64,000 nucleotides of DNA from the NCBI GenBank assembly GCA_944372525.1, contig CALVZL010000021.1:55924-119923 (forward strand). The letters are read 5' to 3'. Below are positions 1 to 64,000 of this stretch, piece by piece; the first letter of the stretch is position 1; each line of letters opens with the position of its first letter. The translations under genes and the position numbers were made by a program. The DNA is from an uncultured Clostridia bacterium (GTDB lineage Bacteria; Bacillota; Clostridia; Christensenellales; Borkfalkiaceae). The notes under the pieces were generated by a model. It searched no databases. It was not told the origin of the DNA and was given only the letters and a program-made list of their open reading frames with translations.

Positions 1-136
1 TCTTTCTGCCCATGCGGACAAAGATATTGGGCTTCTTGTTTTTATCTGCTTTTTTCGGCTGTTTCTGCTGTTTGGGCTGCACGGAGGACTCGGTGTCCTT
101 CTGCACCTTTTCGTTGCTTTCGTTGGATTTTGCCAT
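1..136 (-). CDS. secE: Preprotein translocase subunit SecE, partial (N-terminal part)
   Basis: Only the first ~45 codons are in the window; the gene runs off the left edge. The product would be the small membrane subunit that clamps SecY in the SecYEG translocon. What is visible is a hydrophilic Lys/Gln-rich leader (MAKSNESNEK...) ending in NIFVRMGRK, which resembles the stretch just before the SecE membrane helix. The start ATG at 136 has a GGGAG site about 9 nt upstream. It sits just downstream of rpmG, the common rpmG-secE-nusG order, and this context carries much of the call because the transmembrane segment is not visible. Confidence 0.72.
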   Translation of the reverse strand, partial: MAKSNESNEKVQKDTESSVQPKQQKQPKKADKNKKPNIFVRMGRK

Positions 137-172
137 AACTATGTCTCCCGTATCGCGCAAAATGCGCGCAAC

Positions 173-337
173 TTACTTGGTTTCTTTGTGCACGGTATGC
201 TTTTTGCAGACGGGGCAGTATTTGTTCAGCTCGAGACGATCGGGATCGTTGCGCTTGTTCTTGAAACTGTCGTAATTCCTGTTTTTACATTCCGTACATT
301 CAAACGTAACCTTCATTCTCGTCGATTTCGTTGCCAT
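173..337 (-). CDS. rpmG: 50S ribosomal protein L33
   Basis: A 54-residue large-subunit ribosomal protein, the usual L33 length. It reads [14 protein letters not shown]... and has two CxxC pairs (ECTEC near residue 13 and CPVC near residue 41), so it is the zinc-binding form of L33. The central [10 protein letters not shown] and C-terminal HTVHKETK are typical of the family. It is followed on the same strand by secE with 36 nt between, so the two are probably cotranscribed from the promoter at 393-421. Confidence 0.95.
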
Positions 338-392
338 GATGCGCTAAAACTCCATACAAAAAAATTACACCCCACGTTTGGTGTGTAAAGTG

Positions 393-421
393 AGTTTAGC
401 ACACTTTCCGGGGCTTGTCAA
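393..421 (-). promoter_or_regulatory. Sigma-70/SigA-type promoter for rpmG-secE
   Basis: Minus strand: TTGACA (416-421), a 17-bp spacer and TAAACT (393-398). It lies 56 bp upstream of the rpmG start codon. Confidence 0.75.
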
Positions 422-471
422 TCGATTTTTCATTGTTTTCCGGAAAAAAGAAATATTTTTGGAAAAGTTTG

Positions 472-508
472 AAACAAAAAGCACGTCCGCGGAAAATCCG
501 CGGACGCA
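472..508 (-). terminator. Intrinsic terminator after the large lipoprotein gene
   Basis: A 9-bp GC-rich stem (CGTCCGCGG/CCGCGGACG, 484-492 with 498-506) around AAAAT, followed on the minus strand by CTTTTTGTTT. It lies 30 nt past the stop at 538. Confidence 0.8.
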
Positions 509-537
509 CGTTTTGTTCTGTTTCGGAACCTGCTTCC

Positions 538-3500
538 TTATGCCTTGAGCGTGTACCCGTCGACGGTGAAATAATCGACCGCTTCCGCCGTGAAGTGGAT
601 GTTGAACTCGCTGACGGAGGAATTCGTCACGGGCAGCGTATAGACGCACTCGTAGGTATCCGTCGCGTTGCTGATCGTCACCGTGACCGTCACGACGCTC
701 GGGAGCGTCCAGTCAAACTCGATCACCCAGTCGCAATCGCGCGCGATCGCAGTGAAGGTCTCCCAACCGGTCTCGCCGAATTCGCCGCCGTTTATGCTGA
801 TCGTGCTCGTATAGCCTTCGCCGAGCGCAGAGGTCGAGCCTTCCGGCGCAAACGTCCAGCCGTAGTTGTCGAGACGGCCGGTGAAGCCTTCCTTGAACTC
901 AAACAGGATCGTGTTCCAGTTCGCCGCAACCGTACCCTTCTGCGTTCCCCAAACGGTAAGCACGCCGCCCGCGGGAAGGGAAACGGGTACATCGTACCAG
1001 TCTGTCCAAACGACAGGATTCTCAAACTTGACATCTTCATTCAAAACGGTGATCTCAATGCTGCCGCTCTCCACCGTGATGTCATCGACCCAATAAGGAT
1101 TTCCGGTGATCTGTCCCGTGAGCGCGCCCGTCGTAAAGCCGGTGAAGACAGAATTGACAACCCAAACGTCTCCGCTTGCGGTGAAATTCCCTTCTCCGTC
1201 CACCGTACCGCAGACGATCTCCTGATACATCGTCACCGTCGAACCGATTCTCGTAACATACAGCGTGTAGGCGCCGAGATATGCGTTGTTCGCCGTATCG
1301 CCTTGCTCCACAAGCGTCGCTTCCGCGCCGTTCTTCGTGATCGTGGTCGTGACGGTGCTCGTCTCGGACGCGACCCAAAGATCGCCCCACGCTCCAGCAG
1401 GATTGAAGAAGTTCATGTCGAAGAACTTCGTGCCGTCGGTGAGTTCGAAGACAACGTCCTGATACCAGTTGGGATCGCGCGTGTTCATCCAGGTATATCG
1501 GATCGCGAAGTTGCCCTTCAACGCCTTCGCGCCCAGCGCATCGGAATCCCACCACTCGCCGGAAGTATCCGTATTGGCAACTTCCGCCGCTGCGCTCAAC
1601 GTAATATAATTGTATCCGTTTTCCGTCATCACTTTCTCGCGGGTATAGCCGCAGACGGAGCAGATCTCAAGATTTTCCGTACCGGTAGCCGTCCAGGTAT
1701 GCTCCCCGCTCGCAGGCGTAACCGCCGTGCCGTAATAGAAGGAATATTCTTTGTCGCCGATCGTTACGGTGTAGAGATATGCCTCATATCCCGTCGTCAC
1801 GCAGTTGTATTCCTGCGTCGTGACTCTCTCGCCTTCCGGCTCAACCGTGGTCTTCGTGATCAGGTTGTCTGCGCCGACCGTATAGATGTCGTATGCCGCC
1901 GCATTGGCGTCCTCGTTGACCGTGAAGAAGAAGACGTCTTTCGCGTTCTCTGCACGGATCCCGATCGCATCGACCGCAACTTCCATGACCATGAGACCGC
2001 CGCGGTCATAGTCGCCGTTGTTGTTGACGGTTCCGAGAATGACAAACTTCAACGCCGTATTCTTCGCCGTGGTCAGCTCGTTGCTGTCCTGCGCCGCAAC
2101 CGTTCCGTCCGCATTCAGCGTCATGGACAGGTTGTACGACTCGCCGTACTTGTTCATCAGGTTGATCTTGACGACCGTCTCAAGTCCCGCACGGATATTG
2201 CCGCCGACCGTCTGTTCGTCGAATGCCTTCATGACATACATTCTCTTGGCGGAGACAAACACATAGATGCCGTCTGCCACTTTGACGATTCCGGTATCCG
2301 CCGCAGGCTCTGCACTGAACACAAACGGATAATAATATGTCACATTCAGAAGCGCCTTGCCGTCTGCGCCGTTGAGCGCCGTAGCGTTGAAGGCGTTGTC
2401 GGACGAAAGATTTGCAAGTTCGGGGGCATCGATCTTGTACGTTACGGTCAGCGTGCCGTTCGCATAGGAGATCGCCGTGATGCTCGTGAGCGAAGAAGAG
2501 AAGGGCTTGTACGAGCCGCTTGCCTGCACCTGCTCGTTGATCTCGGAAATGCTCTTCGATGCGTTGGTGACGGTGAGCTGATAATCGCCGATGTCTGCGA
2601 TCGACGAGCCGGTGAATCCCTTGAACTCTACGGTGTAAGAACCGCCCGCATCAAGCGTGAAATCGCTCTCGACGATCTCTGCGCTGAATTCGGGAAGCGC
2701 GTCGCCGACCACTCCGGAGACGTTGACGACGACTGTCTGCACGACCTCTTCGCCGTTCTTGAGAATAAGGTTGAAGTTTGCCGTAGCGGAGGAAAGCGGA
2801 ACGATGACGTCGATGTTCTTCACGCCCGCCGTTTCGCCGTCGGTCACAACCGCCACGCCTTTTTCCGCCGTAACCGCGTTAAACGTCCCTTCCGCACCGA
2901 TGATCTTGAACGCCACAAAATAATTATCGGATACGCCGAGCGCCTCTTTCTGCGCGCTTGTGAGCGTTGCGGCCGTTCCCGTCACGACGATCTGGATGCC
3001 GTCCTTCGCCTCGTTGAGCGCGTAATCGAGCGCAACTGCGCCGGATTCGAACAATATATCGTTATACTTGATCGCGGTGCCGTTGATCTGCACAAACTCG
3101 CTGGGCACAACGGAGATGAGGTTGCCTGCGCCCGCTTTGCCGACCGCTTCGCCGCTCTCGGTATAATAGTGCACAAATCCCGCGAACTCCAGGCAGAAAT
3201 CGTACATTCCCGCCTGCAGAGGGGTCGTCGCAAGGCTGACCCTCTGAGAGACCGTTCCTGTCTCGGATGCGACGTCGATGTACGCATACGCATTGTAGGA
3301 ATTGAGAACGGTGAGGGGCTCGCCTGTCTGCTTATCGTTTTTGTTCATCGTAGCGATCGTCGTGATGCCCGTCGCATCGAACATCTTGCCTTCGGGCTGA
3401 ACGGTCGCGTCGGGCTGCGTCGCCTCGAATTCGACGACCTTGCTGCCCTTCGTGATGACAAGCTTGGAAACCTGATAGGTCACTTTTTCGCCGTATGCCG

Positions 3501-4467
3501 CGACTTCATAGGAAGCGTCGGGAACGCGGACCGTATAGGTGAGCGTCTTCGTAGGCGTGCCGCCGACCGCCGTGCCGGGAGCATAGAGCTGATGACGGAT
3601 CATGAACACGTCGTCCATACCGTAATTGTATGTCACGACGACCGTGGCGTACACGGGGTTGTCTTCATCCTTCTCGTCGACGAGCTCGGATGCGTTCCAG
3701 GTCGTACCGTTCGTGAACACCTGCCACAGCTCGGATTCGGACGTCGCCGCGCCGGACGTCGCCGTCGCTCCGCTCGGATCGTGGGGAGACGTATATCCAG
3801 CGACCTGACCGATGACCCAGTTGTCTTCACGGGGAAGCACACCGTCGGGCCCGTTGCGAAGCCCCATCAGAGGCGTATTCCAGGTCGCTGCCGTATCGAC
3901 GTCGAGGATCTTCAGCGTCATCTCAATGGATTGACCCTGCGTAAGCGTATAATAATTGACGTGCGTCTCGCCCGCGATGGGGGCCTTTGCAGGTGAATTT
4001 GCGCTTTGCTCGGTCAACGTCGCCTGATTGCCCCACGCGACCGTCGTGACAACGTCGGTCAGTTCAAGGGTTTCCTGGCTTGCGCCGCAGGAGCATTCCA
4101 AAAGACCGTCGCCCTTATCTACCCAGCTGTGCTCGACGGTGACGTAGTAATCTTCCGAATACGCCTCCTGTCCCTCGGGCTGATTTTTAGGCGTGACGAT
4201 AATGAGATATTCGCCCGCTTCCGTTGCATCGTAAGCAGACGAATCCACGTCGTATTCGCTTGCCTTGAGTTCGACGTATTCGTCGGATCCGCTGTATCTG
4301 ACAGATACCTTCAGATCACCGACGGAGAACTCTTCGCCTTCCTGGAAGGCCGTCTTATACCCTTCCAGCCGGATCCTGTTGATCGACTTTGCGCCGCCGC
4401 AGGAGAACAGGAAGAGAGTAAAAGACATTGCAAAAAGCAAAGTTAAAATAACTTTCAGCTTTTTCAT
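538..4467 (-). CDS. Very large surface lipoprotein with Ig-like and lectin-like segments, function unknown
   Basis: 1309 residues. The N-terminus is a lipoprotein signal (MKKLK, hydrophobic stretch, FSC with Cys at about 23), so it should be anchored outside the membrane. A short Ig-like or bacterial adhesion-type segment follows (about 30-110, including VSVRYSG and DATEAGEYLI). Two related short Cys motifs, HSW...LLECSCGASQE near 115 and HTWTATG...CSVCGY around 960, look like repeated spacers. The C-terminal third (WGDLWVASETSTV, YTLYVTRIGSTVTMYQ, WNTILFEFKEGF) resembles jelly-roll or LamG-like folds that bind glycans. No catalytic motif was recognised. The ATG at 4467 is chosen over a TTG three codons upstream because AGGGGG lies 11 nt before the ATG but only 2 nt before the TTG. 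It stands alone between its own promoter and terminator. Confidence 0.8.
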   Translation of the reverse strand: MKKLKVILTLLFAMSFTLFLFSCGGAKSINRIRLEGYKTAFQEGEEFSVGDLKVSVRYSGSDEYVELKASEYDVDSSAYDATEAGEYLIIVTPKNQPEGQEAYSEDYYVTVEHSWVDKGDGLLECSCGASQETLELTDVVTTVAWGNQATLTEQSANSPAKAPIAGETHVNYYTLTQGQSIEMTLKILDVDTAATWNTPLMGLRNGPDGVLPREDNWVIGQVAGYTSPHDPSGATATSGAATSESELWQVFTNGTTWNASELVDEKDEDNPVYATVVVTYNYGMDDVFMIRHQLYAPGTAVGGTPTKTLTYTVRVPDASYEVAAYGEKVTYQVSKLVITKGSKVVEFEATQPDATVQPEGKMFDATGITTIATMNKNDKQTGEPLTVLNSYNAYAYIDVASETGTVSQRVSLATTPLQAGMYDFCLEFAGFVHYYTESGEAVGKAGAGNLISVVPSEFVQINGTAIKYNDILFESGAVALDYALNEAKDGIQIVVTGTAATLTSAQKEALGVSDNYFVAFKIIGAEGTFNAVTAEKGVAVVTDGETAGVKNIDVIVPLSSATANFNLILKNGEEVVQTVVVNVSGVVGDALPEFSAEIVESDFTLDAGGSYTVEFKGFTGSSIADIGDYQLTVTNASKSISEINEQVQASGSYKPFSSSLTSITAISYANGTLTVTYKIDAPELANLSSDNAFNATALNGADGKALLNVTYYYPFVFSAEPAADTGIVKVADGIYVFVSAKRMYVMKAFDEQTVGGNIRAGLETVVKINLMNKYGESYNLSMTLNADGTVAAQDSNELTTAKNTALKFVILGTVNNNGDYDRGGLMVMEVAVDAIGIRAENAKDVFFFTVNEDANAAAYDIYTVGADNLITKTTVEPEGERVTTQEYNCVTTGYEAYLYTVTIGDKEYSFYYGTAVTPASGEHTWTATGTENLEICSVCGYTREKVMTENGYNYITLSAAAEVANTDTSGEWWDSDALGAKALKGNFAIRYTWMNTRDPNWYQDVVFELTDGTKFFDMNFFNPAGAWGDLWVASETSTVTTTITKNGAEATLVEQGDTANNAYLGAYTLYVTRIGSTVTMYQEIVCGTVDGEGNFTASGDVWVVNSVFTGFTTGALTGQITGNPYWVDDITVESGSIEITVLNEDVKFENPVVWTDWYDVPVSLPAGGVLTVWGTQKGTVAANWNTILFEFKEGFTGRLDNYGWTFAPEGSTSALGEGYTSTISINGGEFGETGWETFTAIARDCDWVIEFDWTLPSVVTVTVTISNATDTYECVYTLPVTNSSVSEFNIHFTAEAVDYFTVDGYTLKA

Positions 4468-4529
4468 ATAAGCCAAATCCCCCTAATGATATAATTTAGT
4501 ATTGTCACGCGGTCTGCGTAACTATCATA

Positions 4530-4558
4530 ATTCTACAATAAAAATCCCGCTCTGTCAA
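4530..4558 (-). promoter_or_regulatory. SigA-type promoter for the large lipoprotein
   Basis: Minus strand TTGACA (4553-4558), 17-bp spacer, TAGAAT (4530-4535), about 62 bp before the start at 4467. Confidence 0.8.
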
Positions 4559-4698
4559 TACTTTTTGCGGAAAAGTTTTTCACCTTTTAGAGTTTTTATT
4601 CTTTCCCTCTTGCATTTTGATGGGAAAACAAAAGAGAACACATAAAAACTGCACAAAAACGCCGCGCAATTTTTTTGTGTTTTTTTCTTGCGCACATC

Positions 4699-4727
4699 TT
4701 GACAAGCCGCGCGTTCCGTACTATAAT
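4699..4727 (+). promoter_or_regulatory. SigA-type promoter for the 4763 membrane protein
   Basis: Plus strand TTGACA (4699-4704), 17-bp spacer, perfect TATAAT (4722-4727), 35 bp before the start codon. Confidence 0.85.
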
Positions 4728-4762
4728 AAAATCACTATAATGATTTATTCGGGGGATTCTTT

Positions 4763-5218
4763 ATGGCAGTTTTGGGTATCGTCACCGTTTTTCTCACCTG
4801 CTTCGTTTTGATTTATTATGCTTACCTGGCAGAGCGCACCGATCACGACGTTGCATTCTTTCTGAGCGTCGGCATCATCCTGATCGTGATGAATCTCGCC
4901 ACGAACGCAGGCGCGATCTGGGGGCTCGCATGGCTTTACCTCATCATTGACGTACTGTTTATCGGATTGGGCTTTCTTATTAGCCGGCACGGGAGCGCGG
5001 CGTTCTATGCCTCCATCGGTCCTTGGTTCAAAAACACCTTTGCGGACAAGATGATTGGCGTGAAACTGCTCTCTTTCCTTGTCCCTCCCGCAGGCGCCGT
5101 ACTGTTCGGCGTCAATTATCGCTCCAACGAAACCATTTCGAAAGCAGGCGGCAAAGCTGCAATTTGGGGGCTTCTCGTATGGCTTCTGATGCTGTGGCTC
5201 GTGCTCGGGATCGTCTGA
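4763..5218 (+). CDS. Small multi-pass membrane protein, unknown
   Basis: 151 residues with about four hydrophobic segments: 3-22, 31-45, 51-73 and a C-terminal helix from about 131. A polar loop (SIGPWFKNTFADKMIG) lies in the middle. No family was recognised. The start follows GGGGGATTCTTT, an acceptable ribosome site. The gene has its own promoter and terminator and is divergent from the large lipoprotein, so it looks like a single-gene unit. It may be a DUF-type protein restricted to related Clostridia. Confidence 0.75.
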   Translation: MAVLGIVTVFLTCFVLIYYAYLAERTDHDVAFFLSVGIILIVMNLATNAGAIWGLAWLYLIIDVLFIGLGFLISRHGSAAFYASIGPWFKNTFADKMIGVKLLSFLVPPAGAVLFGVNYRSNETISKAGGKAAIWGLLVWLLMLWLVLGIV

Positions 5219-5232
5219 TCGTTTTGCATCTT

Positions 5233-5266
5233 CCCCGTCCGTTCCCGCGGACGGGGTTTCTTTTTC
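5233..5266 (+). terminator. Intrinsic terminator for the 4763 gene
   Basis: Stem CCCCGTCCG/CGGACGGGG (5233-5241 with 5248-5256) followed by TTTCTTTTT. Confidence 0.85.
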
Positions 5267-5304
5267 GAAAAAATCGCCTCGCGGCAAATAGCCGCGAGGC
5301 GATT
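5266..5304 (-). terminator. Intrinsic terminator for galK-galM
   Basis: 14-bp stem AATCGCCTCGCGGC/GCCGCGAGGCGATT (5272-5285 with 5291-5304). On the minus strand a T tract follows (GATTTTTTC). It lies 17 nt after the galM stop. Confidence 0.85.
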
Positions 5305-5321
5305 CCCTTATGTTCGTTTTC

Positions 5322-6359
5322 TCATTCCGCATCGAACCGATAGGCTGCGGAAAAGACGTACTCTTCGCCTGCGTCCAAAAAGGAGCTCCCCAGCGCGGCG
5401 TATTCGGGCACGTTGACGTTGTTCGGAATCGCCTGCGTCTCCAGGCAGAACCCCGTACGCGCGCCGTAATATCCGCTTTTGCCCTGCTGGTGCAGCCCGT
5501 TGCCCGCATAGAACTGAACGGCGGGCATGTCGGTAAAACAGCTCATGCAAATCCCCGTATTCGGACTCTTTGCGACGGCATACCGTACATATTCCCCGCA
5601 TTTCTTGTTCAGGACATAACAATGATCATATCCGTTCCCCTGAAGGAGGTCGACGTCCTGTGCACCGATGTCCCTGCCGATCTCTTTGGGCGTGCGGAAG
5701 TCGAACGCCGTCCCCTCCACCGCCTTGAATCCGCCGACGGGGATCATGGCGGAGTTGGTGGGCGTAATGCGATCGCTGTCGATCTCAAGCGTATGCCCGA
5801 GAATGCTCCCGCTTCCTTCTCCGCCGAGATTGAAGTATGCGTGGTTGGTGAGGTTGACCGCCGTTTTGCGATCGGTGACCGCCCGATAACGCAGCTTCAG
5901 TTCCCCGTCCGAAAATGTATAGACGACGGTGACCTGCAAATTTCCGGGATAGTTTTCCTCGCCGTCGGGAGAAAACAGAGAAAGCCGCAGCTCATCTCCG
6001 GCGATTTCACTCTTCCAGATCTTTTTGTTGAATCCGATCTTCCCTCCGTGCAGATGATTGCCGCGGTCGTTGCAATAGAGCGCATACGTTGTCCCGTCCA
6101 CGGTCAGTTTCCCTTCCCCGATGCGGTTTCCGAACCTGCCGATGAGCGCTCCGAGATAACCCCCGTTCTGTTCGTATCCCGCGACGTCGGGATAGCCCAG
6201 GATCACATCGGTCGGTCTGCCCGTCCGATCGGGAACGACAAGACTCTGCAGAATACCGCCGAAATCGAGCACGGTCGCGCTGCGCGCCCCGTCGCGGAAG
6301 ACAAATGCGTGTACCGTCTCCCCTGCCGCAGTTTTTCCGAACACCTTCTTTTCAATCAT
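5322..6359 (-). CDS. galM: Aldose 1-epimerase (mutarotase)
   Basis: 345 residues, the normal galactose mutarotase length. It interconverts alpha and beta anomers of galactose, supplying galactokinase with alpha-D-galactose. Diagnostic motifs are GRFGNRIGEGKL (about 73-84), GNHLHGG (about 100-106), NLTNHAYFNLGG (about 169-180, with the catalytic His) and CLETQAIPNN (about 309-318, with the catalytic Glu). GGGGAAGGAG lies 7 nt before the ATG. It follows galK by 48 nt on the same strand, forming a two-gene galactose unit. No galT or galE is seen in the window. Confidence 0.93.
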   Translation of the reverse strand: MIEKKVFGKTAAGETVHAFVFRDGARSATVLDFGGILQSLVVPDRTGRPTDVILGYPDVAGYEQNGGYLGALIGRFGNRIGEGKLTVDGTTYALYCNDRGNHLHGGKIGFNKKIWKSEIAGDELRLSLFSPDGEENYPGNLQVTVVYTFSDGELKLRYRAVTDRKTAVNLTNHAYFNLGGEGSGSILGHTLEIDSDRITPTNSAMIPVGGFKAVEGTAFDFRTPKEIGRDIGAQDVDLLQGNGYDHCYVLNKKCGEYVRYAVAKSPNTGICMSCFTDMPAVQFYAGNGLHQQGKSGYYGARTGFCLETQAIPNNVNVPEYAALGSSFLDAGEEYVFSAAYRFDAE

Positions 6360-6407
6360 AATATCACTCCTTCCCCCGCTGCAGCGGGTTGCTTTCTCTT
6401 GCCGTAT

Positions 6408-7613
6408 TCAGAGGATCTCGCAGACCCCTGTCTCGCGCAGATCCGCATAAAATACGTTTTCCCTGCCGAACACGCGCGCCATCTCCTTGCCGTAGCGCCG
6501 CTCCTCCCCCTTCCGGCAGAAGGCGATCACCGTCCCCGTGAATCCGCCGCCCATCATGCGGTAGGCGCCGCCGCCGAGCAGCCGTTCGGACATCTGCAGG
6601 GCGATCACGACGGGCTGCGCGATCTCGCCGGGCGGATAACAGTTCTGAAGCACGCCGAGACTGCTCTGCCCGCTCTCGCGCACCTGCGCAAAAAAGGAAG
6701 AAAGATCTCCCCGTTTCAATGCGTCCGCCGCCCGCTCCACGCGCGCGTTTTCGCGGAAGAAATGCACGGCACGCAGGATCGCACGATCGCTCGTGCTCTT
6801 GCGAAGCGCGGGAAGCGAAGAAAACAGCGCGTCCTCCGAGACGTCGCGCAAGCGTTTTTTTCCGAAAAACGCGGCGACGTCCGCCATCTCCCGCCGAATG
6901 TCGTTGTATTGTGCGTTCATTCCCGCGTGCGAACCGCCCGTGTTCGTAAGGACAAGGCGATATCCCTCGGGCGGCGGAAGACTCTCGACCGCAGGCGGAA
7001 ACGTTCCAAGATCCATGTAATTCAATCCCCCGAACGCGATGCCCGCCTGGTCGAGCAGTCCGCTCGTCTTGCCGAAATAGCGGTTCTCCGCAAAATTCCC
7101 CGCCAGCGCTTTGTCGAGCGGCGGAATCGTTCCCCCGCAAAAGCGGTCTGCAAGTTCCGCAACGGCAAGTTCGAACGCCGCCGAAGAAGAGACGCCCGCC
7201 CCGCGGAAAACGGTACTGTGCGTACAGGCGGAAAATCCCCGCAACGGATACCCCCGATCCGCGAGAAAGCGCAGCACGCCGCGCGCCAGCGCGACGGACT
7301 TTCCCTTTTCCCGCTCCCGCATCCCGAGATCGTGCAGAGAAATGCGAACGGGATAGAAGTCCTCCGAAGCGATCTCCACCAGCTCGTCCTCCCGTGCGGA
7401 CGCGGCGCAGAGAATGTCGCAGGAAAGCGCGGAGACGAGTACTTTTCCGCCGTTGTGATCGGTATGATTTCCCACGATCTCGGCGCGTCCGGGAGAAGAG
7501 ACCCATTTCTGCGGTCCGCCGCCAAACTGCGCACGGAAAAAACGGGAAAGTTTCTCCCGTCTGCGCGCAAACGCGTCTTCTTCCGTCTCGCTTCTCTCCC
7601 AAAGTTCCCTCAT
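6408..7613 (-). CDS. galK: Galactokinase-family GHMP kinase
   Basis: 401 residues; phosphorylates galactose at C1 with ATP if it is a true galactokinase. All three GHMP motifs are present: PGRAEIVGNHTDHNGG (N-terminal sugar site), GAGVSSSAAFELAV (phosphate loop) and MMGGGFTGTVIAF (motif 3). The first motif has Asn where classical GalK has Glu or Asp (GEHTDY), so this is a divergent member and the substrate could differ. The reading frame stays open upstream to 7760. The ATG at 7613 is chosen because the protein from there matches GalK length and a strong promoter ends only 6 nt before it, which predicts a leaderless transcript. It is cotranscribed with galM. Confidence 0.88.
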   Translation of the reverse strand: MRELWERSETEEDAFARRREKLSRFFRAQFGGGPQKWVSSPGRAEIVGNHTDHNGGKVLVSALSCDILCAASAREDELVEIASEDFYPVRISLHDLGMREREKGKSVALARGVLRFLADRGYPLRGFSACTHSTVFRGAGVSSSAAFELAVAELADRFCGGTIPPLDKALAGNFAENRYFGKTSGLLDQAGIAFGGLNYMDLGTFPPAVESLPPPEGYRLVLTNTGGSHAGMNAQYNDIRREMADVAAFFGKKRLRDVSEDALFSSLPALRKSTSDRAILRAVHFFRENARVERAADALKRGDLSSFFAQVRESGQSSLGVLQNCYPPGEIAQPVVIALQMSERLLGGGAYRMMGGGFTGTVIAFCRKGEERRYGKEMARVFGRENVFYADLRETGVCEIL

Positions 7614-7619
7614 GGCCTC

Positions 7620-7648
7620 ATTATAACACAGCCCGGAGCGATTGTAAA
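7620..7648 (-). promoter_or_regulatory. galK promoter, predicted leaderless start
   Basis: Minus strand TTTACA (7643-7648), 17-bp spacer, TATAAT (7620-7625). Only 6 nt (GAGGCC) separate the -10 box from the galK ATG, so transcription should begin at about the start codon. Confidence 0.75.
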
Positions 7649-7680
7649 TAAAATCGCAAAAAGAAACGCAAACTTCGGAT

Positions 7681-8403
7681 ATGCGAAAAAAATTTCTTCC
7701 CGTCGCGCTGCTCTTCGGGATCGGCTTCCTTCTCTTCGCCGTCTGCGGAGGCGTTCGCATGGCAGAGCATGCCGCCGTCTTCGCGCAGACGGAGGAACAA
7801 AAAACGATCTACCTTACATTCGACGACGGACCGAGCACCGTCGTAACAAACCGAATTTTGGACACCCTCCGGCGCGAGCGCGTCCGTGCGACCTTTTTCA
7901 TCGTAAGCGACCGCGCCCTGACCCGCCGCGAAACACTCCGTCGCATCGCGGAGGAAGGACACGCCATCGGCATCCACTCCGCCTCGCACGATTACGGGAA
8001 GATCTATTCCTCCGATGCGGCATTTGCCGCAGACGTCGACGAATGCGCCCGGGTCATCGAAGAGATCGCAGGCGTCCGTCCCCGGCTGTATCGTTTCCCC
8101 GGCGGCGGACCGAACAAAGAAGAACGGGAACAAAAGGAACTCTTTATACGGGAACGGGGTTACCGCATCGTCTCCTGGAACGCCGTCTGCGGAGACGAAG
8201 AGATCCCCTATGCGGACGCGGCGACCCTCGTGCGTCAAAGCATTGCCACGTCGAAAGGAAAACGCTCCGTCGTCCTGCTGATGCACGATTCCGCACACCA
8301 CGCGGCAACTGCAGACGCCCTTCCCGCGATCATCGGATATTTCCGCGAACAGGGGTACGAATTCCGCCTCTTCTCCGAGAGCCTCGCGCCCGTCTTGCCC
8401 TGA
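7681..8403 (+). CDS. Exported polysaccharide deacetylase (NodB domain)
   Basis: 240 residues: a short cytoplasmic start, one hydrophobic anchor (7-23) and a NodB domain facing outward. The five family motifs are readable: TFDDGPS (46-52, Asp49 as metal ligand), HSASHDY (99-105, His99 and His103), RFPGGG (138-143), VSWNAVCGD (motif 4) and LLMHD (motif 5). It probably removes acetyl groups from peptidoglycan or another amino-sugar polymer, like PdaA or PgdA enzymes. No clear ribosome binding site precedes the ATG. It is divergent from galK, and its last 74 nt overlap the 3' end of the Ca2+ ATPase on the opposite strand. Confidence 0.9.
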   Translation: MRKKFLPVALLFGIGFLLFAVCGGVRMAEHAAVFAQTEEQKTIYLTFDDGPSTVVTNRILDTLRRERVRATFFIVSDRALTRRETLRRIAEEGHAIGIHSASHDYGKIYSSDAAFAADVDECARVIEEIAGVRPRLYRFPGGGPNKEEREQKELFIRERGYRIVSWNAVCGDEEIPYADAATLVRQSIATSKGKRSVVLLMHDSAHHAATADALPAIIGYFREQGYEFRLFSESLAPVLP

Positions 8404-10954
8404 GACAAACGCATCGCCGATAGAGCGTTCCGACAGGCAGAATGAGCAGCGAGCTTGCGAATACCGCCGCCCATTGCGCGGGCGAGAGCGCGCAGAGACC
8501 GAATGCCGCGCGCAGAGGCGGGATCAGCACAAGCAATCCGTTGCAGACGATTCCGAGTCCGACGGTTGCAAACAGCAGTCTGTTCGGAGCGGAACGCAAT
8601 CGCTTGGCTCCCCCCTCGCCGCGCACGTTGAAGGCATGAAAGAGTTCCAGCAGAGAGAGCACCAGGAAGGCGCAGGTCGAAGCGGCGCAGTTCCCCCAAA
8701 ATCGAACGCCGAACGCAAACACCGCCACGACGATGAGCGCCTGCGCCACGCCGAAAAAGAGCATGGCACACAGAGAGCGTCGGGAAAAAATATCTTCCGC
8801 CGAAACGGGCGGCCCCTCCATCGCGCCGTGCGTCCGCTCCATTCCGAGCGCCAAAACGGGCAGAGAATCGGTGATGAGATTGATCCAGAGAAGCTGCGTC
8901 GACGTGAGGAACTCGAACCGCCACATCAGAAGCGTAATAAACAGCACGGAGAGCACTTCGGCAAAGTTTGTACTGAGAAAGAAAGAAATGGTGCGCCGTA
9001 CATTGTAAAAGACGTTCCTGCCCTCTTCCGCCGCACGGACAATCGTGGAAAAATCGTCGTCGGAAAGGACCATGTCGGCGGCATCTTTCGTGACATCCGT
9101 CCCGGATCCCATCGCGACGCCGATGTCGGCGGCGCGGACCGAGGGCGCATCGTTTACGCCGTCCCCCGTCATGGCGACAACCTCTCCCTCTGCCTGCAGC
9201 GCGCGCACGATCGAAAGTTTATGCGCGGGCGATACGCGGGCAAAAACGCGATAACGTCCCGCATGCTGTGTAAAATTTTCGCCCAACGCGTCGATCTCTT
9301 CCCCCGTGAGCACTTCGGCGCGGCTCGTTGCGATCCCCAGTCTTCGCGCAATCTCCAATGCGGTCTCTGCGCTGTCTCCCGTGATCATCACCGTCCGAAT
9401 CCCCGCTTTTTTACAAAGAAATACCGCTTCCCGTGCGCCCTCGCGCGGGGGATCGAAGAGTGCGACCAACCCTAGATAGACGAGTCCCTCCTCCCGAGCG
9501 GTTCCGTCAAACGCACCCTCCGCAAAGGCGAGCACCCGCATCGCGGAAGCGGAATAAGCGGCGATCTGTGCTTTGATCGATTCCCGATCCGAGGCGGTCA
9601 GCGCGCCTCCGCCAAACTTGTGCGTACAGAGAGGCAGCAGTACGTCTGCGCCTCCTTTGACGAAGAGACGGCGTTCTGCCCCCGCAAGTCCGACCACGCT
9701 CATCCGCTTCCGCTCGGAGGAAAAGGGAATTCCGCCCGGCAGGCGGGGAATCCGGGATGCGCCGCAGCGATCGGCATAGTCGACGAGCGCAACTTCGGTC
9801 GGGTCGCCCAAATAGCCCCCGCGTTCTCCGCCGACACTGTGACAGACCCGCATACAGAGAAGCAGCTCTTCCCGCGCTGCGGGATCTGTCCGGTCTGCCG
9901 CAGAACAGCCCGCCGAAATACCGGCTACCGTCATGCGGTTCTGCGTGAGCGTGCCCGTCTTATCCGAACAGATACAGCTGCAGCTTCCGAGCGTCTCCAC
10001 CGCAGAAAGCTTGCGCACGACGGCGCGGAAGGACGCCATCCGCTGCACGCCCATCGCCAAAATGACGGTGACGACGGCACCCAACCCCTCCGGGATCGCG
10101 GCGACCGCAACGGCGACCGCCGTCATGAGGTTTTCCAAAAATCCCGTCCGCCGCACGACGATCCCCGCCAGGAACAGAACGGCGGCGACGCACAAAACGG
10201 TGACCGTGATGATTTTTCCCAGTTTTTCCACCGTCTTGTCAAGAGGCGACGGGGCGGGCTTCGACTCATGCAGAAGACGGGCGATCGCACCCATCTCCGT
10301 GTTCATCCCCGTCCCCGTGACGACACATCTCGCCCTGCCGCCTACGCAGAATGTCGAAGAAAACACCGTGTTTTCGCGCTCGGAAATTCCCTTTTTTCGT
10401 ACAATGCAGTCCCGTTTCCCGACCGAAACGCTTTCTCCCGTGAGTGCCGATTCGTCACAGCGCAGACTTTCGCTCTCGAGAATCCGACCGTCGGCGGGGA
10501 TCTTGTCCCCCTCCTCCAGCTCGATGACGTCTCCCGGAACCAGTTCTTTTGCATCCAAAGAGATCAGCCGTCCGTCCCGCACGACTTTCGCACGGTCTGC
10601 GGACAGCGTCTTGAGCTTTTCGATGGCGGCATCTGCGCGATACTGCTGCAAAAATCCCACAAAGGCGTTGAGCAGAATGATAAAGAGCAGAATAGCGGTA
10701 TCGGCGATTTCCGAAGGATCGGACGTAAAATAGGAGAGCGCGGCAGAGAGAACGGCGGCGCAGATGAGGATGATCGTCATCAAATCGCGGAACTGTGCAA
10801 AAAAGAGGGCGAGCTTGCCGCGCTTCTTTCCCCCGGCGATCACATTTTTTCCGACCGCACCGAGGCGGCGCGCCGCCTCGGCGGAGCTCAGACCGCCCGC
10901 CGCGGAACCCAACGACGCCAGAACTTCCTGTTTTGAAAGAGAGTACGATTCCAT
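8330..10954 (-). CDS. P-type (P2A) calcium-transporting ATPase
   Basis: 874 residues, close to SERCA-like bacterial Ca2+ pumps. The order is N-terminal cation-ATPase domain, TM1-2 (about 55-105), actuator domain with LTGES (181-185), TM3-4 with AAIPEGL (295-301), phosphorylation site SDKTGTLT (Asp331), hinge MTGDGVNDAP, and TM5-6 with NLITDSLPVLALGMERT, the ion-site motif of Ca2+ pumps. It should export Ca2+ (possibly Mn2+) from the cytoplasm. The last ~25 residues form an Arg-rich tail (RRARGSRRRGG) encoded where the gene overlaps the deacetylase antisense, suggesting a lost stop codon. No clear ribosome site precedes the ATG. Confidence 0.92.
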   Translation of the reverse strand: MESYSLSKQEVLASLGSAAGGLSSAEAARRLGAVGKNVIAGGKKRGKLALFFAQFRDLMTIILICAAVLSAALSYFTSDPSEIADTAILLFIILLNAFVGFLQQYRADAAIEKLKTLSADRAKVVRDGRLISLDAKELVPGDVIELEEGDKIPADGRILESESLRCDESALTGESVSVGKRDCIVRKKGISERENTVFSSTFCVGGRARCVVTGTGMNTEMGAIARLLHESKPAPSPLDKTVEKLGKIITVTVLCVAAVLFLAGIVVRRTGFLENLMTAVAVAVAAIPEGLGAVVTVILAMGVQRMASFRAVVRKLSAVETLGSCSCICSDKTGTLTQNRMTVAGISAGCSAADRTDPAAREELLLCMRVCHSVGGERGGYLGDPTEVALVDYADRCGASRIPRLPGGIPFSSERKRMSVVGLAGAERRLFVKGGADVLLPLCTHKFGGGALTASDRESIKAQIAAYSASAMRVLAFAEGAFDGTAREEGLVYLGLVALFDPPREGAREAVFLCKKAGIRTVMITGDSAETALEIARRLGIATSRAEVLTGEEIDALGENFTQHAGRYRVFARVSPAHKLSIVRALQAEGEVVAMTGDGVNDAPSVRAADIGVAMGSGTDVTKDAADMVLSDDDFSTIVRAAEEGRNVFYNVRRTISFFLSTNFAEVLSVLFITLLMWRFEFLTSTQLLWINLITDSLPVLALGMERTHGAMEGPPVSAEDIFSRRSLCAMLFFGVAQALIVVAVFAFGVRFWGNCAASTCAFLVLSLLELFHAFNVRGEGGAKRLRSAPNRLLFATVGLGIVCNGLLVLIPPLRAAFGLCALSPAQWAAVFASSLLILPVGTLYRRCVCLRARRARGSRRRGGIRTPVRGNIR

Positions 10955-10984
10955 ACGAACAAAATATGTCCGCTTGCGCGAAAA

Positions 10985-11035
10985 TATGTATAAAGCGCCC
11001 CGCCGCGCAAGATTTCATGCGCGGCGGGGCGCTTT
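10985..11035 (-). terminator. Terminator of the V-ATPase operon
   Basis: A 17-bp stem (AAAGCGCCCCGCCGCGC, 10992-11008, with 11019-11035) followed on the minus strand by the weak T-rich tail TATACATATTTT. It lies 56 nt past the subunit D stop. Confidence 0.75.
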
Positions 11036-11090
11036 CCCAAATTGCAACCGCTCCGCGATCCTCACGGCGAAGCGGCTCTCCTCGCTCTTG

Positions 11091-11720
11091 TCATCCTTCG
11101 GCGCCCTTGCCCTTGACTTTCATCAGCCGGACGAGAGAGGCGCGCTCGTTTTCGCTGAGCTTATCGCGGATATATTTGATCGTCTCTTCCAGCTGCGGAA
11201 TCATGATATATTCCAGCGCGTTCACGCGGCGCTTGTTCCGCTCGATCTCTGCGGCGAGAAGCCGCACCGCCTTTTCCGTCTCCGCCAGCCGGATCAGCCG
11301 CGGAAGCAGTCCGGCAATCGCCTTCACCGCATCGTCCGCCTCGCTCGTAATCTCGGGATAGGCATAGGGCAGCTCGTCCGAACTGCGCCGTTCGGTCAGG
11401 ACAATTTTCGGCACGTCCACCCCCATGACGCTCTCGACGCCGCAATCCGCGGCAATCCCGACGGTGGGCAGGGCGAAAGCCGTCTCCGCCTCATAAGCGG
11501 GCGTGACCGAGCGCGCCACCGAAAAGCGCCGCAATCCGTCGGAAAGCGCCGCCTCCACCTCCCGGCGAAGGGCGTAATCCTCCCGAAGAATGATCGAAAA
11601 ACGGCGGATCATCTCGTCTGATTTGTCCTTGAGCAGTTTGTGCCCCCGCACGGCGGTACTCAGCCGCGCCCGAAGCTTTTTCAGCTCCATGCGGGTGGGG
11701 TTTACGTTGAGCCGGGTCAT
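11091..11720 (-). CDS. ntpD: V-type ATPase subunit D (central stalk)
   Basis: 209 residues, the family length. It forms the coiled-coil rotor shaft through the A3B3 head. The N-terminal [20 protein letters not shown] and [17 protein letters not shown] are hallmark subunit D sequences, and the C-terminal helix ([21 protein letters not shown]) closes the coiled coil. It overlaps the end of ntpB by 4 nt (stop TGA, start ATG) and is the last gene of the operon. Confidence 0.95.
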
Positions 11721-13105
11721 GCTTTCTCCTCGCCGTCCTCCTTCGGAAGATATTTGTCGAGATATTCGCTGCGGATGCGCTTGAGTTCGGTGCGGGGCAG
11801 GATCTTCAGCAGTTTCCAGCCGAGATCGAGGGTCTCCTCCACCGAACGGTTGGTCTGAAACCCTTGATTGACATATTCTTTTTCAAATTCCTCCGCGAAT
11901 TTCGCATACAGCTTATCCGTCTCCGTAAGCGCCGCCTCGCCCAGAATGGCAGACAACTCCTTGCTCTCCTTGCCCTGCGCATACGCAGAAAAGAGCTGAT
12001 TCATTGTGTCGGCGTGATCCTCTCTCGTCTTTCCGCGTCCGATCCCCTTGTCCTTGAGACGGGACAGAGAAGGAAGCACGTCGACGGGAGGGTTGATCCC
12101 TTTCTTGTACAGTTCGCGGGAAAGGATGATCTGCCCCTCGGTGATGTAGCCGGTGAGATCGGGAATGGGGTGGGTCTTGTCGTCTTCGGGCATCGTGAGG
12201 ATGGGGATCTGCGTGATCGATCCCTTGCAGCCGCGGATCCTGCCCGCGCGTTCATAGAGGGACGCAAGGTCGGTATAGAGATATCCGGGATATCCGCGCC
12301 GTCCGGGCACTTCCCGCCGCGCCGCAGATACTTCGCGCAGCGCCTCCGCATAGTTCGTGATATCCGTCAGAATGACGAGCACGTGCATGTCGCAGTCAAA
12401 CGCGAGATATTCCGCGCAGGTGAGTGCCATGCGGGGCGTCGCAATGCGTTCGACCGCGGGATCGTTCGCCAGATTGGTAAAGAGCACCGTCCGTTCGATC
12501 GCTCCCGTCCTGCGGAAATCATCCACAAAGAACTGCGCTTCCTCGAACGTAATGCCGATCGCGGCGAACACGACGGCAAAGCGCTCCCCTTCCCCGCGCA
12601 CCTTCGCCTGCCGTGCGATCTGCGCCGCCAGTTCCGCGTGCGGAAGTCCGCTCATGGAGAACACGGGGAGTTTTTGTCCCCGCACCAAGGTGTTCAGTCC
12701 GTCGATGGCGGAGATGTCCGTCTGAATGAATTCATCGGGATAGTCGCGCGCGGCGGGGTTGATGGGTTCGCCGTTGATGTCCATCTTCTTCTCCGGAATG
12801 ATCGCCGCTCCGCCGTCGCGGGGATTGCCCATTCCGTCGAACACTCTGCCAAGCATGTCGCGGGAGACGGCAAGCTCCTGGGAATGCCCCAGAAAACGGG
12901 CGCGGGAAGCCGAGATCTGCAGCCCCTGGGAATTCTCGAACAGCTGAACCACGGCGCGGTCCCGATCGATCTCCAGCACTTTGCCGCGGCGGATCGTCCC
13001 GTCGCCGCCGACGATCTCGACCAATTCGTTGTAGGCCACGCCCTCGACTCCCTCGACGAGCATCAGCGGTCCGACCACCTCGCGAATGGTCTTATATTCT
13101 TTCAT
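11717..13105 (-). CDS. ntpB: V-type ATPase subunit B
   Basis: 462 residues; the non-catalytic nucleotide-binding-fold subunit of the A3B3 hexamer. It starts [20 protein letters not shown]. The P-loop is replaced by [18 protein letters not shown], as expected for B, and [12 protein letters not shown] and [13 protein letters not shown] are typical. The frame is open seven codons further upstream, but ATG 13105 has an ideal GGAGGTGAG site. It overlaps the end of ntpA by 14 nt, suggesting translational coupling. Confidence 0.95.
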
Positions 13106-14864
13106 CGTCCTCACCTCCGCGCGCAAGCGCCTTGAGTTCCGTATTCATCAGCGCAAAGATCTCGTCGAACGCGGACAGCTCTTCTTCGGGAATATACTTT
13201 GCCCGCCCGATCTTTTCCCTGCATGAACAGGCAAAGATCTCCTCCGGCGCCGCATAGCATCTGATCGCTTCGCGCGCAAGCCGATCGAATTCGCAGATGA
13301 GACGGAGCATGAGCACCTGCTTGCGCATGGACGTATAGGTGTCCGTCTCGTGAAAGGCGTTCTGATGAAGATAGTCCTCGCGGATCATCTTCGCCGTCTC
13401 CATCGTGAGACGGTCCCCCGAAGAGAGAGCATCCATACCGACGAGACGCACGATCTCATTGAGCGCCGCCTCCTCTTGCAGCACGGTCATGACAAATTGG
13501 CGATAACGGAAGAAATCCCTGCCGAGTTCTTCGTCGTACCATTCCTTCATCTTGTCCGCATAGAGGGAATAGCTCACCAGCCAGTCGATCGCGGGGAAAT
13601 GCCGTTTATAGGCAAGGGAGGCGCTGAGTCCCCAAAACACCTTGACGATGCGCAGCGTCGCCTGCGAGACGGGTTCGCTGAGGTCGCCGCCGGGAGGAGA
13701 GACGGCGCCGATCGCCGTGACCGACCCCACCTTCTCCCCGCTTCCGAGCACCTTCACGATGCCCGCGCGCTCATAAAATTCCGCAAGCCGGCTGCCCAGA
13801 TAAGCGGGATATCCTTCGTCGCCCGGCATCTCTTCCAGCCGCCCGCTCATCTCGCGGAGTGCCTCCGCCCAGCGGGAGGTGGAATCCGCCATGATCGCAA
13901 CGGCATATCCCATGTCGCGGAAATATTCCGCGATCGTAATTCCGGTATAAATGGAGGCTTCGCGCGCCGCCACAGGCATGTCGGATGTGTTTGCGATGAG
14001 CACCGTCCGCTTCATCAGCGGTTCGCCCGTTGCCGGATCTTTGAGTTCGGGAAACTCGTTGAGCACGTCCGTCATCTCGTTGCCGCGCTCGCCGCAGCCG
14101 ACGTACACGATGATGTCCGCATCCGCCCACTTGGCAAGCTGATGCTGCACGACCGTCTTTCCGCTCCCGAAGGGACCGGGGACCGCCGCCACGCCGCCCT
14201 TGGCAATGGGGAAGAGGGTGTCGATGACCCGCTGTCCCGTGATCATGGGCTTATCGGGACTGAGTTTTTCCAGATACGGCCTGCCCTTGCGCACCGGCCA
14301 TTTGCGCAGCATCGCCACGGGAACTTCCCGCTCTCTCGTATGAATGACCGCGATCGTCTCCTCGATCGTAAAATCTCCCTCTTCGACGGAGAGAACGCTG
14401 CCCTCCGTGCCGACGGGGACGAGCACGCGATGTTCGACGATCTCCGTCTCCTGTACGATGCCGAGCACATCGCCCGCTTTCACCGCATCGCCCGGACGCA
14501 CCCGCGGCAAAAAGTGCCACCGCTTTTCCCGATCGAGACTGTTGACCGAAACCCCCCGCGAAATGCGGCTGCCGTATTCGAAATACAGCGTCGTGAGCGG
14601 ACGCTGGATCCCGTCGAAGATCCCCGTGAGCAATCCCGGCGCCAGCTCGACGGAGAGCGGCTCGCCGGTGGAGACGACCTCTTCGCCGGGTTTCAGCCCT
14701 GCCGTCTCCTCATATACCTGTACGGACGCGCGGTCTCCGCGCAATTCGATGATCTCGCCGATAAGTCCCTTTTCCGAGACGCGCACGACGTCGTACAGCT
14801 TGCAGTCCGCCATGCCCTCCGCAATGATCAGCGGTCCGGAAATTTTTACTGTTTTTCCTGCCAT
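13092..14864 (-). CDS. ntpA: V-type ATPase catalytic subunit A
   Basis: 590 residues; catalytic subunit that hydrolyses or makes ATP. The Walker A loop GPFGSGKT is at 230-237, followed by [12 protein letters not shown]. Other family blocks are [34 protein letters not shown] (only partly unique to A) and the non-homologous insert (about 110-190) that distinguishes A from B. Order in the operon is ...F-A-B-D, matching Enterococcus hirae ntp. Confidence 0.97.
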
Positions 14865-14867
14865 AAT

Positions 14868-15230
14868 TTACTCCTTCTGCCCTCCGTCGCCCTTCTTTCC
14901 GTCTTCGGCGGACGCGCCGTGGAAGAGAATGTCCACTCCGAGCGCCCGCTCCATCGCGCCGCGGATCTGTTCGTATCCGTAACCGTCGCTCCCCTGTTCG
15001 GAAGGGATCGCAAGCACGACCGGATAGGGGCCCTCGTCAAACCGTTTCAGAAAATCGCCGAGCGCGCGCGCCAGATCTTCGGTCAGAAAAATGACCTGAT
15101 ACTCCTGCGCGATTTTGCGCAGGATCTCCCGCGCCTTCCTTTCGTCCTCCGCCGCAAACGCCGAAACGCCCGCCGCCTTAAATACCAAAACGCTGTCGCC
15201 CTTTCCGACGATCGCTATTTTTCCGAGCAT
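14868..15230 (-). CDS. ntpG: V-type ATPase subunit F (rotor, small)
   Basis: 120 residues. Begins MLGKIAIVGKGDSVLVFKAAGV, the Rossmann-like start of subunit F (GDxDTVxGF in most homologues). The central VIFLTEDLARAL and VVLAIPSEQGSDGYG match the family. It binds subunit D in the central stalk. Only 3 nt separate it from ntpA. It is called F in general nomenclature and NtpG in Enterococcus. Confidence 0.9.
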   Translation of the reverse strand: MLGKIAIVGKGDSVLVFKAAGVSAFAAEDERKAREILRKIAQEYQVIFLTEDLARALGDFLKRFDEGPYPVVLAIPSEQGSDGYGYEQIRGAMERALGVDILFHGASAEDGKKGDGGQKE

Positions 15231-15239
15231 AACACCCCC

Positions 15240-16205
15240 TCAGACCGAGCGCAGGCGTTTGCCGATCTCCGCCGCGGACATTCCCGCAAGGCGGCAGACA
15301 AAGAAGATGCGCACATCCGCGATCTCCGCCCGCCTCCGAAAGACATAATAGTAAAAGGGTTCTTCCCCTCTGAGTTCAAATCTCCGTTCGGCAAAGTATT
15401 CCGTATCCAGCCGATCGCGCATGCGCTCCGCCGCCGTATAGGGCGCGCCCTTTTCCCGCGCCGAAAGACAGCTCTCCACAAAAGCGCGGTAGGGCGTATG
15501 CTCGAATGCACGCGAAACGGATTCCGCGTCCCGCTCGAAGACGCGCGCAAGCTGCTCCTCCCGCAGCGTGCCGCAGGGAAGCAGAAGCGGCTTCGCCCGC
15601 TCCGGGTCTCCCGCGCGGAAACAGGTGAGTAAATTGATCATGTCCGTTCGCCGAGCCAACAGCCCCGCCGCGGCAGAACTCTTTTTGCACCGTCTGCCCA
15701 ACGCCGAACAGAGCGCCCGCTCAAACAGCGCGCCCAACGCCGTTCCGGAGACCTCTTCCTCCGCAAGCAACTCCTCCGCCTTTGTCAGCGCGTCGGACAG
15801 TTCCGCACTCAACCCGCCGTAGCGGCGCGTTTCGATCCGTTCCCTCAGTTCGGACAGCGGGATCGTCCCCTCGGGGGCCAACCAACCCGCGCCGTCCGCG
15901 CCGACCGCCTTCGCCTTGATCAGCGCCTTGGCGTTGTGAAAGTCGCGCGGCAGAAAATAATATAGGACCGCCGCCTCGGAAGGCGCATATTCGCGGACGA
16001 ATGCGTCGAGTTCCGCCTCTTCTGCTGCCGCCAGATCTTCGAAGGCGTGCACTCCGCCCTCAAAGGCGGCGCCGAACCCGTTCTCGCGCAAAAAACGCAG
16101 TCCCTCCTCGGCGCTCATCTCGATCAGCCGCTCCGTCTTGTCCCGCAGCAACCGCGTCTCTCTGACGGCGATCACGCCGTTTGTGTATGCAAAATCCTTT
16201 TTCAT
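15240..16205 (-). CDS. ntpC: V-type ATPase subunit C (d-type rotor adapter)
   Basis: 321 residues, mostly helical. It links the central stalk to the proteolipid ring. It begins MKKDFAYTNGVIAVRETRLL and has YFLPRDFHNAKALIKAKAVG (about 83-102), which is characteristic of subunit C. It lies 9 nt upstream of ntpG and 3 nt after ntpE, in the expected operon slot. Confidence 0.93.
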   Translation of the reverse strand: MKKDFAYTNGVIAVRETRLLRDKTERLIEMSAEEGLRFLRENGFGAAFEGGVHAFEDLAAAEEAELDAFVREYAPSEAAVLYYFLPRDFHNAKALIKAKAVGADGAGWLAPEGTIPLSELRERIETRRYGGLSAELSDALTKAEELLAEEEVSGTALGALFERALCSALGRRCKKSSAAAGLLARRTDMINLLTCFRAGDPERAKPLLLPCGTLREEQLARVFERDAESVSRAFEHTPYRAFVESCLSAREKGAPYTAAERMRDRLDTEYFAERRFELRGEEPFYYYVFRRRAEIADVRIFFVCRLAGMSAAEIGKRLRSV

Positions 16206-16208
16206 CGT

Positions 16209-16784
16209 CTACCTGTTGCGGAACAGAGCCGCAGCCAGTTCCGTCTGATGCTCTTCCCGGTCCGCCGCAAGCAACGCGGCATAGGAACAGTCCTTGTCTG
16301 CGCGCAAGCCGCGCAAAACGAACCCTCCGCTCAGTTTTTCCCGATTCGGACTGACCCGCAGCCCGAATTCTTTCACGGCGGGAAGATCTGCCGCTTCCTC
16401 TGCATAGGCGTAGTTCTCCGAAAAGACGATTTCGTCCCCCTCCTCCGCGTATTCGCGCAGAAGGCGTTCCGCAAGCAGAAGGGCGCTTTTTTTCTCGAGC
16501 GCAAGCAGGTTGTCCAGCGCCCGTTTATAAATCGCATCCAGCACTTTGCGTCGCTCGGCAAGCCGCGCCTTGCCGGAATCCAGCCTCGCGGCCGCACGCT
16601 TTCCCTCGAGGATCCCCTCGGCGCGCGCCTGCGCGTCCGCTTCCGCCTGCGCCCTTTCCCGCTCCGCAGTCTCCTCCGCCGCGCGCACGACGGCTTCCGC
16701 ACGCGCCTGTGCGGCCGCTTCCTTTTCCGCCGCTTCCGCGCGGGCGTCCTCCAGGATGCGCGCTACGATCTCCTCCCTTCCCAT
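16209..16784 (-). CDS. ntpE: V-type ATPase subunit E (peripheral stalk)
   Basis: 191 residues. The first ~110 are a long Ala/Glu/Arg-rich coiled coil (DARAEAAEKEAAAQARAEA...), and the C-terminal globular part ends GGFVLRGLRADKDCSYAALL, the conserved subunit E block. It forms the peripheral stalk with subunit H/G and holds the head static. It follows ntpK by 10 nt. Confidence 0.93.
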   Translation of the reverse strand: MGREEIVARILEDARAEAAEKEAAAQARAEAVVRAAEETAERERAQAEADAQARAEGILEGKRAAARLDSGKARLAERRKVLDAIYKRALDNLLALEKKSALLLAERLLREYAEEGDEIVFSENYAYAEEAADLPAVKEFGLRVSPNREKLSGGFVLRGLRADKDCSYAALLAADREEHQTELAAALFRNR

Positions 16785-16794
16785 CGCCGTTTCC

Positions 16795-17247
16795 TTAGGC
16801 GACGGCGAGCAGGATGATCGCCGTCAGAAGTCCGAGAATCGCATAAAATTCGACCATTGCGGGATAGATGATGAGCTTGCCGCTCAACGTCTCCTGTTTT
16901 CCCACCGCATAGATGCAGTTTGCGGACAGTTTTCCCTGAAAGATGCCCGTAATAAGTCCCGAGATCGTCATGGGAAGCACGCAGCCGAGAATTGCCCAGC
17001 CCTGTGCCGCCGTCATGTCCATTCCCAGGCTTCCCGAAGCGATCAGCCCGACAATGAACCCGTATATGCCTTGCGTCGCGGGAAGCAGAACGAGCACCAT
17101 GACCTTACCGTACCGTTTGGGGTTTTCCCCCAGCACGCCGGACGCGGCGCTGCCCGCCTTGTAAAGACCGAGCGAAGAACCGACTCCGCACAGGAACACG
17201 CAGAGCGCGATCCCCACAACCGCAATGACAAATCCTGTCGTAACCAT
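16795..17247 (-). CDS. ntpK: V-type ATPase subunit K (proteolipid ring), Na+ type
   Basis: 150 residues in a duplicated hairpin with four membrane helices, as in Enterococcus hirae NtpK. The Na+ ligands known from the E. hirae ring are all conserved by motif: LLPATQG (Leu55, Thr58, Gln59), FQGKLSA (Gln104) and MVEFYAILGL (Glu133). The rotor therefore probably carries Na+ rather than H+. It sits between ntpI and ntpE. Confidence 0.95.
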   Translation of the reverse strand: MVTTGFVIAVVGIALCVFLCGVGSSLGLYKAGSAASGVLGENPKRYGKVMVLVLLPATQGIYGFIVGLIASGSLGMDMTAAQGWAILGCVLPMTISGLITGIFQGKLSANCIYAVGKQETLSGKLIIYPAMVEFYAILGLLTAIILLAVA

Positions 17248-17322
17248 ATAAAAACCTCCGAATCGTTTGCTTATTTGTTTCTCCGCAGTTTGCCGCGGAA
17301 GATCCGACCCCTCATTGTCGGC

Positions 17323-19329
17323 TTACGCCGCGCGCCCCTTTGCCGAAACGTCTGCCGCAGGCTGCCTTGTCAAAAGTCCGATGTGCGTACGGGAGGAACC
17401 GAGCGGCCGGAACAGCTCGCCCTCTCCCTCATAGAACTTTCCGTAAAACTCCACATATTGCAGACGCGCGTCGTGGATATAGGCGCCGAGCAGATTCATC
17501 GCGATGTTGAACGCATGTCCCGCAAGCATGAGCACCGCTCCCAAAAAAACGAACAAAATGTTTCCGCCCGTCATAAACTGCACTGCATACTGCGAAATGA
17601 TCTGCGCAATGACCGCGCCCGAAAGCATGAGTCCGTACAGCCGCGCATAGCTGAGCACGTCGGACACATAGTTGATCACGCTGTAGAGACTGGAAAACCC
17701 CTTCGTCAGCTTTCCGAGAAAGCGCTGCCGATAGCCCGCCGTGAGCACCGCGGCGAGCAGGGAAACCGCCGCGACGATCGCCCCCGCCGTCGCAAGCGCG
17801 GGAACCGCAAATTCTTCGACAAATCCCGCGACCGCAAACGCGGCTCCGATCGAAAACGTCGCCCAAGTCGCACCCCGAAAGACCCCCTCCGCATACTCTC
17901 CGCGCCGCCAGTGCTGTACCAAGAGACAAAAATATCCGACGCCGAGATGCGCAATCCCGATCAAAAGCACGATGACAAGCACGCTCGGCACACGGATCCC
18001 CGCAAACGTCCACATGGCGCTCTGCGCGTCGGGCAGCAGGGTGGGAATAGGCAGCTTTACGCCGAAAAGAGAATTGAACAGCGCCCCCCAGACGATCGCA
18101 AAGACCCCTCCGCAGGCAAAGACCGCCGCGAGCCGCCCCATGCCCGTATTTCCGCCGCGCGCCGTCTTGCGGATCCATATGCCGGCGATCAGCATGAGCA
18201 CGCCATAGGCGATATCCGCAATGATGAATCCGAGGAAAATACTGTAAAAAACGGACATGACCGCATTGGGGTCGAATTCCCGATAATTGGGCACCGAATA
18301 CGTGTTGGTCAGCGATTCGAAATTCTCTACCAACGCGCCGTTTTTGAGCAGGGTCGGCGGAGTCTCGTCGTCGCGGCAGTCTGAAAATTCGCACCAGAAC
18401 GCATCCGTCGCTTCCGCAAGCGCGGCGCGCACTTCCTCTTCCGCAGGCCGCGGCACATACGCCTCCAGCAAAAAAGTCCGCCGCGTTGCGCGAAGTTTGT
18501 CCGAACATTCCTGCTTCTCCGCCTGAAACGCGACATAGTCGCAATAGATCTTCAGTGTTTCGACATGCGGGGCAAGCGCATACAGGGCGGCTTCCTTTTT
18601 CTCCAGTTCTCCGTTCAGCGCCTCGCGCTCCCTCTGCAACCGCGCAAAGACCTCCGCGCCCGTCTCCGTTCCCCCGAACGGACAGGCGGAAAATCCGAGC
18701 GCGGAGAGCAGCGCATCCGTCTCCGCCGCCGCGCTCTTGTGGGTATACACCGCCGTCGGGACGACGTCCCGATCCTCCGAAGGGAAATATTGCGCCGCGG
18801 CGAGCGGACACAGCCCGTTCTGCAGCTCCTCCCGTTTCTGTGCGGAGAGAACGCCGAACCGAACGCATACGGACGAAGTATCCGAAAGTTCTTTCAGCGG
18901 AAATTCCAGCTGTGCGTAAGGCGCCGCCGCAAACGTCGTGCGTTCCGCTTTGGCGATCTCGCCTTTGAGCGCTTCGGCTTCGTTCGCCAGCGCGTTGATC
19001 TCGGCGGCCAGCCCGTCGCAAAACGCTTTTTTCTTCCCCGCCTCCATAAAGCGGGAATATGAAACCTCGAATCCGTCCTTTTTCAGCGCCGTCTTGCACT
19101 TATGTTCCCGCGCATACGCGTCCGCCCGCGAACACAAAAGAGCAAGCGCCTCCTCCAGAGAGGCGAGATACTCCCGCACCCCCTCTCCTTCCGCAGCCAA
19201 AGGAAACGTATCCGCCTCCTCCGTCTGCATCTTGATCTCGGCGGCGCCCGATTTGTGCAGCGCATTCAAAATCGCGTCCCGATCGTGCGAGAGCGCGACG
19301 AGATTGCATTTGCGCATTTCAACGATCAC
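17323..19329 (-). CDS. ntpI: V-type ATPase subunit I (membrane stator)
   Basis: 668 residues, a normal subunit I length. The N-terminal half is cytoplasmic with coiled coils; the C-terminal half (from about 365) has seven or eight membrane helices forming the ion half-channels. Family blocks include SLTNTYSVPNYREFDPNAVMSVFY, FGFIIADIAYG-like IFLGFIIADIAYG, and NYVSDVLSYARLYGLMLSGAVIA with the essential Arg of the ion path. The start is GTG at 19329 (MIVEMRKCNLVAL matches the family start MAIVKMKK); an internal ATG four codons on is possible. It overlaps the H subunit gene by 11 nt. Confidence 0.95.
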   Translation of the reverse strand: MIVEMRKCNLVALSHDRDAILNALHKSGAAEIKMQTEEADTFPLAAEGEGVREYLASLEEALALLCSRADAYAREHKCKTALKKDGFEVSYSRFMEAGKKKAFCDGLAAEINALANEAEALKGEIAKAERTTFAAAPYAQLEFPLKELSDTSSVCVRFGVLSAQKREELQNGLCPLAAAQYFPSEDRDVVPTAVYTHKSAAAETDALLSALGFSACPFGGTETGAEVFARLQREREALNGELEKKEAALYALAPHVETLKIYCDYVAFQAEKQECSDKLRATRRTFLLEAYVPRPAEEEVRAALAEATDAFWCEFSDCRDDETPPTLLKNGALVENFESLTNTYSVPNYREFDPNAVMSVFYSIFLGFIIADIAYGVLMLIAGIWIRKTARGGNTGMGRLAAVFACGGVFAIVWGALFNSLFGVKLPIPTLLPDAQSAMWTFAGIRVPSVLVIVLLIGIAHLGVGYFCLLVQHWRRGEYAEGVFRGATWATFSIGAAFAVAGFVEEFAVPALATAGAIVAAVSLLAAVLTAGYRQRFLGKLTKGFSSLYSVINYVSDVLSYARLYGLMLSGAVIAQIISQYAVQFMTGGNILFVFLGAVLMLAGHAFNIAMNLLGAYIHDARLQYVEFYGKFYEGEGELFRPLGSSRTHIGLLTRQPAADVSAKGRAA

Positions 19330-19633
19330 CGCAAATCCTCCTTACGATCCGATTGACATGGAGCTCCGAAGTCAACAGCAGTGCGTCCGCTTCGTCCGTT
19401 GCCTTCGCTTTTTCCGCCGAAACCGTGTCGGAATATTCCTTTTCCGCTCTCTGCCGCGCGGCGGCAAGACGGGTTTCCCGCAGTTTCCTGCAATCCGCTT
19501 CGGATGCCCGTCCGATCTGCGCGGCGCGCTCCGCCGCGTCGGATTCTGCCTTCGCCGCCCGTTCCGCGGCCTGCCGCAGCAACTCCTCCGCCTGCGCTTC
19601 CGCCTCTCTGATCGATCTGATGATCTCTTCCAT
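19319..19633 (-). CDS. ntpF: V-type ATPase subunit H/G (peripheral stalk helix)
   Basis: 104 residues, almost entirely a charged coiled coil (MEEIIRSIREAEAQAEELLRQ...), as expected for the partner of subunit E in the peripheral stalk. The frame extends upstream to 19714, but ATG 19633 is chosen from family length and a GGAAG site 5 nt before it. It is the first gene of the operon (H-I-K-E-C-F-A-B-D), equivalent to ntpF of Enterococcus. Confidence 0.87.
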   Translation of the reverse strand: MEEIIRSIREAEAQAEELLRQAAERAAKAESDAAERAAQIGRASEADCRKLRETRLAAARQRAEKEYSDTVSAEKAKATDEADALLLTSELHVNRIVRRICGDR

Positions 19634-19685
19634 ACCTTCTTCCGCCCCGCGTATATTTCCGGCCCTCAGCCAATCGTGACAGTTT

Positions 19686-19714
19686 ATCTTATCATAGTTT
19701 TTGCAGTTTTTCAA
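19686..19714 (-). promoter_or_regulatory. SigA-type promoter of the V-ATPase operon
   Basis: Minus strand TTGAAA (19709-19714), 17-bp spacer, TAAGAT (19686-19691), 52 bp upstream of ntpF. Confidence 0.8.
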
Positions 19715-19740
19715 GTATTTTTCAAAAAAATTGCAGGCGC

Positions 19741-20082
19741 TTAAAAATTAGCGCCGTTCCAGCCCCAATCCGATATTCCCTGATAGGTAACATAGACGCA
19801 ATCGGACGGAATCCCCGCCTCCTCCGAGAGAATCGCGCAAATTTCTCCCGTCATCCGCTCGTACTCCGAAGAAGCGGCGCCGCCGAAGAGAGAAACCGCG
19901 ACAAAGGCGCCTCTCTCGAGCGCTTTCCCGCCCAGCCAAAGCGCATAATTTTCATTTAACCCGACCATGAGATAGCGTTCGCTCTTATGAAGCAGGGAGA
20001 CCGACTTCCCGAGGCGGGATTTGATCCGCTCCCGCTGCTCCTTCGTGAGAGAGACCGTAAGCTTTGCGTCAATGAACGGCAT
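19741..20082 (-). CDS. MIF-like tautomerase-superfamily protein
   Basis: 113 residues, the same size as macrophage migration inhibitory factor. It starts Met-Pro, giving the catalytic N-terminal Pro after Met removal. The ends match MIF closely: VYVTYQGISDWGWNGANF resembles the MIF C-terminus with its VGWN core, and ICAILSEEAGIPSDCVYV matches the preceding helix-strand. MIF relatives are phenylpyruvate or dopachrome tautomerases and form trimers. The physiological substrate here is unknown. An AGGAGGAAAC site precedes the ATG at 20082, so a longer frame to 20175 is rejected. Single-gene unit. Confidence 0.85.
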   Translation of the reverse strand: MPFIDAKLTVSLTKEQRERIKSRLGKSVSLLHKSERYLMVGLNENYALWLGGKALERGAFVAVSLFGGAASSEYERMTGEICAILSEEAGIPSDCVYVTYQGISDWGWNGANF

Positions 20083-20146
20083 GTTTCCTCCTTTTTCGCG
20101 CAGCGCTCCGCGCCCGCGCCGAACCGCATGGCAGCGATCCGTCTTT

Positions 20147-20175
20147 ATTCTATCACACCTTGTCAAAAAAGGCAA
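20147..20175 (-). promoter_or_regulatory. SigA-type promoter for the MIF-like gene
   Basis: Minus strand TTGCCT (20170-20175), 17-bp spacer, TAGAAT (20147-20152). Confidence 0.65.
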
Positions 20176-20184
20176 GAATCGAGC

Positions 20185-20511
20185 TCAACAATTCCCGTCT
20201 TCCCGCTCCGTCTCCGCTCTTTCCAGCAGAAAGCTGACGGGGCGAAATCCGTCGTTGCAGGAAATCATTGCCGAATGTTCGTTTTTCATCCATCCGCCGA
20301 AAAAATTTCCGCCGCCGAGCGCAAGTTCCTTCACGAAAGCTTTCATGCTCTCCCATGCGCTCTCGCAAAGCCCCTCCGGGCGTTCCCCCTGCCGGGACAC
20401 AAATGTCTCGCCCTCCGCGTGAGAGCAGGGCTGCTCGATCGGATTTTCGTATTTTGCAGAGAGATCGGGATACTCCGCCTTCCGCATGACGGTGATCTTT
20501 ACCGCATACAT
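20185..20511 (-). CDS. TIGR04076-like small protein
   Basis: 108 residues starting MYAVKITVMRKAEYPDL. It resembles the TIGR04076 group of small Firmicute proteins of unknown function: a short beta start, a Cys-containing middle (QPCSHAEGETF, GLCESAWESM) and the end MISCNDGFRPVSFLLER. Conserved Cys residues suggest metal or redox chemistry, but no activity is known to me. GAGGAGG lies 8 nt before the ATG. It has its own promoter. Confidence 0.75.
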   Translation of the reverse strand: MYAVKITVMRKAEYPDLSAKYENPIEQPCSHAEGETFVSRQGERPEGLCESAWESMKAFVKELALGGGNFFGGWMKNEHSAMISCNDGFRPVSFLLERAETEREDGNC

Positions 20512-20594
20512 TCCTCTTTCCTCCTCGTTTTTTCTCTCCGTCCGCGCAGGAGAGACCTCTCGCAGAGCCCCTCCGCCTTGCCCATCTGAACGAA

Positions 20595-20623
20595 AGTGTA
20601 TCATCTTTCCCCGCGCCTGTCAA
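20595..20623 (-). promoter_or_regulatory. SigA-type promoter for the TIGR04076-like gene
   Basis: Minus strand TTGACA (20618-20623), 17-bp spacer, TACACT (20595-20600). Confidence 0.75.
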
Positions 20624-20666
20624 GCAGCCTCCGGCGCGCATGAACGCGAGAAGTTCGTCTTCGGAC

Positions 20667-20695
20667 TTGTTTTTTTTCCGGCGCGGTGCTATCAT
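20667..20695 (+). promoter_or_regulatory. Probable promoter for the 20727 membrane protein
   Basis: Plus strand TTGTTT (20667-20672), 17-bp spacer, TATCAT (20690-20695). Weak -35 box. Confidence 0.5.
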
Positions 20696-20726
20696 AAAGA
20701 CGAAACTCTGAGAGGAGGAACCGTTT

Positions 20727-21947
20727 ATGTCCCACACCGAATCCGCCGCCGGACCCGAAGACGGCGTCACCCGCCGCACGTCCGTTCTGCGCGCCGCCTC
20801 GGCGGCGTGCGGTTTGGCGGGCGCTTTCTGCGCCCTTGTCTTCGTGTTCTTGATCGGCTTTTCCGTCTCGGGAGACCGACTCGTCCAAACCGCCGTCGAG
20901 CTCTTTTTCCCCGCATCGAACGCCGATCTCTTCTATTTCTTCGGCGAAGGGTACGAAGCACTCGGCGCCGCCCTGCACCGAGTGCCCGACGCCCCGCCCG
21001 AATACGCATTTTTTCTCTCCCTTCCCGTCGCGATCGGGACGGGGATCTCTGTTGCCTCGCTTGCGGGTACCGCCGTCTTTTCTCTGCTCGCTCTCATCCG
21101 CGCGATCCGTTTCTTTTGCAAAAAAACGCAGGAAGCGCCCGAATTTTTTGCCGCGGCGGCATGGGGCTTCTATCTCGCAGGAACGGCTGCGCTGCGCGCG
21201 CTCGTCGGATGCTCCGCGGATCTGAGTGCGGAATTTGCGGGGATTCGGCTGCTCAGCCTTCATGCCGAGTTCCTCCCGAACAACGCGACAAAAACGGGCA
21301 TCGCGCTGAGCACGGCGTTTGTCGCCGCGGCGCTTTTCCTTTATGCGCTGCCGAAGCTCCGCGCCCTCTTCCGTCCTCCGCGCCCCGCGGACGCCGTACT
21401 GTTCTTTGCGCAGACAGCCGTCGCCGCGGCGCTCTTTTGCTTTCTTCCCTCCTCTCTGTTTGCAATCCGCGCGGACGAACTTCCCGTGACCGATCGGCTC
21501 ATCGGATCCGCCCGCGCGGAAACGGGATTTTTCACGCTTTCAAATCTGCTCGCAAGCGCGATGCTCGAACAGGGCGCGTCTTCAGCGGAACTCGCCGCCT
21601 GCGCGGGATTTGCGGCGGCTTCCTTTTTTCTGCGCCTCGCCTGCACCGCATTTGCGTCTGCCCTGCTCGTCGTCCTGCTGCACGCCCCTTTCGGCAGGCG
21701 CGCCGCGGAAGGTTGGCTCGCGGTCGGCGCCCTTGTGTGCGCGCTCTGCTCCTTCCTTTCCCTGCTGTTCGCCCTGCGGGAAGCGCTCGATGCCGCCGTG
21801 CCGGACGGGACGCTCTCGGGATTTCCGTCGGCCTCCGCCCTGCTCGTCGCGTTTGCCGCGGCGGAATGTGCGCTTTCGCTTGTCTCCGTTCTGCTCGGAC
21901 GCAAACGGCACCCCCGCGCGGCGGCCTCCGAAGAGACCGCCCGATAG
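20727..21947 (+). CDS. Ala-rich multi-pass membrane protein, unknown
   Basis: 406 residues, very rich in Ala, Leu and Phe, with about eight hydrophobic segments (roughly 22-48, 94-124, 137-155, 190-206, 220-240, 295-325, 330-352, 370-388). Loops are short apart from two polar stretches near 60-90 and 245-290. No motif or family was recognised. GGAGGAA precedes the ATG. It is a monocistronic unit between its promoter and a strong terminator. GC is high because of Ala codons, with no other sign of transfer. Confidence 0.75.
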   Translation: MSHTESAAGPEDGVTRRTSVLRAASAACGLAGAFCALVFVFLIGFSVSGDRLVQTAVELFFPASNADLFYFFGEGYEALGAALHRVPDAPPEYAFFLSLPVAIGTGISVASLAGTAVFSLLALIRAIRFFCKKTQEAPEFFAAAAWGFYLAGTAALRALVGCSADLSAEFAGIRLLSLHAEFLPNNATKTGIALSTAFVAAALFLYALPKLRALFRPPRPADAVLFFAQTAVAAALFCFLPSSLFAIRADELPVTDRLIGSARAETGFFTLSNLLASAMLEQGASSAELAACAGFAAASFFLRLACTAFASALLVVLLHAPFGRRAAEGWLAVGALVCALCSFLSLLFALREALDAAVPDGTLSGFPSASALLVAFAAAECALSLVSVLLGRKRHPRAAASEETAR

Positions 21948-21960
21948 ACAACGGCAGACG

Positions 21961-21997
21961 AACGGGACGGCCCCAAGCGGCCGTCCCGTTTTCCTTT
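21961..21997 (+). terminator. Intrinsic terminator for the 20727 gene
   Basis: 12-bp stem AACGGGACGGCC/GGCCGTCCCGTT (21961-21972 with 21979-21990) followed by TTTTCCTTT. Confidence 0.85.
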
Positions 21998-22008
21998 CCC
22001 GTCCCGTC

Positions 22009-23001
22009 TCAAAAGATATCCATTCCCACGGGAGTATAAAATTTTTTCTCCGCTTCTTCGGGGTCCTTGGTCTGCGCGAGGATCCACATGAGTTTGGTGA
22101 GCGCCGCCTCCAGGGTCATGCAGCGCGCCTCCAGCACCCGCCCGCAGTCGAGCAGCCGCCTGCCGACCTCGTAGCTCCCGAGCGAACTGCCCTCCCGCTC
22201 GACCTGCGTCGTGACGACGACCGTCTTGCCCCGCGCGAGAAACTCTTTCAGGCGGGAAAAGAACGCGCCCTCTCCGTATTCGGGCAGTCCTCCGGACCCG
22301 AAACTCTCCAAAATGAGCCCGTCGACGTGCTCCGCAAAATAATCGAGGATCTCGGGCCGCAGGCCGGGGAACATCTTGAGCACGAATACCCGATCGTCGA
22401 GCGCACGGGAAAAGACAGGGGGACCCGCGGGCTTCTTCTCGCGGATGTAATAGAAGGGCTTCCCTTCCCGCATGAGCGCGATCTCGGGAAAATCGACGCT
22501 CGAAAAGGCGTTATAGCTGTGCGTGCGCGTCTTCTTCGCCCGCGTCCCCAGGATCACTCTGCCGTCGAACACCACCCGCACCCCCGCCGCGCGGTCATCC
22601 GCACAGAAGGCGAAGGCGTCGAACAGATTCCGGCGCGCGTCGGTGTCCCGCAGATAGACGGATTTCTGCGAACCGGTGAGCACGACGGGTTTCGCGCCGC
22701 CCTGAATGAGATAGGAGAGCGCCGCCGCGGTATACGCCATCGTATCCGTCCCGTGCGTGACGACAAACCCGTCGAATTCGTTTTGCCGCTCTTCCACGAT
22801 CCGGGCGATCTCCAGCCAGTGACGGGAATAGATATTCGTGCTGTCCAGATTGAAGGGCTCCGCCGTCTCCACGGCGCAGATCTCGCCGATCTCGGGCACG
22901 CAGTCGAGCAGTTCCCTTGAAGAGAGCGCGGGCGCAAGCCCGTTTCCCGTATTTTTGGAGGCGATCGTTCCGCCCGTCGCGATCATGAGTATTTTTTTCA
23001 T
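22009..23001 (-). CDS. ansA: L-asparaginase, type I (cytoplasmic)
   Basis: 330 residues; hydrolyses asparagine to aspartate and ammonia. The first catalytic Thr motif ATGGTIAS is at 8-15 and the second, THGTDTMAYTAAAL, at about 82-95. GSQKSV and LESFGSGGLP are also typical. No signal peptide, so it is the low-affinity cytoplasmic type. AGGAGAAGG precedes the ATG. It may be cotranscribed with the gene at 23012, whose stop lies 10 nt upstream. Confidence 0.93.
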   Translation of the reverse strand: MKKILMIATGGTIASKNTGNGLAPALSSRELLDCVPEIGEICAVETAEPFNLDSTNIYSRHWLEIARIVEERQNEFDGFVVTHGTDTMAYTAAALSYLIQGGAKPVVLTGSQKSVYLRDTDARRNLFDAFAFCADDRAAGVRVVFDGRVILGTRAKKTRTHSYNAFSSVDFPEIALMREGKPFYYIREKKPAGPPVFSRALDDRVFVLKMFPGLRPEILDYFAEHVDGLILESFGSGGLPEYGEGAFFSRLKEFLARGKTVVVTTQVEREGSSLGSYEVGRRLLDCGRVLEARCMTLEAALTKLMWILAQTKDPEEAEKKFYTPVGMDIF

Positions 23002-23011
23002 TTCCTTCTCC

Positions 23012-23677
23012 TCAGCAGAGCTTTTTTCCCTGCGATCTCATCCGTTCCCGCCACTCCGCCGCTTCGGCGCGGGCGCGCAAGTCCGCTTCCGTTCCCCTTG
23101 CGCCCAAAGCCTCTGCCGCCCCGGACGGCGAAACACCGGCGGACACGAGAAGCAGCCAGGCGGCGGGCAGCGCCGCCTCTCCGCAGAGCAATACACACCC
23201 CTTCGCCCCCGAAAGCGTCTGCTCCGCCGCAGAGATTTTATCCGACGCACCCGCTTGCGCCGCTTCAAAGACAGCCCGTCCGCACACGCCGTATTCCGCA
23301 AGGACCGCCGCGTCCTCCTCCGCGGGAATTGCCGCCGCGTACAAAAAAACGCCGTAACGGGTATAATGTTTTCGGTCATAAGGCACGCCGCCCAATTCGC
23401 GGCAGGAAAGCCCCGAGGGCAGAAGCAGCCGCCGCGCGTCCCGCTTTGCGGCCGTCTGCTTAATGAGCGCAAGCGGATAGGGCGCGGCTTCCTCTCGCGC
23501 CCGCAGACTGCGTTCGACGCGCGCCAGCTGCAGGCGATCGTTCGGACCGACGGGCGCGAGCACCCATTCCCCGACTTGCACGGGAAAGTCGGTCCGATAC
23601 CAATAGATCCGATCGGAAAGGTTTTCGTCCGCACAGAACCGCAGCGCGCAAAAATCCAAAATCATCTCACCACTCAT
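23012..23677 (-). CDS. Conserved hypothetical protein, unknown
   Basis: 221 residues from the chosen ATG. The first part (residues 5-60) contains DRIYWYRTDFPVQVGEWVLAPVGPNDRLQLARVE, which looks like a small beta-barrel and is reminiscent of the N-terminal DNA-binding fold of PriA-like proteins, but the match is too weak to name. The rest is Ala-rich alpha/beta (CVLLCGEAALPAAWLLLVSAGVSPSGAAEAL) with no motif that I recognise. The frame is open far upstream, where the sequence is antisense-like. An alternative ATG lies at 23665. It sits just before ansA. Confidence 0.6.
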   Translation of the reverse strand: MSGEMILDFCALRFCADENLSDRIYWYRTDFPVQVGEWVLAPVGPNDRLQLARVERSLRAREEAAPYPLALIKQTAAKRDARRLLLPSGLSCRELGGVPYDRKHYTRYGVFLYAAAIPAEEDAAVLAEYGVCGRAVFEAAQAGASDKISAAEQTLSGAKGCVLLCGEAALPAAWLLLVSAGVSPSGAAEALGARGTEADLRARAEAAEWRERMRSQGKKLC

Positions 23678-23727
23678 TGGGGAAGGGCGCCTTCTCCCGC
23701 ATCCGCTTGTCTTATCCCGCCGCCCTC

Positions 23728-24216
23728 TCACAGCGCCGTCAGCGCCTGCGCAACCTCCTCTGCCGTCCGATCGTCCGTATCCGGCAGCACGCCTCTGCGG
23801 TTCCGATACAGCGGAAGCCGTTCGAGACTGCGCGCAAGCACGTCTTCCGTGCGGATGCCGCGCGCGACGTCCGCAAGAATGCGCTCGACGATGCTCTGTT
23901 CGTGCAAGACCCAGCAGAAGATCACGTTCCGATAGGCGGTGCAGCGCAGAAAGGAGTTCAGCAAATAACAGACGTTGCGCAGCGCCATCTCCTTCGTCTC
24001 TTCCGTGACCCGAAACGGCCGCGCATCCCAGCACCAGTCTCCGTCCAGAAAGACGCTGTCCGGCAGGATGCGCTGCAGCGCTCTCCCCGCGGCGGTCTTC
24101 CCCACGCCCATCGGCCCGCCGATCAAAAACAGTTTTTTGGGAATCGGCTCCGCTCCGCCGTTCTCCTTCCCGACGAAAAAGCCGCGGCGCTCGCCGCGGC
24201 CGTCCTCACTGCGCAT
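23728..24216 (-). CDS. P-loop nucleotide/small-molecule kinase-like protein, possibly internally deleted
   Basis: 162 residues. A clear Walker A, GGPMGVGKT, is at about 33-41, followed by LFLIG and a kinase-like FLDGDWCWDARPF segment, typical of small P-loop kinases of the AAA_33 type. The C-terminal block DVARGIRTEDVLARSLERLPLY would normally be preceded by a strand carrying the lid region. Here it follows VLHEQSIVERIL directly, so about 25 residues seem to be missing. This comparison is from memory and needs an alignment. The start overlaps the end of the Wzz-like gene by 11 nt. Confidence 0.6.
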   Translation of the reverse strand: MRSEDGRGERRGFFVGKENGGAEPIPKKLFLIGGPMGVGKTAAGRALQRILPDSVFLDGDWCWDARPFRVTEETKEMALRNVCYLLNSFLRCTAYRNVIFCWVLHEQSIVERILADVARGIRTEDVLARSLERLPLYRNRRGVLPDTDDRTAEEVAQALTAL

Positions 24217-25510
24217 CCTGCGGCCGCGGAGGCTCTTCGCCGCGCCCGGCCTCTTCCTCCGCGCCTCTCCCGCCTCTTCCGACGACGATCGCCGACCCGA
24301 CGAAAAACGCCAGGATCAGGCTCGCCGCACAGACGAGCACGGGACTGAGATCTCCCGTTTTCGCCGCACGGGAGGTGGAAAATACAACGGATGACTCCTG
24401 TTCGTAGATCGCCGTCGCAACCGAACTCATGGTATCGGCCGCCGCTTTGAGCTGTTCATATTCCGCATGGATCCGCTCGCCGAACGCGAGCACATTCTCC
24501 TCGGTCAGCATCGAGAGGGCGTCGTCGATCTCGATGTTGCGCATCTCCAGCTCCGCCAGCATCACAAACAGATTTTTCTCTCCCGCGTCGACGATCACGT
24601 TCGTTCCCGTCGTTCCGCCCGTCTCCGGCGTCTCCTCCGAAGCGCGCGCCGCGGCAGAATAGACCGCGCCCGTCCCGTAATATGCCTCGATAAGCGCGCG
24701 GATCTGTTCGATCTTGCTCTCGTTAAGACGCCGCTCTGCCTTCAAATCGATAATGGTCGCCTCCAGCGACTCCTCTGAGACATAGCCGTATTGTTCCAAT
24801 TCCGCCGCGAACCGCTGCTGTACCGCCTCACTGTAGAGTACGGCAACTTCCGCGCGATAATTTTTCAGCGTCTTGCCGCCCACCGTATAATTTTCGCGGA
24901 AGAGCGAGATCCATTCGTCGTACTGGTCGAGCAGGGTCTGTTTCTGCTCGCAGAGCAGGGCGAGACGGTCGGTAAACGACGCACTGGCAAAGACTTCGCC
25001 GTCGAGAAGATAGTTGAGGCTGCCCGCTTTTTCGCGCACGAGATCGATCGGCGCCCTTGCGATCGCGCGCAAGAAATTCGTCGCCTGCGACCGATTGGAA
25101 AAATATGCGCCGCTCACGGTCACGGTATAATTTCCCGTCTCCTGCACCGATCCGTCGACCGTCCGCGTCTCCGCTTCGACCGAGATATCGTCCTCCTCCG
25201 CCATCTTCTGCACGTTGACGGAAGAAAAACTCTCACTGCTCTCCTTGATTCCCTGCAGGGCAGACAGCGAGATCATCTCCCGATAGGAAAACGGCGTGCC
25301 GTCCGGATATTTGGCAGTCTCGCTTGCGGGATATGAAATGAGAAATTCCAGGCTGTAAGAGGTGATGCGCGGATTGATCAGCAGTGCGACAACCAACGTC
25401 ATCCCCAGCGCGAAGACAACCGAGATTCCCGCGATCCACCAAAATTTCTTCCCGATTCTGCGACAAATTTCGCTCAAAGAGATCCCTTCTTCCCTTTCGC
25501 GCCCATCCAT
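24206..25510 (-). CDS. Wzz/chain-length-determinant-like membrane protein
   Basis: 434 residues with the layout of a polysaccharide co-polymerase: a short cytoplasmic start, a TM helix (about 24-45), a long extracytoplasmic helical domain with coiled coils (about 170-360), and a second TM (about 392-413) followed by a short acidic/Arg tail. SLEFLISYPASE near the first TM and NYTVTVSGAYFSNRSQATNFLRAI suit the Wzz fold. It may regulate surface polysaccharide length, but no glycosyltransferases are nearby. GGAGGTAGAGTCC precedes the ATG. It heads a short operon with the P-loop gene, probably also 23012 and ansA. Confidence 0.7.
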   Translation of the reverse strand: MDGREREEGISLSEICRRIGKKFWWIAGISVVFALGMTLVVALLINPRITSYSLEFLISYPASETAKYPDGTPFSYREMISLSALQGIKESSESFSSVNVQKMAEEDDISVEAETRTVDGSVQETGNYTVTVSGAYFSNRSQATNFLRAIARAPIDLVREKAGSLNYLLDGEVFASASFTDRLALLCEQKQTLLDQYDEWISLFRENYTVGGKTLKNYRAEVAVLYSEAVQQRFAAELEQYGYVSEESLEATIIDLKAERRLNESKIEQIRALIEAYYGTGAVYSAAARASEETPETGGTTGTNVIVDAGEKNLFVMLAELEMRNIEIDDALSMLTEENVLAFGERIHAEYEQLKAAADTMSSVATAIYEQESSVVFSTSRAAKTGDLSPVLVCAASLILAFFVGSAIVVGRGGRGAEEEAGRGEEPPRPQDAQ

Positions 25511-25545
25511 GGACTCTACCTCCGATCAACTCCGATGATATCTTA

Positions 25546-25574
25546 ATTATAGAGCAATTCTCTGCGATAGTCAA
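25546..25574 (-). promoter_or_regulatory. SigA-type promoter of the Wzz-like operon
   Basis: Minus strand TTGACT (25569-25574), 17-bp spacer, perfect TATAAT (25546-25551), 35 bp before the start. Confidence 0.82.
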
Positions 25575-25592
25575 TCCGATTGTAAAAAAAAA

Positions 25593-26828
25593 TTAATTTT
25601 GCGGACCTTTGCGGGGCAGAACGGCGTGCGGAATAATGCCGGGAGGCAGTTTGTTTTTGCACAGGAGCAGCGCGGGACGGACGGCGTCCGCGCCGAACCG
25701 TCTGCGGATCCCGTCGACGGCCTCCTCCGCCTTCCTTCGCTTGTCGTTTGCCCCGAACAAAGAGAGCTGCTCCGCTTCGTTCTCCCGCTCGAGCCGAATG
25801 GCGGAGAGCGTGAGCGAACGGATGTTCCGCCTCCAGCGATAGCGTTCCCGCAGAAGCGCCTGTCCTTCCCGCGCAAGGGTGAGCGCGCACTGCGTGGGAA
25901 GCGCCAGCCGTTTCTGCCAGCTCTCCGTGCACAGCGCTTCGTCGCGGACGGAAACCTGAATTCCCGCTGCGCGCAGAGAAAGGGCGCGCAGCCTTCCCCC
26001 GATCTCATCGGCAAGCGCCACAAACACGAGCTCCGTCTCCGTCGGATCCGTGAGGTCGGCAACGCAGGTGACGCCGTGTCCGATCGACTTCGCCTGCGCC
26101 CGCTCTCCGCTCCGCGCGACGGGCGAATCGTCCTCTCCGCGCGCATAAGCCTGAAGCGTCTGCCCGTTCTTGCCCAGCGTGCGCGCGATCAGCGCAGGCG
26201 GAAAGGCGGCAAGCTCCCCGATCGTGCGGATCCCCAGGCGGGCAAGCCGCTCCGTCGTCGCCTTTCCGCAGTACAGCAGCGCGGAACAGGACAAGCCGCA
26301 GAGCATCTCCCGAAAGCGCTCCCGCGGGATCTCGGTGACCGCGTCCGGCTTTTTCATGTCCGAACCGAGTTTTGCGAACACTTTATTGAAAGAGATCCCT
26401 ACGCTGACCGTGATCCCGAGCTCCTCTTTGACCGACGCGCGGATCTCTTCCGCGATCGCACGCGGCGTCTTCTGTCCGTTCGTGACGTCCAGCCAGCACT
26501 CGTCCAGTCCGTACGGCTCGACGCGATCGGTATACCGATCGTAGATTTCGCGCAGCCGCGCCGAAAATTGCGCATAGATCTCATGATGAGGCGGAACGGC
26601 AATCAGCCCGGGGCACAGCCGCCGTGCCTCTCCGTTTGTCATGCCCGTCTTGATGCCCGCCCGCTTTGCCTCTTCCGATTTGGCAAGCACGATCCCGTGC
26701 CGCGCCTCCGTCGCACCGCAGACTGCGACCGGCTTACCCTTCAGCGAGGGATCCAGAACACACTCCACCGAGGCATAAAAGGCGTTTGCGTCGCTGTGCA
26801 GAACAGCGCGTTCCTTTTTTTCTTCCAT
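25593..26828 (-). CDS. dinB: DNA polymerase IV (Y-family translesion polymerase)
   Basis: 411 residues. Bypasses DNA lesions with low fidelity. The catalytic carboxylates are in HSDANAFYASVE (Asp13 region) and GLDECWLD, and SVGISFNKVFAKLGSDMKKP is a family hallmark. The helix-hairpin-helix region LARLGIRTIGELAAFPP follows. The C-terminus holds QLSLF (354-358), a beta-clamp binding motif. The start at ATG 26828 is 6 nt from the -10 box, and an earlier in-frame start at 26864 would lie inside the promoter. A LexA-type box lies in the promoter, so it is probably SOS-induced. Confidence 0.93.
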   Translation of the reverse strand: MEEKKERAVLHSDANAFYASVECVLDPSLKGKPVAVCGATEARHGIVLAKSEEAKRAGIKTGMTNGEARRLCPGLIAVPPHHEIYAQFSARLREIYDRYTDRVEPYGLDECWLDVTNGQKTPRAIAEEIRASVKEELGITVSVGISFNKVFAKLGSDMKKPDAVTEIPRERFREMLCGLSCSALLYCGKATTERLARLGIRTIGELAAFPPALIARTLGKNGQTLQAYARGEDDSPVARSGERAQAKSIGHGVTCVADLTDPTETELVFVALADEIGGRLRALSLRAAGIQVSVRDEALCTESWQKRLALPTQCALTLAREGQALLRERYRWRRNIRSLTLSAIRLERENEAEQLSLFGANDKRRKAEEAVDGIRRRFGADAVRPALLLCKNKLPPGIIPHAVLPRKGPQN

Positions 26829-26834
26829 ATCCGA

Positions 26835-26864
26835 AGTATAGAACAAACATTTGTTCGCTGTCAA
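26835..26864 (-). promoter_or_regulatory. dinB promoter with embedded LexA/DinR box
   Basis: Minus strand TTGACA (26859-26864), 18-bp spacer, TATACT (26835-26840). The spacer holds CGAACAAATGTTTG (26844-26857), matching 13 of 14 positions of the Gram-positive SOS box CGAACRNRYGTTYC. Only 6 nt separate the -10 box from the ATG. Confidence 0.8.
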
Positions 26865-26896
26865 GTGTTTTCAAAGAATTTTCAAAAAATCTTCTC

Positions 26897-26925
26897 TTGA
26901 CAAGCGTCTTGTCTTGTGGTATTCT
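26897..26925 (+). promoter_or_regulatory. SigA-type promoter for the 26970 dehydrogenase
   Basis: Plus strand TTGACA (26897-26902), 17-bp spacer, TATTCT (26920-26925). Confidence 0.75.
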
Positions 26926-26969
26926 TTGCGTAAAGATTGCAAAAAATATCATCGTAAGGAGTAAATTTT

Positions 26970-27995
26970 ATGAAACGGATCAGGGTCATTCAATACGGCT
27001 GCGGAAAAATGTCCAAGTACATCCTGCGCTATCTGCATGAAAAAGGCGCGGAGATCGTAGGCGCGATCGACGTCAATCCCGAAATCGTCGGCATGGACGT
27101 GGGCGATTACGCCGAACTCGGCGTAAAGACGGGAGTGAAGATCTCCTCCGACGCGGACGCCGTGCTCGCCGAATGCGACGCGGACGTTGCGGTCGTCACC
27201 CTGTTCAGCTTTGTCGGAGATATCTACGAAGCGGCGGAAAAGTGCGTGCTTCACGGCGTAAACGTGATCACGACCTGCGAGGAGGCAATCTATCCCTGGA
27301 CGACGGCGGCGGCGCTCACCAACAAACTCGACGCCCTCGCAAAAGAAAACAACTGCACGGTCACGGGCAGCGGGATGCAGGACATTTTCTGGATCAACAT
27401 GGTCGCGCTCGTAGCGGGCGGCTGCCATAAAATTACAAAAATCAAGGGAGCGTACAGCTACAATGTGGACGAATACGGGCTTGCGCTCGCAAAGGCGCAC
27501 GGCTGCGATCTGACCACGGAAGAGTTCGAAAAAGAACTGGCGCATCCGACGGAAGTCGTGCCCTCCTATGCTTGGAATGCCGCGGAGGCGATCTGCAACA
27601 AACTGGGGCTGACGATCAAGAGCATTCGGCAGGAAAACGTTCCCTATACCGTCGATCACGATCTGTACAGCGAGACCATGCAGAAGACGATTGCGGCGGG
27701 CAGATGCATCGGCATGTCTGCAGTCGTAACGATCGAGACCTGGCAGGGCATCACGATCGAGGAGGAGACCATCGGCAAGGTCTACGGAAAGGACGACGGC
27801 GACATGTGCGACTGGAAGATCTTCGGCGAACCGGACACGGAATTCCACGTCGTCAAACCTGCGACGGTGGAACACACCTGCGCGACGATTGTCAACCGCA
27901 TCCCGTCCCTGCTCAATGCGCCCGCGGGATACGTCACGGCAGACGAGCTGGACGAGATCGAATATCTCACCTATCCCCTGCACTTCGAATTGTGA
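26970..27995 (+). CDS. 2,4-diaminopentanoate dehydrogenase-like / DapB-like NAD(P)-dependent dehydrogenase
   Basis: 341 residues with a Rossmann N-terminus ([15 protein letters not shown], 4-18) and the DapB-like core [22 protein letters not shown]. It resembles the DAP-dehydrogenase family used in ornithine fermentation, where 2,4-diaminopentanoate is oxidatively deaminated. No ornithine aminomutase (oraS/oraE) or racemase gene is nearby, so the substrate may be another amino or imino acid. AAGGAG lies 9 nt before the ATG. It is a single-gene unit with its own promoter and terminator, divergent from dinB. Confidence 0.75.
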
Positions 27996-28015
27996 TCAAA
28001 GCGTCCGTTTTCGGC

Positions 28016-28051
28016 AAAAAGGAGCCGCGCCCCGGGGGCGCGGCTCCTTTT
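28016..28051. terminator. Bidirectional intrinsic terminator
   Basis: Stem GGAGCCGCGCCCC/GGGGCGCGGCTCC (28021-28033 with 28035-28047) flanked by AAAAA and TTTT. It serves the dehydrogenase (plus) and the M23 peptidase gene (minus). Confidence 0.85.
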
Positions 28052-28055
28052 CGAA

Positions 28056-28739
28056 TTACTTCTCGTCGTACGTGATATCCAGATATCCCGCAGGATCGAC
28101 CGAGGCGCCGTTCTGCTCCATTTCAAAATGCAGATGCGCGCCGTCCTTGTATTCGGTGCCGTAAGGCGCCGCTACGGTTCCAATGATCTGTCCCTGTCTC
28201 ACGCGGTCCCCCGCGCCGATCGCCTCGCTCGGTTCGACAAAGCGATAGCTGCTGACGATCCCGTCCCCGTGATCGATGCGGATGACGTTGCCCAGTTCCT
28301 CCGAATAACTGATCTCGACGACCGTTCCGTCCGCAACGGAATAGACGCCCGCGCCCTCTTCTGCCGTAAAGTCCACCCCCTTGTGGCGGTAGATCTTGTT
28401 CAGCGTCGCGTTGGAATAAATGGCGTCGTACCCCACCGAACAGGTGTTTTGGGTGAGCGGAAGCACGAACGTAACGACCTCTTCTCCGCCCGTCTCCTTG
28501 TCGGGATCTTCGGGCTTCGTATCGTCGGGCGTCTCGGACGGCTTGTCGTCGTCGGGATCTTTCGGATCGTCGTCGCCCGGGTCGACAGGTGTTTCCAGCA
28601 CGACGTCGTTGCCGCGCGTCACAAAATAAACCGTAAGAACCGTCGCGGCAATGAGCAAAAGCGAACAGGCCGAGACGATCAGCGCATAAATCAGTTTCTT
28701 CCTCTTGCGTGTGTTTTCACCGGCATTGTTTTCTTTCAT
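28056..28739 (-). CDS. M23-family cell-wall peptidase, SpoIIQ-like
   Basis: 227 residues: a short Lys/Arg-rich cytoplasmic tail, one TM (about 16-40), a Pro/Asp-rich linker (about 52-84) and a LytM domain (about 90-220). The zinc ligands are complete: His119 and Asp123 in HKGVDF, and HLH at 202-204. An anchored M23 domain of this size resembles SpoIIQ, the forespore engulfment partner of SpoIIIAH, and the clostridial form keeps an active site unlike Bacillus. A general cell-wall hydrolase is an alternative. It lies downstream of a small exported protein. Confidence 0.78.
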   Translation of the reverse strand: MKENNAGENTRKRKKLIYALIVSACSLLLIAATVLTVYFVTRGNDVVLETPVDPGDDDPKDPDDDKPSETPDDTKPEDPDKETGGEEVVTFVLPLTQNTCSVGYDAIYSNATLNKIYRHKGVDFTAEEGAGVYSVADGTVVEISYSEELGNVIRIDHGDGIVSSYRFVEPSEAIGAGDRVRQGQIIGTVAAPYGTEYKDGAHLHFEMEQNGASVDPAGYLDITYDEK

Positions 28740-28804
28740 ATGAACAGATTCCTCCGAATTTGTCTGAATTGTTGCCCTTTTCGGGTTTCCTTATACCTGC
28801 TTTT

Positions 28805-29230
28805 TCAATATCCGCCGAAAATAAGCGGTGAGCCGACCGCAGTCGTCTCCTTTCCCACGGCAATATGAAGATTGACCGTTCTGCCCTCCAACAGGATCCC
28901 CTCTCCCAGCTGCGGAGAAAAGTAATAGTAATTGACGATCCCGCACGCCTCCTCCGTGAATCGCAGTTCCGCCGAAAAGCGGCGCTCCAGCTCGGCGCGG
29001 CAGTCTCCCGCGTATCGCGTGCTCTCTCCCCCGACTTCGAAAAGGCGCAGTTTGTCGAGAAAGGGCAACTCCGACGTCACCTGCCCCGCCGAGGAGCTCT
29101 GTCCCAGAAAAAAGACATAGCCCTCTCCGGGCGCAAACCGCGGCGCATGGAAGAGACAGAACGCGGCAAACAGACAGCCGCACGCGCCGACCAACACCGC
29201 CGTTTCTTTGAACAGACCCCGTTGCTTCAT
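28805..29230 (-). CDS. Small exported protein next to the SpoIIQ-like gene, unknown
   Basis: 141 residues with an N-terminal membrane or signal segment (about 9-27). The mature part ends VNLHIAVGKETTAVGSPLIFGGY, a tail I associate with small proteins beside clostridial sporulation or cell-wall genes. It could be a distant YwmB-like protein, but I cannot support a function. GGGAGG lies 9 nt before the ATG. It is 65 nt upstream of the M23 gene, probably in the same transcript. Confidence 0.6.
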   Translation of the reverse strand: MKQRGLFKETAVLVGACGCLFAAFCLFHAPRFAPGEGYVFFLGQSSSAGQVTSELPFLDKLRLFEVGGESTRYAGDCRAELERRFSAELRFTEEACGIVNYYYFSPQLGEGILLEGRTVNLHIAVGKETTAVGSPLIFGGY

Positions 29231-29300
29231 AAAAAAACATCCTCCCGCAAGATTCGGAAGAATGTTTGACGCATTTTTTTTCTTTTATACCCGTTCCGTC

Positions 29301-29630
29301 TCACCAGGGCAGCGGTTCGCCGCCGAGAATGTGGATGTGCAGATGATGCACCGTCTGGCCCGCGTCTTCGCCCTGATTCACGATCAGCCGATATCCCCCC
29401 GTCAGCCCCAGCCCGTCGCGCAGGCGCGCGATCTTGGCAAACGTCCGCCCGAGCAAGGCGCTCCTCTCGTCGTTCAGCTCCGCAAGCGTCGCAAAATGAT
29501 CTTTGGGCACGCAGAGCAGATGGATCTTCGCCTTGGGTTCGATGTCCTTGAAAATGACGATCTCTTCGTCCTCATACAGTTTTGCCGAGGGAATCTCTCC
29601 CGCGGCGATCTTACAGAAAATACAAGACAT
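29301..29630 (-). CDS. HIT-family hydrolase (HinT-like)
   Basis: 109 residues, typical of HinT purine nucleoside phosphoramidases. The zinc-like CIFCKIAAGEIPS start (residues 3-15), KDHFATLAEL and the catalytic triad motif HLHIH (His96, His98, His100) are present. It ends soon after the motif, as in bacterial HinT. It starts 1 nt past the mtaB stop and is the last gene of prmA-rsmE-mtaB-hit. Confidence 0.93.
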   Translation of the reverse strand: MSCIFCKIAAGEIPSAKLYEDEEIVIFKDIEPKAKIHLLCVPKDHFATLAELNDERSALLGRTFAKIARLRDGLGLTGGYRLIVNQGEDAGQTVHHLHIHILGGEPLPW

Positions 29631-29631
29631 T

Positions 29632-30855
29632 TTATAATACCTCCAGTATTTCGGCTTTTGCGCCGTCCTTGACCCGCTGCAACAGTTTCACGCGGCAGAG
29701 ACTGCCTTCTGCCGCGCCTTCCGCATAGACGCGAAGATAATTTTCGGTATACCCGCCCTCCTCTTCGAAGAGCGCGACCGCCTCTCTGCCGAGGAACCGC
29801 GCAAGATACCGCGCTTCCTGTGCCTGCGCCGCCTCTTCCAGCCGCGCCATGCGCTCCCGCTTGACGTGCGCGGGAAGATCTGTCTTCTTTGCCGCCGGCG
29901 TCCCTGCGCGCGGAGAAAAGGGGAAGGCGTGCACGCGCGCAAACCCCGCCGCGGAAAGAATGGAGAGCGTCTGGACAAAGTCCTCCTCTTCCTCCGTCGG
30001 AAATCCGACGATCAGGTCGGTCGTGATCGCCGCGTCGGGAAAATATTCGCAGACGAGCGCGCACTTTTCCAGATACTCCTCCCGCGTGTATCTGCGGTTC
30101 ATGGCGCGCAAAACGCGGGAAGAACCGCTTTGCAAAGAGAGATGAAAGTGCGGCGCGACGTTCCCCGCCTCCCTTGCCGCCGAGAGAAATTCCCGGGTGA
30201 TCGCGCAGGGCTCCAGCGAGCCGAGACGGATGCGCGCGGGCAATCCGGAGAGCGCACGCAAGAGCGCTCCCAAATCCCGCTCGCCGTCCCGATAGGAGGA
30301 GATGTCGATGCCCGTGAGAACGATCTCCCGCTGCGGAAGGGCGCGCGCCTCCGCAAGAACGCTCTCCAGCGTCCTAGAACGCGTCCTGCCCCGCAGATAG
30401 GGAATGAGGCAATAGGAACAAAAGCGATTGCATCCGTCCTGAATGCGCAAAAAGGCGCGCGTACGCGTGGGTTTCGGCGCGGGAAGCTCACAGAAGGCCT
30501 TGTCCTCTTCCAGAAAAACGCCCCGATCGCCCAGGCGGGAGAGCAGTTTGTCCTTGCCCTGTGCTCCCGAAACGAGCGTCACGCCCTCCTTTTCCGCAAA
30601 CGCCGCGGGATGGTTCTGCGCGGCGCAGCCGCAGACGACCACAGGCGCCGAAGGGTTGAATTTCCGCAGACGCGCAACCGCCTGACGGCTCTTTTTTTCC
30701 GCTTCCGCCGTCACCGCACAGGTGTTGACGACATACAGATCGGCAGAACAGGGCGTCTCCGCCGTCTCATACCCCCGCTCTTCCAAAGCACGCAGCAGGG
30801 ACGCGCTCTCCGCCTCGTTCATTTTACAGCCGAGAGTCAGCACGCACGCTTTCAT
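29632..30855 (-). CDS. mtaB: tRNA t6A37 methylthiotransferase (MiaB family)
   Basis: 407 residues; adds a methylthio group to t6A37 in tRNAs reading ANN codons. The N-terminal MTTase domain carries Cys10, Cys46 and Cys77 for the auxiliary cluster, and the radical SAM motif CNRFCSYC gives Cys142, Cys146 and Cys149. The C-terminal TRAM domain follows (about 345-407). The start KACVLTLGCKMNEAES marks MtaB rather than MiaB. It overlaps the rsmE stop (ATGA). Confidence 0.92.
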   Translation of the reverse strand: MKACVLTLGCKMNEAESASLLRALEERGYETAETPCSADLYVVNTCAVTAEAEKKSRQAVARLRKFNPSAPVVVCGCAAQNHPAAFAEKEGVTLVSGAQGKDKLLSRLGDRGVFLEEDKAFCELPAPKPTRTRAFLRIQDGCNRFCSYCLIPYLRGRTRSRTLESVLAEARALPQREIVLTGIDISSYRDGERDLGALLRALSGLPARIRLGSLEPCAITREFLSAAREAGNVAPHFHLSLQSGSSRVLRAMNRRYTREEYLEKCALVCEYFPDAAITTDLIVGFPTEEEEDFVQTLSILSAAGFARVHAFPFSPRAGTPAAKKTDLPAHVKRERMARLEEAAQAQEARYLARFLGREAVALFEEEGGYTENYLRVYAEGAAEGSLCRVKLLQRVKDGAKAEILEVL

Positions 30856-31565
30856 CGAAGTTCCCCCAATCCGTACATGACGACGGACAGCAGGGCGATC
30901 GAAGCGGTCTCCGCGCGCAAAATGCGCTTTCCGAGCGACACGCCCTCAAATCCGAGAGACTGCGCGAGCGCAAATTCTTCCCGCGAAAATCCGCCCTCGC
31001 TCCCCACGACAAGCGCGCAGGACCCCGAAAGCGGCAGCACCTCCCGTCCGTGTTCGAGAAATTCACAGGCAAAGAGCCGATTGCCGTATCCCTCCGCCGA
31101 CCGCAGCGCGGCAGAGAATTCTTCAAAGACGGCGATCTCGGGCACCGAGGCGCGCAGGCACTGTTTCGCGGCTTCCCTGGCAACGCGCCGCAGCCGTTCC
31201 GTCTTGTTTTCGCTCAGATAGGCGGCGCAGTAACGGGAGGAAAAGACGCCGATCTTGTTTACGCCCAGCTCCGTCGCCTTCTGGATCACAAGCTCGGTCT
31301 TGTCTCCTTTCAGCGCGCCCGTCAGAAGATATACGTCCGCGTTCGGTTCCCGTTCACAGACATTTTTTCCCGTGACGTTCAGCAAAAATCCGTCCTTTCG
31401 CTCCCCCGCGATGACGGCGGAATACTCCGCGCCGCTCCCGTCGAACAGGACGACTTCGTCTCCCGCCGAAAGCCGCAGCACGTTCTTTGCATGGCGGAAT
31501 TCTTCTCCGGAGAGCAAACTTTCCTCCCCGATCGTTTCGACAAAAAACCGTCTGGGCGCGGACAT
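30852..31565 (-). CDS. rsmE: 16S rRNA m3U1498 methyltransferase
   Basis: 237 residues of the SPOUT family. An N-terminal PUA-like domain (RRFFVETIGEE...) is followed by the knotted domain with KGDKTELVIQKATELGV (about 84-100), VGSEGGFSREE (about 188-198) and SLGKRILRAETASIALL (about 212-228), the RsmE signature. ATG 31565 is chosen over an upstream frame extension because it overlaps the prmA stop as TGATG and matches family length. Confidence 0.93.
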   Translation of the reverse strand: MSAPRRFFVETIGEESLLSGEEFRHAKNVLRLSAGDEVVLFDGSGAEYSAVIAGERKDGFLLNVTGKNVCEREPNADVYLLTGALKGDKTELVIQKATELGVNKIGVFSSRYCAAYLSENKTERLRRVAREAAKQCLRASVPEIAVFEEFSAALRSAEGYGNRLFACEFLEHGREVLPLSGSCALVVGSEGGFSREEFALAQSLGFEGVSLGKRILRAETASIALLSVVMYGLGELR

Positions 31566-32512
31566 CAGTCGCCTCCTTCGAGGACGAGGGAGACCCACTC
31601 GCCCCGATCTCGCCGCGCGGCGACGCGCAGCCCCGCCGCAGAAAACGCCGCTTCCACCCCTTCAACGCGGTCGTTCAGAATCCCGCTCAGGATCACCCTC
31701 CCCCCGCGGTTGAGATGCGCGGGAAGCGCGGGAGCCAGCCGTTTGAGGATCTCCGCCGTGATGTTGGCAAACACGAGATCCGCACGGACCGACGACTCGG
31801 TCAAAAGATCCGCCAAAAGAACGCGGGCGCGGTCGGAAACGCCGTTCCGCTCACAGTTGTGCTGCGCGGCGCGGACGGCAACGGGATCGAGATCGGACAG
31901 CACGGCTTCCTTCGCGCCGAGTTTGAGGGCGCAGATCCCGAGAATCCCGCTCCCGCAGCCGACGTCGAGCACGCAATCCCCCGCGCGAAGCCAGTCCTGC
32001 GCCAGTTCGATGCACATGGAGGTCGTCTCGTGCTCGCCCGTCCCGAACGCCATGTCCGAATCGAGCAGCACGACGCATTCTCCCTCCTGCGGCTCATACG
32101 GGATCCAGGCGGGAACGATGACGACGTTTCCCTTCTTCTGCGGGCGGAAATGTTTTTTCCAAACGTCGATCCAATCGTCGCCCTCGACCGTGCGGCGGGT
32201 CGCCTCCAGTGATCCGAATGCGATCGCGCCTCCGCTCAGCGCGCGGCGGGTCTCGATCTCCGACAGAAGGACGCGGATCTCCGCTTCGGCGGAATCCGGC
32301 TCAAAATAGCATTTGACGAGCGCCTCTTCCCCGTCGGTGCGGAGCAGAGCGTCGTCGGTATAGTCCCAGAACACGGAGGAATCCCGCGCAAGCGCGGCAA
32401 AATCGTTTTTGTCGCAGACGGTGACTCCGAACGGCGTGTGCTCCCACATGGCGTCGGCGACCAGTTCGCTCGCCTCCGTGGTGGTATGAACGGTCAATTC
32501 GATATATTCCAT
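31565..32512 (-). CDS. prmA: Ribosomal protein L11 methyltransferase
   Basis: 315 residues. Methylates ribosomal protein L11 using SAM. The SAM-binding motif DVGCGSGILGI (about 183-193) is preceded by the family-specific DSDMAFGTGEHETT, and NITAEILKRL follows. The start at ATG 32512 gives MEYIELTVHTTTE as in homologues; the frame is open upstream but crosses the promoter. It heads the prmA-rsmE-mtaB-hit operon, with a -10 box only 7 nt from the start. Confidence 0.93.
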   Translation of the reverse strand: MEYIELTVHTTTEASELVADAMWEHTPFGVTVCDKNDFAALARDSSVFWDYTDDALLRTDGEEALVKCYFEPDSAEAEIRVLLSEIETRRALSGGAIAFGSLEATRRTVEGDDWIDVWKKHFRPQKKGNVVIVPAWIPYEPQEGECVVLLDSDMAFGTGEHETTSMCIELAQDWLRAGDCVLDVGCGSGILGICALKLGAKEAVLSDLDPVAVRAAQHNCERNGVSDRARVLLADLLTESSVRADLVFANITAEILKRLAPALPAHLNRGGRVILSGILNDRVEGVEAAFSAAGLRVAARRDRGEWVSLVLEGGD

Positions 32513-32519
32513 GTCTTCT

Positions 32520-32548
32520 ATTATAGAGGACGGGCAGGACCTTGTCAA
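32520..32548 (-). promoter_or_regulatory. prmA promoter, predicted leaderless start
   Basis: Minus strand perfect TTGACA (32543-32548), 17-bp spacer, perfect TATAAT (32520-32525), then AGAAGAC (7 nt) and the prmA ATG. Confidence 0.85.
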
Positions 32549-32633
32549 TCCAAACGAAAGAAAAAGCGGACTTGCGTTTTCGCAAATCCGCTCTTGCGTG
32601 TGCACGCTTGTACTCGGTCCCGCAAGTTCTGTT

Positions 32634-34067
32634 TTACGGCTGTTTTTTGACGCCGTTCACATAAATCGTACCGCGCGTTAAATTAGTTGCGCTGTTGATT
32701 GTAACCGACGCGGCACTGACCGACGAATCATAATTCAGCGTCGTTGTGTTGTTCCCGTCCTGCGAAAGATAAATGACCGGAAGCCCGACTGTATCTCTTA
32801 CGGTGACCGTCGTGTTGATCAAAGTACAAGAGGCATCGTAATTGTAAGCTCCTGCATTCCAGTCTCCCACAATCAATCCGCCGAACTGCACCATGTTTCC
32901 CTGTCCCCATCCGTTCTCAAAAGGATATTTTTCCGAAATGCTGAATTCGGGAAGATAGTCCTCAACGCCGCTGTTGTTTCCGGATTCTATGATCTCGCAG
33001 CGTTCAAACGTCGCTTTTCCGCCCCGGATGCAGACGCCGATCCCGTCCCCCTGAATGGTGGAATTTTCCGCAATGACCGTACAGGGAACGTTTACCAAAA
33101 TCCCGGGGCCGTTCGTCGCAACGACGGAGGAATTTTCGATCCGTATGACAACGTCCCAGCTGGAGGTGCCGTTTGCGTTCGTGGTAATTCCGTACCAGCT
33201 CCCCGTATAGATCTGCGTATTCAAAAGGTTGATTTCGGAAGCGGTCCCGCTGGGGAAAATTGCCGATTGACTGTCTTCGCTTTCCATATTGACGACCACA
33301 TTTTCCAAAGAAAGGCTTGCGCCGTCCGCTACGGCAAACCCCTCTTCCTTGAATTCGATCGTTCCGTTGGAGATCCGCACCGTCTCGTTATCTTCAATAT
33401 AAAGATCGTTCAAGGATGTTCCGCTTGTTCCGAGATCGAATGTGATCGTATTTCCCCCGCAATCGATATTTGTGATGCCGTCCTCGTTGGAAGGGAAAAC
33501 CGCATGCCCGTCCGATGTTGTCACGTCCGATTGGTCGATCGTGATGTCCCCCGTCAGCCGAACCGTCTGATAGCTTGAAGAGTTTTTCAACGTGTCCAAA
33601 AATGTGTCGGCGGCCGTGTCCACGATCTCATACGTCTTGTCGTTCAGCACATACCAATTTGCGGAAAGCTGTCCGTCCGTATAATCGGCATACTTTTCCG
33701 CGATCTCTTGGGGATAGAGGATCTTTTTTTCCTCCTGATCGTAGATGAGGATTTTGTTCTCGGAACTGTCGTAATAAAAAATGCAGTTCGCGTCCATCGG
33801 CGTAAACGAATCGACATTATATCCCGCTTTTCTCAGGATCTCTTTTGCCTCTTCCACGTTTTCCGGCGGATCGGTAACGCTTTCCGAGACCAGCACCTCG
33901 TTCATCTGCCGTACCGCCTGTACGTCTGCGCTTTGCCGCGCCTTGTCCACGACATAGACAAAGGTCGGGATGAGAACCGCCGCGAGAATCGCGATCACGG
34001 CGATCACAATCACCAGCTCAACGATCGTAAACGCTTTTCTTGCCCTTTTTTCAAACTTTCTCACCAT
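32634..34067 (-). CDS. Type IV pilin-like protein with beta-helix body
   Basis: 477 residues. The N-terminus is a class III (prepilin) signal: MVRKFEKRARKA, then FTIVELVIVIAVIAILAAVL with the usual Glu5 of the mature protein, so a prepilin peptidase should cleave it before Phe13. The body is not pilin-like: from about 165 onward it has repeated short Asn/Thr-rich strands (DITIDQSDV, IDCGGNTITFDLG, NGTIEFKEEGFAV, VVVNMESEDS, AVIAENSTIQGDG) suggesting a parallel beta-helix. It may be displayed as a minor pilin or adhesin. GGAGAAGA precedes the ATG. No pilus assembly genes are nearby. Promoter and a structured leader lie upstream. Confidence 0.8.
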   Translation of the reverse strand: MVRKFEKRARKAFTIVELVIVIAVIAILAAVLIPTFVYVVDKARQSADVQAVRQMNEVLVSESVTDPPENVEEAKEILRKAGYNVDSFTPMDANCIFYYDSSENKILIYDQEEKKILYPQEIAEKYADYTDGQLSANWYVLNDKTYEIVDTAADTFLDTLKNSSSYQTVRLTGDITIDQSDVTTSDGHAVFPSNEDGITNIDCGGNTITFDLGTSGTSLNDLYIEDNETVRISNGTIEFKEEGFAVADGASLSLENVVVNMESEDSQSAIFPSGTASEINLLNTQIYTGSWYGITTNANGTSSWDVVIRIENSSVVATNGPGILVNVPCTVIAENSTIQGDGIGVCIRGGKATFERCEIIESGNNSGVEDYLPEFSISEKYPFENGWGQGNMVQFGGLIVGDWNAGAYNYDASCTLINTTVTVRDTVGLPVIYLSQDGNNTTTLNYDSSVSAASVTINSATNLTRGTIYVNGVKKQP

Positions 34068-34098
34068 TTCTTCTCCCCAAAGGACGTTCCGATTAAGT

Positions 34099-34168
34099 TT
34101 TTTGTACGTGACAGGTCACGTACAAAAAGGACTAGTCCTTTTTGTAGATCGGCAACGGCTGCCGATCT
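34099..34168 (-). promoter_or_regulatory. Stacked hairpins in the leader of the pilin-like gene
   Basis: In the predicted ~110-nt leader three inverted repeats follow one another: 34146-34168 (AGATCGGCA stem), a perfect 20-bp palindrome at 34124-34143 (centre GGACTAGTCC) and 34099-34128 (TTTTTGTACGTGAC arms). The last two share the A5 run at 34124-34128, so they are partly mutually exclusive. Confidence 0.6.
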
Positions 34169-34183
34169 TTTTATTATATCATC

Positions 34184-34212
34184 ATTATATCATCTCTTTT
34201 CCCTGCCGTCAA
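34184..34212 (-). promoter_or_regulatory. SigA-type promoter for the pilin-like gene
   Basis: Minus strand TTGACG (34207-34212), 17-bp spacer, TATAAT (34184-34189). A second TATAAT lies 11 bp downstream (34173-34178). Confidence 0.75.
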
Positions 34213-34280
34213 ACAAATTGCAACGGTTTTTCAATATATTTTTCGGGTCAAAGAAGATGTGCAATTTTTTTGTGATTCTC

Positions 34281-34309
34281 TTGAAACTTTTCTGTGTTTG
34301 TGGTATAAT
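34281..34309 (+). promoter_or_regulatory. SigA-type promoter for tpiA-gpmI
   Basis: Plus strand TTGAAA (34281-34286), 17-bp spacer, perfect TATAAT (34304-34309). Confidence 0.82.
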
Positions 34310-34342
34310 AACAAAAAAGAATCGAAAGGAGTTTCCTTGGTT

Positions 34343-35128
34343 ATGAGAACACCCATCATCGCGGGGAACTGGAAGATGAACAACACGGCGTCGGAAGGGG
34401 TTGCGCTCGTCGAAGCGCTCAAACCCCTCGTCTGCGACGCAAACTGCGAAGTCGTCGTCTGCGTTCCCGCCATTGACATTCCCGCCGTCTCCGCGGCGAT
34501 CGAAGGCAGTAACATTGCGCTCGGCGCTCAGAACGTTCACTTTGCAAAGAGCGGCGCCTACACGGGAGAGATCTCCGCTTCCATGCTCAGAGAATACGGC
34601 GTAAAATATGTGATCATCGGTCACAGCGAACGCCGCCAGTACTTCGGAGAAACCGACGAAACGGTAAACAAACGCACGCTCGCCGCAATCGAAGCGGGCC
34701 TTGTTCCCATCGTCTGCATCGGCGAAAGCCTCGAAGAGCGCGAGACGGGCAAAACGGAGGAAGTGCTCTCCCGTCAGATCGAAACGGGCTTCCGCGGCAT
34801 TGACGACCTCTCCGGGATCGTGATCGCCTACGAGCCGATCTGGGCGATCGGCACGGGCAAGACCGCGACGGCGCAGCAGGCGAATGAGACGATCGCCTTC
34901 ATTCGCAAAAAATGCGCGGAACTGTTCTGCCCCAAGTGCGCGGAACAAGTTCGCATCCAATACGGCGGCTCGATGAACGCGAAAAATGCCCGTGAGCTCA
35001 TGGCGATGCCGGAGATCGACGGCGGACTCATCGGCGGAGCTTCTCTGAAAGCGGCGGATTTCTCCTCCATCGTACACTTTGACCGCCCGGACATGGCGTC
35101 GATGAAATTGCCCAAGGAGCTGTTATGA
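34343..35128 (+). CDS. tpiA: Triosephosphate isomerase
   Basis: 261 residues, a TIM barrel. Glycolytic interconversion of dihydroxyacetone phosphate and glyceraldehyde 3-phosphate. Motifs: AGNWKMN (Lys catalytic, about 7-13), IIGHSERRQYF (His, about 93-103), AYEPIWAIGTGKTA (catalytic Glu, about 166-179) and the phosphate-binding IQYGGSM and GGLIGGASL. The ATG is 11 nt after AAGGAG; a TTG two codons upstream has better spacing. It overlaps gpmI by 4 nt (ATGA). Confidence 0.96.
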   Translation: MRTPIIAGNWKMNNTASEGVALVEALKPLVCDANCEVVVCVPAIDIPAVSAAIEGSNIALGAQNVHFAKSGAYTGEISASMLREYGVKYVIIGHSERRQYFGETDETVNKRTLAAIEAGLVPIVCIGESLEERETGKTEEVLSRQIETGFRGIDDLSGIVIAYEPIWAIGTGKTATAQQANETIAFIRKKCAELFCPKCAEQVRIQYGGSMNAKNARELMAMPEIDGGLIGGASLKAADFSSIVHFDRPDMASMKLPKELL

Positions 35129-36678
35129 GCAAAATTCCCTATGCGATCATCATCATGGACGGCTACGGTCTCTGCCCCGGACAGACGGGCAACGCGATCT
35201 TTCTCGACGGCAGCAAGAACGTGACCGCCCTGCGCAAAGAATACCCCTCCGCAACATTGGGCGCGAGCGGGCTGTCCGTGGGGCTGCCCGACGGACAGAT
35301 GGGAAATTCCGAAGTCGGCCACCTCAACATGGGCGCGGGAAGAATCGTCTACCAAGATCTCACCAAGATCACCAAAGAGATCGGCGACGGAGAATTTTTT
35401 GAAAATCCCGCTCTCATCAAGGCGATGGACAACGCAAAGGCGGCGGGCAAGAAACTGCATCTGTGGGGACTGCTCTCCGACGGCGGCGTGCACAGCCACA
35501 TCACGCACCTGTTTGCCCTGCTCGAAATGGCGAAACGGCGGGGCGTTCCGCAGACTTTCGTCCACTGTTTTATGGACGGCAGGGACGTCTCTCCGACGTC
35601 CGGCGTGACCTTCGTTGCACAGCTGCAGGAGGAGATCGCGCGCATCGGATACGGAAAGATCGCCTCGCTCTGCGGCAGATACTATGCCATGGACCGCGAC
35701 AACAACTGGGACCGCGTCGAAAAGGCGTACGATATGCTCACGCTCGGCACGGGCATCCCTGCGCAGGACCCCGAGCAGGCACTGCACGATTCCTATGAAA
35801 AGGACGTGACGGACGAATTTGTTTTGCCCACCAACATCGTAGAGAACGGCGCACCCGTTGCGCTCGTGGAAGAGGGCGATTCGATCATCTTCTTCAACTT
35901 CCGTCCCGACCGCGCGAGAGAACTCACCCGCGCCTTCTCGCAGAAAGACTTCGTCGTCCCGAAAGGAACGGCGTTCGAACGCAAGACGGGCTTCCTTCAT
36001 CCCGTCTATGTCTGTTTCACCGTCTACGACGCCGAGTTCGAAGGCGTCGAGATCGCCTTCCCCAAACAGAGCATGAAAAACACGCTCGGAGAATATCTCG
36101 CCTCCCTCGGAAAGACCCAGCTTCGCATCGCGGAGACCGAAAAATACGCACACGTCACCTTCTTTTTCAACGGCGGCGTGGAGGAACCCAATCCCGGGGA
36201 GACGCGCGTCCTCATCAATTCCCCGAAGGTCGCGACCTACGACCTCAAGCCGGAGATGTCTGCCTATGAGGTCACGGACAAAGTGCTCGAAGAACTGGAC
36301 ACGGGAAAATTCGACGTGATGATCCTCAATTTCGCCAACTGCGACATGGTCGGACATACGGGAGTCATCCCTGCAGCGGTCAAGGCCGTGCATACCGTCG
36401 ACGAATGTGCGAAAAAAGTGCTCGACAAGATCCTCTCTCTCGGCGGAAGCGCCCTGCTGACCGCCGACCACGGCAACGCGGACAAAATGCTTGCCGAAGA
36501 CGGATCCCCCTTTACGGCCCACACGACGAATCCGGTCCCCGTCGTTTTGGTATCCGAGAAGTTCCGTCACGCAACGCTGCGCAAAGACGGCGTGCTCGCC
36601 GATCTCGCCCCCACCCTGCTCACCGTTATGGGACTTCCTGTTCCGCCCGAGATGACGGGCAAGAGCCTGATCGAATAA
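35125..36678 (+). CDS. gpmI: 2,3-bisphosphoglycerate-independent phosphoglycerate mutase
   Basis: 517 residues, the standard iPGM length; interconverts 3- and 2-phosphoglycerate with two Mn2+ ions. It starts with IPYAIIIMDGYG (metal Asp). The GNSEVGHLNMGAGR block holds the phosphorylated Ser (about 62), and FMDGRDVSP, NFRPDRARE and TADHGNADKM supply substrate and metal ligands. Translationally coupled to tpiA. gap and pgk are not in the window. Confidence 0.97.
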   Translation: MSKIPYAIIIMDGYGLCPGQTGNAIFLDGSKNVTALRKEYPSATLGASGLSVGLPDGQMGNSEVGHLNMGAGRIVYQDLTKITKEIGDGEFFENPALIKAMDNAKAAGKKLHLWGLLSDGGVHSHITHLFALLEMAKRRGVPQTFVHCFMDGRDVSPTSGVTFVAQLQEEIARIGYGKIASLCGRYYAMDRDNNWDRVEKAYDMLTLGTGIPAQDPEQALHDSYEKDVTDEFVLPTNIVENGAPVALVEEGDSIIFFNFRPDRARELTRAFSQKDFVVPKGTAFERKTGFLHPVYVCFTVYDAEFEGVEIAFPKQSMKNTLGEYLASLGKTQLRIAETEKYAHVTFFFNGGVEEPNPGETRVLINSPKVATYDLKPEMSAYEVTDKVLEELDTGKFDVMILNFANCDMVGHTGVIPAAVKAVHTVDECAKKVLDKILSLGGSALLTADHGNADKMLAEDGSPFTAHTTNPVPVVLVSEKFRHATLRKDGVLADLAPTLLTVMGLPVPPEMTGKSLIE

Positions 36679-36686
36679 TCAAACGG

Positions 36687-36735
36687 AAAACACACCGCCC
36701 GTTGCCTTATGCGCCGGGCGGTGTGTTTTGTTGTT
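36687..36735. terminator. Bidirectional terminator between gpmI and the 36835 gene
   Basis: 15-bp stem AAAACACACCGCCCG/CGGGCGGTGTGTTTT (36687-36701 with 36715-36729). T-rich sequence follows on both strands. Confidence 0.8.
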
Positions 36736-36765
36736 AAAAAGCCGGATTTTTTGCCGGAGGGATGC

Positions 36766-36931
36766 TCCGCGGAGACGCTGAGACGGCGTTCGCAGTCGAC
36801 TACTTTTTTCTGCCCGACGTCCCGCGGGTCTTTGTCACAGAGAGAACGGATCGCCCGTGCAGACGCTTCCCTCCGTGGAGACGCTGAGACAGCGTTCGCA
36901 GTCGGCGACTTTTTTCTGCTCGCCGTCCCGC
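36766..36931. repeat. Imperfect 60-bp direct repeat at the 3' end of the 36835 gene
   Basis: Copies at 36766-36825 (downstream of the stop) and 36872-36931 (coding) match at 54 of 60 positions, 106 bp apart. On the minus strand each copy encodes QKKV-DCER-LSVS, the C-terminal motif of the neighbouring protein, but the downstream copy is in a different frame and follows the stop codon. Confidence 0.85.
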
Positions 36932-38013
36932 AAATAGAAGATATGCCGTCCGTTCGTGCAGTACAGTCCCCCGTCGGCGCAGAGGGCATAATCGCAGACT
37001 CCGCGCTTTAAGACCTCTTTCTTTTCTCCGTCGAAACGGATCAGCTCCCAGCTCATGGGAATAAATCCGCGTTCGCGGTCCTTAAACTTTTTGTTCCGCT
37101 TATATTCCCGCTCCGCTTCGATGAGACAGCCGTCGACATAGATTTTTCCCGAATTCTGTTCTCTTCCCTTTGTCGGATTGTCTCCGCCCGAAGTCAGGCT
37201 CTTTCCCGTAAACAGGACGACGAACGCCTGCACGAACAGGACGATCGCCTGAAAAATGCGGAAGGGAATGAGCAGCATCTCCAAAAAGACGTTCCCGCCT
37301 CTTCGTTCGCGGTTGGGACGGCGGATGCAATACAGCGTGCCGTCCGCCCCCTCCTTGGGCTTGACGAGGGAATATTTTTCTTCCCGCCGCAATTCCCGGA
37401 TCTCCAGCGTTTCGAGATCGATCGAACAGATCGCCGCGGGGGCATATTTCCCCGAAAAGCTTCCGTCCGCCGTTCTCCCCGCTCCCGCACTGTCAAATAA
37501 AATGCGGCCGTTTTCCGCCGAAAAAAAGGGATTGGCGTCGCGGGAATCCCCGTCCGTGAGCGTCTTAAGTTCCGACGTCGCACAGTCCAGAATCCCGATC
37601 TCCGAGGTGACGGGATCCGCGCGCACGGTAACGGCGTACCGAGCTCCCCCGCCCTGTACGGTCAGGATCTCCTCGTAAGAAGAAGAGAGGATGTGTTCTT
37701 CTCTCTCTTTCTCGTCGGCGGGATTTTTGCGATAAACCCCGGAAGAATCGTCGGTACTGAACGCATACACGATCTTGCCCTCGCTCAGCTGCACGCCGTT
37801 GATGCAGGCGGTGATCGTTCTTATGCCGCTTTGCCGGCGATCGTAATCGCCGCGGAACCGCGCCCCGTCGCCCATATGCTTCCACTCATCCCGTTTTGTG
37901 CGCGTTTCGGCGTACTCCCGCGCCCTCGAAATGTATTCGCTCTCTCTGAGCACCGACTTTTCTCCGTCGAAATACCCGATTTTCTCTCCGTCGGAAAAGG
38001 CAAATTTTTCCAT
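36835..38013 (-). CDS. Hypothetical protein with beta-propeller-like repeats and a membrane segment
   Basis: 392 residues. Most of it consists of short strands with turn motifs such as SDGEKIGYFDGEKSV, EGKIVYAFSTDDSSG, ENGRILFDSAG and DGTLYCIRRPNRE, reminiscent of TolB or propeller blades. A hydrophobic stretch (FLEMLLIPFRIFQAIVLFVQAFVVLF, about 244-269) would cross the membrane. The C-terminus has a Cys motif, VADCERCLSVS, that is duplicated just past the stop. Function unknown. The start has only a weak GAGAAG site. It stands alone, convergent with gpmI. Confidence 0.7.
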   Translation of the reverse strand: MEKFAFSDGEKIGYFDGEKSVLRESEYISRAREYAETRTKRDEWKHMGDGARFRGDYDRRQSGIRTITACINGVQLSEGKIVYAFSTDDSSGVYRKNPADEKEREEHILSSSYEEILTVQGGGARYAVTVRADPVTSEIGILDCATSELKTLTDGDSRDANPFFSAENGRILFDSAGAGRTADGSFSGKYAPAAICSIDLETLEIRELRREEKYSLVKPKEGADGTLYCIRRPNRERRGGNVFLEMLLIPFRIFQAIVLFVQAFVVLFTGKSLTSGGDNPTKGREQNSGKIYVDGCLIEAEREYKRNKKFKDRERGFIPMSWELIRFDGEKKEVLKRGVCDYALCADGGLYCTNGRHIFYLRDGEQKKVADCERCLSVSTEGSVCTGDPFSL

Positions 38014-38110
38014 CTTCTCACACTCTGTCCGTTTTGACCGATTTTATCGCATTCTTGGCAAAAAAGAAAGCATTTTCGCTTTTCGGCAAATTTGCTTTCT
38101 TTCGGTTTTT

Positions 38111-39493
38111 TTATTGTTCCTCCTCCGATTGTTCCCGAATCGGTTTCGGCGCGACAAGGTCGGGCATTTTCAGCCCCGCGGAGCGATAGATCTCTTCCAG
38201 CGGAGGAAGGCTTTTGAGCAGTCCCGAGAGAAATCCCGCCGTCGCATTTTTTCCGTCCTTTCCTTCGCCGCCGTCCCATACGGTCACCTTGTCGATCTTG
38301 ACGCCGGAAATTGCCTTGACCTGCTCGGCGACCAGTTTTTCCAGCTTTTCTGCGATAAGCAGCCGCACCGCTTCGTCGCTTGTTCCCGCACTTCTGACCA
38401 GAGCGTCCATACCTTCCGCCTGTTTGGTCAGTTTTTCCCGAAGTCCGCGCGCTTCTGCGTCCATCTTCGCATAGATCGCGTCCGCTTCGCCCTGCGCCTT
38501 TCTGCGCGTCTGTTCGGCAATCGCCTCCGCTTCGATTTCGAGTTTGCGTTTCTCGATGTCCGCCGCGACGATGATATCCGCCTCCCGCGTCGCTTTTTCG
38601 CGATCCGCACGGGAAACTTCTGCCTTCTGCTCTGCGACATAGCTCTCTTCGAGCGCCTGCGCCGCCTGCACTTTTTCTGCCGTAACCGCAAGGCGGAGGG
38701 CTTCCGCCTCTTTCTCGCGCAACACCGCACGCGAGCGCGCGATCTCTGCTTTCGCTTTGTTTTCTCCGTCGATCGCCGCAGACTCCGCCTCCGCGACCCG
38801 GATCCGCTGCTCCATCTTCGCATTCGCTTCTCCGATCGAACCCTTCTTGTCCTCTTCGGCAACGGAGATTTTGGCGTCGTTGATCGCTTTCGCCGCAGCC
38901 TCTTTTCCGAGCGCGATGATATATCCGGATTCGTCCGAAATATCCGTGACGTTCACGTTGATCAGACGCAGTCCCACCTTTTTCAGCTCTCCCTCCACGT
39001 TGCGGGAAATCGCCTCGAGAAATTTATCGCGGTCGGAGTTGATCTCTTCGATGTTCATCGTCGCAATGACAAGACGGAGCTGACCGAAGATGATGTCCCG
39101 CGCCAGATCGGAAATCTTCTGCAGCGTGAGCATTCTCAGGCGTTCCGCGGCGTTTTGCATAATCCCGGGATCGGTGGAAATTCCGACGGTGAAGATGCTC
39201 GGCACGTCGATGCGGATGTTCTGTTTGGAGAGCGCGCTCTTGAGGTCGACGGAGATCGCAAGCGGCGTCAGATCCATAAAGGTATATTTCTGAAAGAACG
39301 GCATGACGAAAGACGCGCCGCCGTGCACGCATTTGGCACTGCGGTAAGTCCCGTCGGGATTGGGACGGATCTTTCCGTAAATGATCATGATCTTGTCGGG
39401 CGGACAGGTTTTGTAGCGCACCGCCACGGTGAAAATGATCAGCATGAGAATGAGCACGACAACGACAATGACACCAACAATGACAGGGGACAT
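38111..39493 (-). CDS. floT: Flotillin family protein
   Basis: 460 residues: N-terminal membrane segment (4-24), SPFH/PHB domain (about 25-210) and a long Ala/Glu-rich coiled coil (about 215-370) with AEAES, EAEAIAEQTRRKAQGEADAIYAKM-type repeats, ending in an acidic tail. Such proteins scaffold functional membrane microdomains and influence membrane fluidity, as FloT/YuaG of Bacillus subtilis does. AAGGAGTGAT precedes the ATG. It follows the NfeD-like gene by 4 nt, the usual floT-nfeD pairing. Confidence 0.9.
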   Translation of the reverse strand: MSPVIVGVIVVVVLILMLIIFTVAVRYKTCPPDKIMIIYGKIRPNPDGTYRSAKCVHGGASFVMPFFQKYTFMDLTPLAISVDLKSALSKQNIRIDVPSIFTVGISTDPGIMQNAAERLRMLTLQKISDLARDIIFGQLRLVIATMNIEEINSDRDKFLEAISRNVEGELKKVGLRLINVNVTDISDESGYIIALGKEAAAKAINDAKISVAEEDKKGSIGEANAKMEQRIRVAEAESAAIDGENKAKAEIARSRAVLREKEAEALRLAVTAEKVQAAQALEESYVAEQKAEVSRADREKATREADIIVAADIEKRKLEIEAEAIAEQTRRKAQGEADAIYAKMDAEARGLREKLTKQAEGMDALVRSAGTSDEAVRLLIAEKLEKLVAEQVKAISGVKIDKVTVWDGGEGKDGKNATAGFLSGLLKSLPPLEEIYRSAGLKMPDLVAPKPIREQSEEEQ

Positions 39494-39497
39494 ACCA

Positions 39498-40121
39498 TCA
39501 CTCCTTTTTCAAATTTATTTCTTCCGCCTGAACTTCCTGCGTTTTCGCCGGATTTTTTCTTTCCACGACGGCAAAATCGTCTTGCCAGGACAGGATCACG
39601 ACCTGCTCGTCCGTCGCAATGCGGTTCGGATCGTCTGTCACGGCATCCGCCTCCATATATCTTCCCTGTGCGGTAAGCGTGATCTTTCCTCTTCCCGTGC
39701 GAGAAGACGGCACGGAGACATAGACGGTCGCCGTCTGTCCGACGAGTTTTTCTCCGACGAGATTTCCCGAACACTGCAATTTTGAAACGCCGCGCATGGC
39801 GAGCGCTACGCCGAACAGAGCGGCCGTTCCCGTGGCGATCGCAATGAGAACGGGAGCCCAGTTGTTTCCGGGCAACCCGGTCGCCGCCGCAAATCCGCAC
39901 CAACCGCCGAGCGCAAAAAAAGCAGTCATCCCCTTCACGGTGAAGAGAGAAAGTCCGCTGTCCGTGTCCATGTCTCCGTCGAAATCTTCGAAATCTCCGT
40001 CTCCGCCTCCCGCAAAGGAGACGACCAACAGAATGATCTGGATCACAAGCAACACGCTTGCGACAACGGAGATCCAAAAAAATACTTTCGAAAGTACGCT
40101 CAATTCAAGATACCAATTCAT
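39498..40121 (-). CDS. NfeD-like membrane protein (YuaF type)
   Basis: 207 residues: N-terminal TM (about 7-35), an acidic loop GDGDFEDFDGDMDTDSG (about 40-56), two further TMs (about 65-82 and 88-108) and a C-terminal OB-fold (about 118-190; LVGQTATVYVSVPSSRTGRGKITL, EQVVILSW). This is the short NfeD/YuaF type without the protease domain. It is located with flotillin and is thought to stabilise flotillin assemblies. GCGAGGTAAACT precedes the ATG. Confidence 0.85.
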   Translation of the reverse strand: MNWYLELSVLSKVFFWISVVASVLLVIQIILLVVSFAGGGDGDFEDFDGDMDTDSGLSLFTVKGMTAFFALGGWCGFAAATGLPGNNWAPVLIAIATGTAALFGVALAMRGVSKLQCSGNLVGEKLVGQTATVYVSVPSSRTGRGKITLTAQGRYMEADAVTDDPNRIATDEQVVILSWQDDFAVVERKNPAKTQEVQAEEINLKKE

Positions 40122-40166
40122 AGTTTACCTCGCATTCTCTGCATCCTCTTTCCGCCGCTCCCCGTT

Positions 40167-40640
40167 TCAGGAGAAAAACACGACGGGAATTTGTCTTTTC
40201 CGCGCATACGCCACGGTATATGCCGTTCCTCCGCCGTTTTTCATGCAATAGGCAAAGAGAACGTCCGCATGGTCTACCATCTCGCGATTTCTTGCGAGAT
40301 AGCATCCCGTAAAATAATGAGAAAAGATCACCCGTTTTTCGTCGCACAATTCGAGCAAACGGCGATATTCCCGTTTGTCTTCTCTCGAAAATCTCTCTTC
40401 CTGTCCCAAAAAAGGAATATACGCCTCCAATCCGACCCGATATCTTCCGGAGAGGTCCGTCAGACAGGAGAGTGCCGCCAGATCGAATCCCAGCGCCATT
40501 CCGCACAAAAACCGATCGCAACCCGCCTCAATCAGCTGTTCCAACCTGTCGCAGAGCGCGTTACGGTCAAAATCGGGCGGAAGCGTTCGATGTCCCGTGA
40601 TCGCGCAGGTCTTTCTCGGTTCATACTTCAGATAATTCAT
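40167..40640 (-). CDS. YpsA/DUF1273-like SLOG-family protein
   Basis: 157 residues with a Rossmann-like fold. Motifs match the DUF1273/SLOG group: CAITGHRTLP near the N-terminus, DRFLCGMALGFDLAA (nucleotide-derivative binding loop) and ARNREMVDHADVLFAYC near the C-terminus. Relatives are proposed to bind nucleotide-derived ligands. B. subtilis YpsA affects cell division. It overlaps the rsmG stop by 4 nt (ATGA), so translation is coupled. Confidence 0.8.
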   Translation of the reverse strand: MNYLKYEPRKTCAITGHRTLPPDFDRNALCDRLEQLIEAGCDRFLCGMALGFDLAALSCLTDLSGRYRVGLEAYIPFLGQEERFSREDKREYRRLLELCDEKRVIFSHYFTGCYLARNREMVDHADVLFAYCMKNGGGTAYTVAYARKRQIPVVFFS

Positions 40641-41338
40641 ACGATCGGATCTTTTCTCTCCTTTCCCCTCCCTCTGGGATAGAGAGAAGGCGTATGTCTG
40701 ATCTTTTTGACCACGGCAAGCGTCCTGCTTCCGTATCCTTGAGGAAGTTCGTAACGGTAGATCTGCTCCGTTTTTCCTCCCAATGCCTCAATTGCCCGTT
40801 CCGCTTCCGAGAATTCTTCCTCTTCTCTTCCCTTATAGGCGATCATCCTTCCTCCGAGCCGCAGAAAGGGAAGACAATATTCCGTCAGCGTATTCATGCG
40901 CGCGACCGCCCGTGCACAACAGACGTCGAACTTCTCCCGAAACGCGGCATCCCTCGCTCCCTCCTCTGCGCGGAGACAGCACACTTTCAACTGTCCGGGA
41001 ACCAGCCGTTCCGCCGCAATCTGAAGAAACTCGCATTTTTTTCTCACGCTTTCGAAGAGGGTAAACCGAAGATCTTTTCTTGCGATGCACAGCGGAAGAG
41101 AGGGAAATCCAGCCCCAGATCCGATCTCGGCACACGCTGCTCCCTGCGGAAAGAGGAATTCTCCCGCAAGCGAATCGTAAAAATGTTTATAATATACGTC
41201 CTTTTCTTCTGTCACCGCCGTCAGATTAAACTTTTTGTTGTATTCCAGCAGCAGAGCATAAAAAAAAGCAAACGCTTCCTTTTTTTCCCCCGTCAGCCAT
41301 TCCGACGCACGCAGAAAGCCCGGAAATTTTGCTTCCAT
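40637..41338 (-). CDS. rsmG: 16S rRNA m7G527 methyltransferase
   Basis: 233 residues. Family blocks: KKFNLTAVTEEKDVYYKHFYDSL (about 35-57), EIGSGAGFPSLPLCI (SAM motif, about 70-84), LFESVRKKCEFLQ, and FDVCCARAVARMNTLTEYCLPFLR with the conserved RAVA. A positively charged tail ends it. Often found close to oriC, as here. A -10 box 6 nt before the ATG predicts a leaderless transcript. It is the first gene on the left arm. Confidence 0.95.
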   Translation of the reverse strand: MEAKFPGFLRASEWLTGEKKEAFAFFYALLLEYNKKFNLTAVTEEKDVYYKHFYDSLAGEFLFPQGAACAEIGSGAGFPSLPLCIARKDLRFTLFESVRKKCEFLQIAAERLVPGQLKVCCLRAEEGARDAAFREKFDVCCARAVARMNTLTEYCLPFLRLGGRMIAYKGREEEEFSEAERAIEALGGKTEQIYRYELPQGYGSRTLAVVKKIRHTPSLYPRGRGKERKDPIV

Positions 41339-41344
41339 AATTTG

Positions 41345-41373
41345 ATTATATCACAATCCGTCCGCTTCCGCAA
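41345..41373 (-). promoter_or_regulatory. rsmG promoter, predicted leaderless start
   Basis: Minus strand TTGCGG (41368-41373), 17-bp spacer, perfect TATAAT (41345-41350), then CAAATT (6 nt) and the rsmG ATG. Confidence 0.78.
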
Positions 41374-41409
41374 GTCTTCCTGAAAAAAAGAACGCGCGGA
41401 AAAGAGAAA

Positions 41410-41735
41410 AAATAAGGTAGAATTGTGGAAAAAAGGACAAGTTGTTATCCACAATGTGGAAAACACTGTGGATAATTCTTTTTTTTCTTTCCTTTCTCCT
41501 CGTTTTTTCTCTTTTTTCCTCCCTGTCGTCCGACGGCGTTTCCTTTTTTCTCCACACAATTCCCGTTTTTCCACTTTGTTTCCACAAAAGAATCCACACC
41601 CGCAATTTCTCAAAAACAAAGGAAATTGCTTGAAAAATTCTCTTTTTTGGGCTATAATAGAGGAGAAAAAAAGTTGTCGACAATTCCACCGACACTATTA
41701 CTATTATTATATTTATTTTTTATAACAATACCACA
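41410..41735. other. Chromosome origin region (oriC) with DnaA boxes and DnaA-trio
   Basis: Perfect DnaA boxes lie at 41445-41453 (TTATCCACA) and 41467-41475 (reverse). One-mismatch boxes lie at 41424-41432 and 41455-41463 (TTTTCCACA, reverse), with further degenerate ones at about 41547-41600. A weaker box, TTGTCGACA (41674-41682), is followed by a GC cluster and then CTATTACTATTATTAT (41695-41710), five DnaA-trio triplets (read 3'-GAT/AAT-5' on the bottom strand), and an AT-rich stretch to 41727. This is the layout of the B. subtilis unwinding element. Gene orientation switches here. dnaA is not adjacent. Confidence 0.87.
41630..41658 (+). promoter_or_regulatory. dnaN promoter inside oriC
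   Basis: Plus strand TTGAAA (41630-41635), 17-bp spacer, perfect TATAAT (41653-41658). The leader crosses the DnaA-trio region, so DnaA bound there could influence dnaN transcription. Confidence 0.8.
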
Positions 41736-41749
41736 ACAGGAGGAAACCA

Positions 41750-42856
41750 ATGAAATTTATCTGCGACGGCCTCTCTCTTTCGGAAGCGGTGATGAAGACC
41801 AGCAAAGCGTGTGCCGTGCGTACCACTGCCCCCGTCTACGAATGCATCAAGCTCAGCGCATTCGGCGAATCGGTCACGCTGCTTGCAACGGACGGAGAAC
41901 TTTCTATTCAGAAATCCCTTCGGGCGGAAGTGTTTGAAGAGGGAGAGACCTGTGTTCCGGGAAAATTGTTTGCCGATTTTGTTGCAAAACTTTCCGAACT
42001 TGAAGTGACCGTGGAAACTTCGGAACGGGGAATGGAGATAAAATATTTGGATTCCGGCACCTTCATTCAGGTCATCGATGCGGCGGAATTCCCCAAGATC
42101 AATACCGAGATCGGGGAAAACAGTTTTGTCATGAAGAAGAGAGATCTGAAAAAGATCATTGCCGAGACGGCATTCTGTTGTGCGCAGGACGATTCCCGTC
42201 CCATTCTCAAAGGATGCCTTTTGGAGCTGGGAGAAAAGCTGGAAATGACTGCGCTCGACGGATATCGTCTTGCTGCGGCTTCCGCTCCGATTTTGTCCAA
42301 GACGGGAGAACAAAAAATCGTCTGTCCCGCGCGCACGCTGAACGAAATTTCCAAGATGATCACGGAGGAAGAAGGGGAGATCGTCGTCTATACGCAGGGA
42401 GGGATGCTGCTTGTCCGTTCGGAGGGGACGCTTGTCGTTTCCCGCCTGTATCAGGGAGAATTTATTCGGAAAGAGAGCGTCGTGCCCCGTGCTTTTACGA
42501 CGGAGACGCTGATTTCCCGCACAGAACTCATTTCCAGTCTGGAGCGGGCGCTTATTCTCATCCGAGGAGACAAAAACAACCTCGTCACACTGGAGATCGA
42601 CGCGAAGACCGTGCGCATTTCTTCCCTTTCTGAAGTGGGAACGCTGTCCGAAAGCGTACAGGCGCAGACAGAGGGAAAGGAACTGACGATCTCACTCAAT
42701 GCGAAATTTTTGCTTGACGCGCTGCGGGCGCTCGAAGAAGAACGGATAAAACTTTCGTTCAACGGCGCGATATCTCCTTTCATTTTGCAAAATGAAGAAG
42801 AAAAAGAGAATCTGTATCTGATTTTGCCCGTGAGAAATACACAGCAGACGGCATAA
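41750..42856 (+). CDS. dnaN: DNA polymerase III sliding clamp (beta subunit)
   Basis: 368 residues, three-domain clamp. MKFICDGLSLSEAVMKTSKA starts it, FAVSQDDSRPILKG-like FCCAQDDSRPILKGCLLEL is in domain 2, and the C-terminus LILPVRNTQ is close to the family end (LVMPMRL), part of the protein-binding groove. AGGAGGAAACC precedes the ATG. It is the first gene right of oriC and is followed by rpmH, an unusual order because dnaA normally precedes dnaN. Confidence 0.96.
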   Translation: MKFICDGLSLSEAVMKTSKACAVRTTAPVYECIKLSAFGESVTLLATDGELSIQKSLRAEVFEEGETCVPGKLFADFVAKLSELEVTVETSERGMEIKYLDSGTFIQVIDAAEFPKINTEIGENSFVMKKRDLKKIIAETAFCCAQDDSRPILKGCLLELGEKLEMTALDGYRLAAASAPILSKTGEQKIVCPARTLNEISKMITEEEGEIVVYTQGGMLLVRSEGTLVVSRLYQGEFIRKESVVPRAFTTETLISRTELISSLERALILIRGDKNNLVTLEIDAKTVRISSLSEVGTLSESVQAQTEGKELTISLNAKFLLDALRALEEERIKLSFNGAISPFILQNEEEKENLYLILPVRNTQQTA

Positions 42857-42860
42857 TTGC

Positions 42861-42889
42861 TTGACGAAGAGAAGAAAAATCTCTATAAT
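42861..42889 (+). promoter_or_regulatory. SigA-type promoter for rpmH-rnpA-yidD-yidC-jag
   Basis: Plus strand TTGACG (42861-42866), 17-bp spacer, perfect TATAAT (42884-42889), 32 bp before rpmH. Confidence 0.82.
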
Positions 42890-42921
42890 CAAATAAAAAA
42901 AACGGACGGAGAAATAATATT

Positions 42922-43056
42922 ATGAAGAGAACCTATCAGCCCAAAAAGAGACAGCGGAGCAAAGTACACGGATTCCGCAAGAGAATGGCGAGTGCCGGGG
43001 GAAGAAAAGTTCTGAAAAACAGAAGAAACAAGGGAAGAAAACATATTTCCGCATAA
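42922..43056 (+). CDS. rpmH: 50S ribosomal protein L34
   Basis: 44 residues, the exact family size: [20 protein letters not shown] at the start, [15 protein letters not shown] in the middle, ending KGRKHISA. Extremely basic. GGAG lies 10 nt before the ATG. First gene of the rpmH-rnpA-yidD-yidC-jag cluster. Confidence 0.98.
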
Positions 43057-43065
43057 CGGCAGGAC

Positions 43066-43398
43066 ATGAAGTATCTGCGTCTGAAAAACAAAAAGGATTT
43101 CGAGAAAGTCCTCCGAACGGGGAAGCGGTCGTACGGAAGATCGCTGATGATCGTCTTTCTTCCTTCCCGAGAAGTGAAGATGGCGGTTTGTGTGGGGAAA
43201 AAATACGGAAAGAGCGTGAAAAGAAATCGGATCAAACGGCTTTTGCGCGAGGCATTCCGCAATTGCGGCGAGCAGTTTCGCCCCGGTTCTTATCTTCTCA
43301 TTCCGAAAGTAGCCGAAGAATATTCTTTGAAGCAATTCAGGCGGGATCTCGTAGCCGCAGGGAAAAAGGACGCGCTCTTTGAAACTCCGATTGCGTAG
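43066..43398 (+). CDS. rnpA: Ribonuclease P protein component
   Basis: 110 residues, basic. Binds the RNase P RNA and helps cleave tRNA 5' leaders. The RNR motif SVKRNRIKRLLREAFR (about 49-64) and start LRLKNKKDFEKVLRTGKR are diagnostic. It follows rpmH by 9 nt. Its end overlaps the proposed TTG start of yidD. Confidence 0.95.
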   Translation: MKYLRLKNKKDFEKVLRTGKRSYGRSLMIVFLPSREVKMAVCVGKKYGKSVKRNRIKRLLREAFRNCGEQFRPGSYLLIPKVAEEYSLKQFRRDLVAAGKKDALFETPIA

Positions 43399-43681
43399 TC
43401 TGCTTGAAATCAACGGTCGTTTTCTCAGAAAAACGGTCTTTCGCCCTTATCTGAAGGGGTTCTGCATTCGGGCGATCTGCTTTTATCAGAAGTATCTCTC
43501 CGGGCATCGCTGTCCCTATGTTCCTTCCTGCTCGGAATATACCAAACGGTGCATCAACAATTTGGGCGTGGGAGCGGGGATATTGTTCGGAATGTGGCGG
43601 ATCCTGCGATGCAATCCTTTTACCAAGGGAGGCATAGATCCTGCGCCTGAAAATTTTTTTAAGGCGCGATGGCTTCGCTGA
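43379..43681 (+). CDS. yidD: Membrane protein insertion efficiency factor YidD
   Basis: About 100 residues from TTG at 43379; the start is uncertain and a later TTG at 43393 is possible. The family core is FCIRAICFYQKYLSGHRCPYVPSCSEYTKRC (residues ~28-58), with GMWRILRCNPFTKGGIDPAP after it. The Cys residues in CPYVPSCSEY and RCNP are conserved. A small membrane-associated protein that assists YidC insertion. It overlaps rnpA by 20 nt under the long start. Confidence 0.9.
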   Translation: MKLRLRSLLEINGRFLRKTVFRPYLKGFCIRAICFYQKYLSGHRCPYVPSCSEYTKRCINNLGVGAGILFGMWRILRCNPFTKGGIDPAPENFFKARWLR

Positions 43682-43703
43682 ATGAAATAACAGGACGAGA
43701 GCA

Positions 43704-45143
43704 ATGGAATCGATACTGAATGCGGCTTCTGCCGCAATTTCTATGATGGAAGAGGGGTTTTATATCGACCTCAACTGGCTGGGTCGGTTTATTCGGCTGC
43801 TCATTGAGGGCGTCGGATCCGTCGGGTTGGGCGTCATTGTCTTTACGCTGGTCCTCAAAGCGATCACGACCCCGTTCGATATCTATCAGCGCGTCGTCAT
43901 GCGCAAACAGACGCTCATCATGCGCAACATGAAGGGCGATCTGGAAAAATTGCAAAAGCAATATGCCAACGACAAGGTGATGTACAACAAAAAGATGATG
44001 GAGCTGCAGAAAAAGAACGGCTACAGCATGTTCGGGGCGTGTCTGCCCATGATCATCTCCTTCGTCATCCTCATGGTTGCGATCGCCGCGTTTCAGTCCT
44101 ATTCGCAGTATGCCAATCTTTCCATGTACGAACAGATGGCAAAGGCCTATAACGGTGCCTTTATCGAATATACCGTCGACGGAAAGGACTATCATTTCGG
44201 GGGGGAAGACGAGCTCACGATCGGCTGGGACGTCTCCGCTCCTCATTCCGAAACAGAGGACGGAGAAACGATTGTCTATACCGTCTATCAGGACGGCGAG
44301 ATCACGAGAATGCGGGTGGAATCGCAGTCTCCCGAAAAATATATCTTCTATACCTACACCCTTTATGCGGAGGGCGAAGGCGAAATCGTGCGCAATTATT
44401 ACGTCAACGTCGACAAGCTCTATACGGAGCAGTCCGACGCGGAAATCAAAGCGGCAATCGACGCCTATGTCAACGGCACGGAGGAGTCGGAAGGCGTGAG
44501 CCTCGAGACAGCCTGTGCCAACTATGTGCGCGATCTCGGCGCCACGGCGGCGGCGAAGTGGTTCCGCGAGGAAAACGATCCGAGTTTCCTTTGGATTAAA
44601 AACGTGTGGTATCCGGACGTCGTGTACAGCCATCCCATTCAGGATTACGAGAGTTTTTCCGGATCCGTCTCTAAAAAAATTCTTTCCGAGAACTGGGAGG
44701 GAGAGAAATCCATTTCCGACGTGTTCAGTGAGACCGAATACAACAATCTGACCTATTGTCTTTCGGGGGAAAAATCTCAGCCCAACGGATATTTTATCAT
44801 GATCGTTCTCACGATCGGACTCATGGTCCTCTCGCAGTTTATCGCCATGCGCAGCCAAAAGGAAAGCAGTCAGTACGGAACGCTGGACGGGCAGGGCGCC
44901 AAAACGCAGAAAATGATGATGATCATGCTGCCGCTCATCTACGCAATAACCGGATTCATGTGGACGGCGGCGTTCTCGATCTACATTGCCGTGAGCAGCA
45001 TCATCGGAATTCTCGTAACATTGCTGTCCAATCTTTTTATCGGGATCGTGTTTAAAAAACGGGAAGAGGAAGAGATTCGCAAACAATATTCTCATCAAAC
45101 GCCTGCATCCCGCGGGAAAAAGGACGCGAATAAGAAGAGTTAA
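43704..45143 (+). CDS. yidC: Membrane insertase YidC with an enlarged extracytoplasmic domain
   Basis: 479 residues, against about 250-280 for usual Gram-positive YidC. TM segments are at about 33-58, 108-131, 363-381 and a pair at 403-450. The normal short loop between the second and third is replaced by about 230 residues (132-362) rich in Tyr, Asp and Glu, with the usual FLWIKNVWYPD block embedded at 295-305. The hydrophilic groove position normally held by Arg appears as Lys52 (LVLKAITTPF). No lipoprotein signal is seen. The tail is Lys-rich. It inserts membrane proteins, with or without SecYEG. Confidence 0.92.
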   Translation: MESILNAASAAISMMEEGFYIDLNWLGRFIRLLIEGVGSVGLGVIVFTLVLKAITTPFDIYQRVVMRKQTLIMRNMKGDLEKLQKQYANDKVMYNKKMMELQKKNGYSMFGACLPMIISFVILMVAIAAFQSYSQYANLSMYEQMAKAYNGAFIEYTVDGKDYHFGGEDELTIGWDVSAPHSETEDGETIVYTVYQDGEITRMRVESQSPEKYIFYTYTLYAEGEGEIVRNYYVNVDKLYTEQSDAEIKAAIDAYVNGTEESEGVSLETACANYVRDLGATAAAKWFREENDPSFLWIKNVWYPDVVYSHPIQDYESFSGSVSKKILSENWEGEKSISDVFSETEYNNLTYCLSGEKSQPNGYFIMIVLTIGLMVLSQFIAMRSQKESSQYGTLDGQGAKTQKMMMIMLPLIYAITGFMWTAAFSIYIAVSSIIGILVTLLSNLFIGIVFKKREEEEIRKQYSHQTPASRGKKDANKKS

Positions 45144-45175
45144 GCGTAAAATATACGCATTCAAAGAGGAAAAAT

Positions 45176-46087
45176 ATGGAAAACAAGGAAATTTTCAGCG
45201 GAAAAACGGTAGAAGAAGCCGTTGAAACGGGGCTTTCGGAACTCGGTCTCGCTCGCGATGAAGTGGAAATCGAAGTGCTCGATCAGGGGAAAAAGAAACT
45301 GTTCGGATCAGTTCCCGCGCAGGTGAAACTCGTGCGCAAAAGGAAACTGACGGACGGCGAACGCGCAGTGGAATTTTTGGAAGGGTTGCTCGAACGCATG
45401 GACAAGAGCGTCTCGGTGTCTCTGGCGGAGGAAGACGAGCGCATCGTCATTCTTCTGTCGTCGGAGACGGAAAAAGAGATGATCGGAAGACGCGGAGAAT
45501 TTATCGACTCGTTGCAGGTGCTTGCGGGCGCCGTCGCCAATACGGGCAGAAGAGAGTATAAGCGCGTCGTCGTCGACTGCGGAAATTATCGCGAAGAACG
45601 GGAAGAGACCTTGCGCAGGCTTGCGCTGAAACTTGCGGCAAAGGCGGTTCGTCTGGGAAAACGGGTGCGGTTGGAGCCCATGAACCCCTATGAGCGGCGC
45701 ATCATCCACTCTGCTTTGGCCGACAATCCCGAAGTCACAAGCAAGAGCGAGGGAAAAGAGCCGATGCGCTTTGTCGTGATCCTTCCCAAAAACATGCGCA
45801 CGGCGGGCAAGAAGGATCGCGCCTCGGGCGATCGCAGACAGGACGGAAAAGGCGGTTATCGCAAAGATCGCGGCGCCGGACGCGACAGTCGTTACGGCGG
45901 CGAGAGAAACAAACCCTATCCCAAGCGGGAATTGCCCAAAGAAGATACCCCGCAGTCTTCGGGAACAAGTCTCAAACGGGAGTCTTCCTCCGGATACCGC
46001 AAGGGAAGTTTCAGCGGGTTCTTCGGAACCTATTTGGGAAATTCCAAGGAAGAAAGCGAGACGGCGGAAGAGAAAACGGAAGAATGA
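45176..46087 (+). CDS. jag: Jag/KhpB RNA-binding protein
   Basis: 303 residues: Jag-N domain (about 3-50, with GKTVEEAVETGLSELGL and KKLFGSVPAQVKL), KH domain (about 75-130, with EKEMIGRRGEFIDSLQVL as its GxxG loop), R3H domain (about 140-205, ending NPYERRIIHSAL) and an Arg/Gly/Lys-rich tail (about 213-290; GDRRQDGKGGYRKDRGAGRD). It binds RNA and affects cell elongation in Gram-positives. It follows yidC by 32 nt, with GAGG before the ATG. Confidence 0.92.
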   Translation: MENKEIFSGKTVEEAVETGLSELGLARDEVEIEVLDQGKKKLFGSVPAQVKLVRKRKLTDGERAVEFLEGLLERMDKSVSVSLAEEDERIVILLSSETEKEMIGRRGEFIDSLQVLAGAVANTGRREYKRVVVDCGNYREEREETLRRLALKLAAKAVRLGKRVRLEPMNPYERRIIHSALADNPEVTSKSEGKEPMRFVVILPKNMRTAGKKDRASGDRRQDGKGGYRKDRGAGRDSRYGGERNKPYPKRELPKEDTPQSSGTSLKRESSSGYRKGSFSGFFGTYLGNSKEESETAEEKTEE

Positions 46088-46097
46088 TGAATGCTGC

Positions 46098-46137
46098 GAA
46101 ACACCAAACATTTGTTTGGTGTTTCGTTTTATTTTTG
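46098..46137 (+). terminator. Terminator of the rpmH-jag operon
   Basis: 12-bp stem GAAACACCAAAC/GTTTGGTGTTTC (46098-46109 with 46114-46125), then GTTTTATTTTT. Confidence 0.87.
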
Positions 46138-46148
46138 GCGAACAAGCA

Positions 46149-46534
46149 AAGACGTCTCTTGCGGGACGTCTCTTTCGAGGTTCCGGTGTTTTCTTTCCGC
46201 CAAGCTTCGGTTTTCGCCTTGGAACAGCAGGCGATCTTTTTTTCGGGATAAGCAGACTCTGCTCCGCCGTTCAATCAAAAAGACGTCTCTTGCGGGACGT
46301 TTCTTTCGAGGTTCCGGCGTTTTCTTTCCGCCAAGCTTCGGCTTTCGCCTTGGAACAGCAGGCGATCTTTTTTTCGGGATAAGCAGACTCTGCTCCGCCG
46401 TTCAATCAAAAAGACGTCTCTTGCGGGACGTCTCTTTCGAAGTTCAGGCGTTTTCTTTCAGCCAAGCTTCGGCTTTTGCCTTGGAACAGCAGGCGATCTT
46501 TTCTTCGGGATAAGCAGACTCTGCTCCGCCGTTC
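46149..46534. repeat. 131-bp tandem repeat array, about 2.9 copies
   Basis: Units begin at about 46151, 46282 and 46413 with exactly 131-bp spacing. The rightmost copy (46413-46534) is the 3' end of the 46444 gene plus its terminator. The other two copies repeat the same C-terminal codons on the minus strand (NGGAESAYPE-KIACCSKAK) and the same terminator hairpin, but have lost the stop codon and the 5' part of the gene. Confidence 0.93.
46404..46433 (-). terminator. Terminator of the 46444 gene (repeated in the array)
   Basis: Minus strand stem AGACGTC/GACGTCT around CCGCAAGA (46412-46433), followed by TTTTTGATT. Copies of the hairpin recur at about 46281 and 46150. Confidence 0.75.
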
Positions 46535-46677
46535 GAATAGAAGAAGAAATCTCCGTCCGGGGTCTGATACAGAGCAACCTCGTAACCGGCGGGATCGCCG
46601 AACGCACCGCTGGTAACTTTTTTAACGACGGTAGCCGTATCCGTATCATAGATCTTGGTCTTGGTCTTCTTGATCAT
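46444..46677 (-). CDS. Small conserved protein, unknown
   Basis: 77 residues: MIKKTKTKIYDTDTATVVKK, then GDPAGYEVALYQTPDGDFFFYSNGGAES and an end with CCSKAKAEAWLKEN. It looks like a small beta-rich protein with a C-terminal helix that I have seen annotated only as hypothetical in Clostridia. AAGGAG lies 8 nt before the ATG and a promoter is present, so it is a real gene. Its 3' end is the source of the 131-bp array. Confidence 0.75.
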   Translation of the reverse strand: MIKKTKTKIYDTDTATVVKKVTSGAFGDPAGYEVALYQTPDGDFFFYSNGGAESAYPEEKIACCSKAKAEAWLKENA

Positions 46678-46706
46678 GGTAAGGTCTCCTTATAAAATTT
46701 TCTTTT

Positions 46707-46735
46707 ATTTTACAAGCTTTTGCTTTGTTCGTCAA
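46707..46735 (-). promoter_or_regulatory. SigA-type promoter for the 46444 gene
   Basis: Minus strand TTGACG (46730-46735), 17-bp spacer, TAAAAT (46707-46712), 29 bp before the ATG. Confidence 0.75.
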
Positions 46736-46744
46736 ATCTTTCTC

Positions 46745-47365
46745 TTATTTTTTTTCAAATGAAAAAAACTGAACGGGAGTGACAACTTTCTTGTTTTGAT
46801 TTATCAAGCAGCGGCTTTCGGCAGGATCTGCCTGTTCAAGAGTTTCTAAATAGGAACATAGGGCGCGCGCGATCGTATCGGACATGGCGTATACCGTGGA
46901 CAGCCGTATGCAGTTGAGCAAGGAAAGCGCATATTCGGAACGTTTTGCGACAATCCCGAGAACGGAGACGTCCCCTATTTTCCCCAAACGTTTGTTCGCC
47001 CCGGAGCCGGGGCGAAGACCGCCTTCACAGAACTTGACCAAACCGATTTCCGATTCTTCTCCTACGGCAGCGTCGACTGCAATGATCTTTGAAGCGGGAT
47101 GCGTTTTTCGCAGAAACGTCTCTGCGTAACGCACTTCTTTTGCGGTGACTGGCGAGCGCAGCGTTCCGTAGAGATAGCATTTACGACAGCCGAGACGGCG
47201 CAGGAGGGTTCCCGTCACGGGACCCAGACTGTCTCCGATGACAAGATCGCTTCCGATGCAGAGAACGACGGGCGGAACGGCGGGTTTGCCGAGCAGACGG
47301 GTCAGCGCAGCGGTTGCGCCTGTCTCCGCCATGGAGTTGTAACAGTGAAACGCGTAATGTGACAT
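46745..47365 (-). CDS. yyaC: YyaC-like sporulation-associated protein (DUF1256)
   Basis: 206 residues. Resembles YyaC of B. subtilis, a putative spore protease-like protein related to the GPR or hydrogenase-maturation fold. Key stretch: VVLCIGSDLVIGDSLGPVTGTLLRRLG (about 33-59), with IIAVDAAVGEESEIGLVKFCEGGLRPGSGANKRLGKIGDVSV following. In B. subtilis yyaC also lies near the origin beside parB. Its presence suggests a sporulation-capable ancestor. AGAGGA lies 4 nt before the ATG. Confidence 0.87.
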   Translation of the reverse strand: MSHYAFHCYNSMAETGATAALTRLLGKPAVPPVVLCIGSDLVIGDSLGPVTGTLLRRLGCRKCYLYGTLRSPVTAKEVRYAETFLRKTHPASKIIAVDAAVGEESEIGLVKFCEGGLRPGSGANKRLGKIGDVSVLGIVAKRSEYALSLLNCIRLSTVYAMSDTIARALCSYLETLEQADPAESRCLINQNKKVVTPVQFFSFEKK

Positions 47366-47428
47366 AAAATCCTCTGCGCAAATTGTAGCCAGGCAAGATA
47401 ATTTTTATAACAACATGGACGAAAACCG

Positions 47429-47457
47429 ATGACAAATCGGGCAAATCGTGCTATAAT
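47429..47457 (+). promoter_or_regulatory. SigA-type promoter for the CvpA-like gene
   Basis: Plus strand ATGACA (47429-47434), 17-bp spacer, perfect TATAAT (47452-47457). Confidence 0.72.
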
Positions 47458-47503
47458 ATAAGCAGGATTATTTCAATCAACTGAACGCAAGGAGGAATTG
47501 TGC

Positions 47504-48265
47504 ATGGAACAATGTTTACTTGCGTCGATGAGCTGGATTTTGGATCTTGCTTTTTTTGCGGCTCTTGTCGTCGGGATGGCGATCGGAGCGCAGCGCGGAT
47601 TTGTTCGAGGGATCTTCAAGCTTGCAGGCTGGTTGTTTGCCTTAATCGTTGCGTTTTTTTTCTGCGTCTCCTTTTCGAACCTTCTCGAGCAGAGTTTCGG
47701 AATGACGACGGCGATTGCAAACGGGCTTGCCGAACGGTTTGCGGGAAAAGAAGGTTACGATGTCGGCATTTCTGCGGGCGTTGCGGGTGCAGAGATCGGA
47801 ACTGTATTGGAGGAGCTCGGAATCGGCGGACTGGCAAAGTTGATAATTGTTAAGGGCTTTGCAAATGTCGAGACGGTGATGGCGGGAACAACGGCGGCTC
47901 AGATGCTGGGAGCGAGTCTCGCCAAATGGATCAGCATTGTCATTTCGTTTTTGATTTTGGCTTTGGTCATCCGTCTTGCCGTGTGGCTGGTTTCAAATCT
48001 GTTTTCAGGACTCATCGACAAAATCAAGCCTCTTCGGGTCGTCGACAAGTTTTTGGGGGCGATTCTCGGATTGGCAAAAGCCGCATTGCTTATCTTTATT
48101 TTGCTGTTGGTCTGCAATTGGATCTCGTTGGATGCGGTGAACGGATTTATCGCTTCTTCAAAAGTGGTCGGCGGAATTTATCAGTCGGAATGGTTTGCTG
48201 CGGCAACGAGCTATGCTTTATCCGGTCAGTGGTTTGATGATTATCTTTCTCAATTTTTACTGTAG
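47504..48265 (+). CDS. CvpA family membrane protein
   Basis: 253 residues with four main hydrophobic segments (about 9-28, 33-55, 138-165, 190-215). The N-terminal DLAFFAALVVGMAIGAQRGFVRGIFKLAGWL and the later KPLRVVDKFLGAILGLAKAALL are CvpA/YshB-type patterns. CvpA proteins are linked to membrane integrity and colicin V production, with no defined activity. ATG 47504 has GGAGG 8 nt upstream, better than the TTG at 47498. Own promoter and terminator. Confidence 0.82.
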   Translation: MEQCLLASMSWILDLAFFAALVVGMAIGAQRGFVRGIFKLAGWLFALIVAFFFCVSFSNLLEQSFGMTTAIANGLAERFAGKEGYDVGISAGVAGAEIGTVLEELGIGGLAKLIIVKGFANVETVMAGTTAAQMLGASLAKWISIVISFLILALVIRLAVWLVSNLFSGLIDKIKPLRVVDKFLGAILGLAKAALLIFILLLVCNWISLDAVNGFIASSKVVGGIYQSEWFAAATSYALSGQWFDDYLSQFLL

Positions 48266-48274
48266 AGCTTGAGT

Positions 48275-48306
48275 AAAAAGAGCCGCCCGTTTGGGCGGCT
48301 CTTTTT
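48275..48306 (+). terminator. Intrinsic terminator after the CvpA-like gene
   Basis: Stem AAAAAGAGCCGCCC/GGGCGGCTCTTTTT (48275-48306) around a GTTT loop; T tract CTTTTT. Confidence 0.87.
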
Positions 48307-48436
48307 GTATCCAAACAAAAGGCAAAAAAATCAAAGGGGCAACTCAAGGCTAAAAAGCAACAAAACACGGAGACAAGACAATAAATTGTTTTTCAAACCA
48401 AAAAAGCTTGCGTTTTATCTGATATTTTGCGTTCGG

Positions 48437-48452
48437 TGTTTCACGTGGAACA
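48437..48452. other. parS-like site 1
   Basis: TGTTTCACGTGGAACA matches the bacterial parS consensus TGTTTCACGTGAAACA at 15 of 16 positions. It lies in the 431-bp gap before ftsH, 2.2 kb from parA and about 7 kb from oriC. Probable ParB loading site. Confidence 0.88.
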
Positions 48453-48479
48453 CCGAAAAATCGGAAATTTTTCTTTTGA

Positions 48480-48495
48480 CGTTTCACATGAAACA
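48480..48495. other. parS-like site 2
   Basis: CGTTTCACATGAAACA matches the parS consensus at 14 of 16 positions, 43 bp from site 1 and in the same orientation. Probably a weaker ParB site. Confidence 0.78.
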
Positions 48496-48613
48496 TTTTT
48501 CATAAAAAATCAGCTTGCGCAAGCAGGAAAATCCCCCAAATTTAGCAAATCGCCCCATTTTTGCGAAAACTTTGTGAGATTTATGAAAAAAGAAAAACAT
48601 TTTGTGGAAACGC

Positions 48614-48642
48614 TTGCTTTTAAGTTGCAAATATGCTACAAT
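48614..48642 (+). promoter_or_regulatory. Probable ftsH promoter
   Basis: Plus strand TTGCTT (48614-48619), 17-bp spacer, TACAAT (48637-48642), 54 bp before the ftsH start. Confidence 0.68.
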
Positions 48643-48696
48643 AATTCTCATAAAACTGTGCAAACTATCGACAGCACAACCAGAAAGGAGTTTAAT

Positions 48697-50628
48697 TTGA
48701 GCAAACCAGTTAAAATTGTCATTGCAATTTTGATCACGGCTGTCATTGTCGTCGGACTATATTTTATGGTATCCAAACAGATCAGCCAGAGGAAAGAGCT
48801 TTCTTACGACGAATTCCTCGATTACGTGGAAGATCAGGACGGAACCATTCCCGACGATCAGCAGATCAAAAAGATCGTGATCAACGGCTACAAGATGTAC
48901 GGATACACAAGCACAACGAGCGGCACTTACGCCTATACGACGATCGGGCCCAATCAATACGATTCCAATTCGCCCACGGTCTCGGCGTGGATCGAACAGT
49001 ACAATATCAAAATCGAGTTCCGTGACCCCAACGCCGGCTCGAACTGGAGCACGATCATTTATATTGCGGTGCTTGTTGTGGGAATTGTCGCATTTTTCCT
49101 CGTATTGCGTACGACAAGCGGCGGAGGCGGAAAGATCATGAACTTCGGCAAGACGAAGGCAAAGGTCTCCACCAATCTCAAGGTGCGGTTTTCCGATGTT
49201 GCCGGAGCCGAGGAGGAAAAGGAAGAGCTTGCCGAAGTCGTCGAGTTTTTGAAGAGTCCGAAAAAGTTTGCCGATTTGGGTGCGAGAATTCCCAAGGGCG
49301 TTTTGTTGGTCGGGCCTCCGGGAACCGGAAAGACGTTGTTCGCCAAGGCGGTTGCAGGCGAGGCGGGCGTGCCGTTCTTTTCGGTGAGCGGTTCTGACTT
49401 TGTTGAGATGTACGTCGGCGTGGGAGCATCGCGTGTTCGTGATCTGTTTGACCTTGCTAAACGCAATCAGCCTTGCATCATCTTTATCGATGAGATTGAT
49501 GCGGTCGGCCGCCAACGCGGAGCGGGGCTGGGAGGCGGGCACGACGAACGGGAGCAGACTCTCAACCAAATTCTCGTTCAAATGGACGGGTTTGATACCA
49601 ATGAGGGCGTCATCGTTATGGCGGCGACCAACCGTGCAGACATCCTCGACAATGCTCTGCTTCGCCCGGGCAGATTTGACCGTCAGATCTACGTCCATCT
49701 TCCGGACGTGAAGGGCAGAGAAGCGATTTTGAAAGTTCACGCTCGAAACAAACCGTTGGCTCCGGATGTTAACTTCAAAACAATCGCTCGCATGACGAGC
49801 GGATTTTCGGGGGCGGATCTTGCCAACCTGCTGAACGAAGCGGCGATCCTTGCGGCTCGGGCAGGAAAGCGGATGATCGGCAATCTGGAACTTTATGAAG
49901 GAATTAACAAAGTGATCATGGGCCCTCAGAAGAAGAGCCGCGTGGTGACGGAAGCCGAAAAACGGAGTACGGCCTATCACGAGGCGGGGCATGCGATCTT
50001 GGCAAAACTTTGTCCGTACAACGACAACGTGCAGGAAGTTTCGATCATTCCCCGCGGCATGGCGGCAGGCTATACGCTGACCCGACCGGAAGATGACAAC
50101 GACCGCTACACAGTTAAGAGGCTTAACGATTATATTTGCATGGTGCTGGGGGGCAGGGTTGCCGAAGAGATCGTCATTCAGGACGTTTCGGCAGGCGCCT
50201 CGGACGACATCCGGAAGGTGACGCGGATGGCGCGCAAAATGGTGACCGAGTGGGGCATGAGTGACCGTCTCGGACCCATCGCATACGGAAGCGACGGTCC
50301 CGTCTTTTTGGGCAGAGATTACGAAGAGCGGAATCTCTACAGCGAAGAGACGGCGGGGATCATCGACGAAGAGGTCAACAAGATCGTGTCGCGGGAATAT
50401 GCGCGGGCGAAACAGCTTCTCACGACCAACCGCAGCATTCTCGACAATATGGCGCGGGTGCTCGTGGAGCGGGAGACCATTTATACGGAAGAAGTCGACA
50501 TGCTCATGAAGGGCGCGGATTGGGAAGAAGTCCTCAAATATATGGAGGAACACGACAAAGGCGTTCCCGACGATCCGTTCGGAATCAAACGTTCGTCTGC
50601 GGGCAAGCAGACGGAGCCTGACGCCTGA
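48697..50628 (+). CDS. ftsH: ATP-dependent zinc metalloprotease FtsH
   Basis: 643 residues from TTG 48697 (AAAGGAG, 6-nt spacing). The longer frame to 48427 crosses the parS sites and promoter and is rejected. Layout: TM1 (about 4-24), extracytoplasmic domain, TM2 (about 108-130), AAA+ domain with GPPGTGKT (206-213), Walker B IIFIDEID, pore [33 protein letters not shown], and the zinc protease motif HEAGH (about 430). It degrades misfolded membrane proteins and regulators. Its position between the origin genes and parAB is unusual. Confidence 0.96.
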
Positions 50629-50682
50629 AGGCTGTGTTTGGACGCGTCCGTGTACGGGAGAGTATGAAAAAGAGGTAAACGT

Positions 50683-51456
50683 ATGGGAAAAATCATATCA
50701 TTTTCCAACCAGAAGGGCGGGGTCGGAAAGACGACGACCTGTGTAAACATGGCGGCGTATCTGGCAAAAGCGGGAAAGAAAGTGCTGCTCGTCGACATCG
50801 ATCCGCAGGGCAACGCGACCACGGGGCTGGGATTTTCCAAGAGCGCGCTCAAAAAGTCCATCTACAGCGTACTCATCGAGGGCGAGGACGTTGCAAATAA
50901 CGTTTTGCCCACGCAGCTTCCCAAGATGTTCATTTTGCCCGCGAACATCGATCTTGCCGGTGCGGAAGTGGAGCTCGTCTACAAGAAAAACCGAGAGAAG
51001 GTGCTCAAAGGCGCGCTGGACAAGGTCAAGGCGGATTACGACTATATTCTCATCGACTGTCCTCCTTCTTTGGGGCTGATTACCATCAACGCACTGGCGA
51101 GCGCGGACAGCGTGCTCATTCCCATACAGAGCGAGTATTATGCGCTGGAGGGACTGAGTCAGCTCATGAATACCGTGTCGCTGGTTCGCCAGCATCTCAA
51201 CAAGGCGCTGAAGGTCGAAGGCGTCGTGATCACGATGTATGACAGTCGTTCCCTGATCAGCAGACAGATTGCGGCGGAGATCCGCAAGTATTTTACAAAA
51301 AAGCTGTACGAGATCGTCATTCCGCGCAACATTCGGCTTTCTGAGGCGCCCAGTCACGGGAAACCTATTTTGTTGCACGATCCCCGTTGCGCAGGCGCGC
51401 GGGCCTATGCGGCGCTGACAGAAGAATTTCTCAAGAAGGAGGGCCAGGGAGCATAA
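50683..51456 (+). CDS. parA: Chromosome-partitioning ATPase ParA (Soj)
   Basis: 257 residues. Deviant Walker A KGGVGKTT (11-18) with the signature Lys, LLVDIDPQGNAT (Walker A'), YILIDCPPSLG (Walker B) and IPIQSEYYALEGLSQL. Works with ParB on parS to separate origins and, in sporeformers, links to Spo0A. It overlaps parB by 1 nt (TAATG). Confidence 0.95.
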   Translation: MGKIISFSNQKGGVGKTTTCVNMAAYLAKAGKKVLLVDIDPQGNATTGLGFSKSALKKSIYSVLIEGEDVANNVLPTQLPKMFILPANIDLAGAEVELVYKKNREKVLKGALDKVKADYDYILIDCPPSLGLITINALASADSVLIPIQSEYYALEGLSQLMNTVSLVRQHLNKALKVEGVVITMYDSRSLISRQIAAEIRKYFTKKLYEIVIPRNIRLSEAPSHGKPILLHDPRCAGARAYAALTEEFLKKEGQGA

Positions 51457-52349
51457 TGGCAACGGCAAAGGGACTCGGAAGAGGGCTTTCCGCGCTGTTC
51501 AGCGATACGGAGGAAGCCTACGAAAACGCACAGGGAGAAGCCGTTTCGGGAGTGGCGGAGCTCGATCTTTCCAATATTTATCCCAATCCCGATCAGCCCC
51601 GCAAGGTATTCGACGAAGGGGCGATGGCGGATTTGACCAATTCGGTTCGGGAACACGGGGTCATCAGCCCGATCGTCGTGAACCGCAATCCGGACGGAAC
51701 GTTCATGATCATTGCGGGGGAGCGCCGTTATCGTGCGGCAAAGGAGGCAGGACTGCAGACCATTCCCGCCGTCGTGAAAGAATACGGGGAGCGGGAGATC
51801 CAGGAGATCTCCCTGATCGAAAATCTGCAGCGCGAAGACCTCAACCCCATCGAAGCGGCAGAGGGGATGAAACGGCTGATGGAGGAATATTCGCTCACGC
51901 AGGAAGAGCTGGCGGAGCGGCTGGGCAAATCCCGTCCTGCGATCGCCAACACGCTGCGGCTGCTGTCTCTCGACGGCGAAGTTGTCGACCTTGTGCGCGA
52001 GGGCAAGCTTTCTTCGGGGCATGCAAGGACGCTCGTCCCCGTTCCCAAGTCCGAACAGGGAGAGCTGGCGCGGGAATGCGTGAAAAACGGATGGTCGGTG
52101 CGCGAGACAGAACGCGCGGTGCGGCAATATCTTAATCCGCCCGAAGTGCTTGCGCGCGAAAAAGAGAAGAAGACGGCGGTCGCGAACGCGGAGCTCACCC
52201 GCTTTGTCGAGCGGATGCGCACGACCTTTCGGACCAAGGTCTCCCTCATCGGGACGGACAAAAAGGGACGGATCTATATCGATTATTATACGAGGGACGA
52301 TCTTGACCGGATCTGCGAGATCCTCGATATCGTCGATCGGCAGGAATGA
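51456..52349 (+). CDS. parB: Chromosome-partitioning protein ParB (Spo0J)
   Basis: 297 residues. Starts MATAKGLGRGLSALFSD, the ParA-activating N-terminus. The CTPase domain carries GERRYRAAKEAGL (about 89-101) and ISLIENLQREDLNPIEAA; the HTH is LTQEELAERLGKSRPAIANTLRLL (about 148-171); the C-terminal dimer domain ends near LDIVDRQE. Binds parS, probably the sites at 48.4 kb. Confidence 0.95.
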   Translation: MATAKGLGRGLSALFSDTEEAYENAQGEAVSGVAELDLSNIYPNPDQPRKVFDEGAMADLTNSVREHGVISPIVVNRNPDGTFMIIAGERRYRAAKEAGLQTIPAVVKEYGEREIQEISLIENLQREDLNPIEAAEGMKRLMEEYSLTQEELAERLGKSRPAIANTLRLLSLDGEVVDLVREGKLSSGHARTLVPVPKSEQGELARECVKNGWSVRETERAVRQYLNPPEVLAREKEKKTAVANAELTRFVERMRTTFRTKVSLIGTDKKGRIYIDYYTRDDLDRICEILDIVDRQE

Positions 52350-52380
52350 TCGCAAATACACGGGAAAAAATTGCAAAATA

Positions 52381-52416
52381 ACCAAAAAACGCGCGTACGT
52401 ACGCGCGTTTTTTGGT
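52381..52416 (+). terminator. Terminator of parA-parB (perfect palindrome)
   Basis: 36-bp perfect palindrome ACCAAAAAACGCGCGTAC/GTACGCGCGTTTTTTGGT, giving a stem ending in TTTTTT on either strand. Confidence 0.85.
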
Positions 52417-52839
52417 ATCCGGAACGGGCAGGATCGTCCGCGGGTTCGCCTTGCCGACGGAAAAGAGAGAGCGGCAACCGGACAGAAAAGAGAAAAGCGA
52501 GGGCGGCAAGCAAAAGACAGCCGAAAGCGGCAGATGTCCCGAGGAAAAAACGAAGCACAGAAAAGCTTGCTTGCGGACAGCAGGAAAGCGTCGCCTGACT
52601 GCCGGGCCGTCACAGGCATTTTTGGGCGCCGCCGGCAGGATCGTGTGACCGTTCGAAGGGAAAAACATCGGCTGAGCCGAGGGAGATTTCTCTGCCGTTC
52701 GCTGCGTTTCGGGGAAGGAAAGCCGTTTGCGGCCGCGGAGGGAACGATTTTAAGTTTACGGGGGTGTTAATTGGTGAAAACAAACAAAAAAAAGTAAAAA
52801 AAAGATGAAAATTTCACAAAAAAAATTTCTCGAATTACA
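52417..52839. other. Gene-free, purine-rich stretch
   Basis: About 420 bp between parB and the sugar-transport promoter. Short frames on both strands have no ribosome sites or recognisable proteins, and codon patterns look non-coding. The plus strand is rich in A and G with scattered GC-rich inverted repeats. I saw no tRNA, tmRNA, 6S, RNase P or SRP RNA signature. Confidence 0.5.
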
Positions 52840-52868
52840 TTGACAAACGCGGCTTTGTGTGTTATAGT
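52840..52868 (+). promoter_or_regulatory. SigA-type promoter of the sugar-transport operon
   Basis: Plus strand perfect TTGACA (52840-52845), 17-bp spacer, TATAGT (52863-52868). It gives a leader of about 270 nt before the binding-protein gene. Confidence 0.8.
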
Positions 52869-52903
52869 TATGTCAGTGTAGAAATGACGACAGGGGGAAA
52901 GTC

Positions 52904-52927
52904 ATGATGCAAAGGGACATTCGTTAA
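52904..52927 (+). CDS. Candidate 7-codon leader peptide
   Basis: ATG ATG CAA AGG GAC ATT CGT TAA (MMQRDIR), preceded by AGGGGG with 6-nt spacing. It lies at the start of the predicted leader of the transporter operon, and its last codons form the 5' arm of a terminator-like helix. Too short for any family; whether it is translated is unknown. Confidence 0.45.
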   Translation: MMQRDIR

Positions 52928-53003
52928 TTTTTTCGCGTTCTCTTTCGGCTCCGCGGTGCGGAAGCCGTAAGGAAAACCGAAGAGTTTGACGAATGTCTTT
53001 TTT
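52916..53003 (+). promoter_or_regulatory. Terminator-like leader structure (possible attenuator)
   Basis: GACATTCGT (52916-52924) pairs with ACGAATGTC (52989-52997), 9 bp, enclosing an inner CGGCT...AGCCG hairpin, and is followed directly by TTTTTT (52998-53003). It lies between the promoter and the transporter start at 53143. Confidence 0.5.
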
Positions 53004-53142
53004 CATCGGCAGACCGAAAAGAGTCATTTGATTGCTTTGTTCCGCCGGAACGGGAGAGGGCGCCGCATGACCCCCAACTTGCGGCGAAGTCTTTCGGTCC
53101 GAACGGGACAAGGCGCACGAGATTATTATAAGAGGTAAAGGA

Positions 53143-55602
53143 ATGAAGAAAAAAGCATTGAGGAACGCTTCGCTTGTCGCTCTTTCGGCGGTCATGGTGT
53201 GCGGTTCGGCGGTCGCTTTCACGGGCTGCTCCGATTCGTCCAACACTCTCCGCGTCAGCATGTTCTGCAGCGAAGCGGACAAAGAACTTAACAAGTCGAC
53301 TTGCGAGGCGTGGGCAGAGCGCTATACGCAGGAAATGATCGCGAGCGGCGCTTGGGAAGCGGATCATCCGACCATCAAGATCGAGTTCACGAGCGATTCC
53401 AAAACGGAGAGCTATTTCGAGACGCTGAACAGAGAGATTGCGGCGAACGCGCAGCCGGACGTCTTCTACGTTTCTCCCAAATATGTCAAGACCTGGCGTC
53501 ACCTCGGCAGAATCCTTGACATCTCCGAATATCTGAAGGACGAGGAAAGCGTCGCTTCCGTGGCGGACATTTGGGACGACTCCATCGCGTTCTATGCATA
53601 TTCGGACGACGAGTCCTTTACGCAGGGCGACCGCGTTTCCTACGATGCGACGAAAGATGCTTACGTGACCAAAAACACCGGTGCGGAGGTCGGCATCTAT
53701 GCGCTTCCCAAGGACTATTCCAACTTCGGTCTCGGTTTCAACGAAGTGTTCTTTACGGATGAGATCCGCGAGGCACTTACGACGATGACGACGCAGGACC
53801 GCATGGGGGCGAAGGGTGCGGCGAACAACAGCGCAGCTCTCACCTACAACCCCGAAGGCGGCGTCGTGACGGGAACGGACGGTTCCGACGCTCCGCTGAT
53901 TCAGATCGGCATTCCCACGACGTACAAGCCCTATAACTTCTATTCTTTTGCAAGCTATTCTCTTGCGGTCGCGGGCGGCGATCCCATGGCGTGCATGGTC
54001 GAAGAGTTTACGGACGGTCAGGGCTATACGGTGACCATTCCCGGCTTCCCCGGCGACACCTTCCAGGAAGCGGCGGAGTATTGGGGGGTCGATGCCGCGG
54101 ATGTCGTGCTTTCCGGCTCCAATGCAAACCCCGAGGCGGAGTATGACGAATCGCAGGGCTATGTGACCTTCACGTATGCGGAATACAGCGCGCTGACCTG
54201 GGCGATCACCTATTATCTGAACACCTATTGCTGGGACGGCAATTCGAGCAACCTCGGCGGCGTGCAGACGGCGACCGCAAGAACGAATGTCTACGGCAAC
54301 GACCAGTATGACGGAACGCTCTACCTGCTTCCTTGGCTTGCAGGCAACGACGCTTCTTACATCAATGAAGATTCCACTTCCATCATCAACAGCGGAGCCG
54401 AAGCGAACAAGATGGCGACGGACGCGGTGGCGGACACCTATACCGCGCAGGAGCTTCAGCTCGACGGCAGCTATAAAGAGGTAGAGATCCAGTACGGCGT
54501 CAACAGCGAGAGCTACATCGAGACGCTCGGCGCGTTCCACGCTTACGGATCCGACTGGAACGGCAACTCCAACAACGCGGGCGATACGACCGGCGAGAAA
54601 GACTCCGGATGGAACCTCTTCTGCGCGGGCTCCTGCGTGTTCTACGGCGTGGGTACCTGGAACAGCGGCGTCCTCAACGACACCGACCGTCAGTACCTCA
54701 AATACAGACTGATGCCCGAGCCCGTCTCCGAGAACTATGCGCTCTATTCGGAGATCAAGGACGCGGACTACGACATCGTCAGCTACGGCACGAAGAAAGA
54801 TTCCTATACCGGCGAAGAGATCTTCCAGAACCAGATTTTGCGTCAGAATCAGTGGGGCGCTCGTATGGACTCCGTCGGTTACGGCGTGAGCGGATCGCTC
54901 GATGCGGACGACTGGAAGCGCGAGGCGGCGGTCGATCTCGTGAAATATCTTACGATCGACGAAGAGGTCCAGATCTCCCTCACCTATGCGGGTGCGCAGC
55001 TTCCCAACTTCAAGTCGCAGTGCGTGGAATACCTGAACAAAGAAGGCGCCTTTGCCGAGATGATCACGCCCGACGACGGCGAAGCATTCGACAACGCATA
55101 TGCGATCGCAAAGGCGATGTACGCAAACGCGAACACCGCAACGGGAACGATCGGAAACTGGATGTCGACGAACTATCCCGATTTCACGACGTACGATGAG
55201 GCGTTTGCCAATGATTCGATGTCTTCCGTCACGTCGCTCGGCTTTGCGATGAAGGTCCTCCGCATGAGTTCCTATACGGTAGAAGACCGCGATCTGAGCC
55301 TGAGAATGCAGTTCGGTCTGAACGCGACGAGAGACTCCACGATGTACACCTATAACAGCAACTGGGTGAACAAGCTTGAGCCGAGAAGCCAGAACAAGGT
55401 CATGGCGTATCTCAACCAGGCGGCGTCTACCAACATGTTCAACATCCTTGCGAACATGCTCTATGCCGAGGACGTGAACGAGAACAACATCCCCGGTACT
55501 TCTTACGGTACGCCGGCTTGGTTCACGCTGAAATATGCGGCGGACGCGCAGGCGGAGCTGGATCTCGCGATCAAAGAAGAACAGGATATGCTCGGCCTTT
55601 AA
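53143..55602 (+). CDS. ABC transporter solute-binding lipoprotein, unusually large
   Basis: 819 residues against about 430-550 for most sugar-binding proteins. Lipoprotein signal with Cys29 (AFTGC). The mature start NTLRVSMFCSEADKEL and IEFTSDSKTESYFETLNREIAANAQPDVFYVSPKYVKTW are typical of cluster 1 binding proteins for oligosaccharides. GWNLFCAGSCVFYGVGTWNSG and the C-terminal half are rich in Tyr, Asn and Asp, consistent with glycan contacts and possible inserted loops. Probably feeds the two permeases downstream; GH43 neighbours suggest arabino-oligosaccharides. AGAGG precedes the ATG. Confidence 0.87.
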   Translation: MKKKALRNASLVALSAVMVCGSAVAFTGCSDSSNTLRVSMFCSEADKELNKSTCEAWAERYTQEMIASGAWEADHPTIKIEFTSDSKTESYFETLNREIAANAQPDVFYVSPKYVKTWRHLGRILDISEYLKDEESVASVADIWDDSIAFYAYSDDESFTQGDRVSYDATKDAYVTKNTGAEVGIYALPKDYSNFGLGFNEVFFTDEIREALTTMTTQDRMGAKGAANNSAALTYNPEGGVVTGTDGSDAPLIQIGIPTTYKPYNFYSFASYSLAVAGGDPMACMVEEFTDGQGYTVTIPGFPGDTFQEAAEYWGVDAADVVLSGSNANPEAEYDESQGYVTFTYAEYSALTWAITYYLNTYCWDGNSSNLGGVQTATARTNVYGNDQYDGTLYLLPWLAGNDASYINEDSTSIINSGAEANKMATDAVADTYTAQELQLDGSYKEVEIQYGVNSESYIETLGAFHAYGSDWNGNSNNAGDTTGEKDSGWNLFCAGSCVFYGVGTWNSGVLNDTDRQYLKYRLMPEPVSENYALYSEIKDADYDIVSYGTKKDSYTGEEIFQNQILRQNQWGARMDSVGYGVSGSLDADDWKREAAVDLVKYLTIDEEVQISLTYAGAQLPNFKSQCVEYLNKEGAFAEMITPDDGEAFDNAYAIAKAMYANANTATGTIGNWMSTNYPDFTTYDEAFANDSMSSVTSLGFAMKVLRMSSYTVEDRDLSLRMQFGLNATRDSTMYTYNSNWVNKLEPRSQNKVMAYLNQAASTNMFNILANMLYAEDVNENNIPGTSYGTPAWFTLKYAADAQAELDLAIKEEQDMLGL

Positions 55603-55630
55603 GCCGCGCGCATTCGGGAATGCGGCGAAG

Positions 55631-55664
55631 GCTCCTCCTCCCCGGGAGGAGGAGCTTTTCGCTT
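55631..55664 (+). terminator. Hairpin between the binding protein and permease genes
   Basis: Stem GCTCCTCCTCCC/GGGAGGAGGAGC (55631-55655) followed by TTTTCGCTT. It may terminate part of the transcripts or protect the mRNA end, giving more binding protein than permease. Confidence 0.68.
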
Positions 55665-55692
55665 CTGAAATATTATGAGAGGAGGAATTTCC

Positions 55693-56784
55693 ATGCAAGA
55701 AAATTTCGCCGCAGCTTCGGAAGCCGTACCCGCGGAGACGGTTGCCGTTGAAGGATCGGTCAAACCGAAAAAAGCGAGGAAGCCGATCAACCAGCAGAAG
55801 CTGCAGGACAATCTTTGGGGCTGGGTGTTCTGTATTCCGCTGATCGTGGGCACGATTTGGTTTGTCTACATCGCCTTTATCATGGCGCTGTTGCTCTCCT
55901 TCACCGCGTATAACTCGATCAAGGGAGACATTTGGGAGACGCTCTTCCATCTCGGGGACAACATCCATCCGGACGGGGCGTTCTACTGGTACAAGTACGC
56001 GTTCACTTATGAGATCGGCGGCGATTTCAAGATGAACGAGATGGGCGCGTACCTCTTTAACACGGTGTTCTACATGATCGGAATTCCGATCGGCATGATT
56101 CTCGCGGTGTTCTTCGCGGTCTGCATGTCGCGCGACATCAAGGGCGGAAACGTGTTCCGCGTGCTCTACTATTTCCCCTGCGTCGCGAGCACGGTCTCCA
56201 TCGTGTACACCTTCAAGCTCATGTTCTCGACGACGGGCGTGATGAACCAGCTGCTCGGGCTGGACGGCTTCCAGTGGCTGGATCTGACGGGCAACACGAC
56301 GCTCACGTGGAACCAGTTGGCGGGAACGTCGACTCCGGGGGCATTCATGAACGATCCGTTCTGGTGTCAGGGCTTCTTCTCCAAACTCGTCATCATCATC
56401 ATGTCGGTCTGGAAAGGCCTGGGCGGCACGATCATCCTGTACATAGCGGGTCTGTCCGGCGTCAACGCCGCGACGAAAGAGGCCGCGGAGATCGACGGGG
56501 CGAACGGATGGCAGATCTTCTGGAAGGTGACGATGCCCGATCTGTATCCCACAATCTTCTATAATATCGTCACTGCCGTCATCGGCGGCATGCAGATCTA
56601 TATGGAACCCGTCTTGCTCGTCGGCGAGCGGTCGTCGACCTCCGGTTACGTCTCGCTCATCTGGGGCTACGGTGTCAATCAGAGCAAAGTTTCGCAGGGC
56701 GCCGCATACGGTATGATCTTGGCGATCATGATCTTTGTGCTGACGATGTTCCAGTTCTGGCTGGATTCGCGGAAATCTGACTGA
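55693..56784 (+). CDS. ABC sugar transporter permease (MalF-type)
   Basis: 363 residues with six or seven membrane segments (first at about 45-68). The EAA loop KEAAEIDGANGWQIFWKVTMPDLYPT contacts the ATPase. The Pro/Lys-rich N-terminus is cytoplasmic. GGAGGAATTTCC precedes ATG 55693, so an in-frame start at 55675 is less likely. It is the first of two permeases; no ATPase gene lies nearby, so a shared MsmX-type ATPase encoded elsewhere probably powers it. Confidence 0.92.
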   Translation: MQENFAAASEAVPAETVAVEGSVKPKKARKPINQQKLQDNLWGWVFCIPLIVGTIWFVYIAFIMALLLSFTAYNSIKGDIWETLFHLGDNIHPDGAFYWYKYAFTYEIGGDFKMNEMGAYLFNTVFYMIGIPIGMILAVFFAVCMSRDIKGGNVFRVLYYFPCVASTVSIVYTFKLMFSTTGVMNQLLGLDGFQWLDLTGNTTLTWNQLAGTSTPGAFMNDPFWCQGFFSKLVIIIMSVWKGLGGTIILYIAGLSGVNAATKEAAEIDGANGWQIFWKVTMPDLYPTIFYNIVTAVIGGMQIYMEPVLLVGERSSTSGYVSLIWGYGVNQSKVSQGAAYGMILAIMIFVLTMFQFWLDSRKSD

Positions 56785-56798
56785 GGAGGGGAGAGAGT

Positions 56799-57830
56799 AT
56801 GAATAACAACGCTGAAAACATCAAAACCGCTCCCGAGGAAGAAAAACAGTATTCCGCATTCCGCTATGCGCTCGGCGCGATCCTTGCGTTCTTCGGATTT
56901 TCGAGCAAGACGCATCGCGCGAGTAAAAAGCGTGCGAAGATGGTGGGCGACATTGCGACGTACATCATCCTTTTGTTCGGATCCTTCCTCATGGTCTATC
57001 CCTTCTGGTGGATGATCGCCGGTTCCTTTGCGAATACGCATACGGGCGGCTCCACGGGCGACATTCTGCGCCGCATGGTCTGGTGGCCTTCGTTCAGCAT
57101 GCTCGACGAGGGATCCAACGGCGGGCTCTTCCGCAACTACGACGTATTGCTGAATACGGCGTTCACCCGCGTGGTCACGGGATATTCCTTCTGGCGCGCG
57201 CTCATCAACAACCTCATCTATTCCATCGTTCCCGTCGTGGTCGGCGTCATCACATCTGCTTCCGCGGCATTTGCGTTCGCAAAGATAGAGTGGGTGGGCA
57301 GAAATGCGGTGTTCTATTTCCTGCTTGCGGCGATCATGGTTCCCGGACCTTCCATCATGACGACTCAATACGTCATGTACAACGATTTGGGCTGGCGCGA
57401 CAACGGTCTCGTCCTGATCATTCCCGGCTTGTTCGGTTCGATCATGACGGCGTTCTTCATCCGTCAGTTCCTGTTCGGGCTTCCCACCTCCATCATTGAG
57501 GCGGCGAAGATCGACGGCGCGGGATATTTCCGCATCTTTGTCGGATTCATTCTGCCGCTCGCGATGCCGGCGATCATGGCACAGGGGCTGCTGTCCTTCA
57601 TGGGATGCTGGAACAACTACATGGGTTCGTTCATCATGATCCCGCGCAGCAGTCTTTGGATCAACTTGCCGCATGCGCTCGCATTGCTCGAAAACGTCGA
57701 TACGTATGCGCAGGATTATGCCGTCATCATTGCAGGCTCCGTGCTCTGCGTGCTGCCCGTCATGATCTTGTTCGCTTGCTTCCAGAAACTCATCATCGGA
57801 TCGTTGATGCTTACCGGTTCCAAGGAGTAA
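56799..57830 (+). CDS. ABC sugar transporter permease (MalG-type)
   Basis: 343 residues, six membrane segments (first at about 50-68). The EAA loop IEAAKIDGAGYFRIFVGFILPLAMPA (about 222-247) is intact. Partner of the 55693 permease; 14 nt separate the two genes. GGAGG lies 8 nt before the ATG. It resembles carbohydrate permeases of the LplC or AraQ type. Confidence 0.92.
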   Translation: MNNNAENIKTAPEEEKQYSAFRYALGAILAFFGFSSKTHRASKKRAKMVGDIATYIILLFGSFLMVYPFWWMIAGSFANTHTGGSTGDILRRMVWWPSFSMLDEGSNGGLFRNYDVLLNTAFTRVVTGYSFWRALINNLIYSIVPVVVGVITSASAAFAFAKIEWVGRNAVFYFLLAAIMVPGPSIMTTQYVMYNDLGWRDNGLVLIIPGLFGSIMTAFFIRQFLFGLPTSIIEAAKIDGAGYFRIFVGFILPLAMPAIMAQGLLSFMGCWNNYMGSFIMIPRSSLWINLPHALALLENVDTYAQDYAVIIAGSVLCVLPVMILFACFQKLIIGSLMLTGSKE

Positions 57831-57846
57831 AAGCGGAAAATACCCG

Positions 57847-57882
57847 CAAGCGGAGCGTTCTGTTCGCTCCGCTTGATTTTTC
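57847..57882 (+). terminator. Terminator of the transporter operon
   Basis: 11-bp stem CAAGCGGAGCG/CGCTCCGCTTG (57847-57857 with 57865-57875), then ATTTTTCC. Confidence 0.85.
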
Positions 57883-57890
57883 CGCATAAA

Positions 57891-57918
57891 TTGTCTGAAA
57901 AAAGCTTTGAGGTATTGT
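57891..57918 (+). promoter_or_regulatory. Possible promoter of the exported GH43 gene
   Basis: Plus strand TTGTCT (57891-57896), 16-bp spacer, TATTGT (57913-57918). The -10 box ends 7 nt before ATG 57926, so this would also be close to leaderless. Weak boxes. Confidence 0.4.
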
Positions 57919-57925
57919 ATTGTAT

Positions 57926-59371
57926 ATGAAAAATAAAATCAAATGGACGGGGCTTTCGAGCCTTGCGCTCGCGGCGCTTTTGGTCGGGTGTCAGGGCGGA
58001 GGCAGCGTAAATTTTTACGGGTCGGAGGAATGGCTTGCAGCGGGGGAAAACGTTCCCGCGACCGCAGCGGTTCTGCCCGAGTCGGCAGACTACGGGACTC
58101 CCGTGGCGGTTCACGATCCTTCCGTTTTTTACGATGAGGACACGGAAAAATATTATGCGTTCGGTTCCCATTATGCGGTGGCTTCCTCGCCCGATCTCAT
58201 TCAGTGGACGCAGGAAGTGAGCGACGGCGGATTCAGCATGCTCTATGAGACGGGAACATTCACACACAACGGCGTGACCTGGCCGACGGCGCTGCAGGAC
58301 ATTGTGGAGGCGGCGGATGCGCAGAGCAGCATCAACACAACCTGGGCGCCCGACGTGATGAAGATCAACGGACAATATTATATGTATGTATCCGTGACGA
58401 ACGCGTTCGGGAGCGGGCAGTCGGCGATCGGACGGGTCTCCGCCCGCGACGTCATGGGACCGTATTCGGACGGAGAGCTGATCGTCAACAGCGTCGGCAG
58501 CAGCAGTTCGCAGCCCAACTGTATCGATCCCGAGTTGTTTTACGACAAAGAGGGGACGCTCTGGATGGTCTACGGATCTTTCTACGGCGGCATTTATATC
58601 AAGCAGCTCGATGAGACGGGGCTTCCCGTTGAAGAAGGGTTCGGCACCCTTCTCTGGAAGGGCGGCGGCGCCGGCGTCGAGGGTCCGTTCATCTTTTACA
58701 GCGCGGAGACGGATTACTACTATCTGATGGTCAGCGAAGGGTCGCTTTCTTCCAATTATAACATGAGGGTCGTGCGCAGCAAGAACCCCGACGGTCCCTA
58801 TACGGATATTACGGGCGCAAACGTGGCGGAGAGCTACGGTCACGGCAACAAACTTGCGGGAAATTATCAATGGGCGGGGGAATCCATTTCCTATGCGGCG
58901 CAGGGCCACAATTCGGTCATCAAGACGGACGGAAAGTATTTTGTCGTCTATCATACGCGCTACACCGTGAACAGCGGACACAATCTGCAGGTCAATCAGC
59001 TTTATTTCAACGAGGCAGGCTGGCCGGTCCTTTCGCCCAATCGCTATGTCGGCGAGGAGAAGGGCACGGTGACGGCGGAAGAGCTGGCGGGAAATTACGA
59101 TGTGATCGTCCACACCGAAGGCGCTTCGCAGGATTTTGCAAAATCGGTGCAGTATACGCTCGCTGCGGACGGAACGGTGACGGACGCCGAAGGTGCTTCG
59201 GCGGGCAGCTGGACGCTCAAACAGAACTATTATTTTGAGATCACGCTCAATTCCGTGACCTATCGCGGCGTTGTCGCACCCGCATGGTGCAAATACAGCG
59301 CCAAAGGGATCTATTGCATGACGGCGACTTCGGATACGGGGCGTGCCGTATGGCTTAACGCGGCGGACTGA
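57926..59371 (+). CDS. Exported GH43 glycosidase lipoprotein, probable endo-arabinanase
   Basis: 481 residues. Lipoprotein signal with Cys22 (LLVGC). The five-blade GH43 propeller holds the catalytic residues: base Asp64 (VAVHDPSVF), pKa-modulating Asp201 (CIDPELF) and acid Glu252 (GVEGPFIF). GHGNKLAG and AQGHNSVI give the His typical of arabinanases. From about 370 a small beta-barrel domain follows, as in the C-terminal domain of long arabinanases. It likely cuts arabinan outside the cell. A TTG start at 57920 with GAGGT 6 nt upstream is also possible. Confidence 0.87.
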   Translation: MKNKIKWTGLSSLALAALLVGCQGGGSVNFYGSEEWLAAGENVPATAAVLPESADYGTPVAVHDPSVFYDEDTEKYYAFGSHYAVASSPDLIQWTQEVSDGGFSMLYETGTFTHNGVTWPTALQDIVEAADAQSSINTTWAPDVMKINGQYYMYVSVTNAFGSGQSAIGRVSARDVMGPYSDGELIVNSVGSSSSQPNCIDPELFYDKEGTLWMVYGSFYGGIYIKQLDETGLPVEEGFGTLLWKGGGAGVEGPFIFYSAETDYYYLMVSEGSLSSNYNMRVVRSKNPDGPYTDITGANVAESYGHGNKLAGNYQWAGESISYAAQGHNSVIKTDGKYFVVYHTRYTVNSGHNLQVNQLYFNEAGWPVLSPNRYVGEEKGTVTAEELAGNYDVIVHTEGASQDFAKSVQYTLAADGTVTDAEGASAGSWTLKQNYYFEITLNSVTYRGVVAPAWCKYSAKGIYCMTATSDTGRAVWLNAAD

Positions 59372-59386
59372 GCTGCCGAATCGAAC

Positions 59387-59424
59387 AAAAAGGTCTCCGT
59401 TTGTGTCGAAAACGGAGACCTTTT
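59387..59424 (+). terminator. Intrinsic terminator after the exported GH43 gene
   Basis: 15-bp stem AAAAGGTCTCCGTTT/AAACGGAGACCTTTT (59388-59424). Confidence 0.87.
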
Positions 59425-59465
59425 CCAATCTCTTTGCAAAATAAGAAAAAAAGACGTGAGAAGTC

Positions 59466-59494
59466 TTGAAAAAGAGAACGAAAAGGATTATAAT
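59466..59494 (+). promoter_or_regulatory. SigA-type promoter of the second GH43 gene
   Basis: Plus strand TTGAAA (59466-59471), 17-bp spacer, perfect TATAAT (59489-59494), 48 bp before the start. Confidence 0.82.
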
Positions 59495-59542
59495 GGAGAG
59501 GAAGAACAAACGCGGGCAGGACCGCGGAAGGGGAGAGAAGAG

Positions 59543-61033
59543 ATGGCTCTGAAATATCCGAAAAATCCGCATTTCAACAAACTGCAGATGCGGACGTCCG
59601 ATTATGAAAATTGGCAGGAGGGCTGTGCGCACGATCCTTCGCTGCTCGAATGGGAGGGAAAATATTACGCCTATTCCACCGATACTTTCGGCGCGCCTTC
59701 GGGTTGCCAGATCCGCAAGAGCGAAGATCTGTTTCACTGGGAGTATCTCGGCTCTGCGCTTCCCATGGAGGGTTCGGCGGCGCGTTACCGCGAAGGAAGC
59801 GGAGAAATGCAATCCGTCTATGACTGGTGCGTAACGGCGCAGGGAGACATCGGCTACGGGATTTGCACGCGGAAAGACGGCAACATGTCTTTTTGGGCGC
59901 CGCACTGCGTGCGCGGCGCGGACGGAAAGTTCTGGCTGTATTTCTGTCTGACCGGTTATTTCGGCGGCTCGAAGTCCTGCATTGCGCTTGCGAAGTCGGA
60001 CACGCCGGAGGGAAATTTCAGACTCGTCTCTCTGATCGTGCAGTCCCCTTCCGGTTGGCGCACGCCGAATGCGATCGATCCGCAGTTTGTCGTTGCGGGG
60101 GAAAGGCGATATCTCGTATACGGCTCCTTCGGGTTGGGGATTTTCCTCCTCGAACTCGATCCCGCCACCGGCTTGCGCAAGGATAAGAGAAAATACGACG
60201 ACTTTGCCAAGCACCGCTGTTCCTTTGAAGAGTATTACGGGATCCGTCTTGCCAGCGGCTCGCTCGAGGGTCCCGTGATCCGTTACCACGAGGGAGTCGA
60301 CGTGCTGGAAAAGGGCAAGTGGGTGAAAAAGAACTACTACTATCTCATGTGTTCCTACGGTTCGCTCTCCTCCGTCTATCAGATGCGCTGCGGCAGGAGC
60401 GAACAGGTGGAAGGCCCCTATCTCGACATCAACGGAAATCCGCTCGTCTGCTCGTCGGACATCGGCACGGGGAACAAGATGCTCGGCTCCTTCCGTTGGG
60501 CGGATTCGGAAGTCGACTTCTTCTGTCCCGGCCATAACGACATGTTTGTCACGGAGAGCGGCGTAAAATTGATTTCTTATCATTGCCGCACCAATTATTT
60601 CATCGACAAAAAACTCAGCCGTTCCAACAACTTCCATTATCTCTATCTCGGACAGTACGACATCAATGCGGAGGGCTGGCCGGTCATGAACGCAAACCGT
60701 TATGCGGGAGAGGAGATTCAGGACGTTACGCCCGAGGAGCTGCTCAACATCACGGCGGGGAAATTCGAGGCGGTCATGTTTACGCAGCGGACGGATACCG
60801 TGGTTTCCCGACGGATCGTTCTGCATGCCGACGGAACGATCGCGGGAGGCTATCAGGGGCGCTGGAAGATGTTCGGCAGCCGCTATATTACGCTCGAGAT
60901 CGGAAAAAACGTCTATTCCGGCGTCGTCATGCCCGCCTGGATGGATGGACAGCATGTGGCGGGGCTTACGGTGACCGCGATGGGCAGCCCGTGCGGAATG
61001 GCGCTGCATCTCAACAGCACATATAAGATCTGA
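59543..61033 (+). CDS. Cytoplasmic GH43 glycosidase, probable arabinan-active
   Basis: 496 residues with no signal peptide. GH43 catalytic residues: Asp31 (CAHDPSLL), Asp179 (NAIDPQF) and Glu242 (SLEGPVI). The GHNDMF motif and a C-terminal beta-barrel (from about 400; HADGTIAGGYQGRWKMFGSRYITLEIGKNVYSGVVMPAW) match the exported neighbour, so the two are paralogues. Likely trims imported arabino-oligosaccharides. ATG 59543 has GGGGAGAG upstream; an earlier in-frame start lies in the promoter region. Confidence 0.85.
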   Translation: MALKYPKNPHFNKLQMRTSDYENWQEGCAHDPSLLEWEGKYYAYSTDTFGAPSGCQIRKSEDLFHWEYLGSALPMEGSAARYREGSGEMQSVYDWCVTAQGDIGYGICTRKDGNMSFWAPHCVRGADGKFWLYFCLTGYFGGSKSCIALAKSDTPEGNFRLVSLIVQSPSGWRTPNAIDPQFVVAGERRYLVYGSFGLGIFLLELDPATGLRKDKRKYDDFAKHRCSFEEYYGIRLASGSLEGPVIRYHEGVDVLEKGKWVKKNYYYLMCSYGSLSSVYQMRCGRSEQVEGPYLDINGNPLVCSSDIGTGNKMLGSFRWADSEVDFFCPGHNDMFVTESGVKLISYHCRTNYFIDKKLSRSNNFHYLYLGQYDINAEGWPVMNANRYAGEEIQDVTPEELLNITAGKFEAVMFTQRTDTVVSRRIVLHADGTIAGGYQGRWKMFGSRYITLEIGKNVYSGVVMPAWMDGQHVAGLTVTAMGSPCGMALHLNSTYKI

Positions 61034-61050
61034 AGCAATTTGCGGGAACG

Positions 61051-61086
61051 CCCGCGCCGCATGCCGTGCGGCGCGGGTATTTTTTG
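61051..61086 (+). terminator. Intrinsic terminator after the second GH43 gene
   Basis: 10-bp stem CCCGCGCCGC/GCGGCGCGGG (61051-61060 with 61068-61077), then TATTTTTTG. Confidence 0.87.
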
Positions 61087-61184
61087 CAAACAGATTGTTT
61101 TGAAAACAATTTTCTAAAAAAAGCTTGTTTTCTTCAAAAAGAAAGAAAATTAGGCAAAAAGATAAAAATATTTTTCAAAAAGTC

Positions 61185-61213
61185 TTGACAAAAAGGGAAT
61201 CCGGGTGTAATGT
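61185..61213 (+). promoter_or_regulatory. Promoter of the 61241 lipoprotein gene
   Basis: Plus strand perfect TTGACA (61185-61190), 17-bp spacer, TAATGT (61208-61213). A TATAAA lies slightly downstream at 22-bp spacing. Confidence 0.62.
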
Positions 61214-61240
61214 ATAAATAAGAGCAAAAAGGGGTGGACC

Positions 61241-62992
61241 ATGAAAAGAATCGCCTTGTCGTTTGTCTGTGCAGCCGCGATGTTCGGCTGCTGCTCCTGC
61301 GGCGGGAGCGGAGAGACGGCGTTCCGCGCAGAAGATTACAGCGGATTGCCCACGCTTCGCTTTGCGTCCTATTATGCGACGGAAGAGGGCGAAAGCTGCA
61401 AACTCAAGCTGTCTGTGCCCTACGACGACAGCTATACCGTCTCTTTTTCTCCGAAATTTGTCGAGAAAGTCGTGCTTTATTCACAGGAAGGAGAGCGGCT
61501 GATCTCTGCGGCGGAAAGTTTCGAGATCGAATTGGAAAAGGGAGCGCTGATCTATGCCGAGATCTTTCCGGCAGAGACCGTCGTTCGGGTCGAAGTCAGG
61601 GCAAAAGAGAACCTTTCGCAGCTTCCCTTCGATCCCGTAAACGCGCCGGACCCCGCGTCTTTTTCGACGGATTCCGATCCGGATACAGATCCGCTGACGG
61701 CGGCTTCCGTCGAATACGTTAAACGGGAGGGCGGGCTGTACGTCTATTCCAATACGCCGGAAGATCTTCTGCCCGAAGTCATCAATCATGCGCTCACGCG
61801 GGAAGATGTGTCCGATCGGGAAGTCTTCTTCACGTATGAACACTCCTCCAACAACATCAAAAACGGATGTTATTACGGATATCGCGTCCGCAATACGGGA
61901 GAGGGACCGCTCTATGTGACGGTAAAAAACATCGGCTACCAGCTTGCGGGACCGGGATCTTATTACGGGGAAAAGGAATGGACGGATTTTTACAATACCT
62001 CTTTCCGGCTTCCGGACATGAGCGGCTGGACGGAGTCGCAGAAAAAGAATTTTACCGCATATTTTAATTTCAGCGGGAAGTATGCGGTGAGCAACTTCCA
62101 GCCCGCGACCTACTGCATTCCTCCGGGGGAATATCTCTACGTGATCGGCGGAACGACGGCGGACGCCTATAACGGCTACGATGTCGCGGGGACGGCGGAC
62201 AACAAGGTGAACGGAAACTGCCAGAACGGCGCCGTGCTGTTTGAGACGGTCGGGCAGGCGGAGGGCGCCTTCTATGTCTACGACGATCCGGCGGCGGTCA
62301 GCGAAGATACCGTTTCGCATCTCGGCATGGCGGGCGATCCGGAGAGCCGCTGTTATAACGGGACGGACGAAGGCATCGTCGTAGACGCAAGCGCGACGTG
62401 GACGTTCAACGATAAGACGCCTTCGCAGTCTCTGCCCGTGACGTTTGTCAACTATTACGACGAAGAAGCGGAGAGCGAGGGCGAGCCGCACGGATACATT
62501 GCGTCGTCTCCGCACACGCAGACGCTGACGGAGTGGTGGACGCACGGAAATCCCCAGACGGTCCGCAATGCCGTCGGAACGGACATGACGACCTTCCATA
62601 CGGTCACGACGGACGGAAGGGAGATCGTCGTCGGGAACGATTACTACGACGGAACGGGAAAATTTTCCAATATCGGCAACTGGATGAAGGATTATATCGA
62701 TACCTATACCTTCGTCAACAGCGGCGATCGGGATCGCACGGTGACGGTCATCCTCTATGCCGCGCGGTGCGGCGGTCTTGCGATCATGGCGCGCGACGCC
62801 GAAGGGAAGCTCATCGACGGCACGCAGATGTTTTCTCTTTACTATATAGAGACCTCTTACGGAGAGGAGGTCTACGAACCCTTTGTCTACACGGCGGAAG
62901 TTCCCGCGCACAGCGTGGTGCAATTCCACGTGGAATACAATCTGATGGCAAACTCCAACGGCGGCGTTTCCCATGAGGTCATCCTTACTTAA
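61241..62992 (+). CDS. Large lipoprotein of unknown function beside the arabinan cluster
   Basis: 583 residues. Lipoprotein signal (MKRIALSFVCAAAMFGC) with Cys17 or Cys20. The rest is beta-rich with many Tyr, Asn, Gly and Asp: YYGYRVRNTGEGPLYVTVKNIGYQLAGPGSYYG (about 212-244), NFQPATYCIPPGEYLYVIGG, DTYTFVNSGDRDRTVTVILYAARCGG. The pattern suggests jelly-roll or carbohydrate-binding domains, but I recognise no family or catalytic site. AGGGG precedes the ATG. It has its own promoter and lies downstream of the GH43 genes, so a role in glycan capture is plausible. Confidence 0.72.
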   Translation: MKRIALSFVCAAAMFGCCSCGGSGETAFRAEDYSGLPTLRFASYYATEEGESCKLKLSVPYDDSYTVSFSPKFVEKVVLYSQEGERLISAAESFEIELEKGALIYAEIFPAETVVRVEVRAKENLSQLPFDPVNAPDPASFSTDSDPDTDPLTAASVEYVKREGGLYVYSNTPEDLLPEVINHALTREDVSDREVFFTYEHSSNNIKNGCYYGYRVRNTGEGPLYVTVKNIGYQLAGPGSYYGEKEWTDFYNTSFRLPDMSGWTESQKKNFTAYFNFSGKYAVSNFQPATYCIPPGEYLYVIGGTTADAYNGYDVAGTADNKVNGNCQNGAVLFETVGQAEGAFYVYDDPAAVSEDTVSHLGMAGDPESRCYNGTDEGIVVDASATWTFNDKTPSQSLPVTFVNYYDEEAESEGEPHGYIASSPHTQTLTEWWTHGNPQTVRNAVGTDMTTFHTVTTDGREIVVGNDYYDGTGKFSNIGNWMKDYIDTYTFVNSGDRDRTVTVILYAARCGGLAIMARDAEGKLIDGTQMFSLYYIETSYGEEVYEPFVYTAEVPAHSVVQFHVEYNLMANSNGGVSHEVILT

Positions 62993-63019
62993 TTCGATCA
63001 CCCTCCTTGTTTCCCCCTG

Positions 63020-63053
63020 ATTGAAAAGACAGCCCGCAAGGGCTGCCTTTTCA
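63020..63053. terminator. Bidirectional terminator between the lipoprotein and the small membrane gene
   Basis: 13-bp stem GAAAAGACAGCCC/GGGCTGCCTTTTC (63023-63035 with 63040-63052, one mismatch); the stop of the minus gene is inside it. Confidence 0.8.
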
Positions 63054-63284
63054 CTGTTTCGGAGCGGAAGGAGGTTGTTCCCCGGAATTGTCCGGGTTGT
63101 CCATGTAATCCGCCTTTTTCTGCGGCGGTTCTTTGGCAAAGCGGAACATGAGGAACGCGCTCAGTGCGGCGCCCAACAGCAGGAACAGACAGGGAAGCAG
63201 CCCGAAAAAGGCGCCCACGGGCACCGCTGCGCACAGGCACGCGCAGGCGAGGATGCAGAAAATAATGCGAAAAGCTCCTTTCAT
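63051..63284 (-). CDS. Small membrane protein, unknown
   Basis: 77 residues: two adjacent hydrophobic segments (about 5-26 and 30-48) and a hydrophilic C-terminal tail (AKEPPQKKADYMDNPDNSGEQ). No family recognised. GGAG lies 8 nt before ATG 63284; the frame extends upstream to 63335 but crosses the promoter. Faces away from the rRNA operon. Confidence 0.65.
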   Translation of the reverse strand: MKGAFRIIFCILACACLCAAVPVGAFFGLLPCLFLLLGAALSAFLMFRFAKEPPQKKADYMDNPDNSGEQPPSAPKQ

Positions 63285-63314
63285 TTTAACGGCTCCGAGT
63301 ATAAACTTGCTAAA

Positions 63315-63343
63315 ATTGTAGCATAATCGAAGCAAAAATACAA
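63315..63343 (-). promoter_or_regulatory. Probable promoter of the 63051 gene
   Basis: Minus strand TTGTAT (63338-63343), 17-bp spacer, TACAAT (63315-63320). Confidence 0.6.
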
Positions 63344-63408
63344 CATGTTGCGGTCAAAAAAAGAAAAGAAATTTTTTGGAAAAAAAGAAAAAAAACCGCG
63401 AAAAACAG

Positions 63409-63437
63409 TTGACTTCCGAATTGCTTCGTGCTATTAT
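63409..63437 (+). promoter_or_regulatory. rRNA promoter P1
   Basis: TTGACT (63409-63414), 17-bp spacer, TATTAT (63432-63437), in an A-rich upstream context typical of rrn promoters. Confidence 0.75.
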
Positions 63438-63525
63438 GTTCAAGCTGTCTCGCAGGCGCGGGGTTCATCCGCAGCGGGTGCCTGAAAAAAATCATAAAAA
63501 ATCCGAAAAAAGGCTGTAAAAACAG

Positions 63526-63554
63526 TTGACAAACGGATCGCGGTATGATAAGAT
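63526..63554 (+). promoter_or_regulatory. rRNA promoter P2
   Basis: Perfect TTGACA (63526-63531), 17-bp spacer, TAAGAT (63549-63554). As after P1, a GCTGTC motif follows the -10 box. Confidence 0.8.
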
Positions 63555-63640
63555 ATACAGGCTGTCCCAAAGGAAGCGCAGGTACAAAACAGATTTTTTG
63601 AAAAAAGCTAAATTTTTTTTGAGAAATTTGCGAAAAGTAC

Positions 63641-63670
63641 TTGACACAGGGAAGCGGGCTGTGTTATAAT
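63641..63670 (+). promoter_or_regulatory. rRNA promoter P3
   Basis: Perfect TTGACA (63641-63646), 18-bp spacer, perfect TATAAT (63665-63670). Closest to the 16S gene, about 224 bp upstream of it. The leader holds a short ACCGAAC/GTTCGGT hairpin (63702-63720). Confidence 0.85.
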
Positions 63671-63893
63671 TGACAAGCTCACTCCCGCGAGAGCGGAGAC
63701 GGCACCGAACTGTCGTTCGGTTACGCAGATTAAAAATCGAATAAGAAAGAAACGATTTTTTGTAACACAAAAAGCAGTTTCTGTCAATTTTTTTGAGACA
63801 ATAGTACTCAATACAAAGTCAGCAAAAAGATAACGAGAATTTATTCTAGTTAGAGCCGCTGATATGTGTAGCGCATATCGGCTTTAAACAATT

Positions 63894-64000
63894 AAACTCA
63901 AGAGTTTGATTCTGGCTCAGGATGAACGCTGGCGGCGTGCTTAACACATGCAAGTCGAACGGACGTAGGGAGCTTGCTCCTTGCGTTAGTGGCGGACGGG
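63894..64000 (+). rRNA. rrs: 16S ribosomal RNA, partial (5' end)
   Basis: The universal 16S start AGAGTTTGAT begins at 63901, followed by GGCTCAGGATGAACGCTGGCG and the ACACATGCAAGTCGAACG block. The mature 5' end is placed at about 63894 by alignment to E. coli position 8. The gene runs off the right edge. The V1 stem sequence looks clostridial. Confidence 0.96.

Follow-up and report, generated by a model that had tools for sequence, protein, structure and literature searches.

A putative chromosome origin between rsmG and dnaN, with dnaA at a distant locus, in Candidatus Gallimonas and its family

Origins described in other bacteria

Clostridial origins are usually bipartite: DnaA boxes lie upstream of dnaA, and the unwinding element between dnaA and dnaN. 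In Escherichia coli, dnaA and dnaN stayed together. The origins of Firmicutes have been described as conserved around rnpA-rpmH-dnaA-dnaN, and in vitro melting of the Clostridioides difficile origin required both halves around dnaA (PMC7561715). In cyanobacteria, dnaA and dnaN lie apart, and the oriC of Synechococcus elongatus is near dnaN at a skew shift (PMC7198777).

The locus compared here with these systems lies in a window (the whole 64,000-nucleotide stretch analysed, G000:C21:55924-119923) that is the terminal part of a 119,923-bp contig; the genome, G000, amounts to 1.375 Mb in 40 contigs and is 88.73% complete. It belongs to Candidatus Gallimonas, a genus which we take to be a member of the GTDB family Borkfalkiaceae, order Christensenellales. 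It is probable, at roughly 85%, that the site between rsmG and dnaN is the chromosome origin of Candidatus Gallimonas species, and that the lineage lost dnaA from the origin before the GTDB family diversified.

Gallimonas resembles S. elongatus and other cyanobacteria in having dnaA and dnaN apart, and its putative oriC, like that of S. elongatus, is near dnaN (PMC7198777). Unlike the cyanobacteria, which belong to another phylum, it has a box-trio element before dnaN, a collinear dnaN-rpmH-rnpA-yidD-yidC-jag series and a second fixed block, in which recF diverges from dnaA-mnmG. With the bipartite origin of C. difficile it shares a trio-bearing unwinding element immediately ahead of dnaN (PMC7561715), but no dnaA stands between the box regions, rpmH comes after dnaN and the origin is compact. 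In E. coli, too, oriC was separated from dnaA by rearrangement (PMC8287927), whereas in Gallimonas the putative origin stayed with dnaN and it was dnaA that left. A dnaN-side origin with dnaA elsewhere is already known, in cyanobacteria, and the clostridial case is a variant thereof. A literature search of titles and abstract openings, with most subscription journals outside its scope, returned no treatment of the position of dnaA in Gallimonas, Borkfalkia or Christensenellales and no report of this arrangement in Clostridia.

The region between rsmG and dnaN

The putative oriC is the 411-bp intergenic region at 41339-41749 (31–47% GC in 100-bp windows). Its left flank is rsmG (gidB; 40637-41338, minus strand; TIGR00138, E 3.8e-42), and on its right, on the plus strand, are dnaN for the beta clamp (41750-42856; TIGR00663, 235.4 bits, cut-off 137.65), rpmH for L34 (42922-43056; TIGR01030) and rnpA, yidD, yidC and jag (43066-46087; TIGR00188, TIGR00278, TIGR03592 and NF041568). 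The order from dnaN to jag is kept in relatives. Compared with the canonical Firmicutes order rnpA-rpmH-dnaA-dnaN-recF, the adjacency of dnaA and dnaN is missing, and rpmH is not on the far side of dnaA in divergent orientation. The original prediction had rpmH following dnaN directly in the same direction; the arrangement stands, and only the start of the gene had to be corrected, to 42922.

Concerning the motifs, four TTWTNCACA boxes occur in 52 bp (41424-41475), at 41424-41432 (minus), 41445-41453 (plus), 41455-41463 (minus) and 41467-41475 (minus). The whole window holds eight, while 100 shuffled versions of it gave a mean of 2.09 and a maximum of 5, so that the above-chance box cluster by which a bacterial oriC is recognized is present here. 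Further to the right, the promoter consensus is matched by TTGAAA-17-TATAAT (41630-41658, plus), the putative dnaN promoter. It is followed by the DnaA-box-like TTGTCGACA (41674-41682), with two mismatches to TTATCCACA, which together with the adjoining TTCCACC (41674-41690, plus) is the putative double-strand part of an unwinding element. Then come a 12-nt spacer from TTGTCGACA, five DnaA-trios, CTATTACTATTATTA (41695-41709, plus), and AT-rich DNA up to about 41729. The basal unwinding system has this box-spacer-trio layout, with a DnaA box no more than 16 bp from at least three trios and spacers peaking at 10–13 bp (PMC8287927). The window agrees with that description in its 12-nt spacer and five trios, with a box that carries two mismatches. 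Boxes, a DnaA-trio and AT-rich DNA had been predicted between rsmG and dnaN, and they are seen at 41424-41475 and 41674-41729.

Some 200 bp, holding no gene, separate the two box groups. Instead of two box regions split by dnaA there is a single intergenic region, and rsmG and dnaN seem to enclose one compact origin of about 300 bp. Since the box groups stand so close with no gene separating them, it seems reasonable to see in the region a bipartite origin that has become compact.

The GC skew, set beforehand as a test that could refute the proposal, changes sign at this site, as expected of an oriC: all 21 of the 2-kb blocks of the window up to position 42000 are negative, and all 11 beyond it are positive. 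Among the best 80 of 346 named loci, 51 had 5 kb on each side; the skew rose from a negative left to a positive right flank in 30 of these and was lower on the left than on the right in 43. In many relatives the skew is weak. A scan with the parS consensus gave two parS-like sites (both strands being counted for each), with 0.04 matches expected: TGTTCCACGTGAAACA (48437-48452, minus), without mismatch, and a weaker site at 48480-48495. On the same arm, ftsH (TIGR01241), parA and parB run on the plus strand at 48427-52349; parB exceeds the cut-off of TIGR00180, and parA has ParA-family matches, the best of them, NF041546, below its cut-off. These profile matches agree with the predicted position of parA-parB beyond ftsH on the dnaN arm. 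By the boxes, the unwinding element, the skew switch and parS, the origin is placed at 41339-41749.

Some other features of the window were recorded. The gene for the spore protease YyaC (46745-47365; TIGR02841) lies beside the origin. The left arm has 58–63% GC at 6001-32000, with genes for a P-type ATPase and V/A-type ATP synthase subunits, and the right arm 48–56%. Two ABC sugar permease genes, then two adjacent arabinan endo-arabinosidase-like genes, occupy 55675-61033.

The comparison with relatives was made on 81 loci, the window plus the best 80 of 346 named loci, and on genomes of genus g1, which is Gallimonas. The identity of DnaN to that of the window was 62–73% in the best 80 of 346 named loci, 62–72% in 20 g1 genomes and 38–54% in 20 loci of other genera, and the named loci were treated as Gallimonas because their identities match the g1 range. 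The rsmG-dnaN junction is kept, rsmG being divergent from dnaN in 76/80 named loci (best 80 of 346), and dnaA is found in 0/80 of them (5.7–21.1 kb each). Of the four exceptions, L156 and L171 have the dnaN-jag block inverted, and L182 and L198 have rsmG and a neighbour inverted. Located directly after dnaN and on its strand, rpmH was found in 120/120 family loci (20/20 in g1, 80/80 in the best 80 of 346 named and 20/20 in other genera), 15 of the 20 g1 loci being also among the named ones. In the 20 other-genus loci, from 15 genera, rsmG is upstream and divergent in every case, with a YpsA-like gene between rsmG and dnaN in L207 and a 1.9-kb gap in L209. All 16 genera sampled for the dnaN block have it.

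The motifs are conserved as well. In the 81 loci (window plus best 80 of 346), DnaA boxes numbered 1.89 per 430 bp, versus 0.06 in dinucleotide shuffles. A box, 5–20 nt and trios within 170 bp before dnaN occurred in 75/81, versus 15/1620 mononucleotide shuffles, this spacer being looser than the published 16-bp limit. In the same 81 loci, the stricter run of four [CT]TA occurred in 59, and TTGNNN-16/18-TATAAT within 230 bp before dnaN in 79. The four loci with inversions have all retained a box, a spacer and trio-like repeats ahead of dnaN (4/4). L156 and L171, where dnaN-jag and the box-trio element were inverted in place beside yyaC, are a natural test of the element travelling with dnaN. 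In the 20 other-genus loci the motifs are weaker: within 430 bp, an exact box was found in 11 and four consecutive [CT]TA in 5, and the box-spacer-trio pattern occurred within 170 bp in 10/20 (5/400 in shuffles) and within 600 bp in 15/20. The pattern was not found within 600 bp before dnaN in L207, L209, L210, L220 and L223, and in L207 and L209 there was no DnaA box before dnaN even with one mismatch allowed.

The dnaA locus and its separation from dnaN

As predicted, dnaA is absent from the window. The sole match in the genome is on another contig (G000:C13:16521-17828; TIGR00362, 446 bits, cut-off 343.9), and G000 as assembled gave no second dnaA, although at 88.73% completeness a copy in the missing part is possible. 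According to the NCBIfam matches, recF is divergent from dnaA and mnmG comes directly after it; on the recF side are genes for a PHP-type phosphatase, a VanW-like protein, rplS, YifB and DprA. The same block, recF divergent from dnaA-mnmG, was found in 40 dnaA loci (20 of g1 and 20 of other genera) and in three g31 loci holding both genes, and it is present in all 14 genera sampled for it. The predicted rearrangement of the conserved origin, with dnaA moved elsewhere, is supported by the boxes, the unwinding element, the skew, parS and the presence of dnaA elsewhere in the same genome.

The start region of dnaA was taken as 300 bp upstream plus 30 bp inside the gene. No exact TTWTNCACA was found there in 21 Gallimonas loci, and 3/23 other-genus loci had one. 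With one mismatch to TTWTCCACA, the means were 0.38 in Gallimonas and 0.65 in other genera, the shuffles giving 0.27 and 0.21 respectively; the dnaA start may therefore carry a weak DnaA site. TATAAT was present in the start region in 20/21 Gallimonas loci. That a box-free dnaA promoter is a peculiarity of the family is not supported: of eight relatives with adjacent dnaA and dnaN (L118-L125), four have exact boxes in the 450 bp before dnaA and four do not, so the lack of exact boxes there is not diagnostic.

These results bear on whether the origin could lie at the dnaA locus, or whether there are two origins, the boxes on the dnaN side serving only the regulation of dnaN. A box-trio element in a leader could indeed be regulatory only, and among the families with split genes f83 (by skew) and f61 (by boxes) have the origin by dnaA. 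In Gallimonas such a location is very unlikely, since no skew switch exists near the G000 dnaA (the skew is negative in all blocks read, positions 1-32000 of the 38,615-bp contig C13), the 21 Gallimonas dnaA starts have no exact box, and the skew switch, parS and the trios are all on the dnaN side. It is slightly less probable still that DnaA has become dispensable, with another factor starting replication beside dnaN as it does in some cyanobacteria. There too dnaA left the origin, and dependence on DnaA was lost several times (PMC7198777); but the dnaA of G000 scores above the cut-off of its profile, dnaA was found in 245/250 genomes of the family, and the box-trio element is kept in Gallimonas.

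The separation is not peculiar to the genome of the window, being common to the sampled genera of the family. Both genes were found in 35 of the 37 g1 genomes, and in 0/35 were they on one contig (read by eye); G008 gave no dnaA match, G013 gave no dnaN match, and G029 had dnaN in two pieces. The family search covered 250 species-level genomes with completeness of at least 85%, with dnaA in 245 and dnaN in 237. Distances were surveyed among the best 150 matches listed per gene, where 104 of the 250 genomes appear for both. Among these, dnaA was within 4 kb of dnaN in 0/104, and both genes were on one contig in 18, at 5.7–289 kb from each other. In a class sample of 142 genomes, 139 others than that of the window had both genes, which were within 4 kb in 128 and not in 11; in three of these 11 (G356, G367 and G388) one gene is at a contig edge. 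Among 24 other families of the order, represented by one genome each, 22 had both genes, adjacent in 15 and not in 7 (by eye), including G039 with both on short contigs. In a DnaA+DnaN tree of 54 genomes the family forms two deep branches, each carrying both gene blocks, which makes one ancestral event the simplest reading; the branching among other families is weak, with support of 57–78 at several nodes. The separation of dnaA is old and widespread across the sampled genera of the GTDB family.

An assembly or binning artefact, with dnaA truly beside dnaN and lost at a false join, might be suspected from a metagenome-assembled genome in 40 contigs and from the 35 g1 genomes with both genes, where these never share a contig. 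This explanation has almost no probability. The same rsmG-dnaN junction in 76/80 named loci (best 80 of 346) rules out a join at 41.3–41.7 kb, the dnaA of G019 stands on a 338-kb contig, 115 kb or more from both its ends, with dnaN on another contig, and misassembly is excluded by the single contigs of other genera that carry both genes well apart, in the 18 genomes already mentioned among the matches listed.

Where both genes share a contig, the direction of the fork at dnaA was read from the side of the putative dnaN-proximal origin on which dnaA lies. Within genus g31, dnaA is 5.7–12.2 kb away and co-directional with the fork in 9/11 genomes and head-on in 2/11, while in g27, g32, g37, g38 and g39 it is head-on in 7/7. 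Gallimonas dnaA would lie on the lagging strand in G000, G012, G019 and G028, as judged from skew alone, which had one sign in every block read; around the dnaA of G025 it gives no strand call. Beyond recF, the skew read on the dnaA strand is negative in 16/21 loci, often weakly. In the g31 loci L211, L212 and L222, recF and the divergent dnaA-mnmG come after jag (directly in L211 and L222, about 2 kb later in L212), 6–8 kb from the origin. The g31 layout possibly represents a step before the dnaA block left the origin region.

Other families of Clostridia show related changes. In the genome nearest to the family in the tree (G044, f9; support 69), the skew minimum, trios and five boxes within 600 bp lie between dnaN and rsmG, and dnaA-recF is 39 kb from dnaN; this one genome is like Borkfalkiaceae in the skew minimum by dnaN and the removal of dnaA, and differs in having rsmG on the dnaN strand. 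In the single genome of f18 (G053) recF, divergent from dnaN, replaces rsmG; the skew minimum adjoins dnaN, dnaA is elsewhere, and no exact DnaA box was found in the 450 bp before dnaN. By elimination, G053 alone among 15 other-family dnaN loci has rpmH immediately behind dnaN, 10/15 having given no rpmH match in the stretch covered.

Families f38, f61, f82 and f83 have likewise lost the adjacency of dnaA and dnaN. Unlike in Gallimonas, the origin is placed by dnaA in f83 (G423), where the sign of the skew switches at dnaA but not at dnaN, and in f61 (G331), with four boxes in the 600 bp directly upstream of dnaA. In f82 (G421) the skew changes sign near both genes, and in f38 (G406, G295 and G347), where dnaA kept yidD-yidC-jag and dnaN kept recF, neither side is indicated. 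The opposite case, in which dnaN would have left the origin, exists in Clostridia. As a general rule for the other families, the departure of dnaN was rejected, for only f83 (skew) and f61 (boxes) agree with it, f38 and f82 being indecisive. In G406 (L246, L247), a single 2.76-Mb contig, dnaN-recF is 176 kb from dnaA. L247 also has a partial second DnaA-like match, which may be another AAA protein, some 3 kb from its dnaA; L249 and L257 have a similar one. L258, from a genome of the same order (G383), shows a further rearranged origin region: dnaN and dnaA are neighbours in divergent orientation, and rnpA-yidD-yidC-jag follow downstream of dnaN.

Initiation and its control

If the origin is at this site, DnaA made from the distant locus would bind both the 41424-41475 cluster and the trio-proximal box; its assembly along the trios would then melt the AT-rich DNA ahead of dnaN, as happens in Bacillus subtilis. 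RNA polymerase starting at the dnaN promoter would meet the unwinding element at once. Because that promoter is directly upstream of the element, DnaA bound there may still throttle dnaN. By its position dnaA would have lost the dosage of the origin (hardly so in g31) and, without exact boxes at its start, it may have lost self-repression.

A rewiring of initiation control could be read from this: DnaA feedback would act on dnaN alone, through the leader element, and dnaA would be distant, head-on, box-free, uncoupled in dosage and not self-repressing. We regard this reading as doubtful, and it is weakened by the four of eight adjacent-gene relatives that are also box-free and by the weaker motifs in other genera. 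A better candidate, with a probability not far below even, is a separation without regulatory meaning, in which recF and mnmG simply took dnaA with them. The genes near the origin have a fluid arrangement in this order, where 7/22 other families have dnaA and dnaN non-adjacent, and parAB, recF and rsmG moved too; on the other hand, the dnaN block in all 16 genera, the dnaA block in all 14, and rpmH after dnaN without exception speak against it, with the limit that long conservation alone is no proof of function.

For practical purposes, origin finders keyed to dnaA, and assemblies rotated to the start of dnaA, would mislead in Borkfalkiaceae. The autorepressor model of initiation is possibly valid if, among other conditions, the gene is close to oriC (PMC5835720). 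Were the rewiring true, origin-linked dosage and autorepression of dnaA would be dispensable for the control of initiation. A family of many species from whose origin dnaA would have gone before they diversified would be a natural experiment on the position, dosage and autorepression of dnaA.
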